DNA of 64,000 bases from a virus. How positions within the stretch are numbered: the first letter of the stretch is position 1; each line of letters starts with the position of its first letter. The stretch lies in IMG/VR virus record IMGVR_UViG_3300020465_000014, positions 1 to 64,000 of that record; one strand, written 5' to 3'. This document shows, one piece after another, positions 1 to 64,000 of the stretch. The translations under genes and the position numbers were made by a program. Below the pieces are notes generated by a model that saw only the letters and a program-made list of their open reading frames with translations, had not been told where the DNA came from and did not search any database.

Positions 1-65
1 ATTTTGTTTTCAACAACGTAATCAATCAACTGCTTTCTCGTCATTTTTTCGAAGTTATCACTCAT
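1..65 (-). CDS. Partial CDS, N-terminal 21 residues only
   Basis: The reading frame opens at the ATG at 65-63, overlaps the stop of the upstream gene as ATGA, and runs off the left edge. The visible N terminus reads MSDNFEKMTRKQLIDYVVEN. The KQLIDY-type helix recalls the start of SAP/Rho-N-like helix-extension-helix segments, but 21 residues are too few for a call. The tight overlap suggests it is the next gene of the same operon. Confidence 0.6.
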   Translation of the reverse strand, partial: MSDNFEKMTRKQLIDYVVENK

Positions 66-760
66 CGACCTCTCCCCCTTGCACGTAGTATTGCGCCCAA
101 TTCAGAGGGCTTTTGTTTTGATACAATTACAGAACCATTTTTGATTTCAGACATTAGCCGTTGGCGATTTGCTTCATTCCAACCAGGCGTATTTCTAACA
201 GATCTCTTGCTGGTTAGCCAGCGAACCTGTTTGGCACTTTTGATGTCTAAAGGATTGTCCGCCCAAACCGAATAGTGCGTTTTTCCTTCTGAAGTGTATG
301 AAGTAACCCTTGCGTTTTTACCTGCCTTTTTGATTTTGGATTTTATTGTCGTAGCACCAGATTTTGTCCTTGTATCAGCGATTTTCCATCTTCGTTTACC
401 GTCAATAATTCGGTAATTATTTCCTTTCGAAAGTTGAAAACTCCCACTTTTCCTATCGTATAATCTGTCCTTTACAGAACGATACGTTGCGGCAAACGGG
501 GTCTGCCTCCGTTGTTGCCTGAATCCCTGCCTGGTAATCAATACCGCAAGTTCTTCTCTTTGTTTTTCGTTAGAGACGCAAGAATCTGTGCCAGCATATC
601 TTCTCGAAAACAGGTTTACCCCATCTGCGGCCTGTTTCCTGGACACTCCCCGAATTGAAGCCAACTGTCCTATGAGATAAGCTCTATCTCTCGCATCATC
701 TGTGCAGAGACCTCGAACATCTCTTTTGCTCAATCGGTCAACAATTCGCTGATTAGCCAT
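62..760 (-). CDS. Basic protein with C-terminal half recurrent SPOR-like domain
   Basis: A 232-aa, strongly basic protein of unknown function. Residues about 115-170 carry the element's recurrent small domain: an Ala/Lys helix (ATTIKSKIKKAGKNARV) followed by a strand with HYSVWADNP. The N-terminal 100 residues are Arg-rich and helical, and the protein ends in RGRGR. A clear GGAGG ribosome site precedes the ATG at 760. The gene overlaps the end of the upstream gene by 8 nt and the next gene as ATGA. Its layout (Arg-rich helical front, domain behind) matches its upstream neighbour, so the two are probably paralogues. Confidence 0.75.
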   Translation of the reverse strand: MANQRIVDRLSKRDVRGLCTDDARDRAYLIGQLASIRGVSRKQAADGVNLFSRRYAGTDSCVSNEKQREELAVLITRQGFRQQRRQTPFAATYRSVKDRLYDRKSGSFQLSKGNNYRIIDGKRRWKIADTRTKSGATTIKSKIKKAGKNARVTSYTSEGKTHYSVWADNPLDIKSAKQVRWLTSKRSVRNTPGWNEANRQRLMSEIKNGSVIVSKQKPSELGAILRARGRGR

Positions 761-1262
761 TTCTTGTCCTCCTATACCTATGGCGAACCTGGTTGGTTGC
801 GCTTATGTTTGGATTTTGAATCTCTCTCGCATGAGCATATACTGAATACCTCAAGCGACCATCTGCTTCTGCTCTTGGAATAACCCTGGCGAATGTTTGA
901 ACCCTACGTCCATTTGGCAATATTTTCACATTCCTTAATTTTGAAGCGATCTGTGCGGCATTCGATTTCGATTTGGTAACATCGACCAAACCAAAGGTCT
1001 TCTTGTCGATTCTTTTCAAACCACTTCTGCGATTGTATGCCTTTCGAACAGGAGGCATATTGCCGCTTCTCATTTGTCGAGCAATTGCTCTTGGGTCTTG
1101 CCTACGATGTAGTGCAACAGCCGCAGATTCAGCAAGCAATCTATCGTGCTTCTTGCCGTTTGTAAGCATTTTACGGACAACCTTCAGTAATTCTGCCCTT
1201 GCATGAGCATCGTTGTCTGCCTTGCTTATGTTCTGTAATGCAACCTTGTCTCCCTCGTTCAT
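753..1262 (-). CDS. Basic protein with recurrent SPOR-like domain
   Basis: About 169 aa, beginning MNEGDKVALQ. I chose the ATG at 1262 over an upstream GTG at 1295 because a promoter-like motif lies 55 nt upstream of 1262, the same spacing seen at five other genes. The first half is helical and Arg/Lys/Ala-rich. Residues about 78-150 form a degenerate copy of the recurrent domain (SNAAQIASKL, then FARVIPRAEADGRLRYSVYA). There are no catalytic motifs. It probably opens the transcription unit that continues to the left edge. Confidence 0.7.
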   Translation of the reverse strand: MNEGDKVALQNISKADNDAHARAELLKVVRKMLTNGKKHDRLLAESAAVALHRRQDPRAIARQMRSGNMPPVRKAYNRRSGLKRIDKKTFGLVDVTKSKSNAAQIASKLRNVKILPNGRRVQTFARVIPRAEADGRLRYSVYAHAREIQNPNISATNQVRHRYRRTRNG

Positions 1263-1316
1263 GGTTAGAATGGAATCATTAACGCATATCAGCACTTCGG
1301 CTCATGTAAGCAATTA

Positions 1317-1330
1317 AGCACACTTCATCA
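1317..1330 (-). promoter_or_regulatory. Promoter-like motif upstream of 753..1262
   Basis: The minus strand reads TGATGAAGTGTGCT. It matches the motif found at 9196, 15342, 25125, 37092 and 41151, and lies 55 nt upstream of the ATG at 1262. It overlaps the stop codon of the upstream gene. Confidence 0.5.
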
Positions 1331-1669
1331 ACGTGAAGGAGGGAAGCGAATATCATCAGCCCGAATGAAAGTAGCCATCATTTGCTGACGTGGAGTTCCA
1401 TAGCGCATAACATAATTTCGGACTTCTCTTGAGATCTGTTCCCGATTTCTCATCCAGGCATTATTGCTTCTAACCCTGTGGGCTGTGGGAAGATTGCCAT
1501 TTGTTTGAATTGAAAATCCTCTTTCTCCGTAGCCCTTGTCTCGGTGCTGAAATCGAATCGTTGAATTGCCGTTTACATCAAAACCCATTCCAACAGCTAC
1601 AAGGTTTGTGCCTTGAATTGGCATCGGCTTTCGGAACTTCCTGTAATTTGCCATGAATAACGCTCTCAT
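1328..1669 (-). CDS. Hypothetical protein, 113 aa
   Basis: Not recognised. The basic sequence has a Gly/Asn-rich beta-like front (about residues 20-55, with FDVNGNSTIRFQHRDKG) and a helical, Met/Arg-rich back half ending RADDIRFPPSR. It lacks the recurrent domain. The start could be 1669 (MRALFMANY) or the inner ATG at 1654 (MANYRKF); neither has a strong ribosome site. It lies 10 nt downstream of the preceding gene, so it is co-transcribed with it. Confidence 0.6.
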   Translation of the reverse strand: MRALFMANYRKFRKPMPIQGTNLVAVGMGFDVNGNSTIRFQHRDKGYGERGFSIQTNGNLPTAHRVRSNNAWMRNREQISREVRNYVMRYGTPRQQMMATFIRADDIRFPPSR

Positions 1670-1679
1670 CGACTCTATT

Positions 1680-1895
1680 TTATCTTACTGCCCTTTTCAC
1701 ACTACACAACACGCTTCTGCGTTTAGTCCTTAACGAAAAAACATCTTTTCTGATGATGGCTTGCTTTGCCTTTTGACCGCATATCGAACATCGGTCTATT
1801 CCTTCTGAATCTGGAATCCAACCTTCAGGATAGTCAGTAAATACATGGATAGTTTTGAAATCATCTCGGTTGGTAAAATAGATCGTCATATTCAT
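1680..1895 (-). CDS. Small protein with a CxxC pair
   Basis: A 71-aa protein. It has a hydrophobic/aromatic front (FTDYPEGWIPD), one CSICGQ motif near residue 38 and a basic Arg/Lys tail. A single CxxC plus a later Cys is not a complete zinc ribbon, so metal binding is only possible. Its ATG overlaps the TGA of the 57-aa gene upstream (ATGA). Confidence 0.55.
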   Translation of the reverse strand: MNMTIYFTNRDDFKTIHVFTDYPEGWIPDSEGIDRCSICGQKAKQAIIRKDVFSLRTKRRSVLCSVKRAVR

Positions 1896-2065
1896 CGACC
1901 CCTTACAGGGCCAACCAAAACTCTGTAATTCCCATTCTTTTTCGATACCCTGACCTTTCGATTAGTCCTTCTAATGACTTGTGCATGACGGTCAGCCAAC
2001 CTCTTGTCTGCAGTAGTAATACGTAGGAAATATCTCTCGCCGTTTATGGTGAAGACATCTGCCAT
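1892..2065 (-). CDS. Minimal stand-alone recurrent SPOR-like domain protein (57 aa)
   Basis: The ATG is at 2065 and the TGA ends at 1892. The protein starts MADVFTINGERYFLRI and ends NYRVLVGPVRGR. Nearly all of it is the recurrent domain: a first strand (RYFLRIT), a helix (ADRHAQVIRRTNRK), VRV, a turn, then YRVLVGP. This copy looks most like a SPOR domain because of the Y-R-V-x-V-G-P ending. It overlaps the next gene as ATGA, which confirms the frame. It shows that the domain can exist as a separate polypeptide. Confidence 0.75.
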   Translation of the reverse strand: MADVFTINGERYFLRITTADKRLADRHAQVIRRTNRKVRVSKKNGNYRVLVGPVRGR

Positions 2066-2098
2066 GAAAAGACGATTCAGGAACTTGCCTTTAATCTC

Positions 2099-2110
2099 TT
2101 ACCCTTCTAC
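2099..2110 (-). promoter_or_regulatory. Possible second-class upstream motif (GTAGAAGGGTAA)
   Basis: The minus strand reads GGGGTAGAAGGGTAA, 34 nt upstream of the ATG at 2065. A near-identical string (GGGGTAGAAGGGGTA) lies about 38 nt upstream of the gene starting at 11060. Two occurrences only, so this is tentative. Confidence 0.3.
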
Positions 2111-2114
2111 CCCC

Positions 2115-2501
2115 TCAAAATGGGATATTCGGGATTCCACGTTTGTAAATTAACTGCATCAAATGAATGGTGAATATCGCAGAACCAATGAACCCAATTA
2201 TTCCCTCATCCAAAGAATAACCTCGAAGGATAATCCATCCCGCACCGATGAATGCGATAACATCAGTCAGAATGTTTGCTGTGTAAGAACGGTTATCGTC
2301 TGCATTCTTCAATTCACTAAGCATAAAATATCCGAGACCCAGGAAGATTCCAGCAAATAAAAAAGTCACAAAGTTTCCTTCTTGTAATTCTAAAAGTGAA
2401 TCCTCTGGAATATATTGAAAGGCGAAAATCAGTAATGCAATAGGGAGTAGCAAAAATACGGTGCTAAATTGTTGTAAAAAACTCTCTTCTTCAGCCATCA
2501 C
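2115..2501 (-). CDS. Small integral membrane protein
   Basis: A 128-aa protein with about four hydrophobic segments, near residues 13-31, 44-62, 77-96 and 103-120, joined by short polar loops. The N terminus is acidic (MMAEEESF). No family recognised. Its start overlaps the end of the 657-aa gene upstream (ATGA-type). It is one of several small membrane proteins interspersed between the large domain-bearing proteins. Confidence 0.65.
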   Translation of the reverse strand: MMAEEESFLQQFSTVFLLLPIALLIFAFQYIPEDSLLELQEGNFVTFLFAGIFLGLGYFMLSELKNADDNRSYTANILTDVIAFIGAGWIILRGYSLDEGIIGFIGSAIFTIHLMQLIYKRGIPNIPF

Positions 2502-4471
2502 ATACCGCCTCCATCTTCTCGAACTGCGTTGAATAGATCCATGCCAGCGCCAGTATTGTCTGTAATCATCATTTCATCTCCCCATCGTTGAGAAGAAGCG
2601 CCTAAAGCATCAATCAAAGCCAACCTGTCGTCATTGTCCATCGTGCCTAAAGCCTGAATAGTTCCGTCTTGGGCGCTCATCTGCAAAGCAATGAATGTAT
2701 TACCTAACGAGGAACGGTCAGGAGGGGATGCAATGATTCGACCATTTCTCAAATCAATTAACCCCATCCTGGTATCTGATTGGATTCTGATAATGTGATT
2801 TTCTAAGCCGTCATTCTGGTTCTTTGGATATACAATAAAATCCTGTGGCTTACGCATTGAACCTGCTTTCAAATCAAATGAGATTGTCCCCATTATGTTT
2901 CGCCTAAATGAACCAAACTCAGGCATCTTCTTGCGGTCATATCGGTTGTCCACTACAAGCACGTATTCTTCATCAGGCAAACCGCCTTCTTCAACTGCTT
3001 GTAATGCTTCAACCGCACTCATGCCTTTTTTTCCAACCTTTACTGTATCAAGGTAATCGCCAGTTTGTTTAGAATAGACCTCAATTAACCAATTACGGCG
3101 CTTTCCACCCACTTTACCAGGCATTTTTTTGTCTCTCCTTCTCCTTCTCTCTTCGATTGCACGTATTCTATCAATATCAGTCATAATATTTTCAAAATTA
3201 GGTTCAAAACCTTCATCATACACTTCCTTGTAATACGTCACATCAGAACCAATGGTTATTCCTGGCATCTCTTTGTTTGTATCATCGTCCCTGCCGTCTT
3301 TGTTAAGATCTATTGGTTGAATAGTTGAAGATGATGGGCTGATTGCATAGAAGTATGTTTTTCTGAACTTAGCTCTATCATCTAATTCCGCATAGATTTT
3401 TTCTGCATCCTCGACTGAACTACGTTCAATGTCTTTCAGAAGTATTGCGGTTTCCTCATCGAACTTGAGTATATCATTGAACTTAGCAATTTGTTTTGGA
3501 GTCATTAAATCCAGCACGTCAGAAAGGTCGAAATCATCAGAGTTTATGTTGATGTCTTCATCAACAATCTTCCTCATCTGCTTATCAGTCAGAAGTCGGA
3601 ATGCGATATTCATTGGTGCATATTCTCTCTCTTCAAAACCTACTGGCATTGCCATACTACCGCCCATCAAAGTTCCAATGTTTGCTTTGTCTGGAAATCG
3701 ACCAGGTTCTTCGAGTTCATCTCTGACTCGGCTGGCTGGCGTAGTTTCCCAAATTACATTCCCATCTCCTTCAAGATCGTATTCCTGGATAAAAATTCCA
3801 AAGTCAGGGTCATTTAGTTTCGACAAAGCCTCGCCCATATCCAGGACTTCGCCTTTGTTTCCACTTGGAATTACCAATTCAGGGTCTTGCCAACCGTTAT
3901 CATCATCTAAATGCAATTGCAGTTCGTATTCTGGATTTTCCAGTAAAACCTTAGCCAGTTGTCTTTCAGCACTTGCCGCCGTATTAGCATATCCGAATGC
4001 CCTGGAATTGTTTAGGGTGTCGTATAGCGACCACAATTCACTATTTGTAGCACCATTCCTCCTCAAACGCAAGAACTCTTTTCCCCATACGCCTAATTTC
4101 TGATTTTTTGGTATTTTGTCTGTATCGATTCTTAGGACTTCTTTGCCATCGTATGTCTTACGCATAATTTTTGCATTGTATCTTCGCTTGCTCTTGGTTG
4201 TCGATTGGAATATACCGTATCTTCCTCCACGTAAAGGAATCACTCTTGCATTATATCCGTTTGAACGGACAATCCTTGCCATAGAATCTGCAGTTGTTTT
4301 GTTGCCGACTCCAGCGATCTGAAATCTTTGGCCGTCAAATCTTCGAGACCCTCCATTTCTGAATCTGTAATTGTATCTGTTGTTGTAGCTCTTTCTGCGC
4401 TTGGCCTGGCAGTTGGCACAATTGCATGGTCGACCATCTTTCATCATGTTTTTACAGCCACAAGAACCCAT
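2498..4471 (-). CDS. Large protein: Cys-rich N terminus plus recurrent SPOR-like domain
   Basis: 657 aa. The N terminus has a Cys cluster (C4, C6, C16, C18, C21), probably metal binding. It is followed at about 44-90 by a good copy of the recurrent domain (NGYNARVIPLRGGRYGIF). The remaining body is acidic and mixed alpha/beta, with several Asp-rich stretches (LDDDNGWQDPE, DLNKDGRDDD) and no recognised enzyme motif. A segment near 455-490 (LIEVYSKQTGDYLDTVKVG) resembles a small beta-hairpin domain. It lies 1 nt after the next upstream gene. Function unknown. Confidence 0.75.
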   Translation of the reverse strand: MGSCGCKNMMKDGRPCNCANCQAKRRKSYNNRYNYRFRNGGSRRFDGQRFQIAGVGNKTTADSMARIVRSNGYNARVIPLRGGRYGIFQSTTKSKRRYNAKIMRKTYDGKEVLRIDTDKIPKNQKLGVWGKEFLRLRRNGATNSELWSLYDTLNNSRAFGYANTAASAERQLAKVLLENPEYELQLHLDDDNGWQDPELVIPSGNKGEVLDMGEALSKLNDPDFGIFIQEYDLEGDGNVIWETTPASRVRDELEEPGRFPDKANIGTLMGGSMAMPVGFEEREYAPMNIAFRLLTDKQMRKIVDEDININSDDFDLSDVLDLMTPKQIAKFNDILKFDEETAILLKDIERSSVEDAEKIYAELDDRAKFRKTYFYAISPSSSTIQPIDLNKDGRDDDTNKEMPGITIGSDVTYYKEVYDEGFEPNFENIMTDIDRIRAIEERRRRRDKKMPGKVGGKRRNWLIEVYSKQTGDYLDTVKVGKKGMSAVEALQAVEEGGLPDEEYVLVVDNRYDRKKMPEFGSFRRNIMGTISFDLKAGSMRKPQDFIVYPKNQNDGLENHIIRIQSDTRMGLIDLRNGRIIASPPDRSSLGNTFIALQMSAQDGTIQALGTMDNDDRLALIDALGASSQRWGDEMMITDNTGAGMDLFNAVREDGGGM

Positions 4472-4472
4472 T

Positions 4473-5984
4473 TTATCGCCCCCGCCTCATCATCTTTTGT
4501 CCGAGTTGCGTTTGAAATTGCTTTTTTGTAATGTTGACCTTTTTTGGCTTTTCATACACAACATATCTGCCGTTAGAAAATGGGCCAACAACTCTTGCCT
4601 GGTGGACTCCTCCTCCCGCCTTCTTTGTTCGAATATTATTGGCTACTGATTGAGCCTTTGATTTACTCATCCAGGCTTCGCTTTTTCCACCAGCGACTCT
4701 GCCCGAATTGGATGAGCCAGGATATTGATTCCAGATTCTCCAAAGGTTATTGTCGATGAAGCGAATGTCTGATGCGCCCCTGTGCATTCCGACTCTCTTA
4801 TTGAAACGCTTTGCCATACCTTGATGTGGTTTTATTTCACCTTTGAGCCTTTTCCGTAGTTCAAACAAAGATGCACTCTTTTTCCTATCATCTTCTCGCC
4901 TGAACCTTCTGTCCATTGGATCGTTTTCTCCACTTCCTCGATAACCTCCTTCGTCTTCTTCGAGATACGTTGGCATTACTTCGCCCGTCTTTTTGTTTGT
5001 GCCATAATGCGACTTTAACCAACCTGGCGCATCCCACATGAAGACATCACTTATCGGCGTATCAACAGTATCGCACCAAACGCAATACCCCTCGCAATCG
5101 AGAGGCGGTGCTGATTGCTGGATTTGTGGGTCACAAAACCTTCCGCCAATATATCGACTTCCGCCCCTGCTTATTGCATACGCACCCTCGCCGTCATATT
5201 CGAAGGTATCTTTGTAATCTTCGAGAACGTCAAAAACTGGCCTTTCACTATCCCTTGTCCTGGCTGTATTTCTGCCAATTTCTCTTTTTCTAAGACCTCC
5301 TGAACGTGACTTTTGCCTTGCCTTCTTGAATAGTTCAATCTCCATCCAAATATCCTTTGAAATAACGTCTGTGTCCTCCTCGCTTACAAACCAGGTGTCG
5401 CCATCTTTCCAGCGCACCATCATATCTATGCCACCCATGTTCAAAACTCTCGGAAGATCTGTTGTAATCAAAAACGGCGGGTCAGGAAGATTATTCCATT
5501 CCTTCATCATCATTCTGTAATCGCCATAGCGTTCAGCAAAATATTCTGTCCTGTTTGGGTTCTTGCGTTGAACATTAAGTTTCCATCGGTCTGTAAGAAG
5601 ACCGAGTTCTTCTGCTACTTCGAGCATTTTGTCGTCCCAGGATTGAACCTGTTGCTTTAGTTCGTATCGCAAGTGATGTGGAGTTGAGATCGGAGAAAAA
5701 TACTCGTTGAAATCAGATTTTAGGTATCTGTCCACGCTTAACCCATTTTGCTCAAGTTCCGATTTGAAAGAGCTATCATTTTCTAAAGCGGAATAGATTT
5801 GAGCCAATCCTTCAGGTGTGAATATTAGTTCAGCATTCTCTCGAATGTGCCTTTGCCCCTTCCCTGTTTCTAATCCATAAGGAGGAAATACCGAATGATA
5901 GTTGCCTTCATAGTTGTAAATTGCTTCTTCAACCATGCTGTTAGCCATTCTGACTTCGGAATCATTGATGTCTGGAAACTCCAT
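4473..5984 (-). CDS. Large protein with C-terminal recurrent SPOR-like domain
   Basis: About 503 aa. I prefer the ATG at 5984 (MEFPDIND) because an AGGTG ribosome site sits just upstream; a GTG at 5993 is the alternative. The body is helical and acidic. It includes a four-Cys stretch near residue 295-310 (CEGYCVWCD), which may bind metal. The C terminus, about 405-475, carries the recurrent domain with SKAQSVANNIRTKKAGGG, then QARVVGPFSNGRYVVYE, followed by a basic tail. No enzyme motif recognised. Confidence 0.7.
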   Translation of the reverse strand: MEFPDINDSEVRMANSMVEEAIYNYEGNYHSVFPPYGLETGKGQRHIRENAELIFTPEGLAQIYSALENDSSFKSELEQNGLSVDRYLKSDFNEYFSPISTPHHLRYELKQQVQSWDDKMLEVAEELGLLTDRWKLNVQRKNPNRTEYFAERYGDYRMMMKEWNNLPDPPFLITTDLPRVLNMGGIDMMVRWKDGDTWFVSEEDTDVISKDIWMEIELFKKARQKSRSGGLRKREIGRNTARTRDSERPVFDVLEDYKDTFEYDGEGAYAISRGGSRYIGGRFCDPQIQQSAPPLDCEGYCVWCDTVDTPISDVFMWDAPGWLKSHYGTNKKTGEVMPTYLEEDEGGYRGSGENDPMDRRFRREDDRKKSASLFELRKRLKGEIKPHQGMAKRFNKRVGMHRGASDIRFIDNNLWRIWNQYPGSSNSGRVAGGKSEAWMSKSKAQSVANNIRTKKAGGGVHQARVVGPFSNGRYVVYEKPKKVNITKKQFQTQLGQKMMRRGR

Positions 5985-5993
5985 AGAATGCAC

Positions 5994-8189
5994 CTACTGG
6001 CGCTTTCTGTTTGGGCCAACATAAACTCCGAATTTGCCACTTCCGAGTCGCTTTACTCTCGCCGTTTTACCAGAACGTCTTGCTAAACGAGCAAGTGCAT
6101 CAGCACTTCTTCGGTTGAATCTGTATCTGTCCTTCGAGCCAATAATTGAAAATCTCCGCCCGTTAATGTTCCTGGCATAGTCAGAAATATTCCTGGCAAA
6201 AGTTGTAGTCGCCATCTTCTTTTTCAAACCACCAATTGTCGATGCTTTAGGAGTTGCTAATGGAGATGCGACAACGGATGCTCGACCAACCCATGAAGGA
6301 CGGCCACCAGGGAAAACAGGAGTTCTTCCTAATCCGTATTTTGGAGGAATAGCGCCAACCCCGATTAGATCTTCTCTATTCCATCTTTCATCTCTTGTAA
6401 TATCTGGAAATAGACCTCTTTCAATGGCGAAATCTTCTCTCCAGGTGACGATTAGTTCATGTGGCGCTGGCCCTCCTTCTCTGCCATCAATTCTTGAAAC
6501 ATATTTGAAATTCTCAATGGCTTCGCTTGGAATCAAACCTCCAGCGCCCGATCTAATCCACTTTTCGACCCATTCCTTATCATTCTGGTATCGAATATCA
6601 TCAACTAATTCATCGGGTATTTCAGTCCCTAATTTGGCCTGTGCTGTTTCCAAAAATAACTTCTGTTGCTGTTCCTTTTTCATTTTGGCTTCTTGTCTCG
6701 CCTTCTCTGCTCTTTCAGCACGTTCCTTTGCTTCAGCATCTCTTTTTGCTTGAAGTTCAGCCATCTTCTTGATACGCTCTTTTTCAACTTCAGGGTCAAC
6801 CTTCTTTGTTGCCGCAACAGCACCAGTCAAAACCCTTAGTTTGCGTTCTTCTTCTTCAAGCTCTCTTTTCAAAGCCTCAATTTCATCATTTGTTTCAGGG
6901 TCAGTTACCGAAGTTAACTCAACAATTCCAGATTGTCTCTGCTTTGCTGTTATGTCCAGGGTAGGTATGATTTGATTCGGCTTCATTGGATAGAGTTCGA
7001 CTATTTTCCCGTCTAATCCAACGGCTCTAAACCCATTTACCATATTTCCTGTGCCATCATCAATCTTGGTTTTCTCCTGGCGAGCATAATCGCCTTTCGA
7101 GTTTTTCATTTTGAACTCTTCATCGGTATAGATCCTGTCGTTTTTTGCATCATACCAATATTTCTGAATGACCTTCTTTGGCCTTACGAATCCAGCACCG
7201 TAATAATCCGAATCTCTCTTTTTGCTTCGAGGGTCGGCAACGAAATTAGCGGCATTGTATTCAATACCAAAAGGCAACCAACCAGTCCGCCCAGGATTCA
7301 AAGTCAAATCTGATTTTTGGTAAGCCCTGAATAGTGGGCCATTACGTGCAAAATCTCTTCGAAGCAAATCCTTCTGCACTTCTTTATCCTCTGCAGACAT
7401 AGAACCAAATTGTGATTCATATTGATACCAAACCGTATCGGCAAGTTCCATTGAAGCATTGAATATACGTCCGACTAAACTCTTTTCCTTTTTCCTGACT
7501 CCATCGACTGCGAGAGCTGTTCCAGCAACAATGCCGCCAACAACTCCGCCTTCAAGAAGGCCAAACTCTCCATCTTCGTTTAGATCCCACCACTCATAAC
7601 TCTCTTCAGTCGAAGAATCAGTAGTAGTAGTCGGCTCTCTTATTTCTCCGCCGTATCGGTCTGGATTGGTTAGTGAAGGCGGCGCTTCGGGTTGAAAAGA
7701 AGGGGGCAAAGGAGTATTTGGTGGATTAGGGACAATAGGTGGGCCAGTAACAGTCCCGCCTCCGCCTGGCTGTGGGCCAGCAGGGGGATTTGGCGTGATA
7801 GGGTCAGGCGTGATTGGAGGAACAGTATCTCCGCCTCCTCCGCCTGGTGGAAGCGGTTTCAAACCATCAGTTCCTCCGCCACCAATTACACCGCCACCAA
7901 AGCCGCCTCCAGGGTTAAGTGTTGAAATTGTATTACCAATTGTTGAACCTCCTCCAGAAGCAAAGGGATCGAAAATGAGGGGTGCTGTATCAACACCGAT
8001 AATCTCGTTTCCTATTGATTGGTATTCTCTAATGTTGGATTTTTTACGTTCTTTGATTTCATGGTTATCTGGTTGTCTCAAACCGTTGAGATATTTCCTG
8101 GCATCTCTCTTCGAAGTAAAGCGTTTCATAATCTTGCCAGTTGATTTATTCCTGACTTCAAATCGAAACCTTGTCTGCCCCTTAGCCAT
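5994..8189 (-). CDS. Multidomain protein with Pro/Gly-rich linker and C-terminal recurrent domain
   Basis: 731 aa. Residues 1-60 form a short basic domain (VRNKSTGKIMKRFTSKRDARKYLNG). Residues about 85-170 are a low-complexity Pro/Gly linker with GGGG runs. Near 205-222 is a Gly-rich hydrophobic stretch (GVVGGIVAGTALAV) that could insert in a membrane. Residues about 430-510 form a charged, Glu/Lys/Ala-rich coiled coil. The C terminus, about 675-731, is a clear recurrent domain (ADALARLARRSGKTARV, then KFGVYVGPNR). The architecture suggests an elongated structural protein. Function unknown. Confidence 0.72.
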   Translation of the reverse strand: MAKGQTRFRFEVRNKSTGKIMKRFTSKRDARKYLNGLRQPDNHEIKERKKSNIREYQSIGNEIIGVDTAPLIFDPFASGGGSTIGNTISTLNPGGGFGGGVIGGGGTDGLKPLPPGGGGGDTVPPITPDPITPNPPAGPQPGGGGTVTGPPIVPNPPNTPLPPSFQPEAPPSLTNPDRYGGEIREPTTTTDSSTEESYEWWDLNEDGEFGLLEGGVVGGIVAGTALAVDGVRKKEKSLVGRIFNASMELADTVWYQYESQFGSMSAEDKEVQKDLLRRDFARNGPLFRAYQKSDLTLNPGRTGWLPFGIEYNAANFVADPRSKKRDSDYYGAGFVRPKKVIQKYWYDAKNDRIYTDEEFKMKNSKGDYARQEKTKIDDGTGNMVNGFRAVGLDGKIVELYPMKPNQIIPTLDITAKQRQSGIVELTSVTDPETNDEIEALKRELEEEERKLRVLTGAVAATKKVDPEVEKERIKKMAELQAKRDAEAKERAERAEKARQEAKMKKEQQQKLFLETAQAKLGTEIPDELVDDIRYQNDKEWVEKWIRSGAGGLIPSEAIENFKYVSRIDGREGGPAPHELIVTWREDFAIERGLFPDITRDERWNREDLIGVGAIPPKYGLGRTPVFPGGRPSWVGRASVVASPLATPKASTIGGLKKKMATTTFARNISDYARNINGRRFSIIGSKDRYRFNRRSADALARLARRSGKTARVKRLGSGKFGVYVGPNRKRQ

Positions 8190-8193
8190 TCAT

Positions 8194-8835
8194 TCACCAC
8201 CCCGTAGTAGGGTCGCCATCGAAGTCGGCACTTGAAATTCCATATCCAGCCGCCCCTCCAGCCAAAGCACCTGCGGCACAACCAGCACCAACTGCCGTCC
8301 AACCCACAACGGGAATCCACGAAACCAATGCAAACGTAGCCGCACCGCCAGCACAACCTACCGCCGCACCCGCTAATGCACCTTCACCATCAGTCAAATA
8401 TCCGTCTGCAGGTGGGCCATAATTGCCGTAGCCGTATGGTTGCACCTCCTCATAAAGAACGTAATTTTCTGGAACTTGTAGGCTACCGTAATATCTAATT
8501 TCATCAGGGTCTTGCACCAATCCGAATACATTTGTTTGTAATGCAATGACTCCTAAAATTAGTGCGACAACGGTTAGAGGAAATCCATATCCGCCCTCGA
8601 ATACATCATCATCTCCGACATCATCAGAACCCCAATAGATCGCCAATGCTACCGCACCTACGATTAGCACTACAAGTAAAACCGATGTCCATTCTAATAT
8701 CCCCCAATCGGGAATCGAGAACGATATATCAAACTGAGAGAAAATCAAAACTCCAAAAATTATAGCTAATGCTGAAAGACCAATGATGCCTACAGTAATT
8801 GCTTCACCATCTGTAAACTCGTTATCATCTACCAC
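8194..8835 (-). CDS. Membrane protein with glycine-zipper segment
   Basis: 213 aa. Three hydrophobic helices lie at about 13-33, 48-66 and 83-101. They are followed by a Tyr/Gly/Pro loop (EEVQPYGYGNYGPP). A Gly/Ala-rich hairpin covers about 148-203, with GAAVGCAGGAA and GAGCAAGALAGGAAG; this spacing is typical of glycine zippers, which pack into membrane oligomers. Glycine-zipper proteins occur in envelope lipoproteins, pore formers and some virion membrane proteins; which applies here is not clear. It overlaps the small membrane gene upstream. Confidence 0.65.
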   Translation of the reverse strand: MVDDNEFTDGEAITVGIIGLSALAIIFGVLIFSQFDISFSIPDWGILEWTSVLLVVLIVGAVALAIYWGSDDVGDDDVFEGGYGFPLTVVALILGVIALQTNVFGLVQDPDEIRYYGSLQVPENYVLYEEVQPYGYGNYGPPADGYLTDGEGALAGAAVGCAGGAATFALVSWIPVVGWTAVGAGCAAGALAGGAAGYGISSADFDGDPTTGW

Positions 8836-9140
8836 TTTTCACCATCTCCTATTATGCCTAATTCGACTCCCCAAAAATAGAAAATTGCACCACCTTGAGC
8901 AATAATTAGCCAAAACCATACCCATTCATCATTTTCACCTGCACGTTGCACACTAACAGCAACGACAATCAGTTGTGCTACAATCAACGGGATAAGGAAG
9001 CCGACTACAATTAGAAAACTAAGTGCGCCTTCAATATCTCCGACTTCTTCACCGTCAAACTGCAACACAAAAATTACTATCGATACGAGGGAGATGGCAT
9101 ACAATACCAGAACTGAACGTGCCGTATTAGAAAGAGCCAT
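8829..9140 (-). CDS. Small three-helix membrane protein
   Basis: 103 aa with hydrophobic segments near 8-26, 40-64 and 75-95, ending in an acidic, Gly-rich tail. No family recognised. It opens a transcription unit: a promoter-like motif lies 56 nt upstream of the ATG. It overlaps the following glycine-zipper gene, so the two are probably made together. Confidence 0.62.
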   Translation of the reverse strand: MALSNTARSVLVLYAISLVSIVIFVLQFDGEEVGDIEGALSFLIVVGFLIPLIVAQLIVVAVSVQRAGENDEWVWFWLIIAQGGAIFYFWGVELGIIGDGEKW

Positions 9141-9195
9141 GTTGGTTAAGACATCTCCTTCTGCTTTTCATGGTTGCCATTGAATTGACGTTAGT

Positions 9196-9210
9196 TGCAC
9201 CCTTTTACAG
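9196..9210 (-). promoter_or_regulatory. Promoter-like motif upstream of 8829..9140
   Basis: The minus strand reads CTGTAAAAGGGTGCA, a variant of the AAGTGTGCA motif, 56 nt upstream of the ATG at 9140. It fills most of the 72-nt gap between genes. Confidence 0.45.
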
Positions 9211-9212
9211 CC

Positions 9213-11060
9213 CTATTTTTTACGCCCACCAACATAAACGCCATGACCCCTTTTGACTGGAATGACTCTTGCATTGAATCCTTTACTCCTTACGATCTGT
9301 GCAAATCTCTTTGCTTGATTTTTATTTTGAGACAATCCTCTAAGCAAAAAATCCTGGTGCGAGATTCTCCTACGATATACCCTTCTCCCGCTTTCCCTGG
9401 TTTGAATCATAGGATTCGAAAGCATCCTCTCTTTCCATAGGTTGCGCCTGATTGGGTCATTACGGCTTCGCTTAACTCCGATATTGGATCTCCTTGCTTT
9501 CATTTTTTTGTCCTTTACCACTTCATCAGAAACCGAGTCCAATACGCTATTGATAATATTCTCCTCGTAATAGCCTGTTGCGAAACCTAATTTTCGAAGA
9601 CGGTCTAAATCTTGGTCTTCAACTGCAGATTCGACCTCCTCCATTGCCGAGTTTACATCTTCTGTAATCTCCCCAAAGTCAAAGTCAAGAATTTGCTCTC
9701 CAAAGTCAGATAGTGCGCCTTCCATTTCAGCGACTATGATATTGTTTAGCATTGTGGGGTTATTCACCACCCATTGTAGTAAATCAGGTTCAGAATAAAT
9801 CTGTTTCATTAGGGCATCAGCACCCTCCCAATCTGAAAAAGTCCTTTCCAACCAGCCCAAAGCACCAGGTTGCGTTGATTCAAGAATTGCATCGACTCTT
9901 TGCTGTTCAAAACCGCTTCTTTCTGCGGTTTGCATCGGTATCGGGTCAAGTATTCTGAAAGCACGTCCTGACGACAACAAATCTTTTTGATTCTGACCCC
10001 CTTTATGCCAATTAGAAAATATGTCCATGTTAGCTACAATTAGTTGTTCATTTGTCGTCATTAGGTTTCTTGAAAAATTAGCGATCTTATCCGCCAATCC
10101 AGAATCAAAAGCATCAGGGTCAGGTGTTCCAAACTCGTTATTGATTTCGACTTTGTGTTGCTCTATACCGTCTGATGTGTTGACGAATAATGAACCCGCT
10201 TCTCTGTTTGAGCCTACCTCCTGGAACAGTATCATAACCCCTTTTGCACTTCTTGCTGAACCTAATCGACTCGACCCTTCCATCTCAACATTCCAATCAT
10301 CACCCTTTATTGCGAAAACGTCCCAATCTGAATTATCGAGATTTACTGTATCTCTCCAAAGCACAATCTGTCCACTCTTGAGATTTACATTTCGATCTTG
10401 ATTGAACCTGCGTAAAAATTCCATATCATCCATAGTCGCAATCATTTCTCCTTCGTCTGTTGATTCCAGAGTTACTCCTCGAAATGGGTCGTTGCTACTG
10501 AAATCACTCCAACGGGAATCGTATTCTCTTCGAGAAGTCACATCATCTTGTAGCTCTCTCTCCAATCGTTCCTTTTCCTCATTCGCCTCCCGAAGCAATC
10601 TGCGTTTTTCAGCAATCACTTCATCAAGTGCCGTTCTTACTGCTTGCGTGGTTCTTCTTCTTTGCATTTCTGACCTGCCATTATTCCAATGCGGGTCAGC
10701 AGTTCTCCATACGGGAATAGGTGCGGCGTTCCTCCTTACGCTCGGAACGGTTCGATTCGTTTTTGCTATTGTCCCACGTCTTGCCGCCCTGGATAAGATC
10801 GGGCCGAGAACTCTTCTATTTTCAACAGGTTCAAGCAAACCGTTCTCAATGTTGTTATCCAGGACGTTCCATACATCGTCTGCAGTAAACTCTCTTCGAG
10901 TAGCGGCCAAAATGTCGATGAGATAATCAACTCGGCCTCCTTCTTGCCATTCCACGTCTAAATCCTGGCGTTGCTCTGCACGTTCCTCTCCCAAACGGCC
11001 TCTTTCTCTTGCTTGGCGTTCTTCATCATCGTTTGGTGGGCGATTTATCATTTCATTCAC
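9213..11060 (-). CDS. Protein with N-terminal wHTH-like and C-terminal recurrent domain
   Basis: 615 aa. Residues about 44-125 look like a small winged-helix module (FTADDVWNVLDNN, then RVLGPILSRAARRGTI, then IPVWRT), a pattern shared with the protein at 41495 and the C terminus of the protein at 11144. Residues 155-180 form a short coiled coil. The middle is acidic. The C terminus, about 565-615, is the recurrent domain (QAKRFAQIVRSKGFNARV, then GHGVYVGGRKK). It may bind nucleic acid through the wHTH-like part; this is inference. Confidence 0.7.
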   Translation of the reverse strand: MNEMINRPPNDDEERQARERGRLGEERAEQRQDLDVEWQEGGRVDYLIDILAATRREFTADDVWNVLDNNIENGLLEPVENRRVLGPILSRAARRGTIAKTNRTVPSVRRNAAPIPVWRTADPHWNNGRSEMQRRRTTQAVRTALDEVIAEKRRLLREANEEKERLERELQDDVTSRREYDSRWSDFSSNDPFRGVTLESTDEGEMIATMDDMEFLRRFNQDRNVNLKSGQIVLWRDTVNLDNSDWDVFAIKGDDWNVEMEGSSRLGSARSAKGVMILFQEVGSNREAGSLFVNTSDGIEQHKVEINNEFGTPDPDAFDSGLADKIANFSRNLMTTNEQLIVANMDIFSNWHKGGQNQKDLLSSGRAFRILDPIPMQTAERSGFEQQRVDAILESTQPGALGWLERTFSDWEGADALMKQIYSEPDLLQWVVNNPTMLNNIIVAEMEGALSDFGEQILDFDFGEITEDVNSAMEEVESAVEDQDLDRLRKLGFATGYYEENIINSVLDSVSDEVVKDKKMKARRSNIGVKRSRNDPIRRNLWKERMLSNPMIQTRESGRRVYRRRISHQDFLLRGLSQNKNQAKRFAQIVRSKGFNARVIPVKRGHGVYVGGRKK

Positions 11061-11095
11061 CCTCCTCGAAAATGCTACTTGCAGATTTTGGCAAA

Positions 11096-11112
11096 TATAC
11101 CCCTTCTACCCC
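11096..11112 (-). promoter_or_regulatory. Possible second-class upstream motif (GTAGAAGGGG)
   Basis: The minus strand has GGGGTAGAAGGGGTATA, about 38 nt upstream of the ATG at 11060, inside an 83-nt gap. It is nearly the same string as the one upstream of 2065. Confidence 0.3.
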
Positions 11113-11143
11113 TACCTTTGCGTGGACGGTTTTTTTCGAAATA

Positions 11144-13996
11144 TCATTCACCCCTGAACTTTCCATCAATCCAATTCTTCGGATTATCAAATCCAGGCAT
11201 CATTGGGACATTTTCTCCCTGAGAGCCTTCTGGTGGAGTCAAAGTCCATTTCTGAACTTCATAACTTCCTGAAATCATGGATGCAGTTCTCTCCCAACCT
11301 ACCATTTTGAATCTCTTGTCTTTCGAAAGAATATTTCCTAATGCTTGCATTGTTGCGCCATGCCTCAAATTATCGTTTACGTAGTCAAATATTTGTTTGG
11401 TGTTTGGCGCTCGCCCCATCATGTTCATATCATAAACAAAATCAGCCGCATTCCGCTTTATGTTTTGATTCTTCTTTGCCCCAACAACAGTTCTTGGCGA
11501 TACCCATTCTTTTTTCCTCGACCATGCCCTGATTTTTTCCTGTTCTCTGATTCTTTCTGCAGGTGTGGATCTTGGCAATCCTCTGCCAGTATTCATGTTG
11601 GGCGGGTCAGGCGTGACGTTCAGGACTCCATCAAGCGAACCATCTTCAGGAAGTCGAGGATTCATTTTTCTGTAAACATTAGGCTGACCGTCTCGATGTG
11701 GCAATCTGCCAAAATCTCGATATGGCAACAAGCCTCTATCGACAAGCTCTTTCCTGGTAAATCTTTGACCTTCAGAATCAACATAGAAGAATCCGCCTGT
11801 ATTCGGGTCTTCAGTCAAGAAGTAATCATCAGAAAGCCGATTGGCTTCAGCACTACCTGAAACCGCCTTGCCTAATTCTTCGAGATCCTTTTCCCTTCTC
11901 CACGATTGATGTTCAACTCCTACAAGTTCTGTTAAAGAAGTCAAATCCATTATCGAATCTTTGATTGATTCTTTGAAGAATGTGTCTGTTAAATCATTTA
12001 TTTCATGTGAATTGAAGCGTATCAAATTGGCTTCAATTATTGGTGTAGCCTGGTCGATTCTCTCTCCGATTGAATCCAGCCAGGGGTCTCTAATATATGC
12101 GCCTGGCAATCCACCTGTTGAGCCAATCTCTCCTATCAATGGCGAAGCCATCTGCGCTCTTGGAGGAACTATTCCAGTCATAGACATATACTTGAGCAAT
12201 TCAACTTCAGTCATTGCATCGATAAGGTCTGAAAACGCTACTCCTCCGTTTGGTTGTGTTATGCCTTCTAAATCAACGGCCAATCTTTCAGCGCCTCTGC
12301 TTTCAGCCATTACTTCCATAGCAACGTCTGGACGATCTAAAGCGGCTTGTGGTCTCGGCGTAAAACCAAACTGCATCAATGAAGCGCCTAAACCTCCTTC
12401 TGGTGGCGCTTGGCCTTCTAAAGCGGCATCATCTTCTGCCATTTCAACTAAGAGTTTCGCTGGCAAATCTCCTGTTGGAGTATCGGCCAATTCCTTTCTC
12501 GCTGGATGGTCTGCAGGTAATGCTGATGCTCGCAACATGGCGTTGGCAATTATGATGTCCAATTTCTTTTTCGTGGCCTCAATTTGGCCTGTTGCGAAAT
12601 TAAAATCTGCTCTTTCCTGGTTCTCATCATCGACAACCACTATTCCTCGCCAACGGTTAGGATCGTCTCTGTAATTGTCGAACCAATCTTCCCAGGCATC
12701 AGTTAATGTCCTGGCATAAACAGGTAATTTTCGATAGTGTTCTTTAACAATCGTATAACCATCTCTCGGAACTAATCCGAGTTCTGTCTCTTCTTGACTT
12801 AGAGCTACGCCAGTCGCACTTGAGAATTGAGTTGATGAAGTAGTGGATTTATCAGAACCGACCTGAACTCTATCAAACCCTGTCGCCTGTAAAAACGCTC
12901 GAACTTCTTGTATGTTTAATGGTGAATCAAGAGATGCACTTGCCGCATTCGAGATAGATGCTGTTAACTTCATTCCATCTTCTATGTCGTTTTGATTGTC
13001 TTGCAGATTAACTGATTCCTCAATAGAATCTTCAACCAAATCAGCAAGGTCGACCATTGATGGCAATTCCACATCAGGCGGCGCTGAACCGTCCCAACCC
13101 GCCCATTGATTCCACTTCAAACTCTCTTTCATAGATTCGATTTCAGCCTCTTTATCCATGTTGTAAATGTAAGCGAACAGTTGATGCTCGGACATTCCCA
13201 TTTGCCTACTATTCAAGATGATTCTTTCCTTCAATTCCATGTCCAGCATATCTTGAGCCTTTGATTCCATCTCTCCATAGATCGCATCTGAAAATGTCCA
13301 CAATAACTGTCCTCTTTCATCAAATACACCTTTGAATCCGCCTGAAGTTTCCCTTACTGAAAATGTATCTTCTGGATTTGCGATTTGTCCTGGACTATTG
13401 ATGATGGCATAATGCCCCATTGCCTGTGCGACTAATTTCTCCTTCTTTGATTCTAATTTTTCGTCAAGGCTTTCGCCCAATCTTCCTTGCACCTGGGAAA
13501 ATATTGTGTTCCATTGAAACGGCGTAAGGTTTGTTGAAATATCTCCGTTTAGCATTTCAGCGTTTGCGATTGACTGTTTCAAAATAGCATCGTTATTCGA
13601 CTCTATTTCATCATCTAATTGTTTGATTTCTGAAACGTAGGATTTTATTTCGCCAACCTGTTCATCAAGCAAGGATTTGTATTGTTTTACTGTCCTGGTA
13701 TCGTCTGAATTTAGCGGTTGATTACGTGCGATTTTCATAGCGGTTGGAAAGGTCTGTATTCTCAAAGTATCTGTTTCTGGAATTGGGAAATTGTAAGTTC
13801 GAGGATAGACATAAATCGAAGTATTGGTTCTGTTTTTGACTACCCTGGCATTCCAACCATTGTTTCGAGCAATTGCCGCTATTGATTCCATCCTTCGATG
13901 AGTATTTTTGTTGGCTAATGAAGATGAAAGCAATCTTGAGTATCTTCTTCCTTCAAATATCCTTGAAGTGGAGGGGGGATAAAAGCGTCTTGGCAT
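11144..13996 (-). CDS. 950-aa protein: N-terminal recurrent domain, C-terminal wHTH-like module
   Basis: Begins after a strong GAGGAGG ribosome site. Residues about 11-70 are a recurrent-domain copy (MESIAAIARNNGWNARVV, then SIYVYPR). The long acidic middle is mainly helical, with coiled-coil propensity near 95-130. Near 855-925 a wHTH-like segment appears (NTKQIFDYVNDNLRHGATM, then LGNILSKDKRFKMVGW) that aligns by eye with the 93-aa protein at 41495. No enzymatic motif recognised. A structural or DNA-associated role is possible. Confidence 0.72.
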   Translation of the reverse strand: MPRRFYPPSTSRIFEGRRYSRLLSSSLANKNTHRRMESIAAIARNNGWNARVVKNRTNTSIYVYPRTYNFPIPETDTLRIQTFPTAMKIARNQPLNSDDTRTVKQYKSLLDEQVGEIKSYVSEIKQLDDEIESNNDAILKQSIANAEMLNGDISTNLTPFQWNTIFSQVQGRLGESLDEKLESKKEKLVAQAMGHYAIINSPGQIANPEDTFSVRETSGGFKGVFDERGQLLWTFSDAIYGEMESKAQDMLDMELKERIILNSRQMGMSEHQLFAYIYNMDKEAEIESMKESLKWNQWAGWDGSAPPDVELPSMVDLADLVEDSIEESVNLQDNQNDIEDGMKLTASISNAASASLDSPLNIQEVRAFLQATGFDRVQVGSDKSTTSSTQFSSATGVALSQEETELGLVPRDGYTIVKEHYRKLPVYARTLTDAWEDWFDNYRDDPNRWRGIVVVDDENQERADFNFATGQIEATKKKLDIIIANAMLRASALPADHPARKELADTPTGDLPAKLLVEMAEDDAALEGQAPPEGGLGASLMQFGFTPRPQAALDRPDVAMEVMAESRGAERLAVDLEGITQPNGGVAFSDLIDAMTEVELLKYMSMTGIVPPRAQMASPLIGEIGSTGGLPGAYIRDPWLDSIGERIDQATPIIEANLIRFNSHEINDLTDTFFKESIKDSIMDLTSLTELVGVEHQSWRREKDLEELGKAVSGSAEANRLSDDYFLTEDPNTGGFFYVDSEGQRFTRKELVDRGLLPYRDFGRLPHRDGQPNVYRKMNPRLPEDGSLDGVLNVTPDPPNMNTGRGLPRSTPAERIREQEKIRAWSRKKEWVSPRTVVGAKKNQNIKRNAADFVYDMNMMGRAPNTKQIFDYVNDNLRHGATMQALGNILSKDKRFKMVGWERTASMISGSYEVQKWTLTPPEGSQGENVPMMPGFDNPKNWIDGKFRGE

Positions 13997-14009
13997 AATT
14001 TATGCCTCC

Positions 14010-15287
14010 TCACTTTTTACGCTTCTTTTTTCGCTTATCTCGCTTCTTCTGAATCTTCTCGATCTCCACGTCAACAGTAGTATTTCGTTTAATTGCGAGT
14101 TTTTCTGCCTTGCGTAAATCGGCTCTGTCTTGCTTCCGTTGTAATTTCTCTTTCTGTTCCTGAACTCTTACTGCAGAAGGCTTGATTGGTTTGACTCTCT
14201 TTGGTTCTCGAAGAAGTCCCAAACTCCAAATTGCAGGTTGTCCTTTATCCTTTGAAACAATCAATGAGTCGATAACTTCAGGGTTTTTGACCGATTCTAA
14301 ACCTGCGTTGACTGTGCGCTTTAGTTGCGGCACGTTTCGAATAACTTTGGCCGATGCGAGACCTAACAGCATTGCGAGAGGAATGAAACCTGCTGATGCT
14401 ACACTTGTGGCGGCAAGTGCGCCACCTGCGAGAAGTCCTGTTGAAGTGGTTGCGATCTCCAGCGAATTGTATTTCACAAGTGTATCAAGAGGAACTCCAG
14501 CGTCATAATTTGCTTTGGCCTGTTGATATTCCTTCGCTTCGAGTTTTGTTTTCAATTCGGACTGTCTTTTTTGTGCCGCCTCGATTCGCTTATCTCTTAA
14601 TTCTGATTCGGCACGTAATGCACGATTCGCTTGAGCCTCTTTCATGGCTTTGGCGACTACTTCTGGACTATCATAACCTGCCCTTCCGCCGTATTTAATC
14701 ACCAAATCGTTGAAATCTTGAGCCTCTATTGCATCTTCTTGCTCTTTTTTCGTCAGCAATCCCGCATTGGGTTTCTTAGCTCTCCTAAGTGTAAATCTCT
14801 TCTTCTTTTTTGTTGGAGTAGGATTCCTCGCCATTTCTGCTCTCTGCAGTAAGGTCATGCTTGCCATTTCTGAATTGAATATTCTTCGAAACTTCTTGGA
14901 TTCGCCTTCCAGAATCACCCAATCTCCCTTGCCTTTCCGTTCAATGACTCTTGCGTTCCGCCCATTCTCTCTTGCTCTTTGGGCGATTCTTTTTGCCGTT
15001 TGCTGACTCTTTACGGGCGAATGCCTTTGAATCATCAATTTGCCATCAATGGTTCTCATTACTGGCGCTTCAGAATCTCTCCTGGAAGGATCTAACCCTG
15101 CTAATCTTGTTGCCTCGTTTGCGCCAAATCCAACCTGAAGGTAAATCATACGTTCTCGTTGTCGGTCTCTTGGCTGACCTTCCATTCTTTCTGAATCTAT
15201 GAGTTTTTCAGCCAGGTCTCTTCGAGTCCTGTATTCATTTCGAAGGCGGGTCGTTTGGCGGGATGGGCCAGTTCTTCGCTTCGCCAT
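14010..15287 (-). CDS. Very basic protein with recurrent domain and hydrophobic hairpin
   Basis: About 425 aa from the ATG at 15287 (MAKRRTGPSR); a TTG at 15296 is also in frame. The recurrent domain lies at about 65-115 (QTAKRIAQRARENGRNARVI). A charged helical region at 185-260 is followed by a hydrophobic Gly/Ala stretch of about 45 residues (about 270-315) that could form a membrane hairpin. The C-terminal 80 residues are extremely Lys/Arg-rich and end KKRDKRKKKRKK, consistent with nucleic-acid binding. A promoter-like motif sits 55 nt upstream. Confidence 0.7.
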   Translation of the reverse strand: MAKRRTGPSRQTTRLRNEYRTRRDLAEKLIDSERMEGQPRDRQRERMIYLQVGFGANEATRLAGLDPSRRDSEAPVMRTIDGKLMIQRHSPVKSQQTAKRIAQRARENGRNARVIERKGKGDWVILEGESKKFRRIFNSEMASMTLLQRAEMARNPTPTKKKKRFTLRRAKKPNAGLLTKKEQEDAIEAQDFNDLVIKYGGRAGYDSPEVVAKAMKEAQANRALRAESELRDKRIEAAQKRQSELKTKLEAKEYQQAKANYDAGVPLDTLVKYNSLEIATTSTGLLAGGALAATSVASAGFIPLAMLLGLASAKVIRNVPQLKRTVNAGLESVKNPEVIDSLIVSKDKGQPAIWSLGLLREPKRVKPIKPSAVRVQEQKEKLQRKQDRADLRKAEKLAIKRNTTVDVEIEKIQKKRDKRKKKRKK

Positions 15288-15341
15288 ACTATGCAACCCT
15301 ATTCAACTACTTATGAAAAGAACGGGTAAACTTCACCAACA

Positions 15342-15355
15342 AACACACTTTACAA
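15342..15355 (-). promoter_or_regulatory. Promoter-like motif upstream of 14010..15287
   Basis: The minus strand reads TTGTAAAGTGTGTT, 55 nt upstream of the ATG at 15287, within the 76-nt gap between genes. Same family as the sites at 25125, 37092 and 41151. Confidence 0.5.
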
Positions 15356-15363
15356 GGGTCATT

Positions 15364-17796
15364 TCAACTTCTAATATCGTTTGCCTCAATCCATTCGGTA
15401 AATGCTTGAGTCCAGATTTGGTCGTCTCCGCCTATTTGTTCTAATTCATCTTTGATGTCTTGACCCTCATTATTCAGATACCTGTTCCACTTGGCGATTG
15501 TGATAGGATCTGAAATGCTTACTTGCGGGTATTCTTCAATAAGTAGTCGTTGACGGGTTGGAGACCAGGTTGCCAGGTTTTCGAAATCACCAGCGAAATA
15601 TTGCCTCCAATCTGGAAAACTTACTACGTCCAAAGTGGTTATTCTTGCAGGGTCTTTTGAATCTCCTGAAAATCCTGTTATTTCAACAAAATCATTCTCA
15701 TTATATTCTGATTCTCCTTCGTCTTCTGGAAATGAATCTGATGCGGTGATAATTCCGATTTCACCGCTTGGTAATCTAATATATTTCTCGTAAGCCATAT
15801 CTCGCTCAAATAGCCTTTGAACGTCTGTTATGTCTAAGCCTCCTTCTAATCTTTGTAATGCTAATGCGGCACTTGCACCTTCAACCATTGAGATTCCTAT
15901 GTTCCTTTGGTCTCTCAATGTCTGCTTGTCTATTTTGTTTACAAAACTCGGATTATTGTCCAATGGTCTCGAAAGCCCTTTCGAAAGGCTCTTTGGCGGA
16001 CTAATTATCTCGCTATTCCAATACAAAGGGCTATCCTTTGGCGGAGGCATTATTGTTCGAAGAAGGGGATTATCAAGAGTTTCAAAATCAGCACTCTCCA
16101 TGAAGTTCAAAGGGCCAAATTTCCTTATCATTTCGATTTCTCTTTGAGTAGGTTCTTCGGGATTTCCGACAATCATAGAATCGAAATCCTCTGAATCCTC
16201 AAACAATGATGTCGGTTGGAAAGCATCGATTAGATCCTTTTCAGTTATGCCTTGTGTTTCTATCATGTCGATTACTTCATCACCGTCTAAACCATATTCG
16301 TTAATCAAAGCAAATACGAATGCCTGGTATGCCCTTGCAGTTCTTTCTGGATTCGTTAGCTCTTTCGGTTCTAACATTGTCCCTAAGTTTTCGTTTTGTA
16401 GCGCATCAGAAATGTCGACTCCTATTGCTTCGAGGAATGTCTCGGCATCAATAGTAATGTCGTCAACGTCTATCAATGAATACAATTTTTCACTTCTTGG
16501 TGAAGGGTTTGAAGCCTCCCTGGTTAATCGTTCTGCATCTCGAAGATTTGCTTTACCAAAATATCCTTTTTCCAACTGCTTCAGTCGCCTTTGGTCTTCT
16601 CTGAACTTCTCATCAAATCTCGAAGTGTGCGGATATATTCCAATGTTGAATAGGACTTCTGCGGCTTCGGTTCTGGTTAAGAATCCGTAATTCTGAATAG
16701 TGCCGTCCATATCGTGAATGAGAAGCATTTTTCTCTCTTTGTTGGCATTTGTCCTATCAAACCTCTTTGCTCGGTTATCTTCGATTTTTTCCCTGCGATC
16801 TGTTAGGTTTCGTTCTTCGAATAAATTAGCATCGGCTTTCAGAGCATCTTCCCAATCATCAAATATTTTTTTGTCGTAGGTTCTTGGCTCTCCCTTCTTA
16901 ATTTTGAAGGTGTATTGTCCCTCTAATCCCTTTTCTCCTTTAGTGGCATAAACCAATTCATGCCCGTCTCTATTGACGAAAAGTGGTATGTCGTGCCAGG
17001 ATTCCCAATCCGTAGTCACAAGAGTTATCTCTTCGCCTGGTTCTATCTCTTTCATTGCTTGCCTTGCCCTTAGAACAGGATAAGGACAATTTAGACCTCT
17101 GCAATCAACCATTCGATTGTAAATTACTGGATATTGCCATTGATTCGCAATTGTTGGCTCAAGCGGTATTGTTTGCCATTGCCTGTCTCTCAAACTTGGA
17201 GTATCTGTCCCCGTCTGGTATAATGAGTCAATAGGAATGCTTCTTGGATAAACTTCGGTATAGACATCGGCCTCATCCATAGTGGTATCATTGGGCCTAT
17301 ATCGAGGGAATATTTGGACTCCACCCATTCTTTGAACTTGATTTTCATTTGGATTCCAATTTATTCTCGGATCTCTTCGCCAATTTAGATTATCTCGCAC
17401 GTATAGTCCAATCTCGTCTCGCCATTGAACCACCCTTACGTTGCTACCATAGGAACGAATCAAATCCGCTAATTGTTTTGTCCTGGCTAATTGATTAACG
17501 CTTGGTTTTCCGTCAGCGCCGTTTTGTGCGACTCCGAATAGTTGGTATGCTTTGTTGTTAAAAAAGCGATATTGGGGTCGTTTGCGTTTAGTTCTGACTC
17601 CTGTTACCTCGAAAGTCCGCTTTGTTGGCACTTCTCTTGCCATTTGTGCTTGCCTAAATAGAACAGTCGCAATTCTCTCGTCAGAATAATTCCTTGATTG
17701 TAGCTCTTTCACAAGCGCAGTTATGTTGCGAATGCTTGAACCTGTTGGATTTGAAAACTTCTTCCACTCTTCAAGTGTCCTTCGTCTCTTTGGCAT
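15364..17796 (-). CDS. 810-aa protein with recurrent domain and TusA-like insert
   Basis: Residues 1-75 are basic. The recurrent domain is at about 95-135 (NQLARTKQLADLIRSYGSNV). Residues about 228-302 match the TusA/SirA (YhhP) fold: VDCRGLNCPYPVLRARQAM, with the hallmark C-P-x-P at C237-P240, then a second half with D-x-x-x-DIPLFVNRDGHEL. In cells TusA-type proteins relay sulfur through that Cys; here the conserved Cys is present. The remaining 500 residues are acidic, helical and unrecognised. A sulfur-carrier or redox role of the insert is inference from the motif. Confidence 0.7.
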   Translation of the reverse strand: MPKRRRTLEEWKKFSNPTGSSIRNITALVKELQSRNYSDERIATVLFRQAQMAREVPTKRTFEVTGVRTKRKRPQYRFFNNKAYQLFGVAQNGADGKPSVNQLARTKQLADLIRSYGSNVRVVQWRDEIGLYVRDNLNWRRDPRINWNPNENQVQRMGGVQIFPRYRPNDTTMDEADVYTEVYPRSIPIDSLYQTGTDTPSLRDRQWQTIPLEPTIANQWQYPVIYNRMVDCRGLNCPYPVLRARQAMKEIEPGEEITLVTTDWESWHDIPLFVNRDGHELVYATKGEKGLEGQYTFKIKKGEPRTYDKKIFDDWEDALKADANLFEERNLTDRREKIEDNRAKRFDRTNANKERKMLLIHDMDGTIQNYGFLTRTEAAEVLFNIGIYPHTSRFDEKFREDQRRLKQLEKGYFGKANLRDAERLTREASNPSPRSEKLYSLIDVDDITIDAETFLEAIGVDISDALQNENLGTMLEPKELTNPERTARAYQAFVFALINEYGLDGDEVIDMIETQGITEKDLIDAFQPTSLFEDSEDFDSMIVGNPEEPTQREIEMIRKFGPLNFMESADFETLDNPLLRTIMPPPKDSPLYWNSEIISPPKSLSKGLSRPLDNNPSFVNKIDKQTLRDQRNIGISMVEGASAALALQRLEGGLDITDVQRLFERDMAYEKYIRLPSGEIGIITASDSFPEDEGESEYNENDFVEITGFSGDSKDPARITTLDVVSFPDWRQYFAGDFENLATWSPTRQRLLIEEYPQVSISDPITIAKWNRYLNNEGQDIKDELEQIGGDDQIWTQAFTEWIEANDIRS

Positions 17797-17797
17797 A

Positions 17798-18673
17798 CTA
17801 TCCCCTCAATTCTCTTTGAGGGAAATAGATGAAGTTTCGATAGCGGCCATTCTTCATTCTAACTGACCTGACTCCTAAACCATGCCTCCTACGCAACATT
17901 GCCGCCCTCATTCGTGCTGTGTTTCTGTCTAAAGATTCGTAGTTGAAATTAACGTAATATTTCCCATCGAAGTTTCTGTATTGGTAGGCATAGCCTCTGC
18001 GCCGTCTCTGTGTTGTTCCTTCGGGTCTCATTATTGGCGGGGTTCTTGTAGCGCCCCCTCTAAACTTCTTCTTCTTCTTCTTTGGATAGATCGGGTCATG
18101 TTCATGCTCATGTCCTGGTTGACTCTTCCATTCTTGCTTTGAGTCGAAATGAGAATGAACGTGGCTATGCTTTACCCAATCTCCGCCCAAATGCCCTGTT
18201 AAATGTCGATTGTATCTTTTTTGTAGGTCTCCTGGTTCAACGGCTACTGGAGTTTCTGTCCTTTCATCGAACTCTTGTAATTTTGCGGCAGTAATTGCTT
18301 CTGTGACGGCTTCTTCAACCAAAATGTCTGTTGATACGTCTTCAGGTTTGTTTGAAAATGATTCCTTGCGGAGATATACGCCTGGATTGTTGGATTCTCT
18401 AATTCTGTTTTGTGCATGAGTCAATTCGTGAACTACCACATCTTCGGTGACTCCATCGGCTCTCCTCAATGTATCAGGGTCAAGGTAAACTTCGTTTTCA
18501 ACAGATTGTCCAGCAATGTCTTCAGGCAATTCTTTGATGTCGATGTTAACGTCTGCTTTGTTTAGCTCTTTCAATTCATTCTTCGAGAAATTGTCTTTGA
18601 TGATTCCTCTAACGATCTTCTTCGATTGTTTGAGTTCCTCTGCACCCATTCCTGACTCGTCAGTTATTTTCAT
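17798..18673 (-). CDS. Putative zinc metallopeptidase with HELTH motif and recurrent domain
   Basis: 291 aa. Residues 40-95 read as a small metallopeptidase core: ENEVYLDPDTL, then VVVHELTHAQNR with HELTH at 82-86, the HExxH zinc site seen in many gluzincin/metzincin-like peptidases. The third ligand is not obvious. Residues 155-200 are His-rich (HSHVHSHF, PGHEHEHD), probably binding metal. A Lys-rich linker leads to a C-terminal recurrent domain (about 225-288, ending NFIYFPQRELRG). It overlaps the upstream gene by 4 nt. It could process the other domain-bearing proteins; that is speculation. Confidence 0.68.
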   Translation of the reverse strand: MKITDESGMGAEELKQSKKIVRGIIKDNFSKNELKELNKADVNIDIKELPEDIAGQSVENEVYLDPDTLRRADGVTEDVVVHELTHAQNRIRESNNPGVYLRKESFSNKPEDVSTDILVEEAVTEAITAAKLQEFDERTETPVAVEPGDLQKRYNRHLTGHLGGDWVKHSHVHSHFDSKQEWKSQPGHEHEHDPIYPKKKKKKFRGGATRTPPIMRPEGTTQRRRRGYAYQYRNFDGKYYVNFNYESLDRNTARMRAAMLRRRHGLGVRSVRMKNGRYRNFIYFPQRELRG

Positions 18674-20688
18674 ACTGGATAGCCTCCTCCATATTTGTAA
18701 TTCGCATAACGGCCTCCAGGTTGATACTGCGGGTTAGAATCCATTTCGCCTACTGGCACATAGACGGGTTTTGGGTCGTTTTTGTCGGACATTGCATCGA
18801 CTCCCAAAAGCACTCCTCTATTTATTGGAGGATTTATCCAGGCGGCAATTTTGTATTCTTCATTTTTTGTTCCTCTTTTGACTATTTGGCTATTTAGTGG
18901 TGGCGGTCTATTCTTCTTATTCAACCCCATCCAGGCGTTCTCTTTGTTGGATGGTTCAGTTGTTGCAGTAATCTTTGGCTTCTTTGTCTTCTTATCACCA
19001 GTCACCCTGAGTTGATTAGACAAAGTATTGAAGTAAAGTGTCGGATAGTTTAGATCCACATAGTAAATGTTGTTTGGATTGTCTTTTGCTTCTTGAAGAG
19101 TCATTCCCCTTTCTGATTCCTTTTTGTAGTTGCCTCCAACAAGAGAATATCTGCGCCCTAAATCTCCCATTCCTCTCGATTCATTTGTGTTTAGCAATCT
19201 ATCAGGTTCGAGGATTTCATCACTTCCTCCTCTGAGGAACTTGCGAACTTGCATACTCGCTGGATGGCCGTCATAAGCTACATCATCATCAGACCAAAAA
19301 TCGCCTTCGATTCGAAGGATTTTTCCGTCTTTTGAATATCTTGCTTCCTTCTCCATAAAACCTGAAGCCAATCTATCTCTGATTTCCTCTCTGGTCTCTT
19401 TGTTGTTCCTTACAACTTCGCCCGACCTGGAATTATTCTGTATTTCAATGGCTCTTGTGATTAACTTGTTTTGGGCTTCCTTGCTTAATTGGTCGAATCG
19501 TTTGAGAACTCCTTTAACGTCCCCTCCATAATCATTAACAAGACGATCTATCATTGGCCTTTCCTCCCATCTTTCATCTCCTTTACGTGGATTAGCAGAA
19601 TGCAATGGATTCCTGGGCGTTTCTGGACTAAATGGTGCAACAAAAATCGAGAACTCTTCGCCAGCAATCACCAATGGCAACATTACATCTCCATTCGTAT
19701 TTTCAAAAGATGGCTTTGAACTTACTGCAGAGTCAGGTCTGTTTCTCCAGTTTGCATGATGTCGGTTTCGTCTTTGCCATTCTTCAGAATCGGTATCATC
19801 GGCCTGAAGCGTATTGAAGGTAACATATTCTTGAGTTCCAAATACCTTCAGAGCCTCGTTTAATCGACTTCTTGAAAACAAGGAGTTTCCTATTCGTATC
19901 ACTTCTGCGTATTTTCCAGTAGTATAGCCAGGATATTTTGGCCCTTCATCAGTCCATGTTGTTTCCTTGCTATCTGCGAAATCTCTGCGATCTAAACCAA
20001 ACTCTCGTTTTGGTGCGATTGCTTTTCTAATGTCTCCAACTTTAGCGAATCCGACTTCAAGTGCGCCTGGATAATTTGAACGGATATTCATTACAGCATC
20101 GGGCAAATCACCTGTCCTCCATCCAAACATGACTGATGAAATGTCCCTTACGTAATCGTCTTTTTTACCTCCTCCTGGTATTGGTTCAGCCCAACCTTTC
20201 CAATCCCAATGTCGGCCTTCTGGTTTACCTTCTAATTCGACTCCCATGCTCATAAATCCAGGAGGGTAATTTTTGCCTTTAGCAAAAACTTCTCGCTTTT
20301 GCTCTGCAGTCAGCGCAGGGCGCTTGAGATTTCTGCTGGATAATTTGCGAAATGCTGGTGGCGTTTTTTTTCCGCTACCTTGCTTCCATATTTCCCTTCG
20401 AAGTTTTTGTGGTGCAGAATTGACGGACATTCGCTTTGGCATGGTTTTGCCTTCGCCTACGAATACAGCATAACCTCCGCCTGTCTTTTGAGAGAATGAT
20501 ACTTTCCTGGCTGGCTCGCCATTTGCTCGATGATATTTCAATAAACGATCTGCAACTTTTTCGGTTGTTTTTTCCGCACCGTATCTCAGCATAAGAGGAG
20601 ATTTACGATACGTTTTGTTTCCAAACTGTCGTTCTTCGACTAATTTGCGATAATACAGATTCGCTACAATAGGGATTCTTCGCCTCAT
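18670..20688 (-). CDS. 672-aa protein with N-terminal recurrent domain
   Basis: Residues about 10-80 hold the recurrent domain (TEKVADRLLKYHRANGEPARKV, then GGGYAVFVGEGKT). The rest is polar, rich in Asn/Arg/Gly, with predicted beta-rich stretches and no recognised motif. The end is Tyr/Gly-rich (YANYKYGGGYPV). It overlaps both neighbours by 4 nt, so its expression is coupled with the metallopeptidase-like gene downstream. Function unknown. Confidence 0.7.
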   Translation of the reverse strand: MRRRIPIVANLYYRKLVEERQFGNKTYRKSPLMLRYGAEKTTEKVADRLLKYHRANGEPARKVSFSQKTGGGYAVFVGEGKTMPKRMSVNSAPQKLRREIWKQGSGKKTPPAFRKLSSRNLKRPALTAEQKREVFAKGKNYPPGFMSMGVELEGKPEGRHWDWKGWAEPIPGGGKKDDYVRDISSVMFGWRTGDLPDAVMNIRSNYPGALEVGFAKVGDIRKAIAPKREFGLDRRDFADSKETTWTDEGPKYPGYTTGKYAEVIRIGNSLFSRSRLNEALKVFGTQEYVTFNTLQADDTDSEEWQRRNRHHANWRNRPDSAVSSKPSFENTNGDVMLPLVIAGEEFSIFVAPFSPETPRNPLHSANPRKGDERWEERPMIDRLVNDYGGDVKGVLKRFDQLSKEAQNKLITRAIEIQNNSRSGEVVRNNKETREEIRDRLASGFMEKEARYSKDGKILRIEGDFWSDDDVAYDGHPASMQVRKFLRGGSDEILEPDRLLNTNESRGMGDLGRRYSLVGGNYKKESERGMTLQEAKDNPNNIYYVDLNYPTLYFNTLSNQLRVTGDKKTKKPKITATTEPSNKENAWMGLNKKNRPPPLNSQIVKRGTKNEEYKIAAWINPPINRGVLLGVDAMSDKNDPKPVYVPVGEMDSNPQYQPGGRYANYKYGGGYPV

Positions 20689-21275
20689 ATTACAGTCACT
20701 TCTCCTCTAACTGATATGAAAACAATGTTAGAGACGATCAATCCTATGACTGTGAAAACCAGGAATAATCCTCCACCGCCTAACAATGGAATGATGAAGC
20801 CAAACATAAGCAAAGACAAGATTGCATCTGCATACAAAAAGCCGCCAAAGTTTCTGCCTCCAGCATCAACTCCCAGGGCATTCGTTGAAAGAATGAACCC
20901 TCCCAATGCTTTCAAGACAAACAATTCGAGAGCTACTGTGAACTCCCAGGTATCAAAATATGGTGAATCGACTAAAGAACCGTCATAATCTCCTACATCA
21001 AAAATTGCTAACAAAGTAGTTCCTTCTGTAAATTGAGTAATAGAGCCTTCTCCATACAAAATATGCCACAAGTGAGACAAAACAGGTGTAAGCAATACTG
21101 TAACTAAAATTAGATTTTGAAAGATATTGTCGAAATTCAACCGCAAGCGATTATCTCTTGTATCATAATCTCTGCTAAATCCCAATACTGCAAGTAAAAA
21201 AACGAAACTAAAAATCGCCCATTCAAAAAATCCTACTTCGCTACCTAAGCAACCTTCGAGATAATTACAACTCAT
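20685..21275 (-). CDS. Polytopic membrane protein
   Basis: 196 aa from the ATG at 21275 (MSCNYLEG), which overlaps the stop of the 49-aa gene upstream as ATGA; the longer frame to 21338 is therefore rejected. About five hydrophobic segments lie near 16-33, 51-70, 112-130, 145-165 and 168-190. Two Cys in the first ten residues (C3, C9) face a short N-terminal tail. No family recognised. Confidence 0.65.
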   Translation of the reverse strand: MSCNYLEGCLGSEVGFFEWAIFSFVFLLAVLGFSRDYDTRDNRLRLNFDNIFQNLILVTVLLTPVLSHLWHILYGEGSITQFTEGTTLLAIFDVGDYDGSLVDSPYFDTWEFTVALELFVLKALGGFILSTNALGVDAGGRNFGGFLYADAILSLLMFGFIIPLLGGGGLFLVFTVIGLIVSNIVFISVRGEVTVI

Positions 21276-21421
21276 GTCTTTCGCCTCTCTATTTCCTCTT
21301 GTAAATCCCACGCTTCCAATTCGTAAACCTGTTTCCAATCAGCGTCTTTCTCTGTATCACAAAGATGTTCAGTATAGGAGAGCAGATCCTTGAGTTCCTG
21401 GAATGTTAAATCCTCATACAT
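21272..21421 (-). CDS. Small acidic helical protein (49 aa)
   Basis: The ATG at 21421 overlaps the upstream stop (TAATG). The TGA ends at 21272 and overlaps the next ATG (ATGA). The protein begins MYEDLTFQELKDLLSYTEHL and continues as an acidic, amphipathic helix ending EEIERRKT. The overlaps at both ends in one frame, filling an otherwise empty 145-nt gap, argue that it is real. No family recognised. Confidence 0.6.
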   Translation of the reverse strand: MYEDLTFQELKDLLSYTEHLCDTEKDADWKQVYELEAWDLQEEIERRKT

Positions 21422-21870
21422 TAGGGCATCACCACGCAATCATCTATCATTATCGGCGCTCTCGTCACGCCGTATGCGGTAGCCCCGCATGATAGCGGGT
21501 TGTCTGGAGAATACTCAAAACTTGATTCTCCCAATATTTCGACTTTGTTTGCATTTATCGGGCCTTTTGATGTCTGAATCGTCATTGGCGGTTGCCGTTC
21601 TTGCATTGGCAGGTTGCGATTTGCACTAATCATAAATCGGTTAACGTGGATTCTCTTCAGGTTCGCTCTCTTCCTTTGAGCCATTGGGTTCTTCGAGCAA
21701 GCCCTGTAAACTGAATATGTGGTTTTGCCGTTTGTCTTACCTTTGATTATTTTCGCATTCATTCCAAGCATTCTATGTCGATTGGCAATTTTTTCTGCAC
21801 GATCTCTGGAAATACCATGTATTCCCAAAGTATGTCTTTTTTTGCCTATCATCCGAACTTGTGCTGGCAT
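21421..21870 (-). CDS. Basic protein with N-terminal recurrent domain
   Basis: 149 aa. Residues about 8-58 carry the recurrent domain (DRAEKIANRHRMLGMNAKII, then TTYSVYRAC), a copy with AKII in place of ARVI. The back half is polar (PPMTIQTSKGPINANKVEI) and ends in a hydrophobic, Cys-containing stretch. Stop and start codons overlap with both neighbours, so it belongs to the same operon. Function unknown. Confidence 0.68.
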   Translation of the reverse strand: MPAQVRMIGKKRHTLGIHGISRDRAEKIANRHRMLGMNAKIIKGKTNGKTTYSVYRACSKNPMAQRKRANLKRIHVNRFMISANRNLPMQERQPPMTIQTSKGPINANKVEILGESSFEYSPDNPLSCGATAYGVTRAPIMIDDCVVMP

Positions 21871-23966
21871 TACAAATCCTCCAAGAATTGTAGCTCTCCT
21901 GAAGGTTGTTGGAAAATCTGTCCAACCCTCTTAGCAAGCGTAGGATTTGGAGTCACGCCATCTGGAGAGGGCGCTCTCCATACCTCGATTGTGAAATCTT
22001 CGAACTTCAATTCCTTGCCGCTTTGCATGGCTGGAATCAAAGAATCGTAAGAAGAATATTTCTCAAAGAGTTCGTCATAACTGACTCCAGGCTGTAGCAT
22101 ATTTTTCGCTTCTCGAAGTGCATTTGCCTTTGACCTTTGATACCAAAGAGATGTTGTATTTCCGCTTAGATCGGTTAGCCTAAGTTGATATTTTGCACCT
22201 TCAGTTGCGTCAAGTTGCGCTTGAGCATCTCCGCCCTGGTTAGCAACTCTTTCAGCCGCAACAAGTCGCCTGTGATTTTCCGCTTGCTCTGCAACTGAAC
22301 CATCGATGTCTAAGAACTCGAACTGCTCTCGGTTGCGGTCTCTTCCCGATACCCATTGAGGCAACATAAATCTCCTAACATAAGGCAATATATCGTTGGC
22401 GTAATTCCTATCTTCAGGTTCTCTTTTCGTTCCGTTAAGGAAGAACTTGAAATCTCCATCTTCCAATCTTGCATCTCCACCTAAACCTTTGATTTGGAAT
22501 CCAAGATATGTGCCGCTTGACTTATCCATTTCTGCCAAAACTCCGACTACTGCGATACCTGGCGCTGGTTTGTTGTTTTGAGAAAATCCTTCCTCTGAAT
22601 ATATTGGATTTTCAGAAAGATAAATTGCATCATCGTAAGCGGTTAGAATTGAATCCCATTTATCCGTAGGGTCGTCAGGGTCATACGGAATAATCGAATG
22701 CGCTTGACCTGCAGAATCGAGAACAGCCCATCCTTCTTCGACTTCGGTTTCAAATCCTTCTGCATCATTTACTGGCCTCCATGTCCAAATCCCTCTTTGG
22801 TTTGGTCGAGTTCTTACGGGCGCTGATGCGCCTAAACCACCGCCATAACCGTCAGGTGGCGCTAAGATCGTTCCATCTGGTGCGGTTAGCATATCTGAAC
22901 TAAATGAATCATAGAATGCGCTTCCAATTAAGGAATCACCTTCTGAAAAATCAATACTATCAAGCAAATCCTCTAAATCAGTTGGTTGTGCAGTTTTTCC
23001 TATTCTTGCTTCTTCTCTAAATCTTTCCTGAGATGAAATGATAATTTCCTTTGTCTCTTCGGGATTGTCGCCCCAAGTTTCGAATCCTTTTTGCCACATT
23101 TCATCGATTTTATCATCGAATATCTCATCATAGGTTTCGTCTTTGCTTTCTATGTCTCCAAGCAACTCATCTAAGTCAAAATCTAAATCAAAATCAGTTT
23201 CAACTTTGATTCTTGCATCCTGGGCGCTTTGTCGGTTCATCTCATTGAACTCCTCAATAGAGCCGACTGTTGCCGTTCCTTCCTCGATACGAGCATTGAT
23301 GAAATCCGACATAGCCTCATTCATTCCCATAAACAGGTCTTCTTGAGAATCGATTTTTGCCAATTGTGCTTCTTTTTGTTGTAATTGAAATAGATCTCCG
23401 CCCTGAAGTCGCTGAAGGGTTGTTATTGCATCAGCGCCACCGATGTTCGACAAGTTTTCTCCAAATGAAAGGTTTGGATTATACCCTTGCTGTTGAGATA
23501 ACCACGTCTGCAGTTTCAAAGTATCAAGTCCAATTAACGGGTCTTGAAAATCTCTCCAGGGTATTCTGATGTAGTTGTATGTTGTTGGTCGTTTGAAAGC
23601 ACTCCAAAGGGCAGGGTTTTCTGGAGAGAAAACTTGCCTTGCTCGTTGCCATGCTTGATTGTCTTGAGAAAGTTCGACTGCACTTCTAAATCCAAGAGAC
23701 CTTGCGTAAGCGTTGAAAAGATTGAGGCGATCCACAAACTTAGGATTTCTAAATCGTGGCAGACCATAGGAACTCATTGCTGGAGTAGCACCAACGAATA
23801 ATCCAATGTCTCCATCTGCATATCTTACTGCCCTTGCATTGTAGCCACGTTGTCTTACATTACGTGCGACTTTGGCAATAGTGGTATTGTATTTTGGAGA
23901 CAATTCCAAAACCTTTCTAAATTTCTTTCCTCTGAATCTCCTTTCATTAGCTCTCTTTCTCGGCAT
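21870..23966 (-). CDS. 698-aa acidic protein with N-terminal recurrent domain
   Basis: The recurrent domain occupies about 8-60 (TIAKVARNVRQRGYNARAV, then DIGLFVGATP). The body is long, acidic and largely helical, with Asp/Glu-rich patches near 255-280 (DFDLDFDLDELL) and a mixed region after 380. No catalytic motif recognised. It sits directly downstream of the heliorhodopsin gene with a 10-nt gap, so the two are co-transcribed. Confidence 0.7.
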   Translation of the reverse strand: MPRKRANERRFRGKKFRKVLELSPKYNTTIAKVARNVRQRGYNARAVRYADGDIGLFVGATPAMSSYGLPRFRNPKFVDRLNLFNAYARSLGFRSAVELSQDNQAWQRARQVFSPENPALWSAFKRPTTYNYIRIPWRDFQDPLIGLDTLKLQTWLSQQQGYNPNLSFGENLSNIGGADAITTLQRLQGGDLFQLQQKEAQLAKIDSQEDLFMGMNEAMSDFINARIEEGTATVGSIEEFNEMNRQSAQDARIKVETDFDLDFDLDELLGDIESKDETYDEIFDDKIDEMWQKGFETWGDNPEETKEIIISSQERFREEARIGKTAQPTDLEDLLDSIDFSEGDSLIGSAFYDSFSSDMLTAPDGTILAPPDGYGGGLGASAPVRTRPNQRGIWTWRPVNDAEGFETEVEEGWAVLDSAGQAHSIIPYDPDDPTDKWDSILTAYDDAIYLSENPIYSEEGFSQNNKPAPGIAVVGVLAEMDKSSGTYLGFQIKGLGGDARLEDGDFKFFLNGTKREPEDRNYANDILPYVRRFMLPQWVSGRDRNREQFEFLDIDGSVAEQAENHRRLVAAERVANQGGDAQAQLDATEGAKYQLRLTDLSGNTTSLWYQRSKANALREAKNMLQPGVSYDELFEKYSSYDSLIPAMQSGKELKFEDFTIEVWRAPSPDGVTPNPTLAKRVGQIFQQPSGELQFLEDL

Positions 23967-23976
23967 TGATTTCCAC

Positions 23977-25074
23977 CTAACCCAAAACGGCTGTGTTAGC
24001 CCATATCGACCATGCCAGTAATGATTTAGAAATCAACGATAGCCAAATGTATATTCTTTCACCAAACAGGTAGTTTGGATAAACGCCTTCTGCATACTGA
24101 AGTGCATGGTTGAAAGCGAATGATTGGAAAAGCAAAAATTGTGTTACTATGATGAACCAAACAAAGTCAGGAACTTCGGAAAGGTCTGCGCCAATCTGTG
24201 AAAGGTTGAGGAAAATTGAGCCATAAACTGCAATCCAGGGGAAAGCACCAACAATGCAACCCATGATGAAGGGTGTCCAATCCGTCCTATCTCGGTCTGG
24301 TGGATTTTGAACTTCAGATAGCCACCCAAATAGAATCATGCCAATATTAGCACCAGCAACTCCAATCAATGCTGAAAGATTGGTAAGTCCTGAAAGTAGC
24401 ATGATAATCAAAATCATAATTGTTGATGATAAAGCATACTCGACCCATCTGAAGATATTTATTCCACGATCTAATTGTCCTTTGTAAACTTCAAACACAC
24501 CTGGCAATACAGTCAGATAATGGAAAACTGCAGATAACAGGGAGAATGATGCAACCCAATATGCGATTATTGCCTCGTAGTTTGATACAATTACTGGAGA
24601 GCATTCTCCATTTTCATAGCAACCAGGAGGGCCAGGTGCAAATGTGCTTAGAACTGTGATTACGAAATCCTGATTCGCCCATAGAATCATTGCCAATCCA
24701 GAAAGCAGGTGAACAGTTCCTACCAAAAATGAAAATCTCCGAATAGAATCGTAATCCTCCTCCGTCACATCATCTGCAACCTGCGCTCTCCTTGAAGCCA
24801 CAATCGCCTCTTGATTGTAAATTGAAGAAGATCGCTTGCTGATTCTCGGTTTAGGCATCTGCGGATTTACCATATCGCTCAAAATCTCTTCTTGCTTTGT
24901 TAATCGATTAGGATTCGTTACTACTTGCCATCCCTTCTTCTTCGGCAATACTCTCGCTAATTTTCCTTGATTTCTCATTTTTTCAGCGACTTTTTCAGCA
25001 CTTTGTTTCGAGGAAAGGTTTGCTTCGTTTACGAAAGGCTGTTTTGAGCCTCTTACGTCAAATCGCCTTGCCAT
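23977..25074 (-). CDS. Heliorhodopsin with N-terminal recurrent SPOR-like domain
   Basis: 365 aa. Residues 105-365 form a seven-helix heliorhodopsin, a retinal-binding light sensor or transporter of inverted topology. Visible family hallmarks are H122 in helix 1 (GTVHLLSG), H185 in helix 2 (AVFHYL), E212 in RWVEYALSS (counterion position), WTPFIMG, FNHALQY, and the retinal lysine K350 in SLISKSLLAW. The E-H spacing (27) equals that of heliorhodopsin 48C12 (H80/E107). Residues about 12-55 are the recurrent domain (QSAEKVAEKMRNQGKLARVL), joined by a 50-residue linker. Heliorhodopsin N termini are cytoplasmic, so the extra domain should lie inside. A GGGAGG ribosome site and a promoter-like motif precede it. 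Confidence 0.92.
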   Translation of the reverse strand: MARRFDVRGSKQPFVNEANLSSKQSAEKVAEKMRNQGKLARVLPKKKGWQVVTNPNRLTKQEEILSDMVNPQMPKPRISKRSSSIYNQEAIVASRRAQVADDVTEEDYDSIRRFSFLVGTVHLLSGLAMILWANQDFVITVLSTFAPGPPGCYENGECSPVIVSNYEAIIAYWVASFSLLSAVFHYLTVLPGVFEVYKGQLDRGINIFRWVEYALSSTIMILIIMLLSGLTNLSALIGVAGANIGMILFGWLSEVQNPPDRDRTDWTPFIMGCIVGAFPWIAVYGSIFLNLSQIGADLSEVPDFVWFIIVTQFLLFQSFAFNHALQYAEGVYPNYLFGERIYIWLSLISKSLLAWSIWANTAVLG

Positions 25075-25124
25075 GTCTCCACCTCCCTAAATGGCATAAT
25101 AACGGCTTTGGCGTAAGTTGGTTT

Positions 25125-25140
25125 AGATGCACACTTTATC
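25125..25140 (-). promoter_or_regulatory. Promoter-like motif upstream of the heliorhodopsin gene
   Basis: The minus strand reads GATAAAGTGTGCATCT, its GTGC core about 54 nt upstream of the ATG at 25074, within the 73-nt gap. It implies that heliorhodopsin starts a transcription unit running leftward. Confidence 0.55.
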
Positions 25141-25147
25141 AGCGTAG

Positions 25148-27046
25148 TCAATCGTCCCCAAGTATGCTTTTCCAGGCTCTCCTTATTTCACCAACTTTTT
25201 CTGTTCCGCCATCCCACGAACTGCCTCCTATTGGTTTGGCAAGTATTGCGGCAGGTAAGTTGGAGAAATCACTTTTCTTGTCGATGAAGTCCTCAATTGC
25301 ATTAGCGGACATTCTTCCTTGATTATCTGAATACTTGTAATCTTTAGCCAACTGCTTGTCCCATTTTTTGTTTAGAGCTACCGAATCGTTGTCGAGCATA
25401 TATTTATCCTCCCAACCATGAATCCAATCGGGCATATCTTTGTCGAAGGCGAACCTCTGATAATTCCAAAGCCGTTTATCGTATGGTATTTTTCCAAAAT
25501 TGCTTCCATAACCCTGATACGAAGGAACGGCTGTCTGAAGACCTACGTTCCGCTTGATGTCTTTCGTATCTTTGTTGGGATCTAAATGCAAATTGCCGTT
25601 TTCATCAGGGACAAACTTCGAGCCATCTGGAGGGTATGCTTCTTTTCGAGCAACCCATTCAACGAATGCCATATTTCCTGTTTCTGTATCTGACTTTCCA
25701 GGGTCTCCTTCTACGCCAAAATATCGCTTGTTGAAATCTGTCCTCATTCTCTTTGCAGATGGAGAAAAGTCATTCCATATCGCTAATTGTAATGCAAAAT
25801 CGACTTGTGAAATGTTCCACATCTTGCCTCCATAGAAAAGTGCTACGTTATTTTGGTCTCCATCGTCTTCATCATAATCAGTTCCGTCTTGCCAACCAAG
25901 CGGTGTTCCTTCTTTATCGAAGAATACTTGATGGTCTCCTATGGCATAAAGTGCATCTGGATTTTGTGTCGACAATTTGTGGGCTTCTTTCATTGTCTGC
26001 CATAATCGATAATGCCAGGAGTCGTTAGGTAGGAATCCTCCCCGTTCTTCACCAAGAGATGCAGACATACGAAGAATCCATCTTCTTACAGGCAACTGTT
26101 CCCAGTAATCATTAGTGTATTCTTTTCCTATTCCTAAAGCATGGGATTCTGATTCGGTAGTTGATACTCCGTAAATGATGGCGGGATAACTCAAGTGTTC
26201 CGCCCAAGCGTCTTCTGAAATTGGCGCATCCTCTAAGAGATTGTAATAACCGCCTCTCGGATCTTCATTGTTGCCTGTAATGTTGTAGTGGTCTTCTAAA
26301 GAACCGCCGCCAATTGTGTAATCAGAAGCGCCATAATCGCCATACTTCTTAATCAGAAAGTGCTTAATCGGGGTCAATGGTCGAATAAAATATTCTGGAC
26401 TTTTTTCTGCACCTTCAGTAAAAATCGCTGAATCAAAGTTAATCTCATTTTCCAAAAGTGCCTCTGAAGTGTCCTCATTTAATTCTCTATCCAGAAATTC
26501 AGAACCCATCATTCCTGATGATTCTAAGCGTTCCATTGGTCGGTTTTCACCGCCTCGAAATAAAGTAAAAATTGAACCGCTACCCGCAACATTTGGCGGT
26601 GTGCTTTCAATTGGCAGATTGCCCCATGTTCCACGTCTTACGAATATATTTTCTCCAAGAAGTGTATTTACTCCGCTATTCCTCCACGCTGTTTTCGATT
26701 CGACTTTGCCTGGCCCACGTCTTCGAATATTCACATCAAGTCCTTTCCTTCGGCCTTTTTGTCTCTCTGTAACCATCCTATTTTTCCTATCCATAGTCAT
26801 AGATTTGGGGACTTTAGGCGCATCACCGCCATATTCTGATTCCCATTGCATATCCCACCATTCGCTGAAATCTTTAGGATCGTCTGAAGGAGGAAGCATA
26901 TCTGAGTTGTAGCTCTTTCGTGAATATATCCCCATCTCTCCATTAGCCCATTTTACGGTTCTTACATTGATGCCTTTACGTCTTGCAGTAGCAATCGCCT
27001 TCGCTAAAGCCAGCCTTCTTTTGTAGGGCATATTCGAAACCTGCAT
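25148..27046 (-). CDS. 632-aa protein with N-terminal recurrent domain (start probably further upstream)
   Basis: From the ATG at 27046 the protein begins within a recurrent-domain copy (LALAKAIATARRKGINVRTV, then GEMGIYSRK). The open frame continues upstream and encodes RRPLIRRFNKKPYQK, which matches the N terminus of the neighbouring paralogue, so the real N terminus is likely near 27120 after a frameshift. The body is polar, rich in Trp/Tyr/Gly and Asp, without a recognised motif. It is a paralogue of 27117..28931 at least in the first 70 residues. Confidence 0.7.
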   Translation of the reverse strand: MQVSNMPYKRRLALAKAIATARRKGINVRTVKWANGEMGIYSRKSYNSDMLPPSDDPKDFSEWWDMQWESEYGGDAPKVPKSMTMDRKNRMVTERQKGRRKGLDVNIRRRGPGKVESKTAWRNSGVNTLLGENIFVRRGTWGNLPIESTPPNVAGSGSIFTLFRGGENRPMERLESSGMMGSEFLDRELNEDTSEALLENEINFDSAIFTEGAEKSPEYFIRPLTPIKHFLIKKYGDYGASDYTIGGGSLEDHYNITGNNEDPRGGYYNLLEDAPISEDAWAEHLSYPAIIYGVSTTESESHALGIGKEYTNDYWEQLPVRRWILRMSASLGEERGGFLPNDSWHYRLWQTMKEAHKLSTQNPDALYAIGDHQVFFDKEGTPLGWQDGTDYDEDDGDQNNVALFYGGKMWNISQVDFALQLAIWNDFSPSAKRMRTDFNKRYFGVEGDPGKSDTETGNMAFVEWVARKEAYPPDGSKFVPDENGNLHLDPNKDTKDIKRNVGLQTAVPSYQGYGSNFGKIPYDKRLWNYQRFAFDKDMPDWIHGWEDKYMLDNDSVALNKKWDKQLAKDYKYSDNQGRMSANAIEDFIDKKSDFSNLPAAILAKPIGGSSWDGGTEKVGEIRRAWKSILGDD

Positions 27047-27120
27047 AACACTCGCTTTCTGGTAAGGTTTTTTGTTGAACCTTCTAATTAGTGGTCGTCT
27101 TTTTCGATTGATTCAATCAC
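27047..27120 (-). other. Probable lost 5' end of the downstream gene, with +/-1 frameshift
   Basis: A GTG at 27120, overlapping the upstream stop (GTGA) and preceded by GAGGGGG, reads VIESIEK and then hits a stop. Shifting frame inside the run of five A gives RRPLIRRFNKKPYQKASV and then enters the next gene in frame. That string matches RRPNIRQFNRKPYSKVRV at the start of the adjacent paralogue. This is either a sequencing error in the A run, a mutation, or real frameshifting. Confidence 0.6.
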
Positions 27121-28931
27121 CCCCTCATTTGCCATTTTCGCCTTTCGATTTCTAATGATATGTCCTCATCGGGGACATCATCCCAATTAACCCAACTTCC
27201 TCTCAAGAATCCCTTGATTGAGTCGCCGTCTCTGTCGAGCATATTCTCGAATCGTTCTTTTGCTTCTGCAGGGGTTTCAATAGATCCATCCATTCTGTAT
27301 CTTCGCCCTGCCTCTGTGAAATTGATTCCACGTTCTGTAAGTTCTTCAACTACTTCACTTTGCCATATTCCATGATAGCCAGGATTCCATTCATCTTCTA
27401 ATTCAACTTCTGTTAACAGATGAGGCGAGCCGCCATAGACCTCAAGCCAATTTGCGATTCCTGATTCTCCCCATTCTGTAATTGCGAAATTAAATTGATT
27501 AGCGAAGTTAGGGTCGTCATAATCTCCTGGGTCTTTTTCTCTCAACTTAACTCCTCTGAACCACAATTGAGCCAGCCCGTCTTTCCATTCCCTTCTATCG
27601 CCCCAACCTCTATCTTCAGCGATTTGATTTGTAAGTTGGTCTGCAAAATTAGTTCCGTATTTTTCGAGATAACTTCCGTCTGCTTCTATTTCGTCTCTCT
27701 CGACCCATTCTCCATCGATGTAATATCCATCGTCTCCATCAAACTCAAGTTCATTATCTGGAGTAATTCTGATTCCCTCAAAATCACCACGTCTTCCAGA
27801 GAAAACGGCGGTATCGATAGCGACAACGGTTATCTCGTTGTCCCTGTATAGTGAAAGGCGCTCTGCTTCTTCTTCTATGTCTGCATCATTTGCATTCAAG
27901 CGTTCTCTTCCCTGGCCTTGCTTTGCTACGTCTATGGCGTATGGTGCTTTAGCCGCAATTGCATTTAGGAAAGCTACTTCTCCTGGATATTTGGTTTGTG
28001 AGTAATCTGCTTGTCCTGTTGCGAATACATCATCGAGTTCTTTTGTTGCAGTCAAAAGGGTATCATCCAGCCTGTATGCGGCCTTCATATTCCACGCATC
28101 GGGATTATCACTCCAGGGTGAACCTGACGATCTAACAGTAACTACTGGCAAAGCCACGTATTCAGGAATTGAAAGCATTGTAATCGTATTTGCGTCTGGA
28201 AGTTCTGCACCTACAATTCCCTGTTGAGATGGGTTATATCGAGGCGCTTCTGGTGTTGAAAAGTCCAATCTTTCGAACTCTTCTTCGGTCATTATTAGTT
28301 TGGCATTGCCAAGTTGATTCGAAGGATTCATCCCTGTCTCAATTATGTTCTCTCCAACAGCCCAACGGACTATTTCCTCAAATCCTTTACCTCCAGACCT
28401 AAGACCAAATAAGGCTCTTGACTCTGAATCCTTTTCGTTCTTCTTAATTGCCATATCAACAGAATAATATTCGCTGTCCAAATCAGCCATGAACTCCTCC
28501 CAATCAGCCATCATATCTTCATTGTCTATATCGAAATCCATTCCCCCATAACCGTAATCTTCCATGAATAATTCTAAGTCCGTCAACTCTCTATCCATTG
28601 TGCCGCTTTGAATCATCTCGTTTAGATTTCTGGTTCGAGCAAGTTTTCTAATTGAGTCAGGTTGCCTTTTCAACGGAGATCCTTTCCGTCTCGGTTTCCT
28701 GGTTTCTCTTTTGTTGTAAACAAGGGGCGATTTCCTGGTCGCTTTCCTTGCATATACGCCAATTTCACCATTAGCCCAACCTACCGTTCTAATATTGATG
28801 CCGTTTGCTCTCAATTTCTGAACTCGTTGCGATAAAATACGCCGTTGATTGAAATTAAGATTTGGCAAAACTCGAACCTTTGAATACGGTTTCCTGTTAA
28901 ATTGCCTGATATTTGGCCTTCGTCTCATCAA
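27117..28931 (-). CDS. 604-aa acidic protein with N-terminal recurrent domain
   Basis: Begins MMRRRPNIRQFNRKPY. The recurrent domain follows to about residue 65 (RILSQRVQKLRANGINIRTV, then GEIGVYARK). Next comes a basic linker, then a strongly acidic body with many Asp/Glu patches (DIDNEDMMADWEEFMADLDSE). No recognised enzyme motif. The ATG overlaps the upstream stop. The N terminus is closely similar to that of the gene just downstream, indicating tandem duplication. Confidence 0.7.
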   Translation of the reverse strand: MMRRRPNIRQFNRKPYSKVRVLPNLNFNQRRILSQRVQKLRANGINIRTVGWANGEIGVYARKATRKSPLVYNKRETRKPRRKGSPLKRQPDSIRKLARTRNLNEMIQSGTMDRELTDLELFMEDYGYGGMDFDIDNEDMMADWEEFMADLDSEYYSVDMAIKKNEKDSESRALFGLRSGGKGFEEIVRWAVGENIIETGMNPSNQLGNAKLIMTEEEFERLDFSTPEAPRYNPSQQGIVGAELPDANTITMLSIPEYVALPVVTVRSSGSPWSDNPDAWNMKAAYRLDDTLLTATKELDDVFATGQADYSQTKYPGEVAFLNAIAAKAPYAIDVAKQGQGRERLNANDADIEEEAERLSLYRDNEITVVAIDTAVFSGRRGDFEGIRITPDNELEFDGDDGYYIDGEWVERDEIEADGSYLEKYGTNFADQLTNQIAEDRGWGDRREWKDGLAQLWFRGVKLREKDPGDYDDPNFANQFNFAITEWGESGIANWLEVYGGSPHLLTEVELEDEWNPGYHGIWQSEVVEELTERGINFTEAGRRYRMDGSIETPAEAKERFENMLDRDGDSIKGFLRGSWVNWDDVPDEDISLEIERRKWQMRG

Positions 28932-29995
28932 AAGCCCTCCCTGTCTCTGAGAATCTTCTCGTCTTCATCAGTCCATTGGTCGATAACTCGTCCTCTCTTT
29001 CCGCCCCTCATGGGTCTCCTGTCTCTATTACGTTTGATGGATTCGTCAGTCCTGGATGCTTTCATGTTTGGCGCTCGATTTACCTTTTTGATTTCGAGAT
29101 CTATTTCATCTGAATGAATTGCGCCTCCTTTGTTATCATAGTAGTAGCCGATTTCTTCAATTCTATCTGCAAGTTTTTGCCTGAACTCCTTAGCCTCATC
29201 CAATGTGCCAAATGCGTATGTTGGTTGATTTTGTTTGGTGGGTAAATTCTCCATGCCTTCACCAACAAACCGTTCAAAGGCTGGTCGATTCCAATTTATT
29301 ACAACCCAAAACCTCGCAGGTTTGGAAACTTTAGGAATATTCCCTCCTGAAGTTATCAGTTCTCCTCCAAAACCAGCAATTCCTGAATCACTTTCACCTG
29401 CTATGTTGATGTTGTTAAGATGGCGAACATTCATTGCGACTGCATTTTCAGGGTGTATCTCTTCTGCAAGAGATGTTCTTTTCGTTTCGAAAGAGCTTGC
29501 TGGCAAAGTCGGCAAATCTTTTTCTCCAATTTCGTTAATTCGGTTCAATGAGTTTTGAAATCGGCTTTGAGTATTTTGCGCCACGCCTGGTATTGAATCT
29601 CCCAAAAAGAAGTAAGCCTGATCGTCTGTGGAATCTCCGAATTGGTAATCGCCGTTTCGTAAATTCAGGTTTGCCGACTCTCTTTGGTCTGGAGTTTTTT
29701 TGTCCATTGAATCTTGAACCCTTCTCGCAGACATTAAGCCGCTTTCAGATATTTTGATGTTGACCGTATCAGTAAATGTGACGTTGTATTTTTTGGGCGA
29801 GGCATAAACTCCACTACCTCCTCTCCAACTTACTACCCTGGCATTATACCCTCTTTGACGCAGAAGTTCTGCTTGTCTTTCTGCAATTGACTTACTTTCT
29901 ATTGGGTGTCTCGGCCTACCGTCTCTTGTGTAATTGTATGTCCTGGAGACAAGTCGGTATGGGTTTCCATCAAACCTACGGACTAATTTCACCAT
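28928..29995 (-). CDS. 355-aa protein with N-terminal recurrent domain
   Basis: Residues about 3-72 contain the recurrent domain (IAERQAELLRQRGYNARVV, then GGSGVYASPKKYN), preceded by a first strand VRRFDGNPYRLV. The middle is mixed; a stretch at about 225-285 (KPARFWVVINWNRPAFERF, then YAFGTLDEAKEFRQKLADRI) looks like a compact alpha/beta unit. The C terminus is basic (KRNRDRRPMRGGKRGR). Function unknown. Coupled with both neighbours by overlap. Confidence 0.68.
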   Translation of the reverse strand: MVKLVRRFDGNPYRLVSRTYNYTRDGRPRHPIESKSIAERQAELLRQRGYNARVVSWRGGSGVYASPKKYNVTFTDTVNIKISESGLMSARRVQDSMDKKTPDQRESANLNLRNGDYQFGDSTDDQAYFFLGDSIPGVAQNTQSRFQNSLNRINEIGEKDLPTLPASSFETKRTSLAEEIHPENAVAMNVRHLNNINIAGESDSGIAGFGGELITSGGNIPKVSKPARFWVVINWNRPAFERFVGEGMENLPTKQNQPTYAFGTLDEAKEFRQKLADRIEEIGYYYDNKGGAIHSDEIDLEIKKVNRAPNMKASRTDESIKRNRDRRPMRGGKRGRVIDQWTDEDEKILRDREGF

Positions 29996-31122
29996 CAGAA
30001 ATCACCTTCACGAACCCTTATTTTTGAAACAGGAATAGTATCTCGAATGCAGAGGGTGTGAGTCGTTTTGTAGCCTGATTCCCAATCTGTATCTGATTCA
30101 GGCCAAAGCAAATATCTCGGATCTCTTTGCTTATTCATCTTAGCAAGTGTTTCCATCCAGGATGAATCCGTTTTCCATAACGGTTCTGACTCTCCTGTTT
30201 CGTCATTGTAATATTCATCTTCTAAAACTCCCATGCTCATATCATACATCTCGTAATCAGGTTGGAAGTATCTCTTCATTTCTGCGGGACTATCAATCAC
30301 AACTTCGAGAAAAATATCTTCTGCATAAGCAGATGGATAGGCATTGTCTGAAGCAATGTCTGCAAAGGTGTCTGGAATGTTCAATTCATCTGTTCCAAAT
30401 GGAGTAGCAAAACAGCCAGCAGTCATTTTTCCTTCTGCTTGTATATCAATCCAATTTTTGAGAGAAGTTCCATGAGTCATTATTATTGGGAATCTGATTT
30501 GCTCATAATTCGGCGGCAGTAATCTTTTGGCATGGAGTTCGAGCAATCTCTTCTCCTCTCCAGTAATGAATGCAACTGGCTTTACGCACATACTGCAGGT
30601 TTCTCCAAAGTTCGCATCTGAATCATTGCCACAAATCGGACAAGGCCAGCAACCATAACTTCTGTCGTCATGGTCTTCTTCTATACCTTCACAACCACAA
30701 TCTCCGCCTTTTCTGCATACTGCAGGTGGCTTATCTGGTGCTACCAATTCACCCCATGCCTCCAGAGGGTCTTCTATTTCATCGACATTGAATCCTTTTT
30801 CGTATTCGTCAATTGGCCCATCTCCATACCAGGCGAACTTCGGGTCGTCTGCTTCGGGCATTTCTCCAAAGTCCTTTTCTCGGCCTACTGAATCTGAATA
30901 CCAATCTCCAGTATTAGCAACGGGCAGATCGCTTGGAAATTTAGTTGCATATTTCCTTCGATTGCCAATGTATATCCCATGTCCGCCTGTTTTGGTGTGA
31001 ATGACCCTGGCGTTGTAGCCCCTTCTTCGTATTGCTTCTGCAACATTTTGAGCATGGCCTTTGTTTGTAGCTCTCCCTAACCTTCTGAATGAGACATTAT
31101 CGATTCTTCTAACTGTTCGCAT
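29995..31122 (-). CDS. Recurrent domain plus zinc ribbons plus ADP-ribosyltransferase-like C terminus
   Basis: About 375 aa from the ATG at 31122, chosen because it follows the upstream stop by 1 nt with a GGAAGGGGCG ribosome site. Residues 4-60 are the recurrent domain (RRRGYNARVIHTKTGGHGIY). Two Cys groups follow near 135-180 (C-x5-C-x-C, then CWPCPICG and CSMC), likely zinc ribbons. From about 205, FPIIMTHGTSLKNWIDIQAEG is typical of the HGT-x-x-x-x-I-x-x-x-G strand that opens ADP-ribosyltransferase/Tpt1-like folds, and the end (TIPVSKIRVREGDF) also fits. Catalytic Glu not assigned, so the activity is inferred from one motif. Confidence 0.68.
   Translation of the reverse strand: MRTVRRIDNVSFRRLGRATNKGHAQNVAEAIRRRGYNARVIHTKTGGHGIYIGNRRKYATKFPSDLPVANTGDWYSDSVGREKDFGEMPEADDPKFAWYGDGPIDEYEKGFNVDEIEDPLEAWGELVAPDKPPAVCRKGGDCGCEGIEEDHDDRSYGCWPCPICGNDSDANFGETCSMCVKPVAFITGEEKRLLELHAKRLLPPNYEQIRFPIIMTHGTSLKNWIDIQAEGKMTAGCFATPFGTDELNIPDTFADIASDNAYPSAYAEDIFLEVVIDSPAEMKRYFQPDYEMYDMSMGVLEDEYYNDETGESEPLWKTDSSWMETLAKMNKQRDPRYLLWPESDTDWESGYKTTHTLCIRDTIPVSKIRVREGDF
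30965..31035. repeat. DNA repeat copy A (partner at 63336-63406)
   Basis: About 70 nt within the recurrent-domain coding part. It is nearly identical to 63336-63406, including a perfect run of about 30 nt covering the codons for ARVIHTKTGG. Other domain copies in the window have diverged at DNA level, so this pair points to recent duplication or gene conversion. Confidence 0.7.
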
Positions 31123-31123
31123 T

Positions 31124-32125
31124 TCACGCCCCTTCCCTTTCCTTTTTCCTTTTGGCAAGGGCGGCTTGACCTTCTGGACTGTTAATCATTTCATCAAAAT
31201 CTGCCATAGTGCCTTTTTTCTGCTTCACCCCACTTTTGGCATCGTCTTTGCGGAATAAGCGGTGGACTTCTTCAGCATATACTGAGTTGGCTGGAGAAAA
31301 GAATGCGGGTTTATCATCAACCTCAATCACAAAGAGTCCTTTTGCTTTTTTGGCCTTCTCGAATGTCCTTCTTCCAGTAAGGATTTCAAACAATTCTTTG
31401 GTTTCCTCATATCTTTCTCCTTCTTTTGTCCATTCCGCCTCTCTATTTCCTCCAGCATGAACTACCCAGGTTTTGAAAGCCGCTTCTCCTTCTTCTAACG
31501 TCATTGTTTTGATTAGTGAATCTGATTCTTTAGGATCTAATACTCCAAATCCTGTGACTTTGGATTTGGGATTTATTTTCACTTGGGGGAAAACATATCC
31601 CATTCCGTTCTTCTCAAAGTATTTCTCTTTGTCTTGCATCATTCTTGAAAGCCCGATTTGCATTTTTGCTATCGTGGTTTTTGTCTTATCGTTAGGAACG
31701 TCCTTTGGTTTTGGTTTTGGCAATCCCAAAATATCAGCAAATGAGAACTTTGTCTTGAGCCATTCTAAATCATCTGCTGGTTCATCGGGTTTCAAAGGAG
31801 GCAATGATGTTTTGATTTTGTTTAGATCGGTTGGGGATTCTATCTTTGGAATCATTGGAGGAGGAGGCATGGTCTCTTTTGGTTTCCTTCTTGGAGGCAA
31901 TGGCCGCATTAGTTGTGGCTTTTGGGTGTAAAGTGCTGTCCAACCTGCACCATTGACTACTCGAACATTAAATCCAGCATTCCTTAGCATCTTAGCTCTA
32001 AATGATGCTTCCTGGTTTCTCTGCTCATAAGTCATTACTCCTTCAGTAGCACCTTGAGTAAATGCTTCTGTTAAACCATAAGTCAGACCATTAAATCTCC
32101 TGGTCGCACCTGGCCCTCTCCCCAT
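31124..32125 (-). CDS. 333-aa basic protein with N-terminal recurrent domain
   Basis: Residues about 8-75 hold a diverged recurrent domain (EASFRAKMLRNAGFNVRVV, then AGWTALYTQKPQ). A Pro/Lys-rich linker (about 75-130) follows. The C-terminal half is helical and basic, with FVIEVDDKPAFFSPANSVYAEEVHRL near 265-295. No recognised motif. It lies 2 nt after the 105-aa gene and 1 nt before the next one. Confidence 0.68.
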   Translation of the reverse strand: MGRGPGATRRFNGLTYGLTEAFTQGATEGVMTYEQRNQEASFRAKMLRNAGFNVRVVNGAGWTALYTQKPQLMRPLPPRRKPKETMPPPPMIPKIESPTDLNKIKTSLPPLKPDEPADDLEWLKTKFSFADILGLPKPKPKDVPNDKTKTTIAKMQIGLSRMMQDKEKYFEKNGMGYVFPQVKINPKSKVTGFGVLDPKESDSLIKTMTLEEGEAAFKTWVVHAGGNREAEWTKEGERYEETKELFEILTGRRTFEKAKKAKGLFVIEVDDKPAFFSPANSVYAEEVHRLFRKDDAKSGVKQKKGTMADFDEMINSPEGQAALAKRKKEREGA

Positions 32126-32126
32126 T

Positions 32127-32444
32127 TCATTTCCTCCTCTTAATCATCATCCATTCTCTCGGAGATTCGCCAACCCAAACTCCAGGCTCGATTACTGTTT
32201 GAACGTCATAATCAGCCTTTGCTAATTTCGTTTCAAACTTTCGCCATTCTGAATCGGTCATGTGGTTAGCGGGTTTGCTAACGGCTTTACGATAACCAGA
32301 ATTAGTCAACTTACGAATCCGTTTGTTTGCAGATCGCCTGGCAGATTCTTCACTACGGTTTCTCTTCTTCCCTCTACGTGGAGGAAGACCTGTGAACCTT
32401 CTTGTAGGTTTATTCTTGGATTTATTCTTGCGAAAACGGAACAT
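32127..32444 (-). CDS. Small Arg/Lys-rich protein
   Basis: 105 aa, extremely basic over the first 60 residues (FRFRKNKSKNKPTRRF, RRGKKRNRS), then a helix (SEWRKFETKLAKADYDVQTV) and a strand GVWVGESP. The order of helix, V-Q-T-V and x-V-W-V-G suggests a worn copy of the recurrent domain. It could bind nucleic acid through its basic front. Function unknown. Confidence 0.6.
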   Translation of the reverse strand: MFRFRKNKSKNKPTRRFTGLPPRRGKKRNRSEESARRSANKRIRKLTNSGYRKAVSKPANHMTDSEWRKFETKLAKADYDVQTVIEPGVWVGESPREWMMIKRRK

Positions 32445-32464
32445 TATTCATCATCTCCGCCTCC

Positions 32465-35400
32465 TCAATCATCAAGAATGCCTGTTGGGTCGTCAACCAC
32501 ATTCAATGCAACAAGTGTTGAAAAGAAGAAGGCTAAACCTGCAACAACTGTGATAGCCCATGCCGCACCAGGTAGTGCTGGAATTAGGCTATCAGACAAT
32601 TCTCCAATGATTTCTAATCCGCCATCTAAAGTTCCGTCCAAAGCATGAACGAGACCCCAAAGGAAAATTATTCCCAATGCTAATGATAGTAAGGCTGGAT
32701 TTGTTTCTCCGTCAAGATTGTATGCGTATAAGAAGATCGCACCAGCAATTGCGAGATGTGCTATTGTCCCGATTGCTTCTGCAGTTCCTACCTCGACATC
32801 AACTTCCTGAGTAAAGAATGCAAGTGCAACTCCCAATCCTAAGATTGCTGTTGCTACTGCGGATTTCTTCATATCTATGAACCAGAAGATAGCCGCACCC
32901 GCAAGAATCAAAATCAAGATTCCGAGAGCAAGTAGGCTTCCTGTAAGAGCCTCCCAAAAGTCGCTAAGACCTTCAGACAATGCGCTGTCTCCACCGCCGC
33001 CAGTTGTGCAAACTCCTTCAGGTGTTGCTGGAACTGGTAGCTCTCCATTCGAACAAAGTTCAACTGCAGTAATTTCGACAACTTGGCTTGCTTGTGCTGT
33101 TACCTGTTCTCCAGTTGCAGTCACTTGCGATACTGAACCCTGGCATACGATTGCGTAATACCCTTCACCCAAATGCAAATCTTTCCTTACATCATCTCGA
33201 ACTCCGAGTCCAGCGCCGTAATTCGTTGAGGATTGCGGTTTATCGCTCGATGAAGGGTTGGATTCTGTATTCCATCCAGAATGCAAAGTAGCACCGTTAA
33301 GGTCGAAATTAACAGGGCCATAATCAACCCACATTCCGAGATATGGTGCGAGGGAATGTTCGACCTGCAAATTAGGATCGTCTGTTGGGACGAATACTTG
33401 CACGTTAATTCGAACATAGACGTTCTGATGATTATTCATTAGTCCCTGGCAGTTAACTGAAGGTGTTGCATAATCATCATGGAGAATCAAATATTGGTTT
33501 CGAGCCTCGTTTACACTTGAAGAGTTCATAGCGCCTGTAATCGAAGACCATTGTTGCTTCGAAGCATTGTGAACCTTGTTTGGGTTTCCACTTGCCCTGC
33601 CTGATTCATTCTCTGCAGTCACCATAGGCGAGCCAGTTACTACATTTCTCTCGCCTTCGCTGTTCTCTTGATAGAATACTAAATCAACTGAGCCAGGGAA
33701 TGTCTTGTCGAAAATTACGTCAAGTCCGTCATTCGGGCAATCATCCCAGGGGTCTTCGTCAATCAAACCGTCATTATCATCGTCTTTGTCGTTTCGAGGG
33801 TCTTCGTCAATCCTACCGTCTCCATCGTTGTCTTCGTAAAGATGCGTTCCATCATCAGGAGTTTCAGGGTTTTGGCAGTTCTCTTCTTTTGGATAGCCTG
33901 GGAAATCATCATCTCCGCTTTCGCTATCTCCATCATTGTCTGCATCGTCTCCTTCGCCATCGTTGTCGTCAGGATTTCCTCCTTGTGTTGGAGGGCAACC
34001 TGAGTCATACGGCCACCAGATAGTAGGGCAATCATCGAAGTCGTCAAAGATTCCGTCCCTATCCTGGTCGTTGTGAGTTGGCGGTTGTGGTTGAGGCGGA
34101 GGCGTTGGTGGATCGTTAGTCATAAACTTGAACTTCACGTTCTCGTCAACCGACCATGCGGTGTCCATTACGAAAGCACATACCATTCCACCGTCAGGGT
34201 TTGGAATTGCGGCATTTACTGATGTTGCATCTGGAATAGAATTAACGCATGGCACGTTAGGGGTAAAGTAGGTGTTGAAATGTGCAGTTGGCTGTCCAGT
34301 AACGTCACCTTCTGTATTGGCGTTTTGGTGTTCATCATGGGCTTGCCATGCACAAGTGTTGGCATCTCTGCCAACTCCATTTGAGTTTCCAATTTCTTCA
34401 AGGAACTCATGGTCTGTATTGTAGCCCTGGTCGTCATCGATGTGGTTATCGTCATTTTCTGCGCTACCATCTCCCTCGTTTGTTTCTGGACTTACCCAAC
34501 AAAACTCCTTTTGTGGAACTCCGCCAAATCCAACAGGGTCAAGCATAAGAACGAACTCAACGTCTTTCGAATCTGTTTGGTCTGCAAACCCTGCAGATAC
34601 AACTTCAGTCAAGGACATATCATCCAATTGATTTAGAACTGAACCTGATAGATCGATAGTCAAAATTGCTTCTCCGTCATTATCCATGTTGTCGTTAATG
34701 CACCAATCAGAGAATTGAGTTCCGAGACGTTGTGAAGTCATAAAGTAAGGTGAACTTTGGTCGAGACCTTCAATATCCCAATAGTCGTTAATTTGATTGA
34801 AAGTAGTTCCATCTAATTCATCTGGTCTGTCCTCGAATCCAGCAGAGTTTCGAAGCCCTGGGTCGAATGTGTCCCAATCTGTCTGTCCAACGTGCGGGTT
34901 GATTGCCAACAGCATTTCCGAATCTGTTTGAAGTGGGCCAACTTGCGACCAATATTCAAGCTCTTTCGAAGAAGGATTCGCTGGTGGCTCATAGAAGTAA
35001 GCATTCATAGATGGGTTATATCCTGAAACCGAGTATTGAGTTCCCATTTCGTAATAATCTCCCAGGTATGAATTAACCAAATAACCATCACCATTACCTG
35101 CGGCATTGATAGTATCTGTGTAATCATGGGTTCTGGATTCTGAGGCTTCATGCCAATCTTCTGCACGATCATTGGCTTCATCGTTGATTGCATTCCAATG
35201 CGCCATAGGAACGATATAAACGTCAAGATAGCCGTTAAAGCAAGTATCATACCAACCTCGAATGCTTCCAGCATTAGCCCAACCCTGGCCTCCAGCGCCC
35301 GAATATGGCATTGCTTGCATTTGAATGTCGATTGTATGGGTGTCCCAACCGCCTGTATGTTGTTGAGACATGAAAGTTTGCATATCTAATCCGACTGTAA

Positions 35401-37039
35401 TTACTGCGCCATCAAAGCCAGGAGTTGAGTCGATTAGAGGCATTGCCGCTTTTACATCATTGTATGCTTGAGCATTCCAATGGTCTGAAGCGCCAGTCAC
35501 CGATGATACCTTGCACCCTGCGTTGTATGCTTGAGTCCAAAAGAAGAATCCCAAATCTGAATCATCACACCAACCGTCACCGATTACGTATTCCATCCAA
35601 TCATCGTCTTGATTGTAGCCTGACGTTCCGCCAAACTCGTTCTTTGATGCTTCGTTTGAATATCTGCATGGGTAGTCATAGACGTAGCAACCGTCACGAT
35701 CTACTCCAAAATCCCAATCGCCATCAGTCATTCCGTCATGGTTCTGGTTAGAACCGTAGTAGTGCATAGGGTCGAAAGTAATGTGGTTAACGTCACCTGG
35801 CAAAGTATAGTCGGTATCGACTCTTGATTCGATAATCAATTTGCCATTTGCGTCAAGTGAAAGGCGGTTTGTTGTTGGAACGAATCGGTTGAAATCTTCG
35901 ATTTCGTCTGGATAAAGTGTTTTATCACAAGCAGTCAATACTCCAGTTTCCACGTTGTAAGCCGAGCCTGTGTCTTCACAAGATTTGTTGGCTACTGTGT
36001 ATGTGCCTCCATCTGCATAAATTAGAGGCAAATGAGTCACCATAGGAGTAGCAGATGTTGAAGTATTGTCTGTGATTTTCAAGATGATTCCAACTCCTAC
36101 TGTGTTTTCTAAAGTTGCACCTTCTGCATCTTCTCCTTTTGTATCAGTAGTTCTTGCGGAATAGTAATCGAAAGTTCGAGTTTCTCCTTTGCTTAGCTCT
36201 GTCCAGCAATCTTCACCTTCACAAGTTCCATCTCTATACTCGATGATTGAGTCGGTGTGAGGAACTCCTTGAGAGTTCGTTGATGAAAGTTGGTATCTGA
36301 ATACCTGGTCGACTGCATCTGTTTGAATAGCCCAACCTGCATTATCAAGATTCATCAATCCATTTTGAATCAAAAGGCGATTAGTTTGTGGCCCACCGTT
36401 GCAGTCGTTGTCTGGACAAAGGGCAGTCCCCATAGCCCAACCTGACTGAAAGTGGTCGTTGTTACCTGCTGAACCTGCAATAACGAATGGTTGTGCTTGC
36501 ACATTTCCTCCTTCTTGAATCATAAAATTGCCATACATTCCCATCAGAGTCAATTGCTGATGTGAACCCTGGTAATCATACGAGCCAGGATTAAATCGGT
36601 ATGCGTTGTAAGAGAAGTTAATTTGTGGGTTTGATTGTTGACCCATTGCTATATCAATGTCGATAATTCGCTTTCCATCTTTGGTAGGATCGCTACTGAA
36701 AGAGTTTGAAGCGAATGAGTTGTCTGCAACAACTGGCACTCCTGTTGAGTTCTGGAACGAGTATCGCCCTTGAGACCAGGAGTAATCGATTGAACCGTCT
36801 GCGTTGACTCCACCTGCAGTAAGCGCAGAGATTCCTCGCTTATCATATCCAGTTCTTGTGTAATTGGCATTCGAATATTCATCGTCTTGTCCGTTATCAC
36901 TATCGAAACTGAAATCGCCCGATGATGGATTTGTCCAGGACATAGCCGCTACTGTAGTTGAAGTAACGAATAGTAGGATAATGGCTATTGCAGTTTTCGA
37001 ATAATTTGCTGTGGCACTATTTGCAGAGGGTAGGCTCAT
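32465..37039 (-). CDS. Giant surface protein with Asp-rich Ca-binding repeats and C-terminal membrane helices
   Basis: 1524 aa. A signal-peptide-like helix (about 17-34, AIAIILLFVTSTTVAA) starts the chain. The long polar, Tyr/Asp/Asn-rich ectodomain follows. Residues about 985-1105 contain thrombospondin type-3-like repeats (DQDRDGIFDDFDDCP, DNDGDGRIDEDP, DDDNDGLIDEDP) that typically bind calcium. The last 140 residues form about four transmembrane helices. It fits a host-type S-layer/surface protein or a virion spike. A promoter-like motif lies 56 nt upstream. Together with 38047..41097 it flanks two small membrane proteins. Confidence 0.8.
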   Translation of the reverse strand: MSLPSANSATANYSKTAIAIILLFVTSTTVAAMSWTNPSSGDFSFDSDNGQDDEYSNANYTRTGYDKRGISALTAGGVNADGSIDYSWSQGRYSFQNSTGVPVVADNSFASNSFSSDPTKDGKRIIDIDIAMGQQSNPQINFSYNAYRFNPGSYDYQGSHQQLTLMGMYGNFMIQEGGNVQAQPFVIAGSAGNNDHFQSGWAMGTALCPDNDCNGGPQTNRLLIQNGLMNLDNAGWAIQTDAVDQVFRYQLSSTNSQGVPHTDSIIEYRDGTCEGEDCWTELSKGETRTFDYYSARTTDTKGEDAEGATLENTVGVGIILKITDNTSTSATPMVTHLPLIYADGGTYTVANKSCEDTGSAYNVETGVLTACDKTLYPDEIEDFNRFVPTTNRLSLDANGKLIIESRVDTDYTLPGDVNHITFDPMHYYGSNQNHDGMTDGDWDFGVDRDGCYVYDYPCRYSNEASKNEFGGTSGYNQDDDWMEYVIGDGWCDDSDLGFFFWTQAYNAGCKVSSVTGASDHWNAQAYNDVKAAMPLIDSTPGFDGAVITVGLDMQTFMSQQHTGGWDTHTIDIQMQAMPYSGAGGQGWANAGSIRGWYDTCFNGYLDVYIVPMAHWNAINDEANDRAEDWHEASESRTHDYTDTINAAGNGDGYLVNSYLGDYYEMGTQYSVSGYNPSMNAYFYEPPANPSSKELEYWSQVGPLQTDSEMLLAINPHVGQTDWDTFDPGLRNSAGFEDRPDELDGTTFNQINDYWDIEGLDQSSPYFMTSQRLGTQFSDWCINDNMDNDGEAILTIDLSGSVLNQLDDMSLTEVVSAGFADQTDSKDVEFVLMLDPVGFGGVPQKEFCWVSPETNEGDGSAENDDNHIDDDQGYNTDHEFLEEIGNSNGVGRDANTCAWQAHDEHQNANTEGDVTGQPTAHFNTYFTPNVPCVNSIPDATSVNAAIPNPDGGMVCAFVMDTAWSVDENVKFKFMTNDPPTPPPQPQPPTHNDQDRDGIFDDFDDCPTIWWPYDSGCPPTQGGNPDDNDGEGDDADNDGDSESGDDDFPGYPKEENCQNPETPDDGTHLYEDNDGDGRIDEDPRNDKDDDNDGLIDEDPWDDCPNDGLDVIFDKTFPGSVDLVFYQENSEGERNVVTGSPMVTAENESGRASGNPNKVHNASKQQWSSITGAMNSSSVNEARNQYLILHDDYATPSVNCQGLMNNHQNVYVRINVQVFVPTDDPNLQVEHSLAPYLGMWVDYGPVNFDLNGATLHSGWNTESNPSSSDKPQSSTNYGAGLGVRDDVRKDLHLGEGYYAIVCQGSVSQVTATGEQVTAQASQVVEITAVELCSNGELPVPATPEGVCTTGGGGDSALSEGLSDFWEALTGSLLALGILILILAGAAIFWFIDMKKSAVATAILGLGVALAFFTQEVDVEVGTAEAIGTIAHLAIAGAIFLYAYNLDGETNPALLSLALGIIFLWGLVHALDGTLDGGLEIIGELSDSLIPALPGAAWAITVVAGLAFFFSTLVALNVVDDPTGILDD

Positions 37040-37091
37040 GCGCCGTCAACCTTCTTCAATTGCTTATCAATACAACCCTTGATTTTAGACA

Positions 37092-37107
37092 AGATGCACA
37101 CTTTGTA
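37092..37107 (-). promoter_or_regulatory. Promoter-like motif upstream of the 1524-aa surface protein
   Basis: The minus strand reads TACAAAGTGTGCATCT, with its core 56 nt upstream of the ATG at 37039, in the 84-nt gap. Confidence 0.55.
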
Positions 37108-37123
37108 ATTGCATATTTCTGCT

Positions 37124-37474
37124 TCAAGCATAGTAATACAATAGCAAATATACGGATGAACCAACGATGATGTCTGATAACAAATTCCCGTAAGAATCTC
37201 CTGTGTATTCTGATTGGCTTGAAAGCAACCAACCAACAATCGGAATAGATCCTATCAATTTGTTATTTCCTAACCAATTGAATACTGCATATCCAATTCC
37301 AGAGTTCTCAACTATCTCGAAACCAACAATCAATGCGAGAGCTACATTTGGTTCTATGCCAAGCCACCAAAGTAACGTAGCAGAACCAATGTGAATTAAC
37401 GTCCATACATCGAACAATGCCTGGTCGACTAATCCTGAACCCCTACGTCCTATGACTGGCCCAAAGCCCGTCAT
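37124..37474 (-). CDS. VanZ/DUF2585-like small membrane protein
   Basis: 116 aa with about four hydrophobic segments. The order of motifs D-x-W-T-L-I-H near residue 22, G-F-E-I-V-E-N-S near 50, and Y-T-G-D-S-Y-G-N-L-L-S-D near 89-100 is characteristic of the VanZ/DUF2585-type integral membrane superfamily, whose conserved D, H, EN and GDS..N..D residues face the membrane interior. Reaction unknown. It sits between two giant surface proteins. Confidence 0.6.
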   Translation of the reverse strand: MTGFGPVIGRRGSGLVDQALFDVWTLIHIGSATLLWWLGIEPNVALALIVGFEIVENSGIGYAVFNWLGNNKLIGSIPIVGWLLSSQSEYTGDSYGNLLSDIIVGSSVYLLLYYYA

Positions 37475-37483
37475 TTAATCATC

Positions 37484-38050
37484 TCATTGAGTAGTGGATC
37501 GCACGTCACCTACGAGAGCCTTCAATGCGCCTCCAGCGAGACCCAATAGAACAGCCGCCCAAATGGTAGCAATGTAAGCATCCATTGGGAATAGTGGCAT
37601 AGTCAAGAATAGGAACTCGCCCTCGAAACTTGTGTTGTAAAGTGTAGTGACCGAGATTGTAAGTGCCGATGCAAACAATAGTCCGAATGCAAGCACTCCA
37701 AACAATGCTTTGCCCCAATCAGGAACAGGCCCGTCTTCAGAGAATTGAGATGCCGCCAATAGAGCTACTGTTAATGTGACTCCAGCAACAACTCCAATGA
37801 TGTTCATAACTTCTGTCGAAAGGTCTTCCCATAGGTAGCCATCTTCGATGTTAACTGCCATCCAAGCAAAAGAGATTCCAATTCCTGTAAAGATCGCAAA
37901 TGTTCCAAAGGCATTCCAACTCCAGATGTTTAGACCAAGTGGGCCTCCTCTGTTGCCTCGACCCAGGACGAAAACTCCCAGGACGAATAGCGCAAAGGAT
38001 GCGCCAAGCAGAATCCAATCTGACTGAACGAATCCGTCAGCATCCATCAC
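37484..38050 (-). CDS. Polytopic membrane protein
   Basis: 188 aa with about five hydrophobic segments (near 10-28, 38-58, 75-97, 112-135 and 150-178), short loops and an acidic middle loop (EDGYLWEDLSTE). Not recognised as a family. Its ATG overlaps the stop of the 1016-aa surface protein, so the two are translationally coupled and may be partners in the membrane. Confidence 0.65.
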   Translation of the reverse strand: MMDADGFVQSDWILLGASFALFVLGVFVLGRGNRGGPLGLNIWSWNAFGTFAIFTGIGISFAWMAVNIEDGYLWEDLSTEVMNIIGVVAGVTLTVALLAASQFSEDGPVPDWGKALFGVLAFGLLFASALTISVTTLYNTSFEGEFLFLTMPLFPMDAYIATIWAAVLLGLAGGALKALVGDVRSTTQ

Positions 38051-41000
38051 TCATCACCTCCTGATGTGAAGATTCCAACCGCCGAACTAATCAGCAAAGC
38101 CACACCTACTGCAGAAGCAAATGTTTGAATCACAATGTATGCGGGGAACTCCCACATAACGTCCATGAATACATCATCGTCTGCACCAAACACTTCAACA
38201 AGTGTTTCAGGCAGAGCAAGGAGAATTAGCACAAGTCCGCTAAGAGCATATCGAATTGCCCTGTCGCCCATGTTGCTTCCTGAGTTAGCCCAAATCCAAA
38301 GTCCCGCAGTCATAACCAGGAGACCAGCAGTTCCGATTCCTTGCGCCCAATCGTCTGAAAGGTCGCCAGTTCCAAGAGAGCCGTATTGTGCGGCTACCCA
38401 TGCGTGAAGCATACCTACGCCAAAGAGAATCATGCCGACTCGCATATCCATCCAGGAGTTAATCGGTGAACCCATCGACCACATATAGATCGCCAGGATA
38501 ATTAGGAGTAGTGCAATACCAATGATTAGCAAATCTCCCCATGAAAGGTCTTCGAAGATTCCGTCATCATCATCTGTTGAAGTGTCTGAACCTCCTCCTG
38601 TTTCGTATTGTGCGTCTGCAGAAGCGTCAAAGTCAAACTCGTAAACAACTGTTGTAGTAGTCACGTTCTCTTGTGAGATTCCCACGTCAAAGGATTCGTA
38701 AGTGAAAGTGCATTTTGCTCGGTATGAGTCGCCATTGACGAAAACTCCTGTGTAAGATACAGCGTTGTTGTCTCCTGTGTTTGTAACTGAGTTGTCGACT
38801 GGATTCAATCCTTGATCTCCGCCCCAATTACCAGTAGTAGTTCCTGAACCCCACTTGCTGTCGTTGTTAACGTCTGTTCCGTATGGCATCCAACCGTTGT
38901 AGCTACCTGAAGCACCAGTTTGTGCTACGATTCCGCTACCGTTGACTCCGCCTCCCAAACGGTCATCGAAGTTTGTCTTCGAGAAGATTTCAATTTTAGC
39001 GGACTTCATTCCACCGTTGATTGCGGCAAGACCGCATTCGATTGTGGAGAATGGGTCGTTAGCACCTGCAACATACATTACAGGGATTCTTGCTGTTTGC
39101 TCGCCCTGGACACCCATGTATGGTGCGCCAAATTGAGAACCATTTACCCCTGCGATTGGGTTGCTTGTTGGGTTAGTTCCATAATAGAACATAGAGTAAG
39201 CAGATGCAAATGCAGGGTTTGTTTGGTTTGTGGAGTTTGTGCTACGAGTTACCATTGAAGAAGATGCGAGAGGATCTCTTGCATTATCGTGAGACAATCG
39301 GATGCTGACTGCACCTTCGCTTGACTCGCCTGTGTTTACTCCGAAGCCCTTGTTTACAGCACCAGAGTTCCAATCGCTTGATTCGGTGAAGGCAACAATC
39401 ATAGTAAACTCAAACATTTGGTTTTCCACGTTGTAATATCCAGCATTGTAAGAGTCGAGCAAACTAACCCTGGTTAGATCTTCCAAGATGTTTCCTGTGG
39501 TTAGTTCGATTTCGCTTGACTTGACTCCGTTTTGACCCATACAGTAGTCAGCGTTTGCAGAGCCGAGTTGTGTAGAGCCAGCAAGGTATGCGTTTGCTGG
39601 AGTAGTGACTGTGTATTTGTCGCCCTTCAAAGCATAGGTAATCAGGCTATTCTTTGTCTGATAGTTTCCTACTGCAGAGTTTGGCATAATGTATGTCTTG
39701 ACTTCACCGTTGAAACAGTATTCCATTCCGTTTCCATGAGAGAAAATAAGGGTTGATAGATCGTAGCCTCCCCAATTCGACTGAGAATAAATTGCGTCAA
39801 TTGGAATCTTTACGTCCAAAATCATTCCGTCAACTCCATCTGATGTTTTACCATCGAAGGCAAGGGTTGAACGGCACTTTGCTAAGAACCAACCTGAGTC
39901 ACACCAGGAAGAACCGCCATCGTTGATTTGTCCAATCTTGATTCCTGGTTCTGAATCATCTCCGAATGTAATCGAAGGGTCGTAAATGATACAAGGTGAA
40001 GCATCAGTAGTGTGGCATGAAGCCTGGTCTTCGGATTTCAAACCGAATGTGATTGAGATAACAACTCCGTCTCCAGAGGCAGGTGAAGTTGCGAGCATAC
40101 GAATGCTTGTGTTGTAAACTTCACTTGTGTTGGAGTAGTTGTATGCTTGAGGAAGCGTCATGCTAATTGTATGCTGTTTACAATTTGCATCCTTACAAGT
40201 AGCTGTAACGATTTGGTTTGCATCAACCAAATAACCGTCTCCGATTGTCTTCGAGATACCATCAACTGCAATAGTTACATTGTGAGGAATGTATAGATCG
40301 TAGCCAAAGTATTCTGCTTGAGTTGATTGGTTGCTTGTGATAGCAAAACCAACGGTGTTTGTCTTCATTGGAACAGACATTCCAGGCATCATCATCAGCA
40401 TTTCTGTGCTTGCGGCGTTTTCGATTCCGCCGTCTCCGTTTAGAGAACAGCCAACTGCGTTTGCGAATTGTCCAGCAACAACAACGTCACAATTAGCAAG
40501 TTTTGCATTCTTTGCGTTGGTAGTTACTACACTACCTGAAGAACGAGCATTGTCCGCATACCAGGTCTTAGGAGTAATGGTAACAGAAGTGTCTGCTTCC
40601 CATGTAGCCGAATCTGGTGTTGGTGCGTTGTCTTTGAATCCGATTACGAATGTGCTTGCATCGTCAACAGCGTTGCCCAAATAATCTGTTCCGACATCTG
40701 CTTGCACGTCCATGTTTCCATCTTTTAATGCCGCACCATTTGCAGTATATTCCCATCCTTCCTGGTCGCCATCAACTGCTGGTTCTGTTTGATAACCGCC
40801 GTTGAAGTCAGGTGTCGGTTGTCCAGAAATTAGGTCATAGAAATTAGCGCCATCATCAACATAACCGTTCTGTAAAAAGACGGATTCCTTTGAATTAGTC
40901 GATTGACTATCATACTGTTGGCTTACCGCTACAGTATCATGTTCAGGTTCAGATGGGTTGCGATCTATTCCATTCGTGGACGTAGCATCAGGCACACCTG

Positions 41001-41097
41001 CAACTGCTGGTGCGGCGAGTAATGATACAACCATAATCATAGTCAGCAAAAGTGCTGAATTTTTTGTCTTGCTATTTGCGAGGCTTGAGGGCTTCAT
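38047..41097 (-). CDS. Giant surface protein, 1016 aa
   Basis: An N-terminal signal peptide (about 14-34, LLLTMIMVVSLLAAPAVAG) is followed by a long Ser/Thr/Asn/Gly-rich ectodomain with many N-x-S/T sequons, then four or so C-terminal transmembrane helices (from about 845). It is predicted to be exported and membrane anchored. It resembles the 1524-aa protein in layout, not in obvious sequence. It could be an archaeal-type surface glycoprotein or viral spike. A promoter-like motif lies 57 nt upstream, and the gene is divergent from the regulator cluster. Confidence 0.78.
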   Translation of the reverse strand: MKPSSLANSKTKNSALLLTMIMVVSLLAAPAVAGVPDATSTNGIDRNPSEPEHDTVAVSQQYDSQSTNSKESVFLQNGYVDDGANFYDLISGQPTPDFNGGYQTEPAVDGDQEGWEYTANGAALKDGNMDVQADVGTDYLGNAVDDASTFVIGFKDNAPTPDSATWEADTSVTITPKTWYADNARSSGSVVTTNAKNAKLANCDVVVAGQFANAVGCSLNGDGGIENAASTEMLMMMPGMSVPMKTNTVGFAITSNQSTQAEYFGYDLYIPHNVTIAVDGISKTIGDGYLVDANQIVTATCKDANCKQHTISMTLPQAYNYSNTSEVYNTSIRMLATSPASGDGVVISITFGLKSEDQASCHTTDASPCIIYDPSITFGDDSEPGIKIGQINDGGSSWCDSGWFLAKCRSTLAFDGKTSDGVDGMILDVKIPIDAIYSQSNWGGYDLSTLIFSHGNGMEYCFNGEVKTYIMPNSAVGNYQTKNSLITYALKGDKYTVTTPANAYLAGSTQLGSANADYCMGQNGVKSSEIELTTGNILEDLTRVSLLDSYNAGYYNVENQMFEFTMIVAFTESSDWNSGAVNKGFGVNTGESSEGAVSIRLSHDNARDPLASSSMVTRSTNSTNQTNPAFASAYSMFYYGTNPTSNPIAGVNGSQFGAPYMGVQGEQTARIPVMYVAGANDPFSTIECGLAAINGGMKSAKIEIFSKTNFDDRLGGGVNGSGIVAQTGASGSYNGWMPYGTDVNNDSKWGSGTTTGNWGGDQGLNPVDNSVTNTGDNNAVSYTGVFVNGDSYRAKCTFTYESFDVGISQENVTTTTVVYEFDFDASADAQYETGGGSDTSTDDDDGIFEDLSWGDLLIIGIALLLIILAIYMWSMGSPINSWMDMRVGMILFGVGMLHAWVAAQYGSLGTGDLSDDWAQGIGTAGLLVMTAGLWIWANSGSNMGDRAIRYALSGLVLILLALPETLVEVFGADDDVFMDVMWEFPAYIVIQTFASAVGVALLISSAVGIFTSGGDE

Positions 41098-41150
41098 ATT
41101 ACAAGTTGGATTTGCACACCGTATATGAACGGAACGGGTGTTTTAACCTA

Positions 41151-41167
41151 AGATGCACACTTCAACA
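41151..41167 (-). promoter_or_regulatory. Promoter-like motif upstream of the 1016-aa surface protein
   Basis: The minus strand reads TTGTTGAAGTGTGCATCT, core 57 nt upstream of the ATG at 41097. Next to it CACTTgttgAAGTG forms a short inverted repeat. Confidence 0.55.
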
Positions 41168-41191
41168 AGTGTAATTTACAACAGCAAGAAT

Positions 41192-41218
41192 ACTAAAGAA
41201 TGCAATTTATTCTTTAGT
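41192..41218. promoter_or_regulatory. Perfect 10-bp inverted repeat between divergent genes
   Basis: Arms ACTAAAGAAT and ATTCTTTAGT are separated by a 7-nt loop. The repeat lies in the 184-nt gap between the leftward surface gene and the rightward RHH gene. It could be an operator for the RHH regulator that begins 64 nt further on, or a hairpin in the leader RNA. Confidence 0.55.
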
Positions 41219-41281
41219 TTCCTTTGTTATTGCACCCAATCGCAATGATTAAAGGAGAAAAAGCGCAAGGCTTGTATCGTC

Positions 41282-41494
41282 ATGCCAGCAAATGCAGTTC
41301 ACATACCTGAAGTGTTGATGGATAGAGTCAGAAAAGCAATGGATGCGAAAGGCGGTTATGCGACTGTTGCCGAGTTTATTCGAGAAGCAGTTAGAGCTTA
41401 TTGCGACAAAACAGAAAATGAAGCAAATGGAGACAACAATAAGCCTCCTGAAACTCCGAGCAAACGTGCAAAGAAGAAGAAGGGGTGGCCTTGA
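41282..41494 (+). CDS. Ribbon-helix-helix (CopG-like) regulator
   Basis: 70 aa. Residues 4-48 fit the RHH fold: a strand AVHIPEVLMDRV, helix A, the turn GGYATVAEF, then helix B IREAVRAYC. The tail is Lys-rich (KRAKKKKG). RHH proteins bind DNA as dimers, usually to inverted repeats near their own gene. A perfect inverted repeat lies 64 nt upstream. It is the first gene of the plus-strand regulator operon; the next ATG follows its stop directly. Confidence 0.75.
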   Translation: MPANAVHIPEVLMDRVRKAMDAKGGYATVAEFIREAVRAYCDKTENEANGDNNKPPETPSKRAKKKKGWP

Positions 41495-41776
41495 ATGACT
41501 ATCCCTAAGAGATTGGCAAAAATATACACCGCTTCTAAACCAAGAGAAAGAATATACGAGATACTTTCTGCTCATGGAACATTGAATACACATTTGATTT
41601 TAGATCGCTACAATTGCACCTGGCATGATTCAATCACAATGAAACAATTAGGTCGAATCTTATCTGGTGATAGTCGATTTGAAAAAGTTGGAACAGTCGA
41701 TACTCGAACTATTACTGGTAAAAAATACCAAATCGCAACCTGGAAGGTAGGAGTTGTTGTTAATGGAACAGCCTGA
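41495..41776 (+). CDS. Small winged-helix-like protein
   Basis: 93 aa. Residues 17-88 look like a winged helix: RERIYEILSAHGTLNTHLIL, SITMKQLGRILSGDSRFEKVG, then a hairpin KKYQIATWK. The same order of elements occurs inside the large proteins at 11144 and 9213. It is likely DNA binding. It follows the RHH gene with no gap. Confidence 0.62.
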   Translation: MTIPKRLAKIYTASKPRERIYEILSAHGTLNTHLILDRYNCTWHDSITMKQLGRILSGDSRFEKVGTVDTRTITGKKYQIATWKVGVVVNGTA

Positions 41777-42218
41777 AGTCGAAACAACTATTCCCGATAA
41801 TGCACCCAAAACGTGCATTACAGATGCAACCAGTTTACATGAAGTGGGCTATCGAAAAGAAGCATCACTTCTGAAAAAGGAAAACAGATCGTTGCGAGAA
41901 AGAATAGAATATCTCGAAGCGGAGAACCAGGACATTAGAGATTCCCTGGTGGCAAGATTCAACAGGGTTCATTTTGATAGGGAAAATCCTTTGAGACGTG
42001 AATTATTGATTACGCTTCATAATTGCTTAGAGCATTGTCGAGCATTTGGCGAAGTTGTGCCTCATTATGATTTTGTAAATCTCGGTTTCAAAGACCATCG
42101 AACTCTGCAAAGGTCGTGCAACAAGTTCGCAGAAATTGGTTTTTTGATTAAGATACGATCTAATCCAACTTCTTTCAAATTAAATCCAGAGCAAATAACG
42201 AAAGTCGGCAAGCGGTGA
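41763..42218 (+). CDS. Coiled-coil plus HTH-like protein
   Basis: About 151 aa from the ATG at 41763 (MEQPEVETT), preceded by TAGGAG; TTG codons at 41754 and 41757 are also in frame. Residues about 35-65 form a coiled coil (SLLKKENRSLRERIEYLEAENQ split by short turns). The C-terminal 75 residues look like an HTH unit (DHRTLQRSCNKFAEIGFLIKI), as in replication or transcription regulators. Function unknown. Confidence 0.6.
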   Translation: MEQPEVETTIPDNAPKTCITDATSLHEVGYRKEASLLKKENRSLRERIEYLEAENQDIRDSLVARFNRVHFDRENPLRRELLITLHNCLEHCRAFGEVVPHYDFVNLGFKDHRTLQRSCNKFAEIGFLIKIRSNPTSFKLNPEQITKVGKR

Positions 42219-42224
42219 GATTGT

Positions 42225-42479
42225 GTGTCGTTTGCTTGCATGGACTGTGGAGAAGTCGTAAAGACCATCTATCGAACTCATAATCATGCTCGTTGCCTCA
42301 GTTGTGACGCAAGTTACCACCGCAGAAGATTCTTTGCCAGGCTTCCAAAAAAAGACAAACTTGCAGGTGGAGGGCCATGTTCTGAATGCGATTCACCAGC
42401 GCCTTCAGGAGTTTGGATTAAGAAGAAGTGGGTTTGTTGGCCTTGTAAAAATAAACAAACAACCCTGGAGGATTGGTAA
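42225..42479 (+). CDS. Small double zinc-ribbon protein
   Basis: 84 aa with paired motifs C-M-D-C, C-L-S-C, then C-S-E-C and C-W-P-C, so two complete four-Cys zinc ribbons. The GTG start at 42225 is needed to include the first Cys (residue 5). Such proteins in viruses and plasmids often bind nucleic acid. Its TAA overlaps the next ATG. Confidence 0.68.
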   Translation: MSFACMDCGEVVKTIYRTHNHARCLSCDASYHRRRFFARLPKKDKLAGGGPCSECDSPAPSGVWIKKKWVCWPCKNKQTTLEDW

Positions 42480-42598
42480 TGAAATGCAATAGTTGCGGCT
42501 ACTACATCAAAAAACCAAGTGGCGAAGATCCTAAACTCCCAAATTGGAAATTTTACAAATGTTCGAAGTGCGGATATTTTTTCTGGAAAGAAGCGTGA
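42479..42598 (+). CDS. 39-aa zinc-ribbon protein
   Basis: The ATG at 42479 overlaps the upstream stop (TAATG). The protein reads MKCNSCGYYIKKPSG and, after a short linker, FYKCSKCGYFFWKEA. Two CxxC pairs 22 residues apart make a minimal zinc ribbon. Tight coupling to the previous zinc-ribbon gene supports it. Confidence 0.65.
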   Translation: MKCNSCGYYIKKPSGEDPKLPNWKFYKCSKCGYFFWKEA

Positions 42599-42657
42599 AA
42601 GAGCTATACGCATAAACGCCAAAATTACCCTCTCTTATCTGTGCGATAATCAAGATT

Positions 42658-42672
42658 TTTACGAGTCGTAAA
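42658..42672. promoter_or_regulatory. 15-nt perfect palindrome
   Basis: TTTACGA-G-TCGTAAA, symmetric about a single G, in the 407-nt gene-free region 42599-43005. It is a candidate operator for an RHH or HTH dimer, perhaps the RHH protein at 43006. The rest of this gap holds the ACT microsatellite and AT-rich sequence with no open gene. Confidence 0.5.
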
Positions 42673-42702
42673 TTTCCTCGCAGTTCCTTTTTTTGGATTC
42701 CC

Positions 42703-42774
42703 CTACTACTACTACTACTACTACTACTTATACAATACATTATACATACTACTACTACTACTACTACTACTACT
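42703..42774. repeat. Two ACT trinucleotide tracts around an AT-rich centre
   Basis: A (CTA)n tract at about 42703-42728 is followed by TATACAATACATTATACA and a second tract of about 28 nt at 42747-42774. No open reading frame uses it plausibly. Together with the palindrome just upstream it makes the most unusual non-coding block in the window. It could be an origin, a partition site or a slippage-prone spacer. Confidence 0.8.
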
Positions 42775-43005
42775 CCAGGAATCGAAATCGACTTCCAATG
42801 GAAACGAAGGTTGGATTCTGTTCATTTTACCAGAAAAAGGATGCTTTCCGATGCAATATTTCCGAAATACATTAAAATTATTGTGCATTCGTTCATTTTT
42901 ACGCAAAAAAACCGATTACCGTTTAGCAACCAGCGCAATTATCACATCTTTAGCGATACCTTGAAGTGCTGTTTGAACTTCGAACCAACTCTACGGTGAG
43001 GAGAA

Positions 43006-44265
43006 ATGGGAAGGAAACCACAAATCGGAATGAAAAAAACAGGAAGGCCAGTCACACTATACTTGAATGGAGAAACAGCACATCTCTATGACCTGGCTAA
43101 ATTGAATCCAAATATTACAGTCAGCCACCTTCTGAATCAAGCATTACAGGCGGCATTGGGTGACGCTTCTGAAAGGCATCCGATGGAAGTTATGGTTGAG
43201 GATCTCAAAGCGGACTTAGATGAAATCGAAAAGCAAAGAGAAGTCATAAAACAAAGATTGGAAGTTGCTCAAGACCGACTACCTGAAGAATTAGCACGTT
43301 CAGAATGGCTGAAAAATATACTCGGCAAAGACGGTGAAATCCGTTTGATGAATCTTAGGACATGGCTATTCTTCGATGCGAGGCATACTGCACGTTCCTT
43401 CATTCCACCTAAGAACGGCAGAGAGGCTTTAGAAGAATACAAGCAACTCCTTTCAAAGTATGAATCGACCAAACGTGGGCCAACTGTTGACGGCAATTTT
43501 GAGATTGGCGACAATCTGCATCCTGAAGGTAAAGAAGGATTTTGTTGCGAGGAAAATTGCATCGGGGAACACAACGGCAGAATCTCTGACGATTTGAAGT
43601 TCCGTTGTGTATTACATCATCGAGAAAGGTTTGCGAAGCATTGGCAAAATGGAGTAAACAAACTCAAACCACATTGGATTGAAGAATCTCTTACCCATGA
43701 ACAGATCGTCTTAATCCAGGCGGCTACGAAAGGTGGATTCAAACTGCAGAAAGGAATGGGCTATCTGGTTCAAGAGGAAAACGCATTACAGTCATTGAGA
43801 ACCTCTTTGATTATCGAGAGGGCGACTAAATCTTGGGAAATTCAAAACCCTGGAAAGAACGAACAGCTCTCTCATCTTATTGAAACCAAAGACAAGGTTT
43901 GCGAAAGAGATTCGAATGCCAATCCTACAAAGACATGGGAGGGCTTGCCAGGTGCTTCAAACACAAGGCTAAGAACCCAAATGATACAATCAATGAATCA
44001 AGAAGAGAGAGATGCCTACAAAGCGAAGTCAGACCTTTACATGGAATTGATACGTAATCGTGGAGAATCAATCAGAACCAAAGTTGAGGCGTGGAGAACC
44101 GCAGGTCAACCCTGGCCTTATGTCGAATTAGAAGATTGGTGCGATTCACTACTTGAAGCCAAACCTCCATCTAATCAAATGGAAAGATACCCCTATTCTC
44201 TGCCATTAAATGCTTGTAAATCAAGAATTGAATTGGACATTTCAATCATTGATTCTACGGCTTGA
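43006..44265 (+). CDS. RHH-type DNA-binding protein with coiled coil and Cys/His motif
   Basis: 419 aa. Residues 12-50 are RHH-like (RPVTLYLNGETAHLYDLAKL, then VSHLLNQALQAAL). Residues 60-95 form a coiled coil. Near 178-212 a Cys/His cluster (CCEENCIGEHNG, CVLHHRERF) may bind zinc. The remainder is helical and basic. A GAGGAG ribosome site precedes the ATG, and a palindrome plus ACT tracts lie upstream. It could be the replication or partition protein of the element; this is inference from position. Confidence 0.6.
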   Translation: MGRKPQIGMKKTGRPVTLYLNGETAHLYDLAKLNPNITVSHLLNQALQAALGDASERHPMEVMVEDLKADLDEIEKQREVIKQRLEVAQDRLPEELARSEWLKNILGKDGEIRLMNLRTWLFFDARHTARSFIPPKNGREALEEYKQLLSKYESTKRGPTVDGNFEIGDNLHPEGKEGFCCEENCIGEHNGRISDDLKFRCVLHHRERFAKHWQNGVNKLKPHWIEESLTHEQIVLIQAATKGGFKLQKGMGYLVQEENALQSLRTSLIIERATKSWEIQNPGKNEQLSHLIETKDKVCERDSNANPTKTWEGLPGASNTRLRTQMIQSMNQEERDAYKAKSDLYMELIRNRGESIRTKVEAWRTAGQPWPYVELEDWCDSLLEAKPPSNQMERYPYSLPLNACKSRIELDISIIDSTA

Positions 44266-44385
44266 AAGTAGGCAGATCGCTTTCAATTTAGAAAAAACAT
44301 CATAAATAGACGAAGCGGGATTCGATTTGGGCCAATCCTTCGAGAGCAAACTCATTTCATTTTTCACAAACGAAACTTTCTCCTT

Positions 44386-44405
44386 CCGCACTTTCATTGG
44401 TGCGG
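44386..44405. terminator. 6-bp hairpin (CCGCAC/GTGCGG) in intergenic region
   Basis: Perfect arms with an 8-nt loop in the 208-nt gap 44266-44473. No T-run follows directly, so a terminator is only one option; it could be a leader hairpin of the next gene. The rest of the gap holds no gene that I can see. Confidence 0.3.
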
Positions 44406-44473
44406 CCCAAACAATACCGATTCTCCAGGTTTACCGTATCAATTCAAAGGTCAAGAGGCAATTCGCCTGAAAC

Positions 44474-44935
44474 ATGGAAAGCCCAAACAAAATACCAATG
44501 GATATTTTGGTTGCTGACGCATTGGCGGTTGGATATGAAGTAATTGTCTTGATTTTAGACGATGATGAAGATGCCTATTGGTGTGCTAATTCACAAACTT
44601 ACATTCCAAAAAACATTGACCCGAATCATGGTTATGATTTGGACTTCATAGCTCTAATGGAAGAAGAGATGCGATTAGATGATGAGGCTTGGCAGAAAGC
44701 AATGGAAAAAGAGCATGGAGGAAAAATAACTCCAGAATGTGAAATAGATCTCGAAGAACACAATAGAAAAGTTCTCGAAGAATCTCCAGAACATGATACC
44801 TGGTATGACCCTTCAAAACCATTTGATGTAGTCGATGCCGACTCTGCTTGTTATTGCGGTTGGCTTGGCATAGATTCGCCACCAAAAGAATTTGCACCTC
44901 CTGGATGCGATTGCTACGTGGAGGGTTCTGAGTAA
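44474..44935 (+). CDS. Acidic protein with C-terminal Cys motif
   Basis: 153 aa, strongly acidic (LDDDEDAYW, ALMEEEMRLDDE). The last 30 residues contain CYCGW and CDCY, a possible metal site. It opens the membrane/ATPase operon: its stop overlaps the next start. No family recognised. Confidence 0.6.
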   Translation: MESPNKIPMDILVADALAVGYEVIVLILDDDEDAYWCANSQTYIPKNIDPNHGYDLDFIALMEEEMRLDDEAWQKAMEKEHGGKITPECEIDLEEHNRKVLEESPEHDTWYDPSKPFDVVDADSACYCGWLGIDSPPKEFAPPGCDCYVEGSE

Positions 44936-45345
44936 TGGGTTCAATTTCTGATATGGTGGGATATACTCCTACTGGTGCTGTAATAGCAATTTGTATTACA
45001 ATTTCAATCATAGCGGCGGCTACCTGGAGGAATGCCAAAGGCGAAGGTTGGGATTTAGTCGTATTCCTGGGTGCTTTGGTTTTAGGATTCAATCTATCAA
45101 TCACATTTGCGTCTTGGACATTAGAATCATTGGCCGCAGTTTTTGGTAGCATGGGTAGTTGGATAGGAGATGCGGCATCAATTGATACTGAGTTAGGATC
45201 TATCACCTTGATATTGGGTCTGGTTGTTGTGACCTATTTAATGACGAAAATAGAGTTCGACCTGGTTAGGATTGCGGCACTTGGAACACTATTCGGGATT
45301 ATCTTACGTTTGCTAACTGATTTCCTTTGGTTCTGGTTCGCATAG
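44935..45345 (+). CDS. Small polytopic membrane protein
   Basis: 136 aa with about four hydrophobic segments (near 14-28, 41-62, 83-103 and 112-134). Gly/Ala/Ile-rich, with few charges. No family recognised. The ATG overlaps the preceding stop, and the next gene follows 10 nt downstream. Confidence 0.62.
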   Translation: MGSISDMVGYTPTGAVIAICITISIIAAATWRNAKGEGWDLVVFLGALVLGFNLSITFASWTLESLAAVFGSMGSWIGDAASIDTELGSITLILGLVVVTYLMTKIEFDLVRIAALGTLFGIILRLLTDFLWFWFA

Positions 45346-45355
45346 GTGATTACAA

Positions 45356-46297
45356 ATGAGATTGAAACTTACCATAATATTGACGATTTTTATTTTACAG
45401 CTAATACCAACGGTTTCTGCTCAAAACATTGAAGCCGTTGAATTACGCTTAGACACTTCAATTCAATACCCAAACGACAGAGATATTGGAATTGTTGTCG
45501 AAGCAATGGGATTTGCAGATAACAAACCTTCTCGAAGCAAAATTGACGTTCAAGCAGAATTACGTTGGCCTAACGGAACTTCAGCACAAACGATCTCAAC
45601 AACAGTCGACCCAGGAATAAGGACTTCAATAATTTTCGACAAGCAAGATGTCGTAGGGACATACTTCGTATTCGCTACTGCTTCAATTGATAACGTAGTT
45701 TCAAATCCAGAAAGTCAGAGAACCAGGGTAACTTACGCACCACAAGAATATACTGCAGGTTTCCTCGATAGTGGCAGATTCTTAGTCACACCACTTGGGC
45801 CAGCAAGCGACCAAATAACAGTTCAAGAATATCTTGATTCAGGAACAGGAATCACAGAAGGTAGGCAATGGGTCATTTCTGGTAACGAATCCTTAGACAT
45901 AGAAGTTCCAAAAGGCTACATGGCAATTCGATATAACGTAGTGGATGAAAACGGATGGATGAACTATGAAAGAGCTAACTCTGGATTAACTGTTCATGGA
46001 ACGCCTTACGTTTGGTTGTATGGCGATCTAACCAGAATTGAGCCAGTATCTTCATTCGTTGCTACGGGAAGTATTGTCTTTGGTATTGTAGGAGGCTGTA
46101 TGGTGCTTGCTGGAGTATCGAGATATGTCGGACTATTCATTGACGAAAGAGCAAAAAGGCGGAAAGAACTTGGTCTCGATAAAGCGCCATCATGGAGGGA
46201 ACGTAGTCGTCAAAAACAATACCGTAAGGAAATAGACAGACAATACGAAATGGATAGGCGAAGGCGAATGGAAATGGACAGATATAGGAGATGGTAA
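45356..46297 (+). CDS. Secreted, single-pass membrane protein with Ig-like ectodomain
   Basis: 313 aa. Signal peptide at 1-22 (IILTIFILQLIPTVSA). The ectodomain (about 23-225) is beta-rich with repeated hydrophobic strands (VELRLDTSIQYPNDRDIGIV, then AELRWPNGTSAQTI), like Ig/bacterial-type sandwich folds. One transmembrane helix lies at about 230-252. The cytoplasmic tail is very basic (RRKELGLDKAP, DRRRRMEMDRYRRW). It may be an envelope receptor or a virion membrane protein with DNA- or ATPase-facing tail. Confidence 0.65.
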   Translation: MRLKLTIILTIFILQLIPTVSAQNIEAVELRLDTSIQYPNDRDIGIVVEAMGFADNKPSRSKIDVQAELRWPNGTSAQTISTTVDPGIRTSIIFDKQDVVGTYFVFATASIDNVVSNPESQRTRVTYAPQEYTAGFLDSGRFLVTPLGPASDQITVQEYLDSGTGITEGRQWVISGNESLDIEVPKGYMAIRYNVVDENGWMNYERANSGLTVHGTPYVWLYGDLTRIEPVSSFVATGSIVFGIVGGCMVLAGVSRYVGLFIDERAKRRKELGLDKAPSWRERSRQKQYRKEIDRQYEMDRRRRMEMDRYRRW

Positions 46298-46299
46298 TT

Positions 46300-47004
46300 A
46301 TGCAACCAGGAGAATTTGACGATTTAATTTTTGACGATCCTATGCTTATGCAACAGTTAGGTCTCGGCCCTGCATTTCAACAACAACCAGAACCTCAACC
46401 GACTTCAGATAGAGACCCGCCGCCTCAGCAAACCTGGAGTATCGGGTTGATTCTAACTGGCTGTTTAATGATGCTAACATGGGTCGCAGTTCCTATCGGT
46501 GGATTAGGTGCGTGGTTTTACGGCCCAATAGAAGGCTTCTTCGCTGAACCTGTTTATTCAAGGTTCGAATCTTTCATGTGCGGCGGAATGTTCGTCACAA
46601 TTGGAATATCAATTGCATTCTTCATTCATACGGGCATTCCTAAAGTCCATTGGGTTGAAAATGACCCTGGAGTTCCGAGAACCACATTTCTGAAAAAAAT
46701 CGAAGATACGGGAGGAAATCTCATCTTGACTCGAAGGGACAGAAAAAAAATACGAGTCCGTAAGGACATTTGCTCAAAGTATCGTAAGACGGTTCACGTT
46801 TGCGCCCACGTTTTAGAAATCGATGCAAGACCTGGTAGCAATTGGGACATCGAGTTCAGGACAACTCAAGGCAGTATGTCGAGAGGGCAAATTGAATCTG
46901 AAGAAGATTTGGCAATGCGTCAAGGATTCCGAGAGCAACAACTCGAAGAGATCAGTCAGCAATACGTTCAAGGTCAAATGGAACAGATTGAAGGAGTTGG
47001 TTGA
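46300..47004 (+). CDS. Two-helix membrane protein with cytoplasmic domain
   Basis: 234 aa from the ATG at 46300 (MQPGEFDD), 8 nt after GGAGATGG; the ATG at 46291 is an alternative. A Gln/Pro-rich N terminus leads to two hydrophobic segments (about 43-68 and 88-108). The rest is a soluble, basic then acidic domain (LTRRDRKKIRVRKD; two Cys at CSKYRKTVHVC). No family recognised. It overlaps the TspO frame. Confidence 0.6.
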   Translation: MQPGEFDDLIFDDPMLMQQLGLGPAFQQQPEPQPTSDRDPPPQQTWSIGLILTGCLMMLTWVAVPIGGLGAWFYGPIEGFFAEPVYSRFESFMCGGMFVTIGISIAFFIHTGIPKVHWVENDPGVPRTTFLKKIEDTGGNLILTRRDRKKIRVRKDICSKYRKTVHVCAHVLEIDARPGSNWDIEFRTTQGSMSRGQIESEEDLAMRQGFREQQLEEISQQYVQGQMEQIEGVG

Positions 47005-47006
47005 AG

Positions 47007-47384
47007 ATGTCTTTTGATTCAGAATACAAACCGCCACTACAACCTCCTGATTGGGTATTTGGGCCAGTATGGACATTTCTCTATGCCACTTTAGCAATTA
47101 GCATATTTTGGACTTGGAGAGATCGAGCAGAAATTGAAAACTCAAACCTTCTGATAGGTGCTTTTGCATTACAAATGCTTCTCAATTTGACTTGGACTTA
47201 CGCTTTTAATTCAGAAAGATACGTCTTATCAACGCTTATGCTCTTTGGAATGGTAGCTCTAACCAGTTATTACGCATACGGACTTTATTCGTTTAACCAA
47301 CTTGCTTCAGTTATTGTTTGGCCTTACATTGCATGGGTAACATTTGCCAGCATTCTCAACATCTTCTATCTGGTGGAGGCTTGA
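47007..47384 (+). CDS. tspO: TspO/MBR family protein lacking the first transmembrane helix
   Basis: 125 aa from the ATG at 47007 (an in-frame TTG lies at 47001). The family signature is clear: KPPLQPPDWVFGPVWTFLYA, then LQMLLNLTWTYAF, then WPYIAWVTFASILNIFYL. TspO proteins bind porphyrins, heme and related hydrophobic ligands in the membrane and are linked to photo-oxidative stress. Normal members have five helices and about 155-170 residues. Here the protein starts at the loop before helix 2, so only four helices remain. The upstream gene overlaps its start, so no room exists for helix 1 in this frame. Confidence 0.85.
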   Translation: MSFDSEYKPPLQPPDWVFGPVWTFLYATLAISIFWTWRDRAEIENSNLLIGAFALQMLLNLTWTYAFNSERYVLSTLMLFGMVALTSYYAYGLYSFNQLASVIVWPYIAWVTFASILNIFYLVEA

Positions 47385-47386
47385 AT

Positions 47387-48289
47387 ATGGCAAATGATAA
47401 TTACAATCCAAAAATCGTGCCAGGGCATTTTACAATGCTAATGATGGAAATTGGCTATCATCGGACAAGCGGCAGTCCAACCAAACCAGAGGATTCAATA
47501 GAATACAAACGTGCCAAAAGAGACGTTAACAAAGCAATGAGAACTTCAAAAAAATATGGCGAAGCAAGAAGGAAATTACTCGCTGAAGGTTATGAATGGA
47601 AAGAACCAGAGAGGCGAAGGAAAAACCGAAAAAGAGTAAATCTTAGCAACAGGACTTCACTTTGGCCTTCTTCAAAGGCACTACGTAAAAGCGGAATCAA
47701 AATGATTTGGAATCCTGTTACACATAGATACATTCAGAATACTGCGAGAAATCGCCGTTCAATTCTCAAACAGATCTATGATGAGGAAACAAACTCTCTC
47801 GTTTTGGTATCTTGTAGCAAAAACAAGGTTTGGGATTTAGACATGGAAAATCCGAGACGTGCATTACAAGGAACTGCTATACCTGCAGAGAGGGCTTACT
47901 GCTCTCCTCTATTCGAGAAGTCAAAGGATTGGGCGAATCGAAGGAAGATGGATTGGAGAGTAATTTCAGCAAAGCATGGAATTGTAAAACCAGGAGAACG
48001 AATATCCGAATACGATGTGACGTTAAGCGACCTAAACAGAAAGCAAAAGGAATCCTGGGCGGATATGACCGCAGACGAGTTGTTGAAGGAAATCGACAAG
48101 AAGGATTACGACAGAGTAATTTTTCTAACTGGCCGAGCATATATGCCGAAGCGTTTAATCAACAAATTGCCTAAATCTATCGAAGTCAAAACTCCACTTG
48201 AAGGAAAACAAATCGGAGAACGCTTACAATGGTTCAACGAAGATAATGAAGGATTCAGGAAAACAAAGTTTAGTGGGTGGGGTCGATGA
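47387..48289 (+). CDS. DUF6884-like protein
   Basis: 300 aa from the ATG at 47387 (MANDNYNP), preceded by GGTGGAGG. The N-terminal 110 residues are basic and helical. The C-terminal half matches the DUF6884 pattern: LVLVSCSKNK at about 138-147, then AERAYCSPLFEKSKDWA, WRVISAKHGIVKPGERISEYDVTL and RVIFLTGRAYMPKRL. DUF6884 occurs in phages and mobile elements, and its biochemical role is not settled. The stop overlaps the next start (ATGA). Confidence 0.75.
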   Translation: MANDNYNPKIVPGHFTMLMMEIGYHRTSGSPTKPEDSIEYKRAKRDVNKAMRTSKKYGEARRKLLAEGYEWKEPERRRKNRKRVNLSNRTSLWPSSKALRKSGIKMIWNPVTHRYIQNTARNRRSILKQIYDEETNSLVLVSCSKNKVWDLDMENPRRALQGTAIPAERAYCSPLFEKSKDWANRRKMDWRVISAKHGIVKPGERISEYDVTLSDLNRKQKESWADMTADELLKEIDKKDYDRVIFLTGRAYMPKRLINKLPKSIEVKTPLEGKQIGERLQWFNEDNEGFRKTKFSGWGR

Positions 48290-49218
48290 GCAACCCACCT
48301 ATACCCAATAACAGGCCACGTTCAGGCAGAGACCTGTTTATGATTCCTCAAAACGACAGGCTCAACGATCAGTTCAGATTCATTGATACAATGGTTCTCT
48401 CAATGACGGATTCCTGGGCGTATTTACCGCCGAGAGCAAAACACATTCTTTGGTTAAAACTATCAGCATCAGACCCAAACTTGTTAGAAAAAAGCGGTAT
48501 GCCAATAGAAAACGGAATGCTACTTCATTGGTCTATGTGGCCTGATGATTTAGGAGATTACGCACAAGCAATTGCTCTAAGAATGAGTTATGTTCAATTA
48601 GAGAACCTCGAACCCAAAAACGTAGCAATGGCCTCTGCATTGAAACAGGCTCAAAAAGCAGAAGATACGGCAAGGTTACAAATCCAACTTGCTCAACATT
48701 TGATTCAATTACAGCAGATGGGTGCAGACACAAAAGAGCTTGCGAAACTATTTGCTAAAAATGCCAACGAAAGAGAATCGCTTGAGACAGTTCTCGAAGC
48801 GGCTGAAAACCAAATGCTTCAAAGAATGCAATCTGCAGAGAGGGAAAGAGAATCTTTCAGAAACCCTCCCCCCGCACCCCCCTCCGAATATCCATTCGAT
48901 GAAGAAGAAGAAGGAGAAATACCAGTAGCGCCATTGAGAGGAATTGACTTCCCTGCAGATGAAGGAATGCCTTTCGATGAAGAAGATCTCGAAGGAGATT
49001 TCCGAGAATATTTGGGTGCATCGATACCTGCAGATGAAGAAGAAGATTACGAAATCTATGATGAGGAAATAATCGAAGCAGAATTAGTCGATGGACAAGA
49101 TATTGATTCCATGATAGAAGACGCAACAAACAACGTCATAATGTCTGAAGAAGAGATGCAAGCCTTCGCTGATGCAGAATATGATGAAGAAGGAGACCAG
49201 GTGGAGGATGATTCCTGA
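48286..49218 (+). CDS. Acidic helical protein upstream of the ATPase
   Basis: 310 aa from the ATG at 48286, after a GGGTGGGG ribosome site. Residues about 40-120 are helical with several Trp. Residues 110-190 are a long Ala/Gln/Glu coiled coil (MASALKQAQKAEDTARLQIQ). The last 110 residues are extremely acidic (DEEEEGEIP, DEEDLEGDF, ADEEEDYEIYDEE). It could be a DNA-mimic, scaffold or ATPase partner. Overlaps on both ends tie it to DUF6884 and the ATPase. Confidence 0.6.
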   Translation: MSNPPIPNNRPRSGRDLFMIPQNDRLNDQFRFIDTMVLSMTDSWAYLPPRAKHILWLKLSASDPNLLEKSGMPIENGMLLHWSMWPDDLGDYAQAIALRMSYVQLENLEPKNVAMASALKQAQKAEDTARLQIQLAQHLIQLQQMGADTKELAKLFAKNANERESLETVLEAAENQMLQRMQSAERERESFRNPPPAPPSEYPFDEEEEGEIPVAPLRGIDFPADEGMPFDEEDLEGDFREYLGASIPADEEEDYEIYDEEIIEAELVDGQDIDSMIEDATNNVIMSEEEMQAFADAEYDEEGDQVEDDS

Positions 49219-50597
49219 TGAGAGGAAGATACACCAACTGGAAAGATTTTGGAAGGGTAGCAATCGACAAAGGAATGCCTCCCGCAATCATGGGTCAATT
49301 AAGACGTATTTACACAACATATTGCGAAGGTGGATGCGATCTAACAACATTGAAATGGTTTTTCACAAAATATGCGCCCTGGTCGAGAATCATAACTGTT
49401 CGAAAAGACAGCCTACTCGATGAAGACGTTGATACTGCAGATGGAAGGAAAAAAACGCCACCTTTGATTTTGTATGAATCCAATTTGTTAGAGCAAGGTT
49501 TCATTTGTGAATGGAAGCCCGACATATTATTTGCATACGGAGATCGTGGACAAGGGAAATCGGTTTTTAGTTATGGGATGGCCGAAAGATGGCTTGAAGA
49601 AGCGAGAACCTGGAGACGTGCAGAAAACAATGGTTCACCGAGAGTTTACGTTTATGGAGATGTTAACGGCCTCGTCCCATCTGAACCAGGATGGTTTCGA
49701 TGTCCAGATTGGTTTGTTGTAGATCGCCAGCAAGAGGATTTCCCACTTCTCGAAGTTTATGATGAAGTTCCACTTGCACTTCGAAGTGGCGCAGTATCAA
49801 AGGCATCAAAGCAATGGGCTGAAAAACTGACCCGTTCAAGACATTGTGCAGTTTGGACAATAATGAACATGGTTCAAGCAAAGATGGCCGTTAAACGAGG
49901 AAGAGAAATGGATGCGCTGACTCTTGATAGATTTTCAGGGCTAAGGCAATTAAGAGAGAGAATCGAAGACATACCAGTTCAGACATTCAAAGACGCATAC
50001 AGAAAACTCGTTCCAGAAATACGAAGGAAAGACCCTGGAATATCAATGACTCAATTGAATGAAGACCAGGGAGAAGTAGGAACATGGCTTACGTTGTATC
50101 AAACCAAACCCCCTTCATGGCTTGAATGGCGAGAACATGAGAGAAAAGAAGGCAATCTATCAACCACAGCCGCACCCTGGCCTCCAGAATGCGTTTTAGA
50201 ACGTGCAAGGCATTATGCTAAAGAGACCTTCGACTTGATAATGAAAGATTGCGAGAAGGATAATGAGGATAAAATAGAGGAATGGAGAGATATGTTGGGA
50301 ATAACTCCAACAGCCGATAAGCAAGCACAGGTGCTTGACCGCCTCGTTAGACACATTTGCAGAGGCGCTGGCATGGAATGGGCGGCAATTGGAGAAGTAA
50401 TCGATGGCGAGAAAGGTGCGGCTAAGGAAAAAATGGGCGGTGGAGGCAATTTGCAGAGATGGGGACATCGAAACAAGTTCGAAGATACATCAGAGATGAT
50501 TCAGATTGCGGCGGCGAATCTCAAACAAGAATTGCCATACCGCAACAAATCGCCCGTATGTTGGGGGTTGAGCCTTCACTTGGCTGAACATATTTAG
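49218..50597 (+). CDS. P-loop ATPase of FtsK/HerA or Zot-like type
   Basis: 459 aa. The Walker A motif GDRGQGKS lies at 108-115, directly after strand PDILFAY, and a Walker B-like strand LLEVYDEVP at about 177-185 ends in D-E. A later SRHCAVWTIMNMVQAKMAVKR follows the sensor-like pattern of FtsK/HerA and Zot-type motors that move DNA across membranes or into virions. The C-terminal 200 residues look regulatory. The 5' overlap with the acidic coiled-coil gene and the position after membrane genes suggest a packaging or transfer motor. Exact family not settled. Confidence 0.7.
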   Translation: MRGRYTNWKDFGRVAIDKGMPPAIMGQLRRIYTTYCEGGCDLTTLKWFFTKYAPWSRIITVRKDSLLDEDVDTADGRKKTPPLILYESNLLEQGFICEWKPDILFAYGDRGQGKSVFSYGMAERWLEEARTWRRAENNGSPRVYVYGDVNGLVPSEPGWFRCPDWFVVDRQQEDFPLLEVYDEVPLALRSGAVSKASKQWAEKLTRSRHCAVWTIMNMVQAKMAVKRGREMDALTLDRFSGLRQLRERIEDIPVQTFKDAYRKLVPEIRRKDPGISMTQLNEDQGEVGTWLTLYQTKPPSWLEWREHERKEGNLSTTAAPWPPECVLERARHYAKETFDLIMKDCEKDNEDKIEEWRDMLGITPTADKQAQVLDRLVRHICRGAGMEWAAIGEVIDGEKGAAKEKMGGGGNLQRWGHRNKFEDTSEMIQIAAANLKQELPYRNKSPVCWGLSLHLAEHI

Positions 50598-50623
50598 AAA
50601 AAAAATTGTAGTTTGGTGATATT

Positions 50624-50947
50624 GTGATTTCTCATGCAGTTGTTATAGTCATTACATACGTGCGAGATGAACGGTTCGACAAGACATTACAGAAATATAT
50701 CAGTTCAAAAATTACTGATAGTAACACAATATCAGCAGAAAATAATGAGAATATACCTGGAGATAAGGAGAATATATCTCAGTATTCTATTCCTGTTAAG
50801 CTACAATCAAAAAACAAATTAGATCAGCACTTGCTGATGAGAAATAATCATCTTGAACAGCTAATCAATTCAAACAAACAAAAAAACAATCATCAGACAA
50901 TCAGCACCGATGGACTGAAACGATGTGCCGATCAAATGATAATCTAA
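50624..50947 (+). CDS. Doubtful small protein
   Basis: 107 aa from a GTG at 50624 with a weak GGTGAT upstream. Asn/Lys/Gln/Ile-rich, with low complexity (NSNKQKNNHQTIST). Its composition is unlike the neighbours, but the frame fills a 367-nt gap and no other structure is visible there apart from direct repeats of AGAATATA. It could be a real fast-evolving protein or AT-rich non-coding DNA. Confidence 0.35.
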   Translation: MISHAVVIVITYVRDERFDKTLQKYISSKITDSNTISAENNENIPGDKENISQYSIPVKLQSKNKLDQHLLMRNNHLEQLINSNKQKNNHQTISTDGLKRCADQMII

Positions 50948-50964
50948 GCCAGGAGGAATAAGCA

Positions 50965-51348
50965 ATGAAATCTAAATCAAACAATTTAGCATCGAAAGAA
51001 CTCGACAGAATAACAAGAGGAATGAAACATTATCGAGGAATCATAATCGGTGCTTGGGGAATGGCTGGATTATACACTTGTCTGGTATGGGGAATATTCG
51101 ATGTATCATCTAAGATTGGTGAGAAAGTAGGAGAGCCTGAAGCATTCCCTCTTGCTTGGGACTTGGCAATCATACTTTCTAATGTGCTTGTAATCATGGT
51201 AGCCTGGGCGATAACAAAACTGACGCTACAAATGATACCCAGGAAATTCAGGAAAAAGGAACAGCAGAAAAAAAGTGTATGGGATAAACAACCAGGGCCT
51301 CCAGCAACAATACCTGAGAATGTGCGAGTTGCCTTCAAAAGTGAGTAG
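50965..51348 (+). CDS. Small membrane protein with two helices
   Basis: 127 aa behind an AGGAGGAA ribosome site. Hydrophobic segments at about 28-46 and 66-90 are flanked by basic regions; the tail is Lys/Arg-rich, then Pro-rich. Not recognised. It stands alone between the ATPase operon and Gene product 88. Confidence 0.62.
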   Translation: MKSKSNNLASKELDRITRGMKHYRGIIIGAWGMAGLYTCLVWGIFDVSSKIGEKVGEPEAFPLAWDLAIILSNVLVIMVAWAITKLTLQMIPRKFRKKEQQKKSVWDKQPGPPATIPENVRVAFKSE

Positions 51349-51400
51349 CTTTGTTTCATCCTTACATCATCGTTAATTAGATCCTCGCTTTGTTAGGCTC

Positions 51401-52477
51401 ATGGTGGAAAAACCGAAGAAGTTGCTAACCACTTCTAATCCAAAAACAATGAAGGGTCAGAAGAAGGGATATGAGACATACATTTTACATCTCGCACCTT
51501 CCAATCTTTCAGGCACAAACACTTGTCCTTCTGCATCGAAAGGTTGCGCTACCGCTTGCCTAAATGAAGCGGGAATGGGTTGTTTTGATTCAGTTCAAAA
51601 TGCCAGGATTACCAGGACAAAATATTTCTTCGAGAAAAGAGATGCCTTTATGGAAATGCTGGACAAGGAAATCAAATCAGCAATTGCTACTGCAGAAAGG
51701 AAAGGTCTTACCCCTGCCTTCAGATTAAATGGCACATCAGATATTCGTTGGGAAGAAGTCAGATATGGAGACGATAACAAAACTGTATTCGAGTATTTCC
51801 CACAGATCCAATTTTATGATTATACCAAAATACCCAATCGAGGGAGGAAAAAAGGATTACCTGATAATTACACAATTGTATTTTCACGTTCAGAAGATAA
51901 TGATAGATTCGTGAACCAGGCAATGAGGAAAGGGCAAAACGTAGCAGTTGTCTTCGGAGACCCGCCAGGATTGCCTGATGTCTGGAGAGGATGGAGGGTC
52001 TTAGACGGAGATGAAACAGATTTGAGATTCCTTGACCCGCCTCAAAGAGTAGTAGGTCTGAAAGCAAAAGGAACTAAGGGCAAAAACGACACAACAGGTT
52101 TCGTAGTTTACGGAGAAGGAATGATTGATATTGATGCCCTGAAAAGAAGGTCGAAAAAAGATTTCAAAAGTGCAAGAGGAGATCGTAGCATCGGGCCTCG
52201 AAAAATCGACAATGAATCTTTCATACCAGTTCAAAGCAAGGTATCGAAGCAAATGGCAGAGAGAACCGCCAATATTATTCGAGGCACAGGGAGAAAAGCA
52301 AGAGTAGTTACCCACAAGCCTAAGATTGGTGGAAAAACAGTCGAAGCCTATGCTGTTTATGTTCCTGGAGTTTACAAAAGGAATACAAGCGGTGCAATCA
52401 ACGGTCTTCGAATTAGAGCGCCTAATCGAGTCGATTATCTCAGGCAACGTAGATCGCTTACAAAATCTCATCAGTAA
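51401..52477 (+). CDS. Gene product 88 family protein fused to recurrent SPOR-like domain
   Basis: 358 aa. Residues 1-225 follow the phage 'Gene product 88' family: KGYETYILHLAPSNLSGTNT, then CPSASKGCATACLNEAG with clustered Cys, KYFFEKRDAFME, then FRLNGTSDIRWE. The role of this family is not known to me beyond its phage distribution. Residues about 268-322 are a recurrent-domain copy (MAERTANIIRGTGRKARVV, then VEAYAVYVPG), followed by a basic tail. It is the only clear copy outside the two minus-strand blocks. Its 3' end overlaps the convergent gene by 20 nt. Confidence 0.78.
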   Translation: MVEKPKKLLTTSNPKTMKGQKKGYETYILHLAPSNLSGTNTCPSASKGCATACLNEAGMGCFDSVQNARITRTKYFFEKRDAFMEMLDKEIKSAIATAERKGLTPAFRLNGTSDIRWEEVRYGDDNKTVFEYFPQIQFYDYTKIPNRGRKKGLPDNYTIVFSRSEDNDRFVNQAMRKGQNVAVVFGDPPGLPDVWRGWRVLDGDETDLRFLDPPQRVVGLKAKGTKGKNDTTGFVVYGEGMIDIDALKRRSKKDFKSARGDRSIGPRKIDNESFIPVQSKVSKQMAERTANIIRGTGRKARVVTHKPKIGGKTVEAYAVYVPGVYKRNTSGAINGLRIRAPNRVDYLRQRRSLTKSHQ

Positions 52478-52892
52478 TTTGTATTGAATCAATTACAATC
52501 GCAGAATCAGGCGGTTGCATTCCCAGGTAAGTAATTTCCTCGATTTCCTCATCTCTTAGATGGCTTCTTGGAACGAGTAAAAACAACATTTGGTCGAACT
52601 CATCCGTCCATACCTGGATTCTTGAAAAGTCCTGGATATTATTCTGCAGTAGTTCCGTTGCATGACTAATCAAATATTCTTGTCGACCTCTTGGCAGATT
52701 TGAGAAAAAACCATTCAAAGGTCGCTTCTCAAAACCGTTAGCGTAAGAAGTGCCAGGAACGAACTCAATTGATACTTCAAAGAGCATATCGTCTAAGACA
52801 AGCTCTGAATTGAAAATTATTCCATTTTCTCCAGACATCAATGATTCAATTGAATCATCGAACTCCGCCAAATCATCTTCGGTATTATTCAT
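52458..52892 (-). CDS. Hypothetical acidic protein
   Basis: About 144 aa from the ATG at 52892 (MNNTEDD), after an AAGGTGG site. Acidic front, mixed alpha/beta body (IIFNSELVLDDMLFEVSIEF, then MLFLLVPRSHL). No family recognised. It is the last gene of the minus-strand small-protein operon 52458-58230. Confidence 0.58.
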   Translation of the reverse strand: MNNTEDDLAEFDDSIESLMSGENGIIFNSELVLDDMLFEVSIEFVPGTSYANGFEKRPLNGFFSNLPRGRQEYLISHATELLQNNIQDFSRIQVWTDEFDQMLFLLVPRSHLRDEEIEEITYLGMQPPDSAIVIDSIQITDEIL

Positions 52893-53160
52893 GTAAACCA
52901 CCTTCTAATCCCGATGATACTTCATCATTTTGCCAATCTTTGTCTAACGTGGACTGATTTGTATTCTTGATTGGATCTTCAGGCAACATCAGAATTATTT
53001 TTTCGAGGAATACTGCAGAGTCGATAATTTGCTTCTGGAGATTCTTTATCCATTCTTTCAAAGACAAATCTCCACGTTCAACAGAAAAACCGTATCTCCT
53101 CTCTCCGTATTCAGCCCTCTCCTGGATTTTTTCACAAACCCTATCTTCAATCATGCTCAT
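52885..53160 (-). CDS. Short MazG/dATP-pyrophosphohydrolase-like protein
   Basis: 91 aa from the ATG at 53160 (MSMIEDRVCEK), preceded by AGGGAGGA. The order of residues ERAEYGERRYGFSVERGDLS, KEWIKNLQKQIIDSAVFLEK resembles short phage MazG-like nucleotide pyrophosphohydrolases, which clean dNTP pools; the acidic metal residues (E, E, D) are only partly visible. The family assignment is inference. Confidence 0.5.
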   Translation of the reverse strand: MSMIEDRVCEKIQERAEYGERRYGFSVERGDLSLKEWIKNLQKQIIDSAVFLEKIILMLPEDPIKNTNQSTLDKDWQNDEVSSGLEGGLHE

Positions 53161-53500
53161 GCGATTCCTCCCTATCAAAAATGACTCCTCCATCTATGGC
53201 AATTTGTAGCTGTCTGAAAGACCAATTTGAGAGTCGAGTCCTAACGAATGGTGCGGCATAATTTACTCTATCCCGAATGAAATTAGCGGCAACTTCTGCT
53301 TCTTTACCACATGAAATAATTTCATCAATCATTTCCATAGCAATATGAAAAGCCTCTGCTCGAAGCGTAGTCAAAAACCATCTATCAAGAGATTCCTGGC
53401 AAATCAAAGAATCCAAACGATTCAATTTTTCAGCAATCATCTTATCGACTCCTTTGTGGTCGATTTCTCTTTTCCCATCAACGATCTCAATTATTGGCAT
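53147..53500 (-). CDS. Hypothetical helical protein
   Basis: 117 aa, mainly helical (RAEAFHIAMEMIDEIISCGK, then EVAANFIRDRVNY), with a polar tail. No family recognised. Overlaps both neighbours, so it is translated within the small-gene operon. Confidence 0.58.
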   Translation of the reverse strand: MPIIEIVDGKREIDHKGVDKMIAEKLNRLDSLICQESLDRWFLTTLRAEAFHIAMEMIDEIISCGKEAEVAANFIRDRVNYAAPFVRTRLSNWSFRQLQIAIDGGVIFDREESHEHD

Positions 53501-54177
53501 GATTCATCCTCCTCCTCCTCCTTGACTGGAGTATAGAGCATATCGATTTCTTCTTTGTCGTCTTCTTCAATCCCCCATTCAGTCCAATATATTACGTCAT
53601 TTTTGTAATCCACGTCCAGGTCTTCTTTTGTGTAGCCGTCAACGAATAGGCATTCTTCAGAGCAAGCATATCCAGCACCCTCTCCCCAAACCCAACCTTC
53701 GGCCATTCCGCAACCGCAATTAGTGCATTGTCTCGGCCACTTCAAAGGATATTTTTTTCTGTTCCAATCTTGTAAGTTCGACATATCGATTTTATCTTTG
53801 ACTTTAGCGAATTGGGTTAGTTCTTCAAGTGATTGATTATGTTTTGAAGCGTCAGGTTCAAGCGATTTTTGAAAGGTAAATTTGTCTGCAGAATCCTTAA
53901 TCGATGCAGACAAAGAACGAGAAGCAATACCAGATTCAACAAGATCTAATCTTACGCCAGGCAATACTTCACGTTCCCAACGAACTTCAAAATCATGCCA
54001 ATGAGCAAAACCTCTCTCCCACGTCTCTTCAGGATTTTTGTTATCGTAATCCAATCCATTTTTGCATTCTCCATTCTGGAAATCTATCCAACTTGTTTTC
54101 GCTTCTTCTTCAGTTAGGAATAATTCGACTTGAGGAATCAATTGATAACTCGAAATGATGCAGTAAATCTCAATCAA
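53491..54177 (-). CDS. Zinc-finger protein with C-terminal CxxC/CxxxC
   Basis: About 228 aa. I favour the TTG at 54177 (TTGA overlap, AAGGTGG upstream); an ATG at 54195 is also in frame. The middle contains FAHWHDFEVRWEREVLPGVR. Near 150-185 lies CTNCGCGMAEGWVWGEG then CSEECLFVDGYT, a four-Cys zinc site of a type common in phage small proteins. The tail is very acidic (KEEEEDES). Function unknown. Confidence 0.6.
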   Translation of the reverse strand: MIEIYCIISSYQLIPQVELFLTEEEAKTSWIDFQNGECKNGLDYDNKNPEETWERGFAHWHDFEVRWEREVLPGVRLDLVESGIASRSLSASIKDSADKFTFQKSLEPDASKHNQSLEELTQFAKVKDKIDMSNLQDWNRKKYPLKWPRQCTNCGCGMAEGWVWGEGAGYACSEECLFVDGYTKEDLDVDYKNDVIYWTEWGIEEDDKEEIDMLYTPVKEEEEDESCQ

Positions 54178-54539
54178 TGAAGCCACCTTCCCCATGCAGA
54201 TTTAGCCACCCCTGCGGCACGTAGAATCCTCTCTCTTGTGTAAATCAAATCGTTATCATTACCTGGAGAGAAATGAACTATTGCAGTAATCAATTCAACA
54301 TCGAAATGTTCTGCGATCTCTGAGGGCAACTCAAACCTATGGATGGTTTTCAACAATTCTTCAATTGCTAAGTTCACCTGGACTCGCAATTTTATGTGGT
54401 CTTCTTCATTCCAATTAGGAACATCAGGGCATTCGCATAATCCGTTTTCTGGAACAGACGTAAACAATTTGTGCGTATGCTCAATTTGGCCTCCGCATTT
54501 TTCACAAGTGGGCGCATCTTCAGGTTTAATCGAATCCAT
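54174..54539 (-). CDS. Small zinc-binding protein
   Basis: 121 aa. CEKCGG near residue 12 and CEC near 35 could form a zinc site. The rest is helical (VQVNLAIEELLKTIHRFELP). Its stop overlaps the following start. No family recognised. Confidence 0.58.
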   Translation of the reverse strand: MDSIKPEDAPTCEKCGGQIEHTHKLFTSVPENGLCECPDVPNWNEEDHIKLRVQVNLAIEELLKTIHRFELPSEIAEHFDVELITAIVHFSPGNDNDLIYTRERILRAAGVAKSAWGRWLH

Positions 54540-54541
54540 TT

Positions 54542-54949
54542 TTACTCATCCTTAATTTGAAAATATCTTACGCCAATGTTTGCGAACACATAGAAATCTC
54601 CATTCAACTCAATGATATTTCCATCTTGCTCTCCATCTTGAATGAATCTAACAAAATCTCGAACTCCTTTAGCAATTTTGGAAGTATTGCATTCACAAGT
54701 CAATATACAACCGCATGGCAACTGGCACTTTTCCAAACCGAAGCCAATAGGCAATCTGCCAAATCTTTCAACTTGTAGCTCTTTCACTTCGTCAAGGAAC
54801 ATTTGCATATTCAATTGGATCGGTTCAGACCAATGCAATTCTAATTCTTCTGCAGTAATCTCCCATTCCTGACCCCATGCAAGTAATCTCGACATCGAAG
54901 GATGCCTGGCACTCCCTCTCGCCTTTGCTATTCGAAGAGAACATTTCAT
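54542..54949 (-). CDS. Hypothetical protein with Cys cluster
   Basis: About 135 aa from the ATG at 54949 (MKCSLRIAK), overlapping the upstream stop as ATGA. Near residues 78-90 is CQLPCGCILTCEC, a dense Cys group that may bind metal. The C terminus is beta-rich (IIELNGDFYVFANIGVRYFQ). No family recognised. Confidence 0.56.
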   Translation of the reverse strand: MKCSLRIAKARGSARHPSMSRLLAWGQEWEITAEELELHWSEPIQLNMQMFLDEVKELQVERFGRLPIGFGLEKCQLPCGCILTCECNTSKIAKGVRDFVRFIQDGEQDGNIIELNGDFYVFANIGVRYFQIKDE

Positions 54950-55251
54950 GCTATCATCTCCAGCCATCCAGATATTGAATTAGGAATGGTGGGCGATGCA
55001 GGTTTTGGGGGATGGGATTTGGCGCTACCTGCACCGCCCTTGAGGGTCTTCTTCTTCTTCTTCTTGCCCTTTGTATTCAACATTCCATCTTTGCATACAA
55101 CACAAACAACGCTGGCAATATCTGAACCTGATAATACGGAATTGGGTTTTGGTTTACCACATATTCTGCACCTGGTATTTTTTGGTGCATTTGGAAATAA
55201 CTGTAATCTCCTTTGTAGGATTCTTTTTCGAGCCTCCTCTGGAATTTCCAT
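54946..55251 (-). CDS. Zinc-ribbon protein with Lys-rich tail
   Basis: 101 aa. CRICGK and CVVCKD, 22 residues apart, form a zinc ribbon. A Lys run (GKKKKKKTLKGG) and a Pro/Ser-rich tail follow, consistent with nucleic-acid binding. Operon member with overlaps on both sides. Confidence 0.6.
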   Translation of the reverse strand: MEIPEEARKRILQRRLQLFPNAPKNTRCRICGKPKPNSVLSGSDIASVVCVVCKDGMLNTKGKKKKKKTLKGGAGSAKSHPPKPASPTIPNSISGWLEMIA

Positions 55252-55379
55252 CAGATCGCCTCCTCAAAAATCCAAAAACCAAATGAAATCATAAATGCAA
55301 TAAAACCCATCAAAGGTATAGCCTGGACAAAATCATCGATGAACTTGAAAACCTTGTTATCCCATTCGTCCTGACTCAT
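55251..55379 (-). CDS. 42-aa single-pass membrane protein
   Basis: Start at 55379 (MSQDEWDNK), overlapping the upstream stop as TAATG; the longer frame to 55445 is rejected for that reason. One hydrophobic helix at about 20-38 (AIPLMGFIAFMISFGFWIF) ends near the C terminus. Confidence 0.55.
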   Translation of the reverse strand: MSQDEWDNKVFKFIDDFVQAIPLMGFIAFMISFGFWIFEEAI

Positions 55380-55642
55380 TATTTCGACCTCCTTAATGTC
55401 GAACACATCTTCGAGATTGGTTGGGCGCTGTTGGTGCAAGAGCAATTCTCAGGGCATGGGCCATGAACCCACTCTTCAGCAACGGGCTGACTCGCAGACA
55501 TTTTCCATAATTTCCTTGCGTGGAATATTAGTCCGCAAGTTTGGCAAGCCCTCCAAATAAAGCCAGGCTTAATTGGCATTTCAACTCCACAACATCTCAA
55601 CGTCTGAGGAGAGCCACCAGTAAACACTCCCTCATCACTCAT
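55379..55642 (-). CDS. Small Cys-rich zinc protein
   Basis: 87 aa from the ATG at 55642. CCGVEM near 18, CQTCGL near 33, and a second group CPENCSC. At least two CxxC-type pairs suggest a zinc ribbon. The stop overlaps the next start. Not recognised as a family. Confidence 0.58.
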   Translation of the reverse strand: MSDEGVFTGGSPQTLRCCGVEMPIKPGFIWRACQTCGLIFHARKLWKMSASQPVAEEWVHGPCPENCSCTNSAQPISKMCSTLRRSK

Positions 55643-55880
55643 CTTGAACACCTAATTTTTTCATTCGTTGCTCAAGCAACCTGTTCAATTGAACACTTAC
55701 TCTCTCAACCGCAGTATTGAATCTTCTATGCGATACAGGATCTATTGGCTTACCTGCAGAATCAAGTCCAGCATTGTATTTTTCAGCCAAAGAAGATAAA
55801 TCGCCCATAGAGCTACCGTTGCCATGAATAAGATAACGTAGGATTTGATATTCAACCTCAGTCGCATTTTTTGGTTTCAT
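55635..55880 (-). CDS. Small helical protein, possible HTH
   Basis: 81 aa. Begins KPKNATEVEYQILRYLIHGN, and continues MGDLSSLAEKYNAGLDSAG, which reads like the first helices of a winged-helix domain. The rest is helical, ending KKLGVQDE. DNA binding is possible, not shown. Operon member. Confidence 0.55.
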   Translation of the reverse strand: MKPKNATEVEYQILRYLIHGNGSSMGDLSSLAEKYNAGLDSAGKPIDPVSHRRFNTAVERVSVQLNRLLEQRMKKLGVQDE

Positions 55881-56119
55881 AGCGGTGGCCTCCTCTCGAC
55901 AACAGCTACATTCATCACAGCCCGAAAAGGAAGAGAACCCCAGGGCGAATTATCAATCAAATCCTGATTGCCACCTTCTAACGTCTCATAGTAGTAATAG
56001 AACGTCCTCATTTGGGATAATGGAATCTGATAACGCATATCCCAATCTAAATCAGAGATGATTTTGAATCTCCATAATTCATCTGCAGGTTTGTTTATTC
56101 CAGTATCTCTTGCTTTCAT
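55877..56119 (-). CDS. Hypothetical 80-aa protein
   Basis: Rich in aromatic residues (MRTFYYYYETLEGG; WRFKIISDLDWDMRYQ). No motif recognised. It overlaps neighbours on both sides by 4 nt, which supports translation. Confidence 0.55.
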   Translation of the reverse strand: MKARDTGINKPADELWRFKIISDLDWDMRYQIPLSQMRTFYYYYETLEGGNQDLIDNSPWGSLPFRAVMNVAVVERRPPL

Positions 56120-56355
56120 GCTGAATCCTCCTGATGTGGCGCATAAGCGTCAGGATGAAGTTGTATTGGAGGCAAACCCTGGTCGATACGTTGAATCTGA
56201 TTCCATCTGTCGAAGCATGGCTTGCAGATAGGTTCACGATCTCCTTCAGGATGATACTTGCCATCTTTGATTCTTATTGATGGGACTTTGTGAGGATTGT
56301 AGGAAATCATGTTTCCACATACACAACAATTACTCCAGACCAAAATAAAATCCAT
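56116..56355 (-). CDS. Small zinc-finger protein
   Basis: 79 aa with CCVCGN near residue 10 and CKPC near 45, a probable four-Cys zinc site of the HNH/ribbon type. The tail is polar with several His. No family recognised. Confidence 0.58.
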   Translation of the reverse strand: MDFILVWSNCCVCGNMISYNPHKVPSIRIKDGKYHPEGDREPICKPCFDRWNQIQRIDQGLPPIQLHPDAYAPHQEDSA

Positions 56356-56826
56356 TTAAGCAACCTCCTCCATTCTTTCGAGATCTAATTCGAGAACACC
56401 TATGTTCATGTGCAATGCTGTTTGAACACAAGCAACGCATACATCGACACATCGAAGTTCAGTAGCGACTGGATTAACACCGCAGAAAGTGCATTTTTTT
56501 TCTGATAGAGCTATTGATTCGAGTTGACTTGTTAGAACTCTGGTTTTATCTTCGAAGAAGTAGCCCTGGTCTTCTGCAGGTTTAGAAGCCTCTTTGAATC
56601 CAGGCTGATATTCTGCATCCCAACACCGATGATGCCACCAATCGCCACCTTCGATGTCGTTTGCACGACCTGTAATCTTGCCATAGCCGTCATAAGTTCC
56701 GATTGTAATATTGCCGTCTGCTTCAAGGCAAACAGCCTTGCTTTGCCACTTCAGGTAATTCTCTAATCCGAAGTGTGCTTTGATTGATTCTCCGCAACCT
56801 CTGCAGTTGAATGAAAATAACCCCAT
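56356..56826 (-). CDS. Protein with two zinc-ribbon motifs
   Basis: 156 aa. The N terminus CRGCGESIKAH with the later WWHHRCW (about 80) forms one possible Cys/His site; CTFCGVNP and CVDVCVAC near 115-140 form a second. It ends with an acidic helix. Probably nucleic-acid or protein binding. Function unknown. Confidence 0.6.
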   Translation of the reverse strand: MGLFSFNCRGCGESIKAHFGLENYLKWQSKAVCLEADGNITIGTYDGYGKITGRANDIEGGDWWHHRCWDAEYQPGFKEASKPAEDQGYFFEDKTRVLTSQLESIALSEKKCTFCGVNPVATELRCVDVCVACVQTALHMNIGVLELDLERMEEVA

Positions 56827-57143
56827 TAGTTCACCAACCTTGAATCACAAATAACAACATTTCCAACCGCATAATCTTGAAATCCGTTTGCTCGAAGAAT
56901 AATAGTTCCAGCCATGTTAGGTTGTAAATTACGTAGTTTGCCTTCTTCATTAACAAGCATAATTAGATCCTTTGCGTCAATGTTGATTTCACCATAGGCC
57001 ATATTTAGTCGAGGAATAGTCACTATTTCGACATATCCTCCTACAAGGGATTGCATTTCCTCCAGGGTGAAAGGTTCATCTCTTTCGATTGAAACCACTT
57101 CTCTCTGCTCTGCATCATCAATTGGAAACAAATATGCCAGCAT
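56826..57143 (-). CDS. Hypothetical protein, DUF3846-like
   Basis: 105 aa. The order MLAYLFPIDD, EPFTLEEMQSLVGGYVEIVTI, then DLIMLVNEEGKLRNLQPN and GTIILR resembles the DUF3846 family of small phage/plasmid proteins (LEEMQ..VGGYIE and LVNEEGKL..LP.N). The role of that family is unknown. Assignment is from pattern recall only. Confidence 0.58.
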   Translation of the reverse strand: MLAYLFPIDDAEQREVVSIERDEPFTLEEMQSLVGGYVEIVTIPRLNMAYGEINIDAKDLIMLVNEEGKLRNLQPNMAGTIILRANGFQDYAVGNVVICDSRLVN

Positions 57144-57145
57144 CT

Positions 57146-57679
57146 TCAGACCCCCAACATTGCCATAACCTTCACAAGAATGACCCTTTTTTGTTGCTGA
57201 TTCATTCCGAGCATAAGTGAACGGATTTCTTGAACAGTCATGTCTGCAATTTTGTTTGCATTTTCTCTATCGATCTTATTCATTGCCGCCTTGTCGGATT
57301 TTGCGCCTCTTGCTGAAATATCTTCGAGATTCCACTTGTTTAATGATAGGCGAGAGCCTGTAAACATCAAATGCTCTCCACGTTCTTTTGCTTCTTCGAT
57401 TTCGTTAGTTTGACGTGCAAGTATCATTTCTGCGCCTTCTTCAACGCCTTCTTCGGTGATACTGCCAACATATTTCAGATTGAACGGAAGATAAGCTGTT
57501 TTGAAAGAACCATCTTCGTCTCTTTCAACATTGACTTCATATTGAGTCCCAACAGCGCCACCCTTTGTTTTAGCAGATGCTTTGAACACCAACGCTTCGA
57601 ACTTTTCATCATACCAAACAACGCTTTTTCCTTCCTGGCGCTGACCTGCATAAGTCCACAATTCAACACCTTCACTCAT
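57146..57679 (-). CDS. Hypothetical 177-aa protein
   Basis: Beta-rich first half (FEALVFKASAKTKGGAVGTQ, then TAYLPFNLKYVGSI) and helical second half with a C-terminal helix VQEIRSLMLGMNQQQKRVI. No family recognised. The start overlaps the preceding gene by 4 nt. Confidence 0.58.
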   Translation of the reverse strand: MSEGVELWTYAGQRQEGKSVVWYDEKFEALVFKASAKTKGGAVGTQYEVNVERDEDGSFKTAYLPFNLKYVGSITEEGVEEGAEMILARQTNEIEEAKERGEHLMFTGSRLSLNKWNLEDISARGAKSDKAAMNKIDRENANKIADMTVQEIRSLMLGMNQQQKRVILVKVMAMLGV

Positions 57680-58230
57680 TCTTGCTCGCCTCCGTCTTCA
57701 GGTGCTTTGCCAAAACGAATTACATCGAATCCGCCATTTTGGTTTGCATCAGGATAAGGATAACCATTGATTCCTTCAGGACTCCACATTACAACGTAAA
57801 GGTAGTCCTTTGGGGGATAATACAATTTTGCATTTTGGTTATTTTCACCAAGATACAAGCGATCTATTTTGCTACCTCGACCCAACTGAGGATGACCGCC
57901 ATAATCTGCGGCGATTGTAATGCAACTTGCCCTCCAGCCTTCTTCTTCGCTGGAATCTTGAACTTCACCTTCAATAAAAGATTCAGTCGACATGATAGTG
58001 ACCTTGCCACCATTTCCAAAAACTCCATCGTATTCATCAGACAAAATCATTACATTATCATAAGATCTAACAACCATCCCTGGCTTTAGGTCTTCACCCT
58101 TTACCAAAAGAGGCAAAATGTCCTCCTCTTTCACACCAGGTCGAGTTTTCCACTCAACCAGAGCATTACGTTCAAACTTCTTTTCTCCATCGTTCCAAAA
58201 AGGAACACCACCATTCGCTATTTGCGCCAT
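57676..58230 (-). CDS. Hypothetical 184-aa protein, first gene of the minus-strand operon
   Basis: Acidic, beta-rich (GMVVRSYDNVMILSDEYDG, KVTIMSTESFIEGEV, YPPKDYLYVVMWSPEGING). No family recognised. It is divergent from DUF932 and shares with it a 182-nt control region that holds an inverted repeat. Confidence 0.6.
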   Translation of the reverse strand: MAQIANGGVPFWNDGEKKFERNALVEWKTRPGVKEEDILPLLVKGEDLKPGMVVRSYDNVMILSDEYDGVFGNGGKVTIMSTESFIEGEVQDSSEEEGWRASCITIAADYGGHPQLGRGSKIDRLYLGENNQNAKLYYPPKDYLYVVMWSPEGINGYPYPDANQNGGFDVIRFGKAPEDGGEQE

Positions 58231-58285
58231 ATTTGCATCGGTAGCGTCTCCCGCCTATAACCTTTGGTATTGTTTAGCTTTCTTT

Positions 58286-58312
58286 ACGCAAAATCTCCAA
58301 TTTGCCTTGCGT
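58286..58312. promoter_or_regulatory. Inverted repeat in the divergent control region
   Basis: ACGCAA at 58286-58291 pairs with TTGCGT at 58307-58312 across a 15-nt spacer. The region 58231-58412 holds no other convincing gene, so the repeat is a candidate operator for both divergent units. Confidence 0.4.
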
Positions 58313-58412
58313 CATGCGAAAAGAGCAAAATTATCTGACGTTAAAGAATCAATTATCAAATCGGCAGGTAGCAAACGAAGCGTTTATGGTCTCGGTTCGT
58401 TTGGGTTGCACT

Positions 58413-59198
58413 ATGACCGAGAACCGAAGTGCGAGCATGATGTGCGGTGCAAAAGATGCAACTTATGACCTGGTGGCAAGATACCAGCCACCAAAAGCAA
58501 CAACAACTTATGCGCCTGTAAGCCATACAGATTTGATAGATCTAATCCGAGACCAAAGCGAAATAAAATTGCCTGATTACAATTTTAGAGATGAGAACTT
58601 TGGTTTGACTCCTTTGAATGGAGAGAACTCAGGTGCGAAATTGTTTGGTGTAATGACCTGGGAAAACGAAACAAGTCCAGAAATGGGTCTTTCAATTGGA
58701 TTTAGAAACTCATACGACCAATCTCTCGCAGTAGGTTTGGTCGCTGGATCTAAAGTGTTTGTATGTTCTAACCTAATGTTCAATGGAGACATCATGGTTA
58801 CTCGAAAACATACAGGTGACGTTCTCGGTGATATTGAGGAAATGATTAGCTCGACACTCGAACTTGCACCTATGAAGCACCGAGACATTATTGCCGACTC
58901 AACCTTGATGAAAGAGCATGATATGTCTTCAGACCAGGCATTCTCAATCTTTGGCATGGCATACGGCAGAGGGATTCTTCGACCAAGACAACTACTACGT
59001 GCAAAAAATGCGTGGGAAAAACCTCCACAAGAGGAGTTCGAAGATAGAAACCTATGGTCTGTTTACAATGCAATTACAGAGGCTTTGAAATCCTCCTCTC
59101 CAAGAGACGTGATGGAAAACCACACCAGAAGCCACCATTTGATGATGAACGAAGGAATCCAAATTGCAGAAGGATTGAATCCTCGGCAGGTGGCATGA
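58413..59198 (+). CDS. DUF932 family phage/plasmid-like protein
   Basis: 261 aa from the ATG at 58413 (MTENRSAS); an upstream frame to 58302 exists but has no family match. The order YAPVSHTDLIDLIRDQ, then SIGFRNSYDQSLAVGLVAGSKVFVCSNLMF, then MVTRKHTGDVLGDIEEMI is the DUF932 signature, found widely in phages and plasmids; function unproven, often placed near recombination or DNA-modification genes. It leads the plus-strand operon. Confidence 0.8.
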   Translation: MTENRSASMMCGAKDATYDLVARYQPPKATTTYAPVSHTDLIDLIRDQSEIKLPDYNFRDENFGLTPLNGENSGAKLFGVMTWENETSPEMGLSIGFRNSYDQSLAVGLVAGSKVFVCSNLMFNGDIMVTRKHTGDVLGDIEEMISSTLELAPMKHRDIIADSTLMKEHDMSSDQAFSIFGMAYGRGILRPRQLLRAKNAWEKPPQEEFEDRNLWSVYNAITEALKSSSPRDVMENHTRSHHLMMNEGIQIAEGLNPRQVA

Positions 59199-59342
59199 AT
59201 GGATAGATTCGCATTGCCAAAAGAAGGCCGAATCAGAAAGCGAGATGATGAAATGTGCTGTGGCTTCCTTTGGGGTCAATTCATGGATGCCAACATCGAT
59301 GAATTAGTCAACTTCTGTCCTTCATGTGGTGAAGCAGTATGA
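59199..59342 (+). CDS. 47-aa Cys-containing protein
   Basis: The ATG directly follows the upstream TGA. Contains CCGF near 20 and CPSC near 40-43, so a compact zinc site. The last codons overlap the next ATG (ATGA). Confidence 0.6.
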   Translation: MDRFALPKEGRIRKRDDEMCCGFLWGQFMDANIDELVNFCPSCGEAV

Positions 59343-59740
59343 GTATAGATCGCAGATACAAAGTCGATAGAGACATGATTGCCAGTATGAGGGAAATGCG
59401 CCTCCTGGGTAATTCATATCAAAAGATTGCTGACGAGCATGGAGTATCTTACTACACCGCCTATTATTGGATAAATGATGAAGCGAGGGCGGCAAAACGT
59501 GCAAAGAATGCAAAGAGAAGATACTCTCCAGGCGACAAAGCAAGAGTTCAACGAGACATGGCAAAGCGCAGAGAAAATTGGAATGCAAATCCAGATTCTA
59601 AATTGAGACATACAATTCAATCCGCTAAAGGAGAAAAAAGAGCCAAGAGAAAAACGGTGAAAGGAATGAGTATGGCAGATGCAGAAAAATTGCTACGCTC
59701 AGGCAAACTCGATATTCCAAATAACAAGATGGGTGAGTAA
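59339..59740 (+). CDS. HTH DNA-binding protein
   Basis: 133 aa. Residues about 10-45 form a clear helix-turn-helix of homeodomain-like/transposase type: MIASMREMRLLGNSYQKIAD, EHGVSYYTAYYWI. The remainder is very basic (RAAKRAKNAKRRYS, EKRAKRKTVKG), fitting DNA binding. It may be a regulator or a small recombination accessory protein. Confidence 0.68.
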   Translation: MSIDRRYKVDRDMIASMREMRLLGNSYQKIADEHGVSYYTAYYWINDEARAAKRAKNAKRRYSPGDKARVQRDMAKRRENWNANPDSKLRHTIQSAKGEKRAKRKTVKGMSMADAEKLLRSGKLDIPNNKMGE

Positions 59741-60223
59741 ATGACTTCAGGAGAATATACAAAATTGGTTAATGGCCTGGGTGCAATAATTGACGAGGCA
59801 GAGAGAGGCTTCCTTTCGATTGACGATCTAAGAGAATTACATTCAGACATGGAAGATTTGTCTTGTGTAATAGTCACCACACCTGCTCGAAACAAAGTAG
59901 TTAACGAATTGATACATTTAGCAAAGGCAATTGCTGAAGGTGCAGAAGATCCAACCATTTTAGACAACATCGAAAAAATAGGTTTGGAAATCACATCGAT
60001 AGATGAAGGAGGCATATACGTTGATTCAACAGATGGGCCAGTATTCGTCCCACACTTTGAAGGCAAGGGAAGATGCACTACTTCAGGCTGTCTTGAACCA
60101 GCCATGCCGACTCCATTTACTGATGAAGACGGCAATAACATTCCTCATCCGTCAGGTTTGTGCATGGATTGCTACCAATCGCATAAACAAGACCTAAGAG
60201 ATGGCAAGGAGTTGATAGAATGA
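59741..60223 (+). CDS. Hypothetical acidic protein with C-terminal zinc motif
   Basis: 160 aa. Helical, acidic first 110 residues, then CTTSGC and CMDC near 113-150, a possible zinc site ending in YQSHKQDLRDGKE. No family recognised. It follows the HTH gene with no gap. Confidence 0.58.
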   Translation: MTSGEYTKLVNGLGAIIDEAERGFLSIDDLRELHSDMEDLSCVIVTTPARNKVVNELIHLAKAIAEGAEDPTILDNIEKIGLEITSIDEGGIYVDSTDGPVFVPHFEGKGRCTTSGCLEPAMPTPFTDEDGNNIPHPSGLCMDCYQSHKQDLRDGKELIE

Positions 60224-60510
60224 GCAAAAAAGCAAGCGCAAAGAGATTATCAGAATTATTAGGAATACCAGAACATAAGCCGATTGTAGGAGGAACACTA
60301 TCGAGAGATTGGCTGTTTACTTTGTATGAAGCAATCGTCAAACAATGTGAAAACCATCCAGGAGAGCTACAAGACAAAAAGTTGGGAAAACACAAGTTGG
60401 TTATTGCCATGTTTGACGTTTTAGAATTGCCAGGCGCAGAGAATCATATTTCTGCAGGTGGAACAGTCAAAGGATCTGCTTTGGTTGAAATAATCCAGGC
60501 TTTAGAATAA
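60220..60510 (+). CDS. Small hypothetical protein
   Basis: 96 aa, mixed charge, helical at both ends (KRLSELLGIPEH; KGSALVEIIQALE). No motif recognised. Its ATG overlaps the previous stop. Its stop abuts the convergent gene at 60511. Confidence 0.56.
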   Translation: MSKKASAKRLSELLGIPEHKPIVGGTLSRDWLFTLYEAIVKQCENHPGELQDKKLGKHKLVIAMFDVLELPGAENHISAGGTVKGSALVEIIQALE

Positions 60511-62892
60511 TCATTGAATGTTAAAACGCTTTTTGTAATCAGCAATCGATGCAGATTTAGTGGACTTATTCCAAAGTATGAACCTGGATAAAGCACCTGC
60601 TGAAGTAGGGTCATTCCAGTTCTCATTTACTTGATGTCGCTTGAGATAATTGCGCTTTCTAATCGGGTCATTGTGCAGGGTATAGTCAGAATATCCTCTG
60701 CCACCAAAATGTGTTGTCTTCTTCGAACCATCATCAAAGGTAAAAACTGCCTTCATTTTTTTCGAATCCAAATTGGAAGTTGAAAATTGAACGTCTGCGA
60801 TCTCTTTCCTTTTCATGTATATTGGGAAAATCTTTGGCTTCTTCTTCTTGCCATCCAAAATCCTACGCCTCCGTCCTTTGGACATATCGCTGATAGGCCA
60901 TTTTATTTTGCCAGCCTTTGTGAATCCTGGTGAACGCCAAGATGTCGAAAGGCGAATTGGCCTTGTTAATGGCGATTCCATATCCAAATTATTTTCCTTC
61001 GATTTGTAGTTCGAATCTAATTCTGTCTTAGGCCAGCCAAAGTTCAAATTATCGACATCGAATCCAGCATTCCATGCTTTATTCCAGATTGGGTCTTTAC
61101 CTCGTCTTCCGTAAATAACACGGGTTCGCAAATTTTCGTCTTTGGCTTTGCTGAAATCAAAGGAAACATAGACGGCCTCGTAATCTTTGAAACTTAGAAC
61201 TCTTGCACGAAGTTTGACTCCATCAGCGTCAGAACCTTTTGGGAATCGAATAGCTCTAATTTGTTCAGCATAGTCCTTTGCGGCCTTTCTCCTATCAATT
61301 AAGCCCAAATTAGGGTCAGTAATCGCATTGATTGTGTAAGGCGTATATGTCTTCTTTCCCTTAGTTTGGGTTTCAAATAAACGAGTTCTCAAAGGACTTC
61401 TTCCAGGTCGCAATAGATCCTTTGCTCTTTTCTCATTTTCTCGAACCATGTCTTCAAACGTCTTTGAATTGTTGGAGTCCTTGTCTGAAATCCAGCGCCC
61501 TTTTTTGTTGTCCCACTTTAGCAATTTAGCCTGTTCAGCACCCTTCCGTTTGAGAAAAAATGCTGGTGGCGGTAGCACCAGGTTTCTATCGAAAAATTGT
61601 TCAGCATTGAAATCTTCACCAACATAAACAGCGTCTTCATTTACTCCATTGTTTTCAAGTATTTCCTGTCTCCTTTTCAGAGATTCTTCTAATCTTGTAA
61701 TCAAGGCAATGTGCATCGGAGATCCTAATTCAAACGATTTTTCATCCCAATCCTTGTAATCTTGCCACCACCACTTGCCGTCAATATCCTTAGATGGCAA
61801 GTATTTGCGAGTATCGAAATCTCCCTCATAACTCTGCAGTTTCATTGCTTCCAACAAAACAGGAATCTCTTTTTGTAATTCATCAAGTTCTTGTTTTCTG
61901 GAGTTTATTTCATACCAATCTGCAGAAGCCCTTGAAGTATCAATCAATTCATTGGTATTATCAGTAATTTTTCTGCGTGAAAATCCCTTTCCGCCACGTC
62001 CAGAAGTAGGCGAATCCAAAGAACCCGTATAATCGTCATTGAGAGCCTCTTGTATTCTCATTCGTAAAGGCTCGTCAACATCGACTGGATTACCCATGCG
62101 ATCTGTAAAAATTAGATTATCCCCTCGATATAGGCTTCTTCTTTTGCCATTGGGTTCTCCTTTGGTCTTTCCCGATTCAATCCCATTTCTGTATCTTACT
62201 CCGATTTCCAGTCCTTCATCATCCAACCAGACATCTTCCATCTCAACTCGAATATCGGCATTTGCCAATATCTCAAATCCTTCTTTTGCGATTTTTTGTT
62301 TTTCGAATCGACTTCCACCTTTTTGAGTTTGATTTTCAATCCATTCATTGAGTTCAGTATCAGACAACTTGCGAAGATATGGTTGCCTTCTAAGTCCTTC
62401 GTTAGCCAAAGCATCTGCGGCTTCGGCAAGCAATCTTGCATTTTCTGCCTTTTTCCGTAAATCTTCAATATCGTATGCAGATGCAATTTGCTGTTCTAAA
62501 CTTAGGTTTCCTTCGACATCGACATTTCTAACCCATTTGACTCGAACACTTTGCTGAACACTACCCCTCAAAGGAACATCAAGGTATCTTGAGCCTTTTT
62601 TACGGACTGGATATTTTATTTTACGTTCTAATTGTTGTGCAACGTATCGAGGGTCGAATCTATCTCTAAACTCAGGTTTAATTCTGACCGCTATGAAGTT
62701 TCTCGGCAGATCGTCAAGTTCCATAGAAGAATCATATTGGAATACTCTGCCACCAATACGGACAATTATTGCATCTCCATCTTGTAGCTCTTTCTTCGGT
62801 TTAGTTGCCGCCCTCTCTCTGGAAGTTCTTGCCGCCGCACCTGTCCAAATGACTTCATCTTGCCAAACTTCGGCAATATCGTTCAACTTCAT
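60511..62892 (-). CDS. 793-aa protein with giant-virus-like C-terminal domain
   Basis: The first 700 residues are basic and unrecognised, with a coiled coil near 140-180. The last about 81 residues follow the pattern FTFDDGSKKTTHFGGRGYSD, YTLHNDP, RKRNYLKRHQVNENWNDP, AGALSRFILWNK, then ADYKKRF. I recall this as a conserved family of nucleocytoplasmic giant viruses and algae (DUF5754-like); its role is unknown. Presence here supports a virus-like nature. The ATG overlaps the upstream membrane gene. Confidence 0.7.
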   Translation of the reverse strand: MKLNDIAEVWQDEVIWTGAAARTSRERAATKPKKELQDGDAIIVRIGGRVFQYDSSMELDDLPRNFIAVRIKPEFRDRFDPRYVAQQLERKIKYPVRKKGSRYLDVPLRGSVQQSVRVKWVRNVDVEGNLSLEQQIASAYDIEDLRKKAENARLLAEAADALANEGLRRQPYLRKLSDTELNEWIENQTQKGGSRFEKQKIAKEGFEILANADIRVEMEDVWLDDEGLEIGVRYRNGIESGKTKGEPNGKRRSLYRGDNLIFTDRMGNPVDVDEPLRMRIQEALNDDYTGSLDSPTSGRGGKGFSRRKITDNTNELIDTSRASADWYEINSRKQELDELQKEIPVLLEAMKLQSYEGDFDTRKYLPSKDIDGKWWWQDYKDWDEKSFELGSPMHIALITRLEESLKRRQEILENNGVNEDAVYVGEDFNAEQFFDRNLVLPPPAFFLKRKGAEQAKLLKWDNKKGRWISDKDSNNSKTFEDMVRENEKRAKDLLRPGRSPLRTRLFETQTKGKKTYTPYTINAITDPNLGLIDRRKAAKDYAEQIRAIRFPKGSDADGVKLRARVLSFKDYEAVYVSFDFSKAKDENLRTRVIYGRRGKDPIWNKAWNAGFDVDNLNFGWPKTELDSNYKSKENNLDMESPLTRPIRLSTSWRSPGFTKAGKIKWPISDMSKGRRRRILDGKKKKPKIFPIYMKRKEIADVQFSTSNLDSKKMKAVFTFDDGSKKTTHFGGRGYSDYTLHNDPIRKRNYLKRHQVNENWNDPTSAGALSRFILWNKSTKSASIADYKKRFNIQ

Positions 62893-63317
62893 ACATAGTC
62901 ACCAAATGAAATGTAGTCCAGGACAACCCAATATGCCAAAGAGAAAAACAACGGTATCGAGCCGAGTATGATGTAGGGTTCAATGCTTTCCTCCAGGTCG
63001 GAGAAATCTATTCCAGCGAAAAGGCCAAACAAAGGTAATGCCGAAGTAAGAAGACAAACAGTAATCCAACCAATGCCTGAAGCAATTGTATTGTAATCCA
63101 CGTTAAACAATTCTTGAATTGTAGTAATGGTAGCGAAACCGATCAAAGCGACAATAATTGGTATGACTATGAAAACAACAATTGCCTCTCCACCAGATAA
63201 CGCATTGTCGTTATTTGTAAAAATAGAGATGGCAAGGAACATAACTGCAGTCAGAAAAGTTCCAGACAAAAACGCTCTAAGCAAATTACGATACATTCTT
63301 TCGAAAATTGTCGTCAT
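62889..63317 (-). CDS. Small polytopic membrane protein
   Basis: 142 aa with about four hydrophobic segments (near 14-31, 46-66, 80-100 and 115-135). No family recognised. Overlaps both neighbours by 4 nt, as do the other small membrane genes between large domain-bearing genes. Confidence 0.62.
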   Translation of the reverse strand: MTTIFERMYRNLLRAFLSGTFLTAVMFLAISIFTNNDNALSGGEAIVVFIVIPIIVALIGFATITTIQELFNVDYNTIASGIGWITVCLLTSALPLFGLFAGIDFSDLEESIEPYIILGSIPLFFSLAYWVVLDYISFGDYV

Positions 63318-64000
63318 AATCTCATTCTCCTGTTTCCAATGTATATTCCATGACCGCCTGTTTTGGTGTGAATGACCCTGGCGTTGAATCCCCTTCTTCG
63401 AATAGCATTAGCAAAGGCTCTTGCCTGGTTCTTTGAATGAGAAGCGGCTAAACGCCTGTAATACGTCTTGTCGATTCTTCTTGACTGAAGCGCACGTTGT
63501 AATCTCCTGGTGTATGGAGGGTTTCCATCTTTGTCTAACAAGTCAGGTCTCGGCCTCAAATAAGCGGCATGACGAGGCTTTCCAGAGTTTGTCCTTCCCA
63601 GGTATGAGTATTCGACCATCGTATTCTTTGCTGGAGGCTTTTCTCTATCTGCATCAGTCAATCCAGCACCGAGTTTGAAGGTTTGACCGTCTCTCATTTT
63701 GATAATCAAAGAGCCAACTTTACCCTCATTTCGATTCAATCCCTCCTCATATCCGACAACCAAACCATCTTCGTCTTTGGCCTTTTTCAATTTCTTCAGA
63801 GAACTTGTGCGAGTAGCTTGATATTGTGAATCTGGATCTCTAATCATAGCACCTTCGCCATCCAAAGTATCGATAATGAAATCTCTAAACTCTGTGAAAA
63901 AGGCTTGAGTATAGTCGCCATCCTCTCCATCTTTTGTTTTTTCAGGCGCAGTTCCAAACTCATAGATGCCACCGTTATATTCAATTGAATCGTATATTGG
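63314..64000 (-). CDS. 5'-truncated CDS with C-terminal recurrent SPOR-like domain
   Basis: The frame is open to the right edge: upstream of the TTG at 63865 it reads YTQAFFTEFRDFIIDTL without a stop, so the true start lies outside the window. The visible 228 residues include LVVGYEEGLNRNEGKVGSLI, GQTFKLGAGLTDADR and VEYSYLGRTNSGKPRHAAYL. The last about 55 residues are the recurrent domain (RAFANAIRRRGFNARVIHTK, then GGHGIYIGNRRMRL), nearly identical to that at 29995..31122 at DNA level. Confidence 0.72.
   Translation of the reverse strand, partial: PIYDSIEYNGGIYEFGTAPEKTKDGEDGDYTQAFFTEFRDFIIDTLDGEGAMIRDPDSQYQATRTSSLKKLKKAKDEDGLVVGYEEGLNRNEGKVGSLIIKMRDGQTFKLGAGLTDADREKPPAKNTMVEYSYLGRTNSGKPRHAAYLRPRPDLLDKDGNPPYTRRLQRALQSRRIDKTYYRRLAASHSKNQARAFANAIRRRGFNARVIHTKTGGHGIYIGNRRMRL
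63336..63406. repeat. DNA repeat copy B (partner at 30965-31035)
   Basis: About 70 nt nearly identical to 30965-31035, in the same orientation and coding for the same part of the recurrent domain, 32 kb apart. Confidence 0.7.

Follow-up and report, generated by a model that had tools for sequence, protein, structure and literature searches.

Heliorhodopsins are a family whose N termini are cytoplasmic and whose function is an open question. The closest described relatives of the protein reported here, 48C12 and TaHeR (PDB 6SU3, 6UH3 and 6IS6), consist of a seven-helix core and carry no N-terminal domain. N-terminal fusions are known from cellular hosts, namely MORN-HeR and zinc-ribbon-HeR, in which the cytoplasmic domain was proposed to transmit or anchor (PMC8612252). 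Among viruses, V2HeR3 of Emiliania huxleyi virus 202, a giant virus, is a proton-transporting heliorhodopsin; transport needs E191 and probably W195, the E191Q substitution abolishes the photocurrent (PMC9448325), and no tag is described in the text consulted. In the literature searched for heliorhodopsins together with viruses, phages or archaea, as far as its accessible text goes, they appear in giant viruses, mirusviruses, algal viruses and bacteria, with no prokaryotic-virus heliorhodopsin, and virus-encoded members are reported for eukaryotic viruses only.

The stretch of DNA analysed here (the window; 64.0 kb of the IMG/VR virus record G000, whose length is 65.4 kb) encodes a canonical heliorhodopsin (HeR) that bears a folded, basic N-terminal tag, and the same tag occurs on about 19 other proteins of the genome. 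As read from the open reading frame, the gene has 365 codons and lies on the minus strand, exactly at the coordinates given in the initial annotation; the plus strand across 23977–25074 is closed by many stops. The gene and its parts are as follows.

23977–25074, minus strand: tagged HeR gene, 365 aa (profiles and purifying selection)
24913–25047, minus strand: recurrent tag domain, HeR residues 10–54 (strands 15–20, 39–44 and 49–54 and helix 23–35 modelled)
24763–24912, minus strand: linker, HeR residues 55–104, two predicted helices (fast evolving, 29% identity to the relative G001)
23986–24762, minus strand: seven-helix HeR core, residues 105–363 (profiles, PDB matches and model)
24025–24027, minus strand: codon of the retinal lysine K350 in S346-xxx-K350 (alignment to 48C12)
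25079–25088, minus strand: strong Shine-Dalgarno-like AGGGAGGTGG ahead of the HeR ATG (sequence)

Residues 105–363 are a genuine heliorhodopsin, as had been proposed from the sequence. Residues 111–361 match the Pfam heliorhodopsin profile PF18761 (E = 2.5e-70, 237 bits; cutoff 26.7), and the protein matches the NCBIfam equivalog NF038020 with 217 bits (cutoff 100). The best PDB sequence matches are 48C12 (E of about 6e-49) and TaHeR, with alignment identities of 43 and 34%, respectively. Assignment to another seven-helix family was considered and rejected. The AF2 model (pLDDT 89.6) has the seven-helix fold, with a beta hairpin in extracellular loop 1 (strands 138–145 and 161–169), and was aligned by Foldseek to 48C12 (6su3) with a target TM-score of 0.92 over 262 columns at 40% identity. 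The motifs quoted in the initial annotation (H122, H185, E212, RWVEYALSS, FGERIYIWLSL and SLISKSLLAW with K350) are all present, and the E–H spacing does equal that of 48C12 (27 in both). In the alignment, H122, H185, E212, E254, E339 and S346-xxx-K350 correspond to H23, H80, E107, E149, E230 and S237-xxx-K241 of 48C12 and are invariant or near-invariant among 58 sequences; the single Glu counterion in helix 3 (E212), the pocket His pair (H122/H185) and the SxxxK retinal-lysine motif in helix 7 are thereby kept. Comparison with the G001 orthologue gave a pN of 0.25 and a pS of 0.77, indicating purifying selection. From family knowledge, HeR would bind all-trans retinal, which would be supplied by the host because the retinal-making cleavage enzyme Blh was not found in a search that had no working positive control.

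The 100-residue N-terminal extension had been described as holding a domain that recurs in the element. The domain is indeed there, but it takes up only about 45 residues (approximately 12–54) and is followed by a fast-evolving linker of about 50 residues. An HMM whose training set was 15 other proteins of the window, HeR being left out, found the HeR N terminus at E = 1.9e-6 and detected 20 window proteins in all, HeR included, at E ≤ 4e-6, plus one more at 0.0099; the best of the ten-fold shuffled decoys reached 0.046. The profile of other copies was needed for this detection, as a phmmer search of the window ORFs with the HeR N terminus alone returned only itself. An HMM retrained without HeR on 44 copies from four genomes scored the N termini of the window HeR and of its orthologues in two relatives, G001 and G004, at 33.2, 21.6 and 3.7 bits; the top of 2000 shuffles was 9.9 bits for the window and the top shuffle 13.2 bits for G001, whereas 17 of 2000 shuffles equalled the G004 score. 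The tag on HeR is thus certain in the window and in G001, whereas the G004 copy is degenerate and may be losing its role. The other tagged proteins of the window are listed below, the evidence being the tag HMM unless given in brackets.

62–760, minus strand: 232-aa protein, C-terminal tag
753–1295, minus strand: 180-aa protein, partial tag
2498–4471, minus strand: tagged 657-aa protein
5994–8189, minus strand: 731-aa protein, C-terminal tag
9213–11060, minus strand: 615-aa protein, C-terminal tag
11144–13996, minus strand: tagged 950-aa protein
14010–15296, minus strand: tagged 428-aa protein
15364–17796, minus strand: tagged protein with a TusA sulfurtransferase domain (Pfam and tag HMM)
17798–18673, minus strand: protein with a VHELTH metalloprotease-like motif, C-terminal tag (motif and tag HMM)
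18670–20688, minus strand: tagged 672-aa protein
21421–21870, minus strand: tagged 149-aa protein (tag HMM; order kept in G004)
21870–23966, minus strand: tagged 698-aa protein, directly downstream of HeR with a 10-nt gap (order kept in G004)
25148–27046, minus strand: tagged 632-aa protein, upstream of HeR
27117–28931, minus strand: tagged 604-aa protein
28928–29995, minus strand: tagged 355-aa protein
29995–31158, minus strand: tagged 387-aa protein (tag HMM; its tag modelled, pLDDT 91.9)
31124–32125, minus strand: tagged 333-aa protein
51401–52477, plus strand: GP88-family protein, C-terminal tag
63314–63865, minus strand: 183-aa protein, C-terminal tag

Most copies of the tag, which comprises about 45–50 residues, are located close to one of the two protein termini, and their net charge is +4 to +14, while the tagged proteins are otherwise often acidic. 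The passengers are unrelated to one another: TusA, GP88 and HeR in the window, as well as a metalloprotease-like protein recognised by sequence motif only, and an SNF2/DEAD-type helicase and an ATP-dependent DNA ligase in G001. Simple hydropathy singles out HeR as the one multi-pass membrane protein among the tagged proteins. The tag behaves as a modular unit, found on either terminus of proteins that are otherwise unrelated. The TusA domain lies inside an 810-aa protein that also contains a HAD-like DMDGT motif and has an orthologue in G001. A six-copy tag profile searched against IMG/VR retrieved one more contig labelled as viral, on which a single tag-like domain (RDRGYNARVVDQGGGKYAVY) lies within a 1295-aa protein (L117:3749–7636, IMGVR_UViG_3300017989_004419); this record contains no heliorhodopsin.

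The tag copy of the 387-aa protein, modelled alone, formed a one-helix, 56-residue unit of the order strand-strand-helix-strand-strand (pLDDT 91.9), and the tag part of the full HeR model showed one strand, followed by the helix and both final strands (mean pLDDT 76–96). SPOR domains are two-half folds of about 70 residues with two helices. The Foldseek neighbours of the tag were weak (all E > 0.1), the best being a SPOR domain (PF05036; CwlC, PDB 1X60; E = 0.15, TM 0.64) and the ring-building motif of the type III secretion proteins PrgK/EscJ (TM 0.65); nothing in a viral structure library reached E = 0.001, and, of 45 tag copies, six gave a weak Pfam SPOR match (E ≤ 1, the lowest being 4.7e-4). 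The tag is therefore referred to as SPOR/RBM-like in fold and not as a SPOR member; it is roughly half as helical as SPOR, has no significant fold match and, on HeR, would face the side of the membrane opposite to that where SPOR-type peptidoglycan binding takes place. It is rather unlikely, in our estimate, that the tag is a nucleic-acid-binding or charge-neutralising module used independently by each protein, which on HeR would tether the DNA or RNA of the virus to the membrane. Its strongly basic character, the passengers that act on DNA (helicase and ligase) and the frequent nucleic-acid binding by small beta-alpha-beta folds agree with such a module, whereas TusA, GP88 and a membrane photoreceptor are also among the passengers, and the structural neighbours are SPOR and ring-building domains, with no significant nucleic-acid-binding fold.

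The fusion differs from MORN-HeR and zinc-ribbon-HeR in that its N-terminal domain is a different one and is shared with about 19 further proteins of its genome; the tagged HeR has no Pfam match to MORN repeats or a zinc ribbon, and residues 1–104 contain no CxxC. N-terminal heliorhodopsin fusions as such had already been described (PMC8612252), and the suggestion that a tagged rhodopsin would be a new arrangement holds for this domain and for the viral setting: a tag–rhodopsin fusion was not found in the accessible parts of the literature searched, and 48C12 and TaHeR have neither the virus-wide tag nor a place in a virus-labelled genome.

Together with its relatives, the window forms a small family of 63–66 kb virus-labelled genomes, three of which are near-complete. 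Profile queries identified G001 (IMGVR_UViG_3300017767_000008, 63,413 bp), G004 (IMGVR_UViG_3300038299_000386, 66,372 bp), the partial G003 (34,575 bp) and short pieces; single-sequence searches with the full HeR protein returned nothing from IMG/VR or from 50,697 phage records. The ends overlap by 77 bp in G000, 123 bp in G001 and about 150 bp in G004, inexactly in the last case (109 identical bases, then mismatch within the final 41), and the G004 HeR gene runs across the contig ends. G000, G001 and G004 are therefore circular or circularly permuted. The conserved core includes a P-loop ATPase-like protein (64–67%) with no PDB or Pfam match, the membrane protein at 46291 (61–68%), the N-terminal part of the protein at 48277 (up to 73%), GP88, DUF932 and TspO. 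As no terminase, portal or HK97 capsid protein was matched among the scanned proteins by Pfam or PHROGs, searches that could miss remote homologues, 'virus' is here the label of the collection. The gene style is prokaryotic, with overlapping ORFs and Shine-Dalgarno enrichment. A homologue of the core ATPase was absent from 396 Actinomycetota genomes, in a search that had no positive control and is uninformative on the host. The product of the gene following HeR in G001 (L002:11185–12324) has a signal peptide and DSDGDG calcium-binding-like repeats, from which Poseidoniales (Marine Group II archaea) would be a guess at the host. TspO, a protein associated elsewhere with light or redox, is encoded as a TspO/MBR tryptophan-rich sensory protein in the window (47001–47384, plus strand; Pfam 7.5e-26) and in G001, G003 and G004. 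A DUF5754 (PF19058) domain is found in the window (60511–62892, minus strand), in G001 (59012–59593) and in G004 (1053–1541), where the copy is also tagged; its gene is just upstream of HeR in G004 and one gene further up in G001.

All three near-complete genomes encode an N-terminally extended HeR together with TspO. The proposed fusion to the recurrent domain is retained whole in G001 (62% identity over 365 residues) and in a diverged form in G004 (44% over residues 3–320). Between the window and G001, identity is 56% in the tag, 29% in the linker and 71% in the core; pN is well below pS in tag and core, and the linker drifts. A host-contig chimera was rejected, since the fusion is found again in genomes whose ends overlap. 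A tree of 60 rows, with TaHeR as the sole archaeal member sampled, grouped the viral HeRs of the window, G001 and G004 into one clade (support 100/99) with a long stem among actinobacterial-type heliorhodopsins. These data bear on the idea that HeR is a captured host gene serving as an auxiliary gene that tunes light or oxidative-stress physiology of the host, its N-terminal domain being incidental, e.g. partner-binding. We regard this as unlikely: heliorhodopsins are common in monoderm hosts and are linked to light stress (PMC8612252), and TspO accompanies HeR in all three near-complete genomes, yet the tag was found on none of 80 cellular heliorhodopsin loci, the viral HeRs form their own long-stem clade, and the N-terminal domain is the one on about 19 other viral proteins. 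A second, independent prokaryotic-virus heliorhodopsin was observed on a tailed-phage contig (L109:2387–3175, IMGVR_UViG_3300036987_000418); it is untagged, lies between terminase-like and portal-/Clp-protease-like ORFs and is placed beside TaHeR in the tree. Annotated heliorhodopsin genes are also present on plasmids (NZ_CP141705.1, Lactococcus petauri; CP069395.1, Chloroflexota).

A 13-nt element (consensus AAAGTGTGCATAT) was found upstream of HeR and several other genes. Across four genomes, 29 of its 72 matches are followed, at a distance of 63–66 nt, by the start codon ATG of a long frame (other 4-nt distance windows: mean 1.4, maximum 6), and the excess persists when the words used to build the matrix are left out (16 vs 1.07). 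In the window, it stands before HeR, before the genes of the largest two predicted surface proteins and before a small number of other genes; the matrix scan located the following copies.

25125–25137, minus strand: upstream element AAAGTGTGCATCT, 63 nt before the HeR ATG
37092–37104, minus strand: same element before the gene of the 1524-aa predicted surface protein
41151–41163, minus strand: same element before the gene of the 1016-aa predicted surface protein

The HeR gene of G004 is also preceded by the element. Because this fixed-distance element is common to HeR and surface-protein genes, HeR probably starts its own transcription unit within a surface-protein regulon. TTCATA is often found about 28 nt downstream of the element, and the spacing resembles the archaeal TATA-to-initiator distance more than that of sigma-70.

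Like V2HeR3, the tagged HeR is a virus-encoded heliorhodopsin, and an analogy with the proton transport of haptophyte-virus members had been drawn at the outset. The alignment does not support this analogy: the equivalents of E191 and W195 are Q312 and F316, and position 312 is Gln in the window and in both relatives. V2HeR3-like transport was rejected on these hallmark positions, and their replacement makes a sensory or regulatory role more likely than V2HeR3-type proton transport. That HeR is nevertheless a light-driven ion transporter altering the host membrane, as in the coccolithovirus, seems very improbable; proton-transporting viral heliorhodopsins do exist and residue 312 is polar in all three relatives, but the E191Q change abolished the V2HeR3 photocurrent (PMC9448325), and, helix ends aside, the predicted helices contain no acidic residues other than E212, E254 and E339, all shared with 48C12.

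The capsid-targeting sequences of T4 internal proteins and the cargo signals of encapsulins are short peptides. The tag may work like them, as a common terminal signal that directs unrelated proteins to one particle, and differs in being a folded domain, in occurring at either end and in having a polytopic membrane protein among its passengers. The most economical reading, and in our judgement the best overall, held with evenly balanced confidence, is that the tag docks a sensory, retinal-binding HeR onto a viral assembly together with the other tagged proteins. HeR would bind host-derived all-trans retinal and sense light with a slow photocycle. Given the cytoplasmic N termini of heliorhodopsins, the tag would face the cytoplasm, or the interior of the virion if a virion membrane exists, and could dock HeR onto the same assembly or cargo compartment as the helicase, the ligase, the sulfurtransferase and the other tagged proteins. 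A common destination of this kind would place the photoreceptor at a membrane-bound viral structure, where its light output, in the form of light-driven shape changes, could act on tagged neighbours. Alternatively, each tagged protein could use the domain for a ligand of its own, nucleic acid or another. More tentatively, a prokaryotic virus family may load a common particle or assembly by means of one folded sorting domain on about one-third of its proteins, the photoreceptor included, giving a light-sensing virion or intracellular viral structure.

In this virus-like family, prokaryotic in style, HeR belongs to a conserved set. The tag names likely partners of HeR, the roughly 19 other tagged proteins, so that tests of interaction and localisation become direct. 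It further suggests a cargo system based on a folded domain and, if it is a common sorting signal, a photoreceptor appears to be routed into a viral structure.
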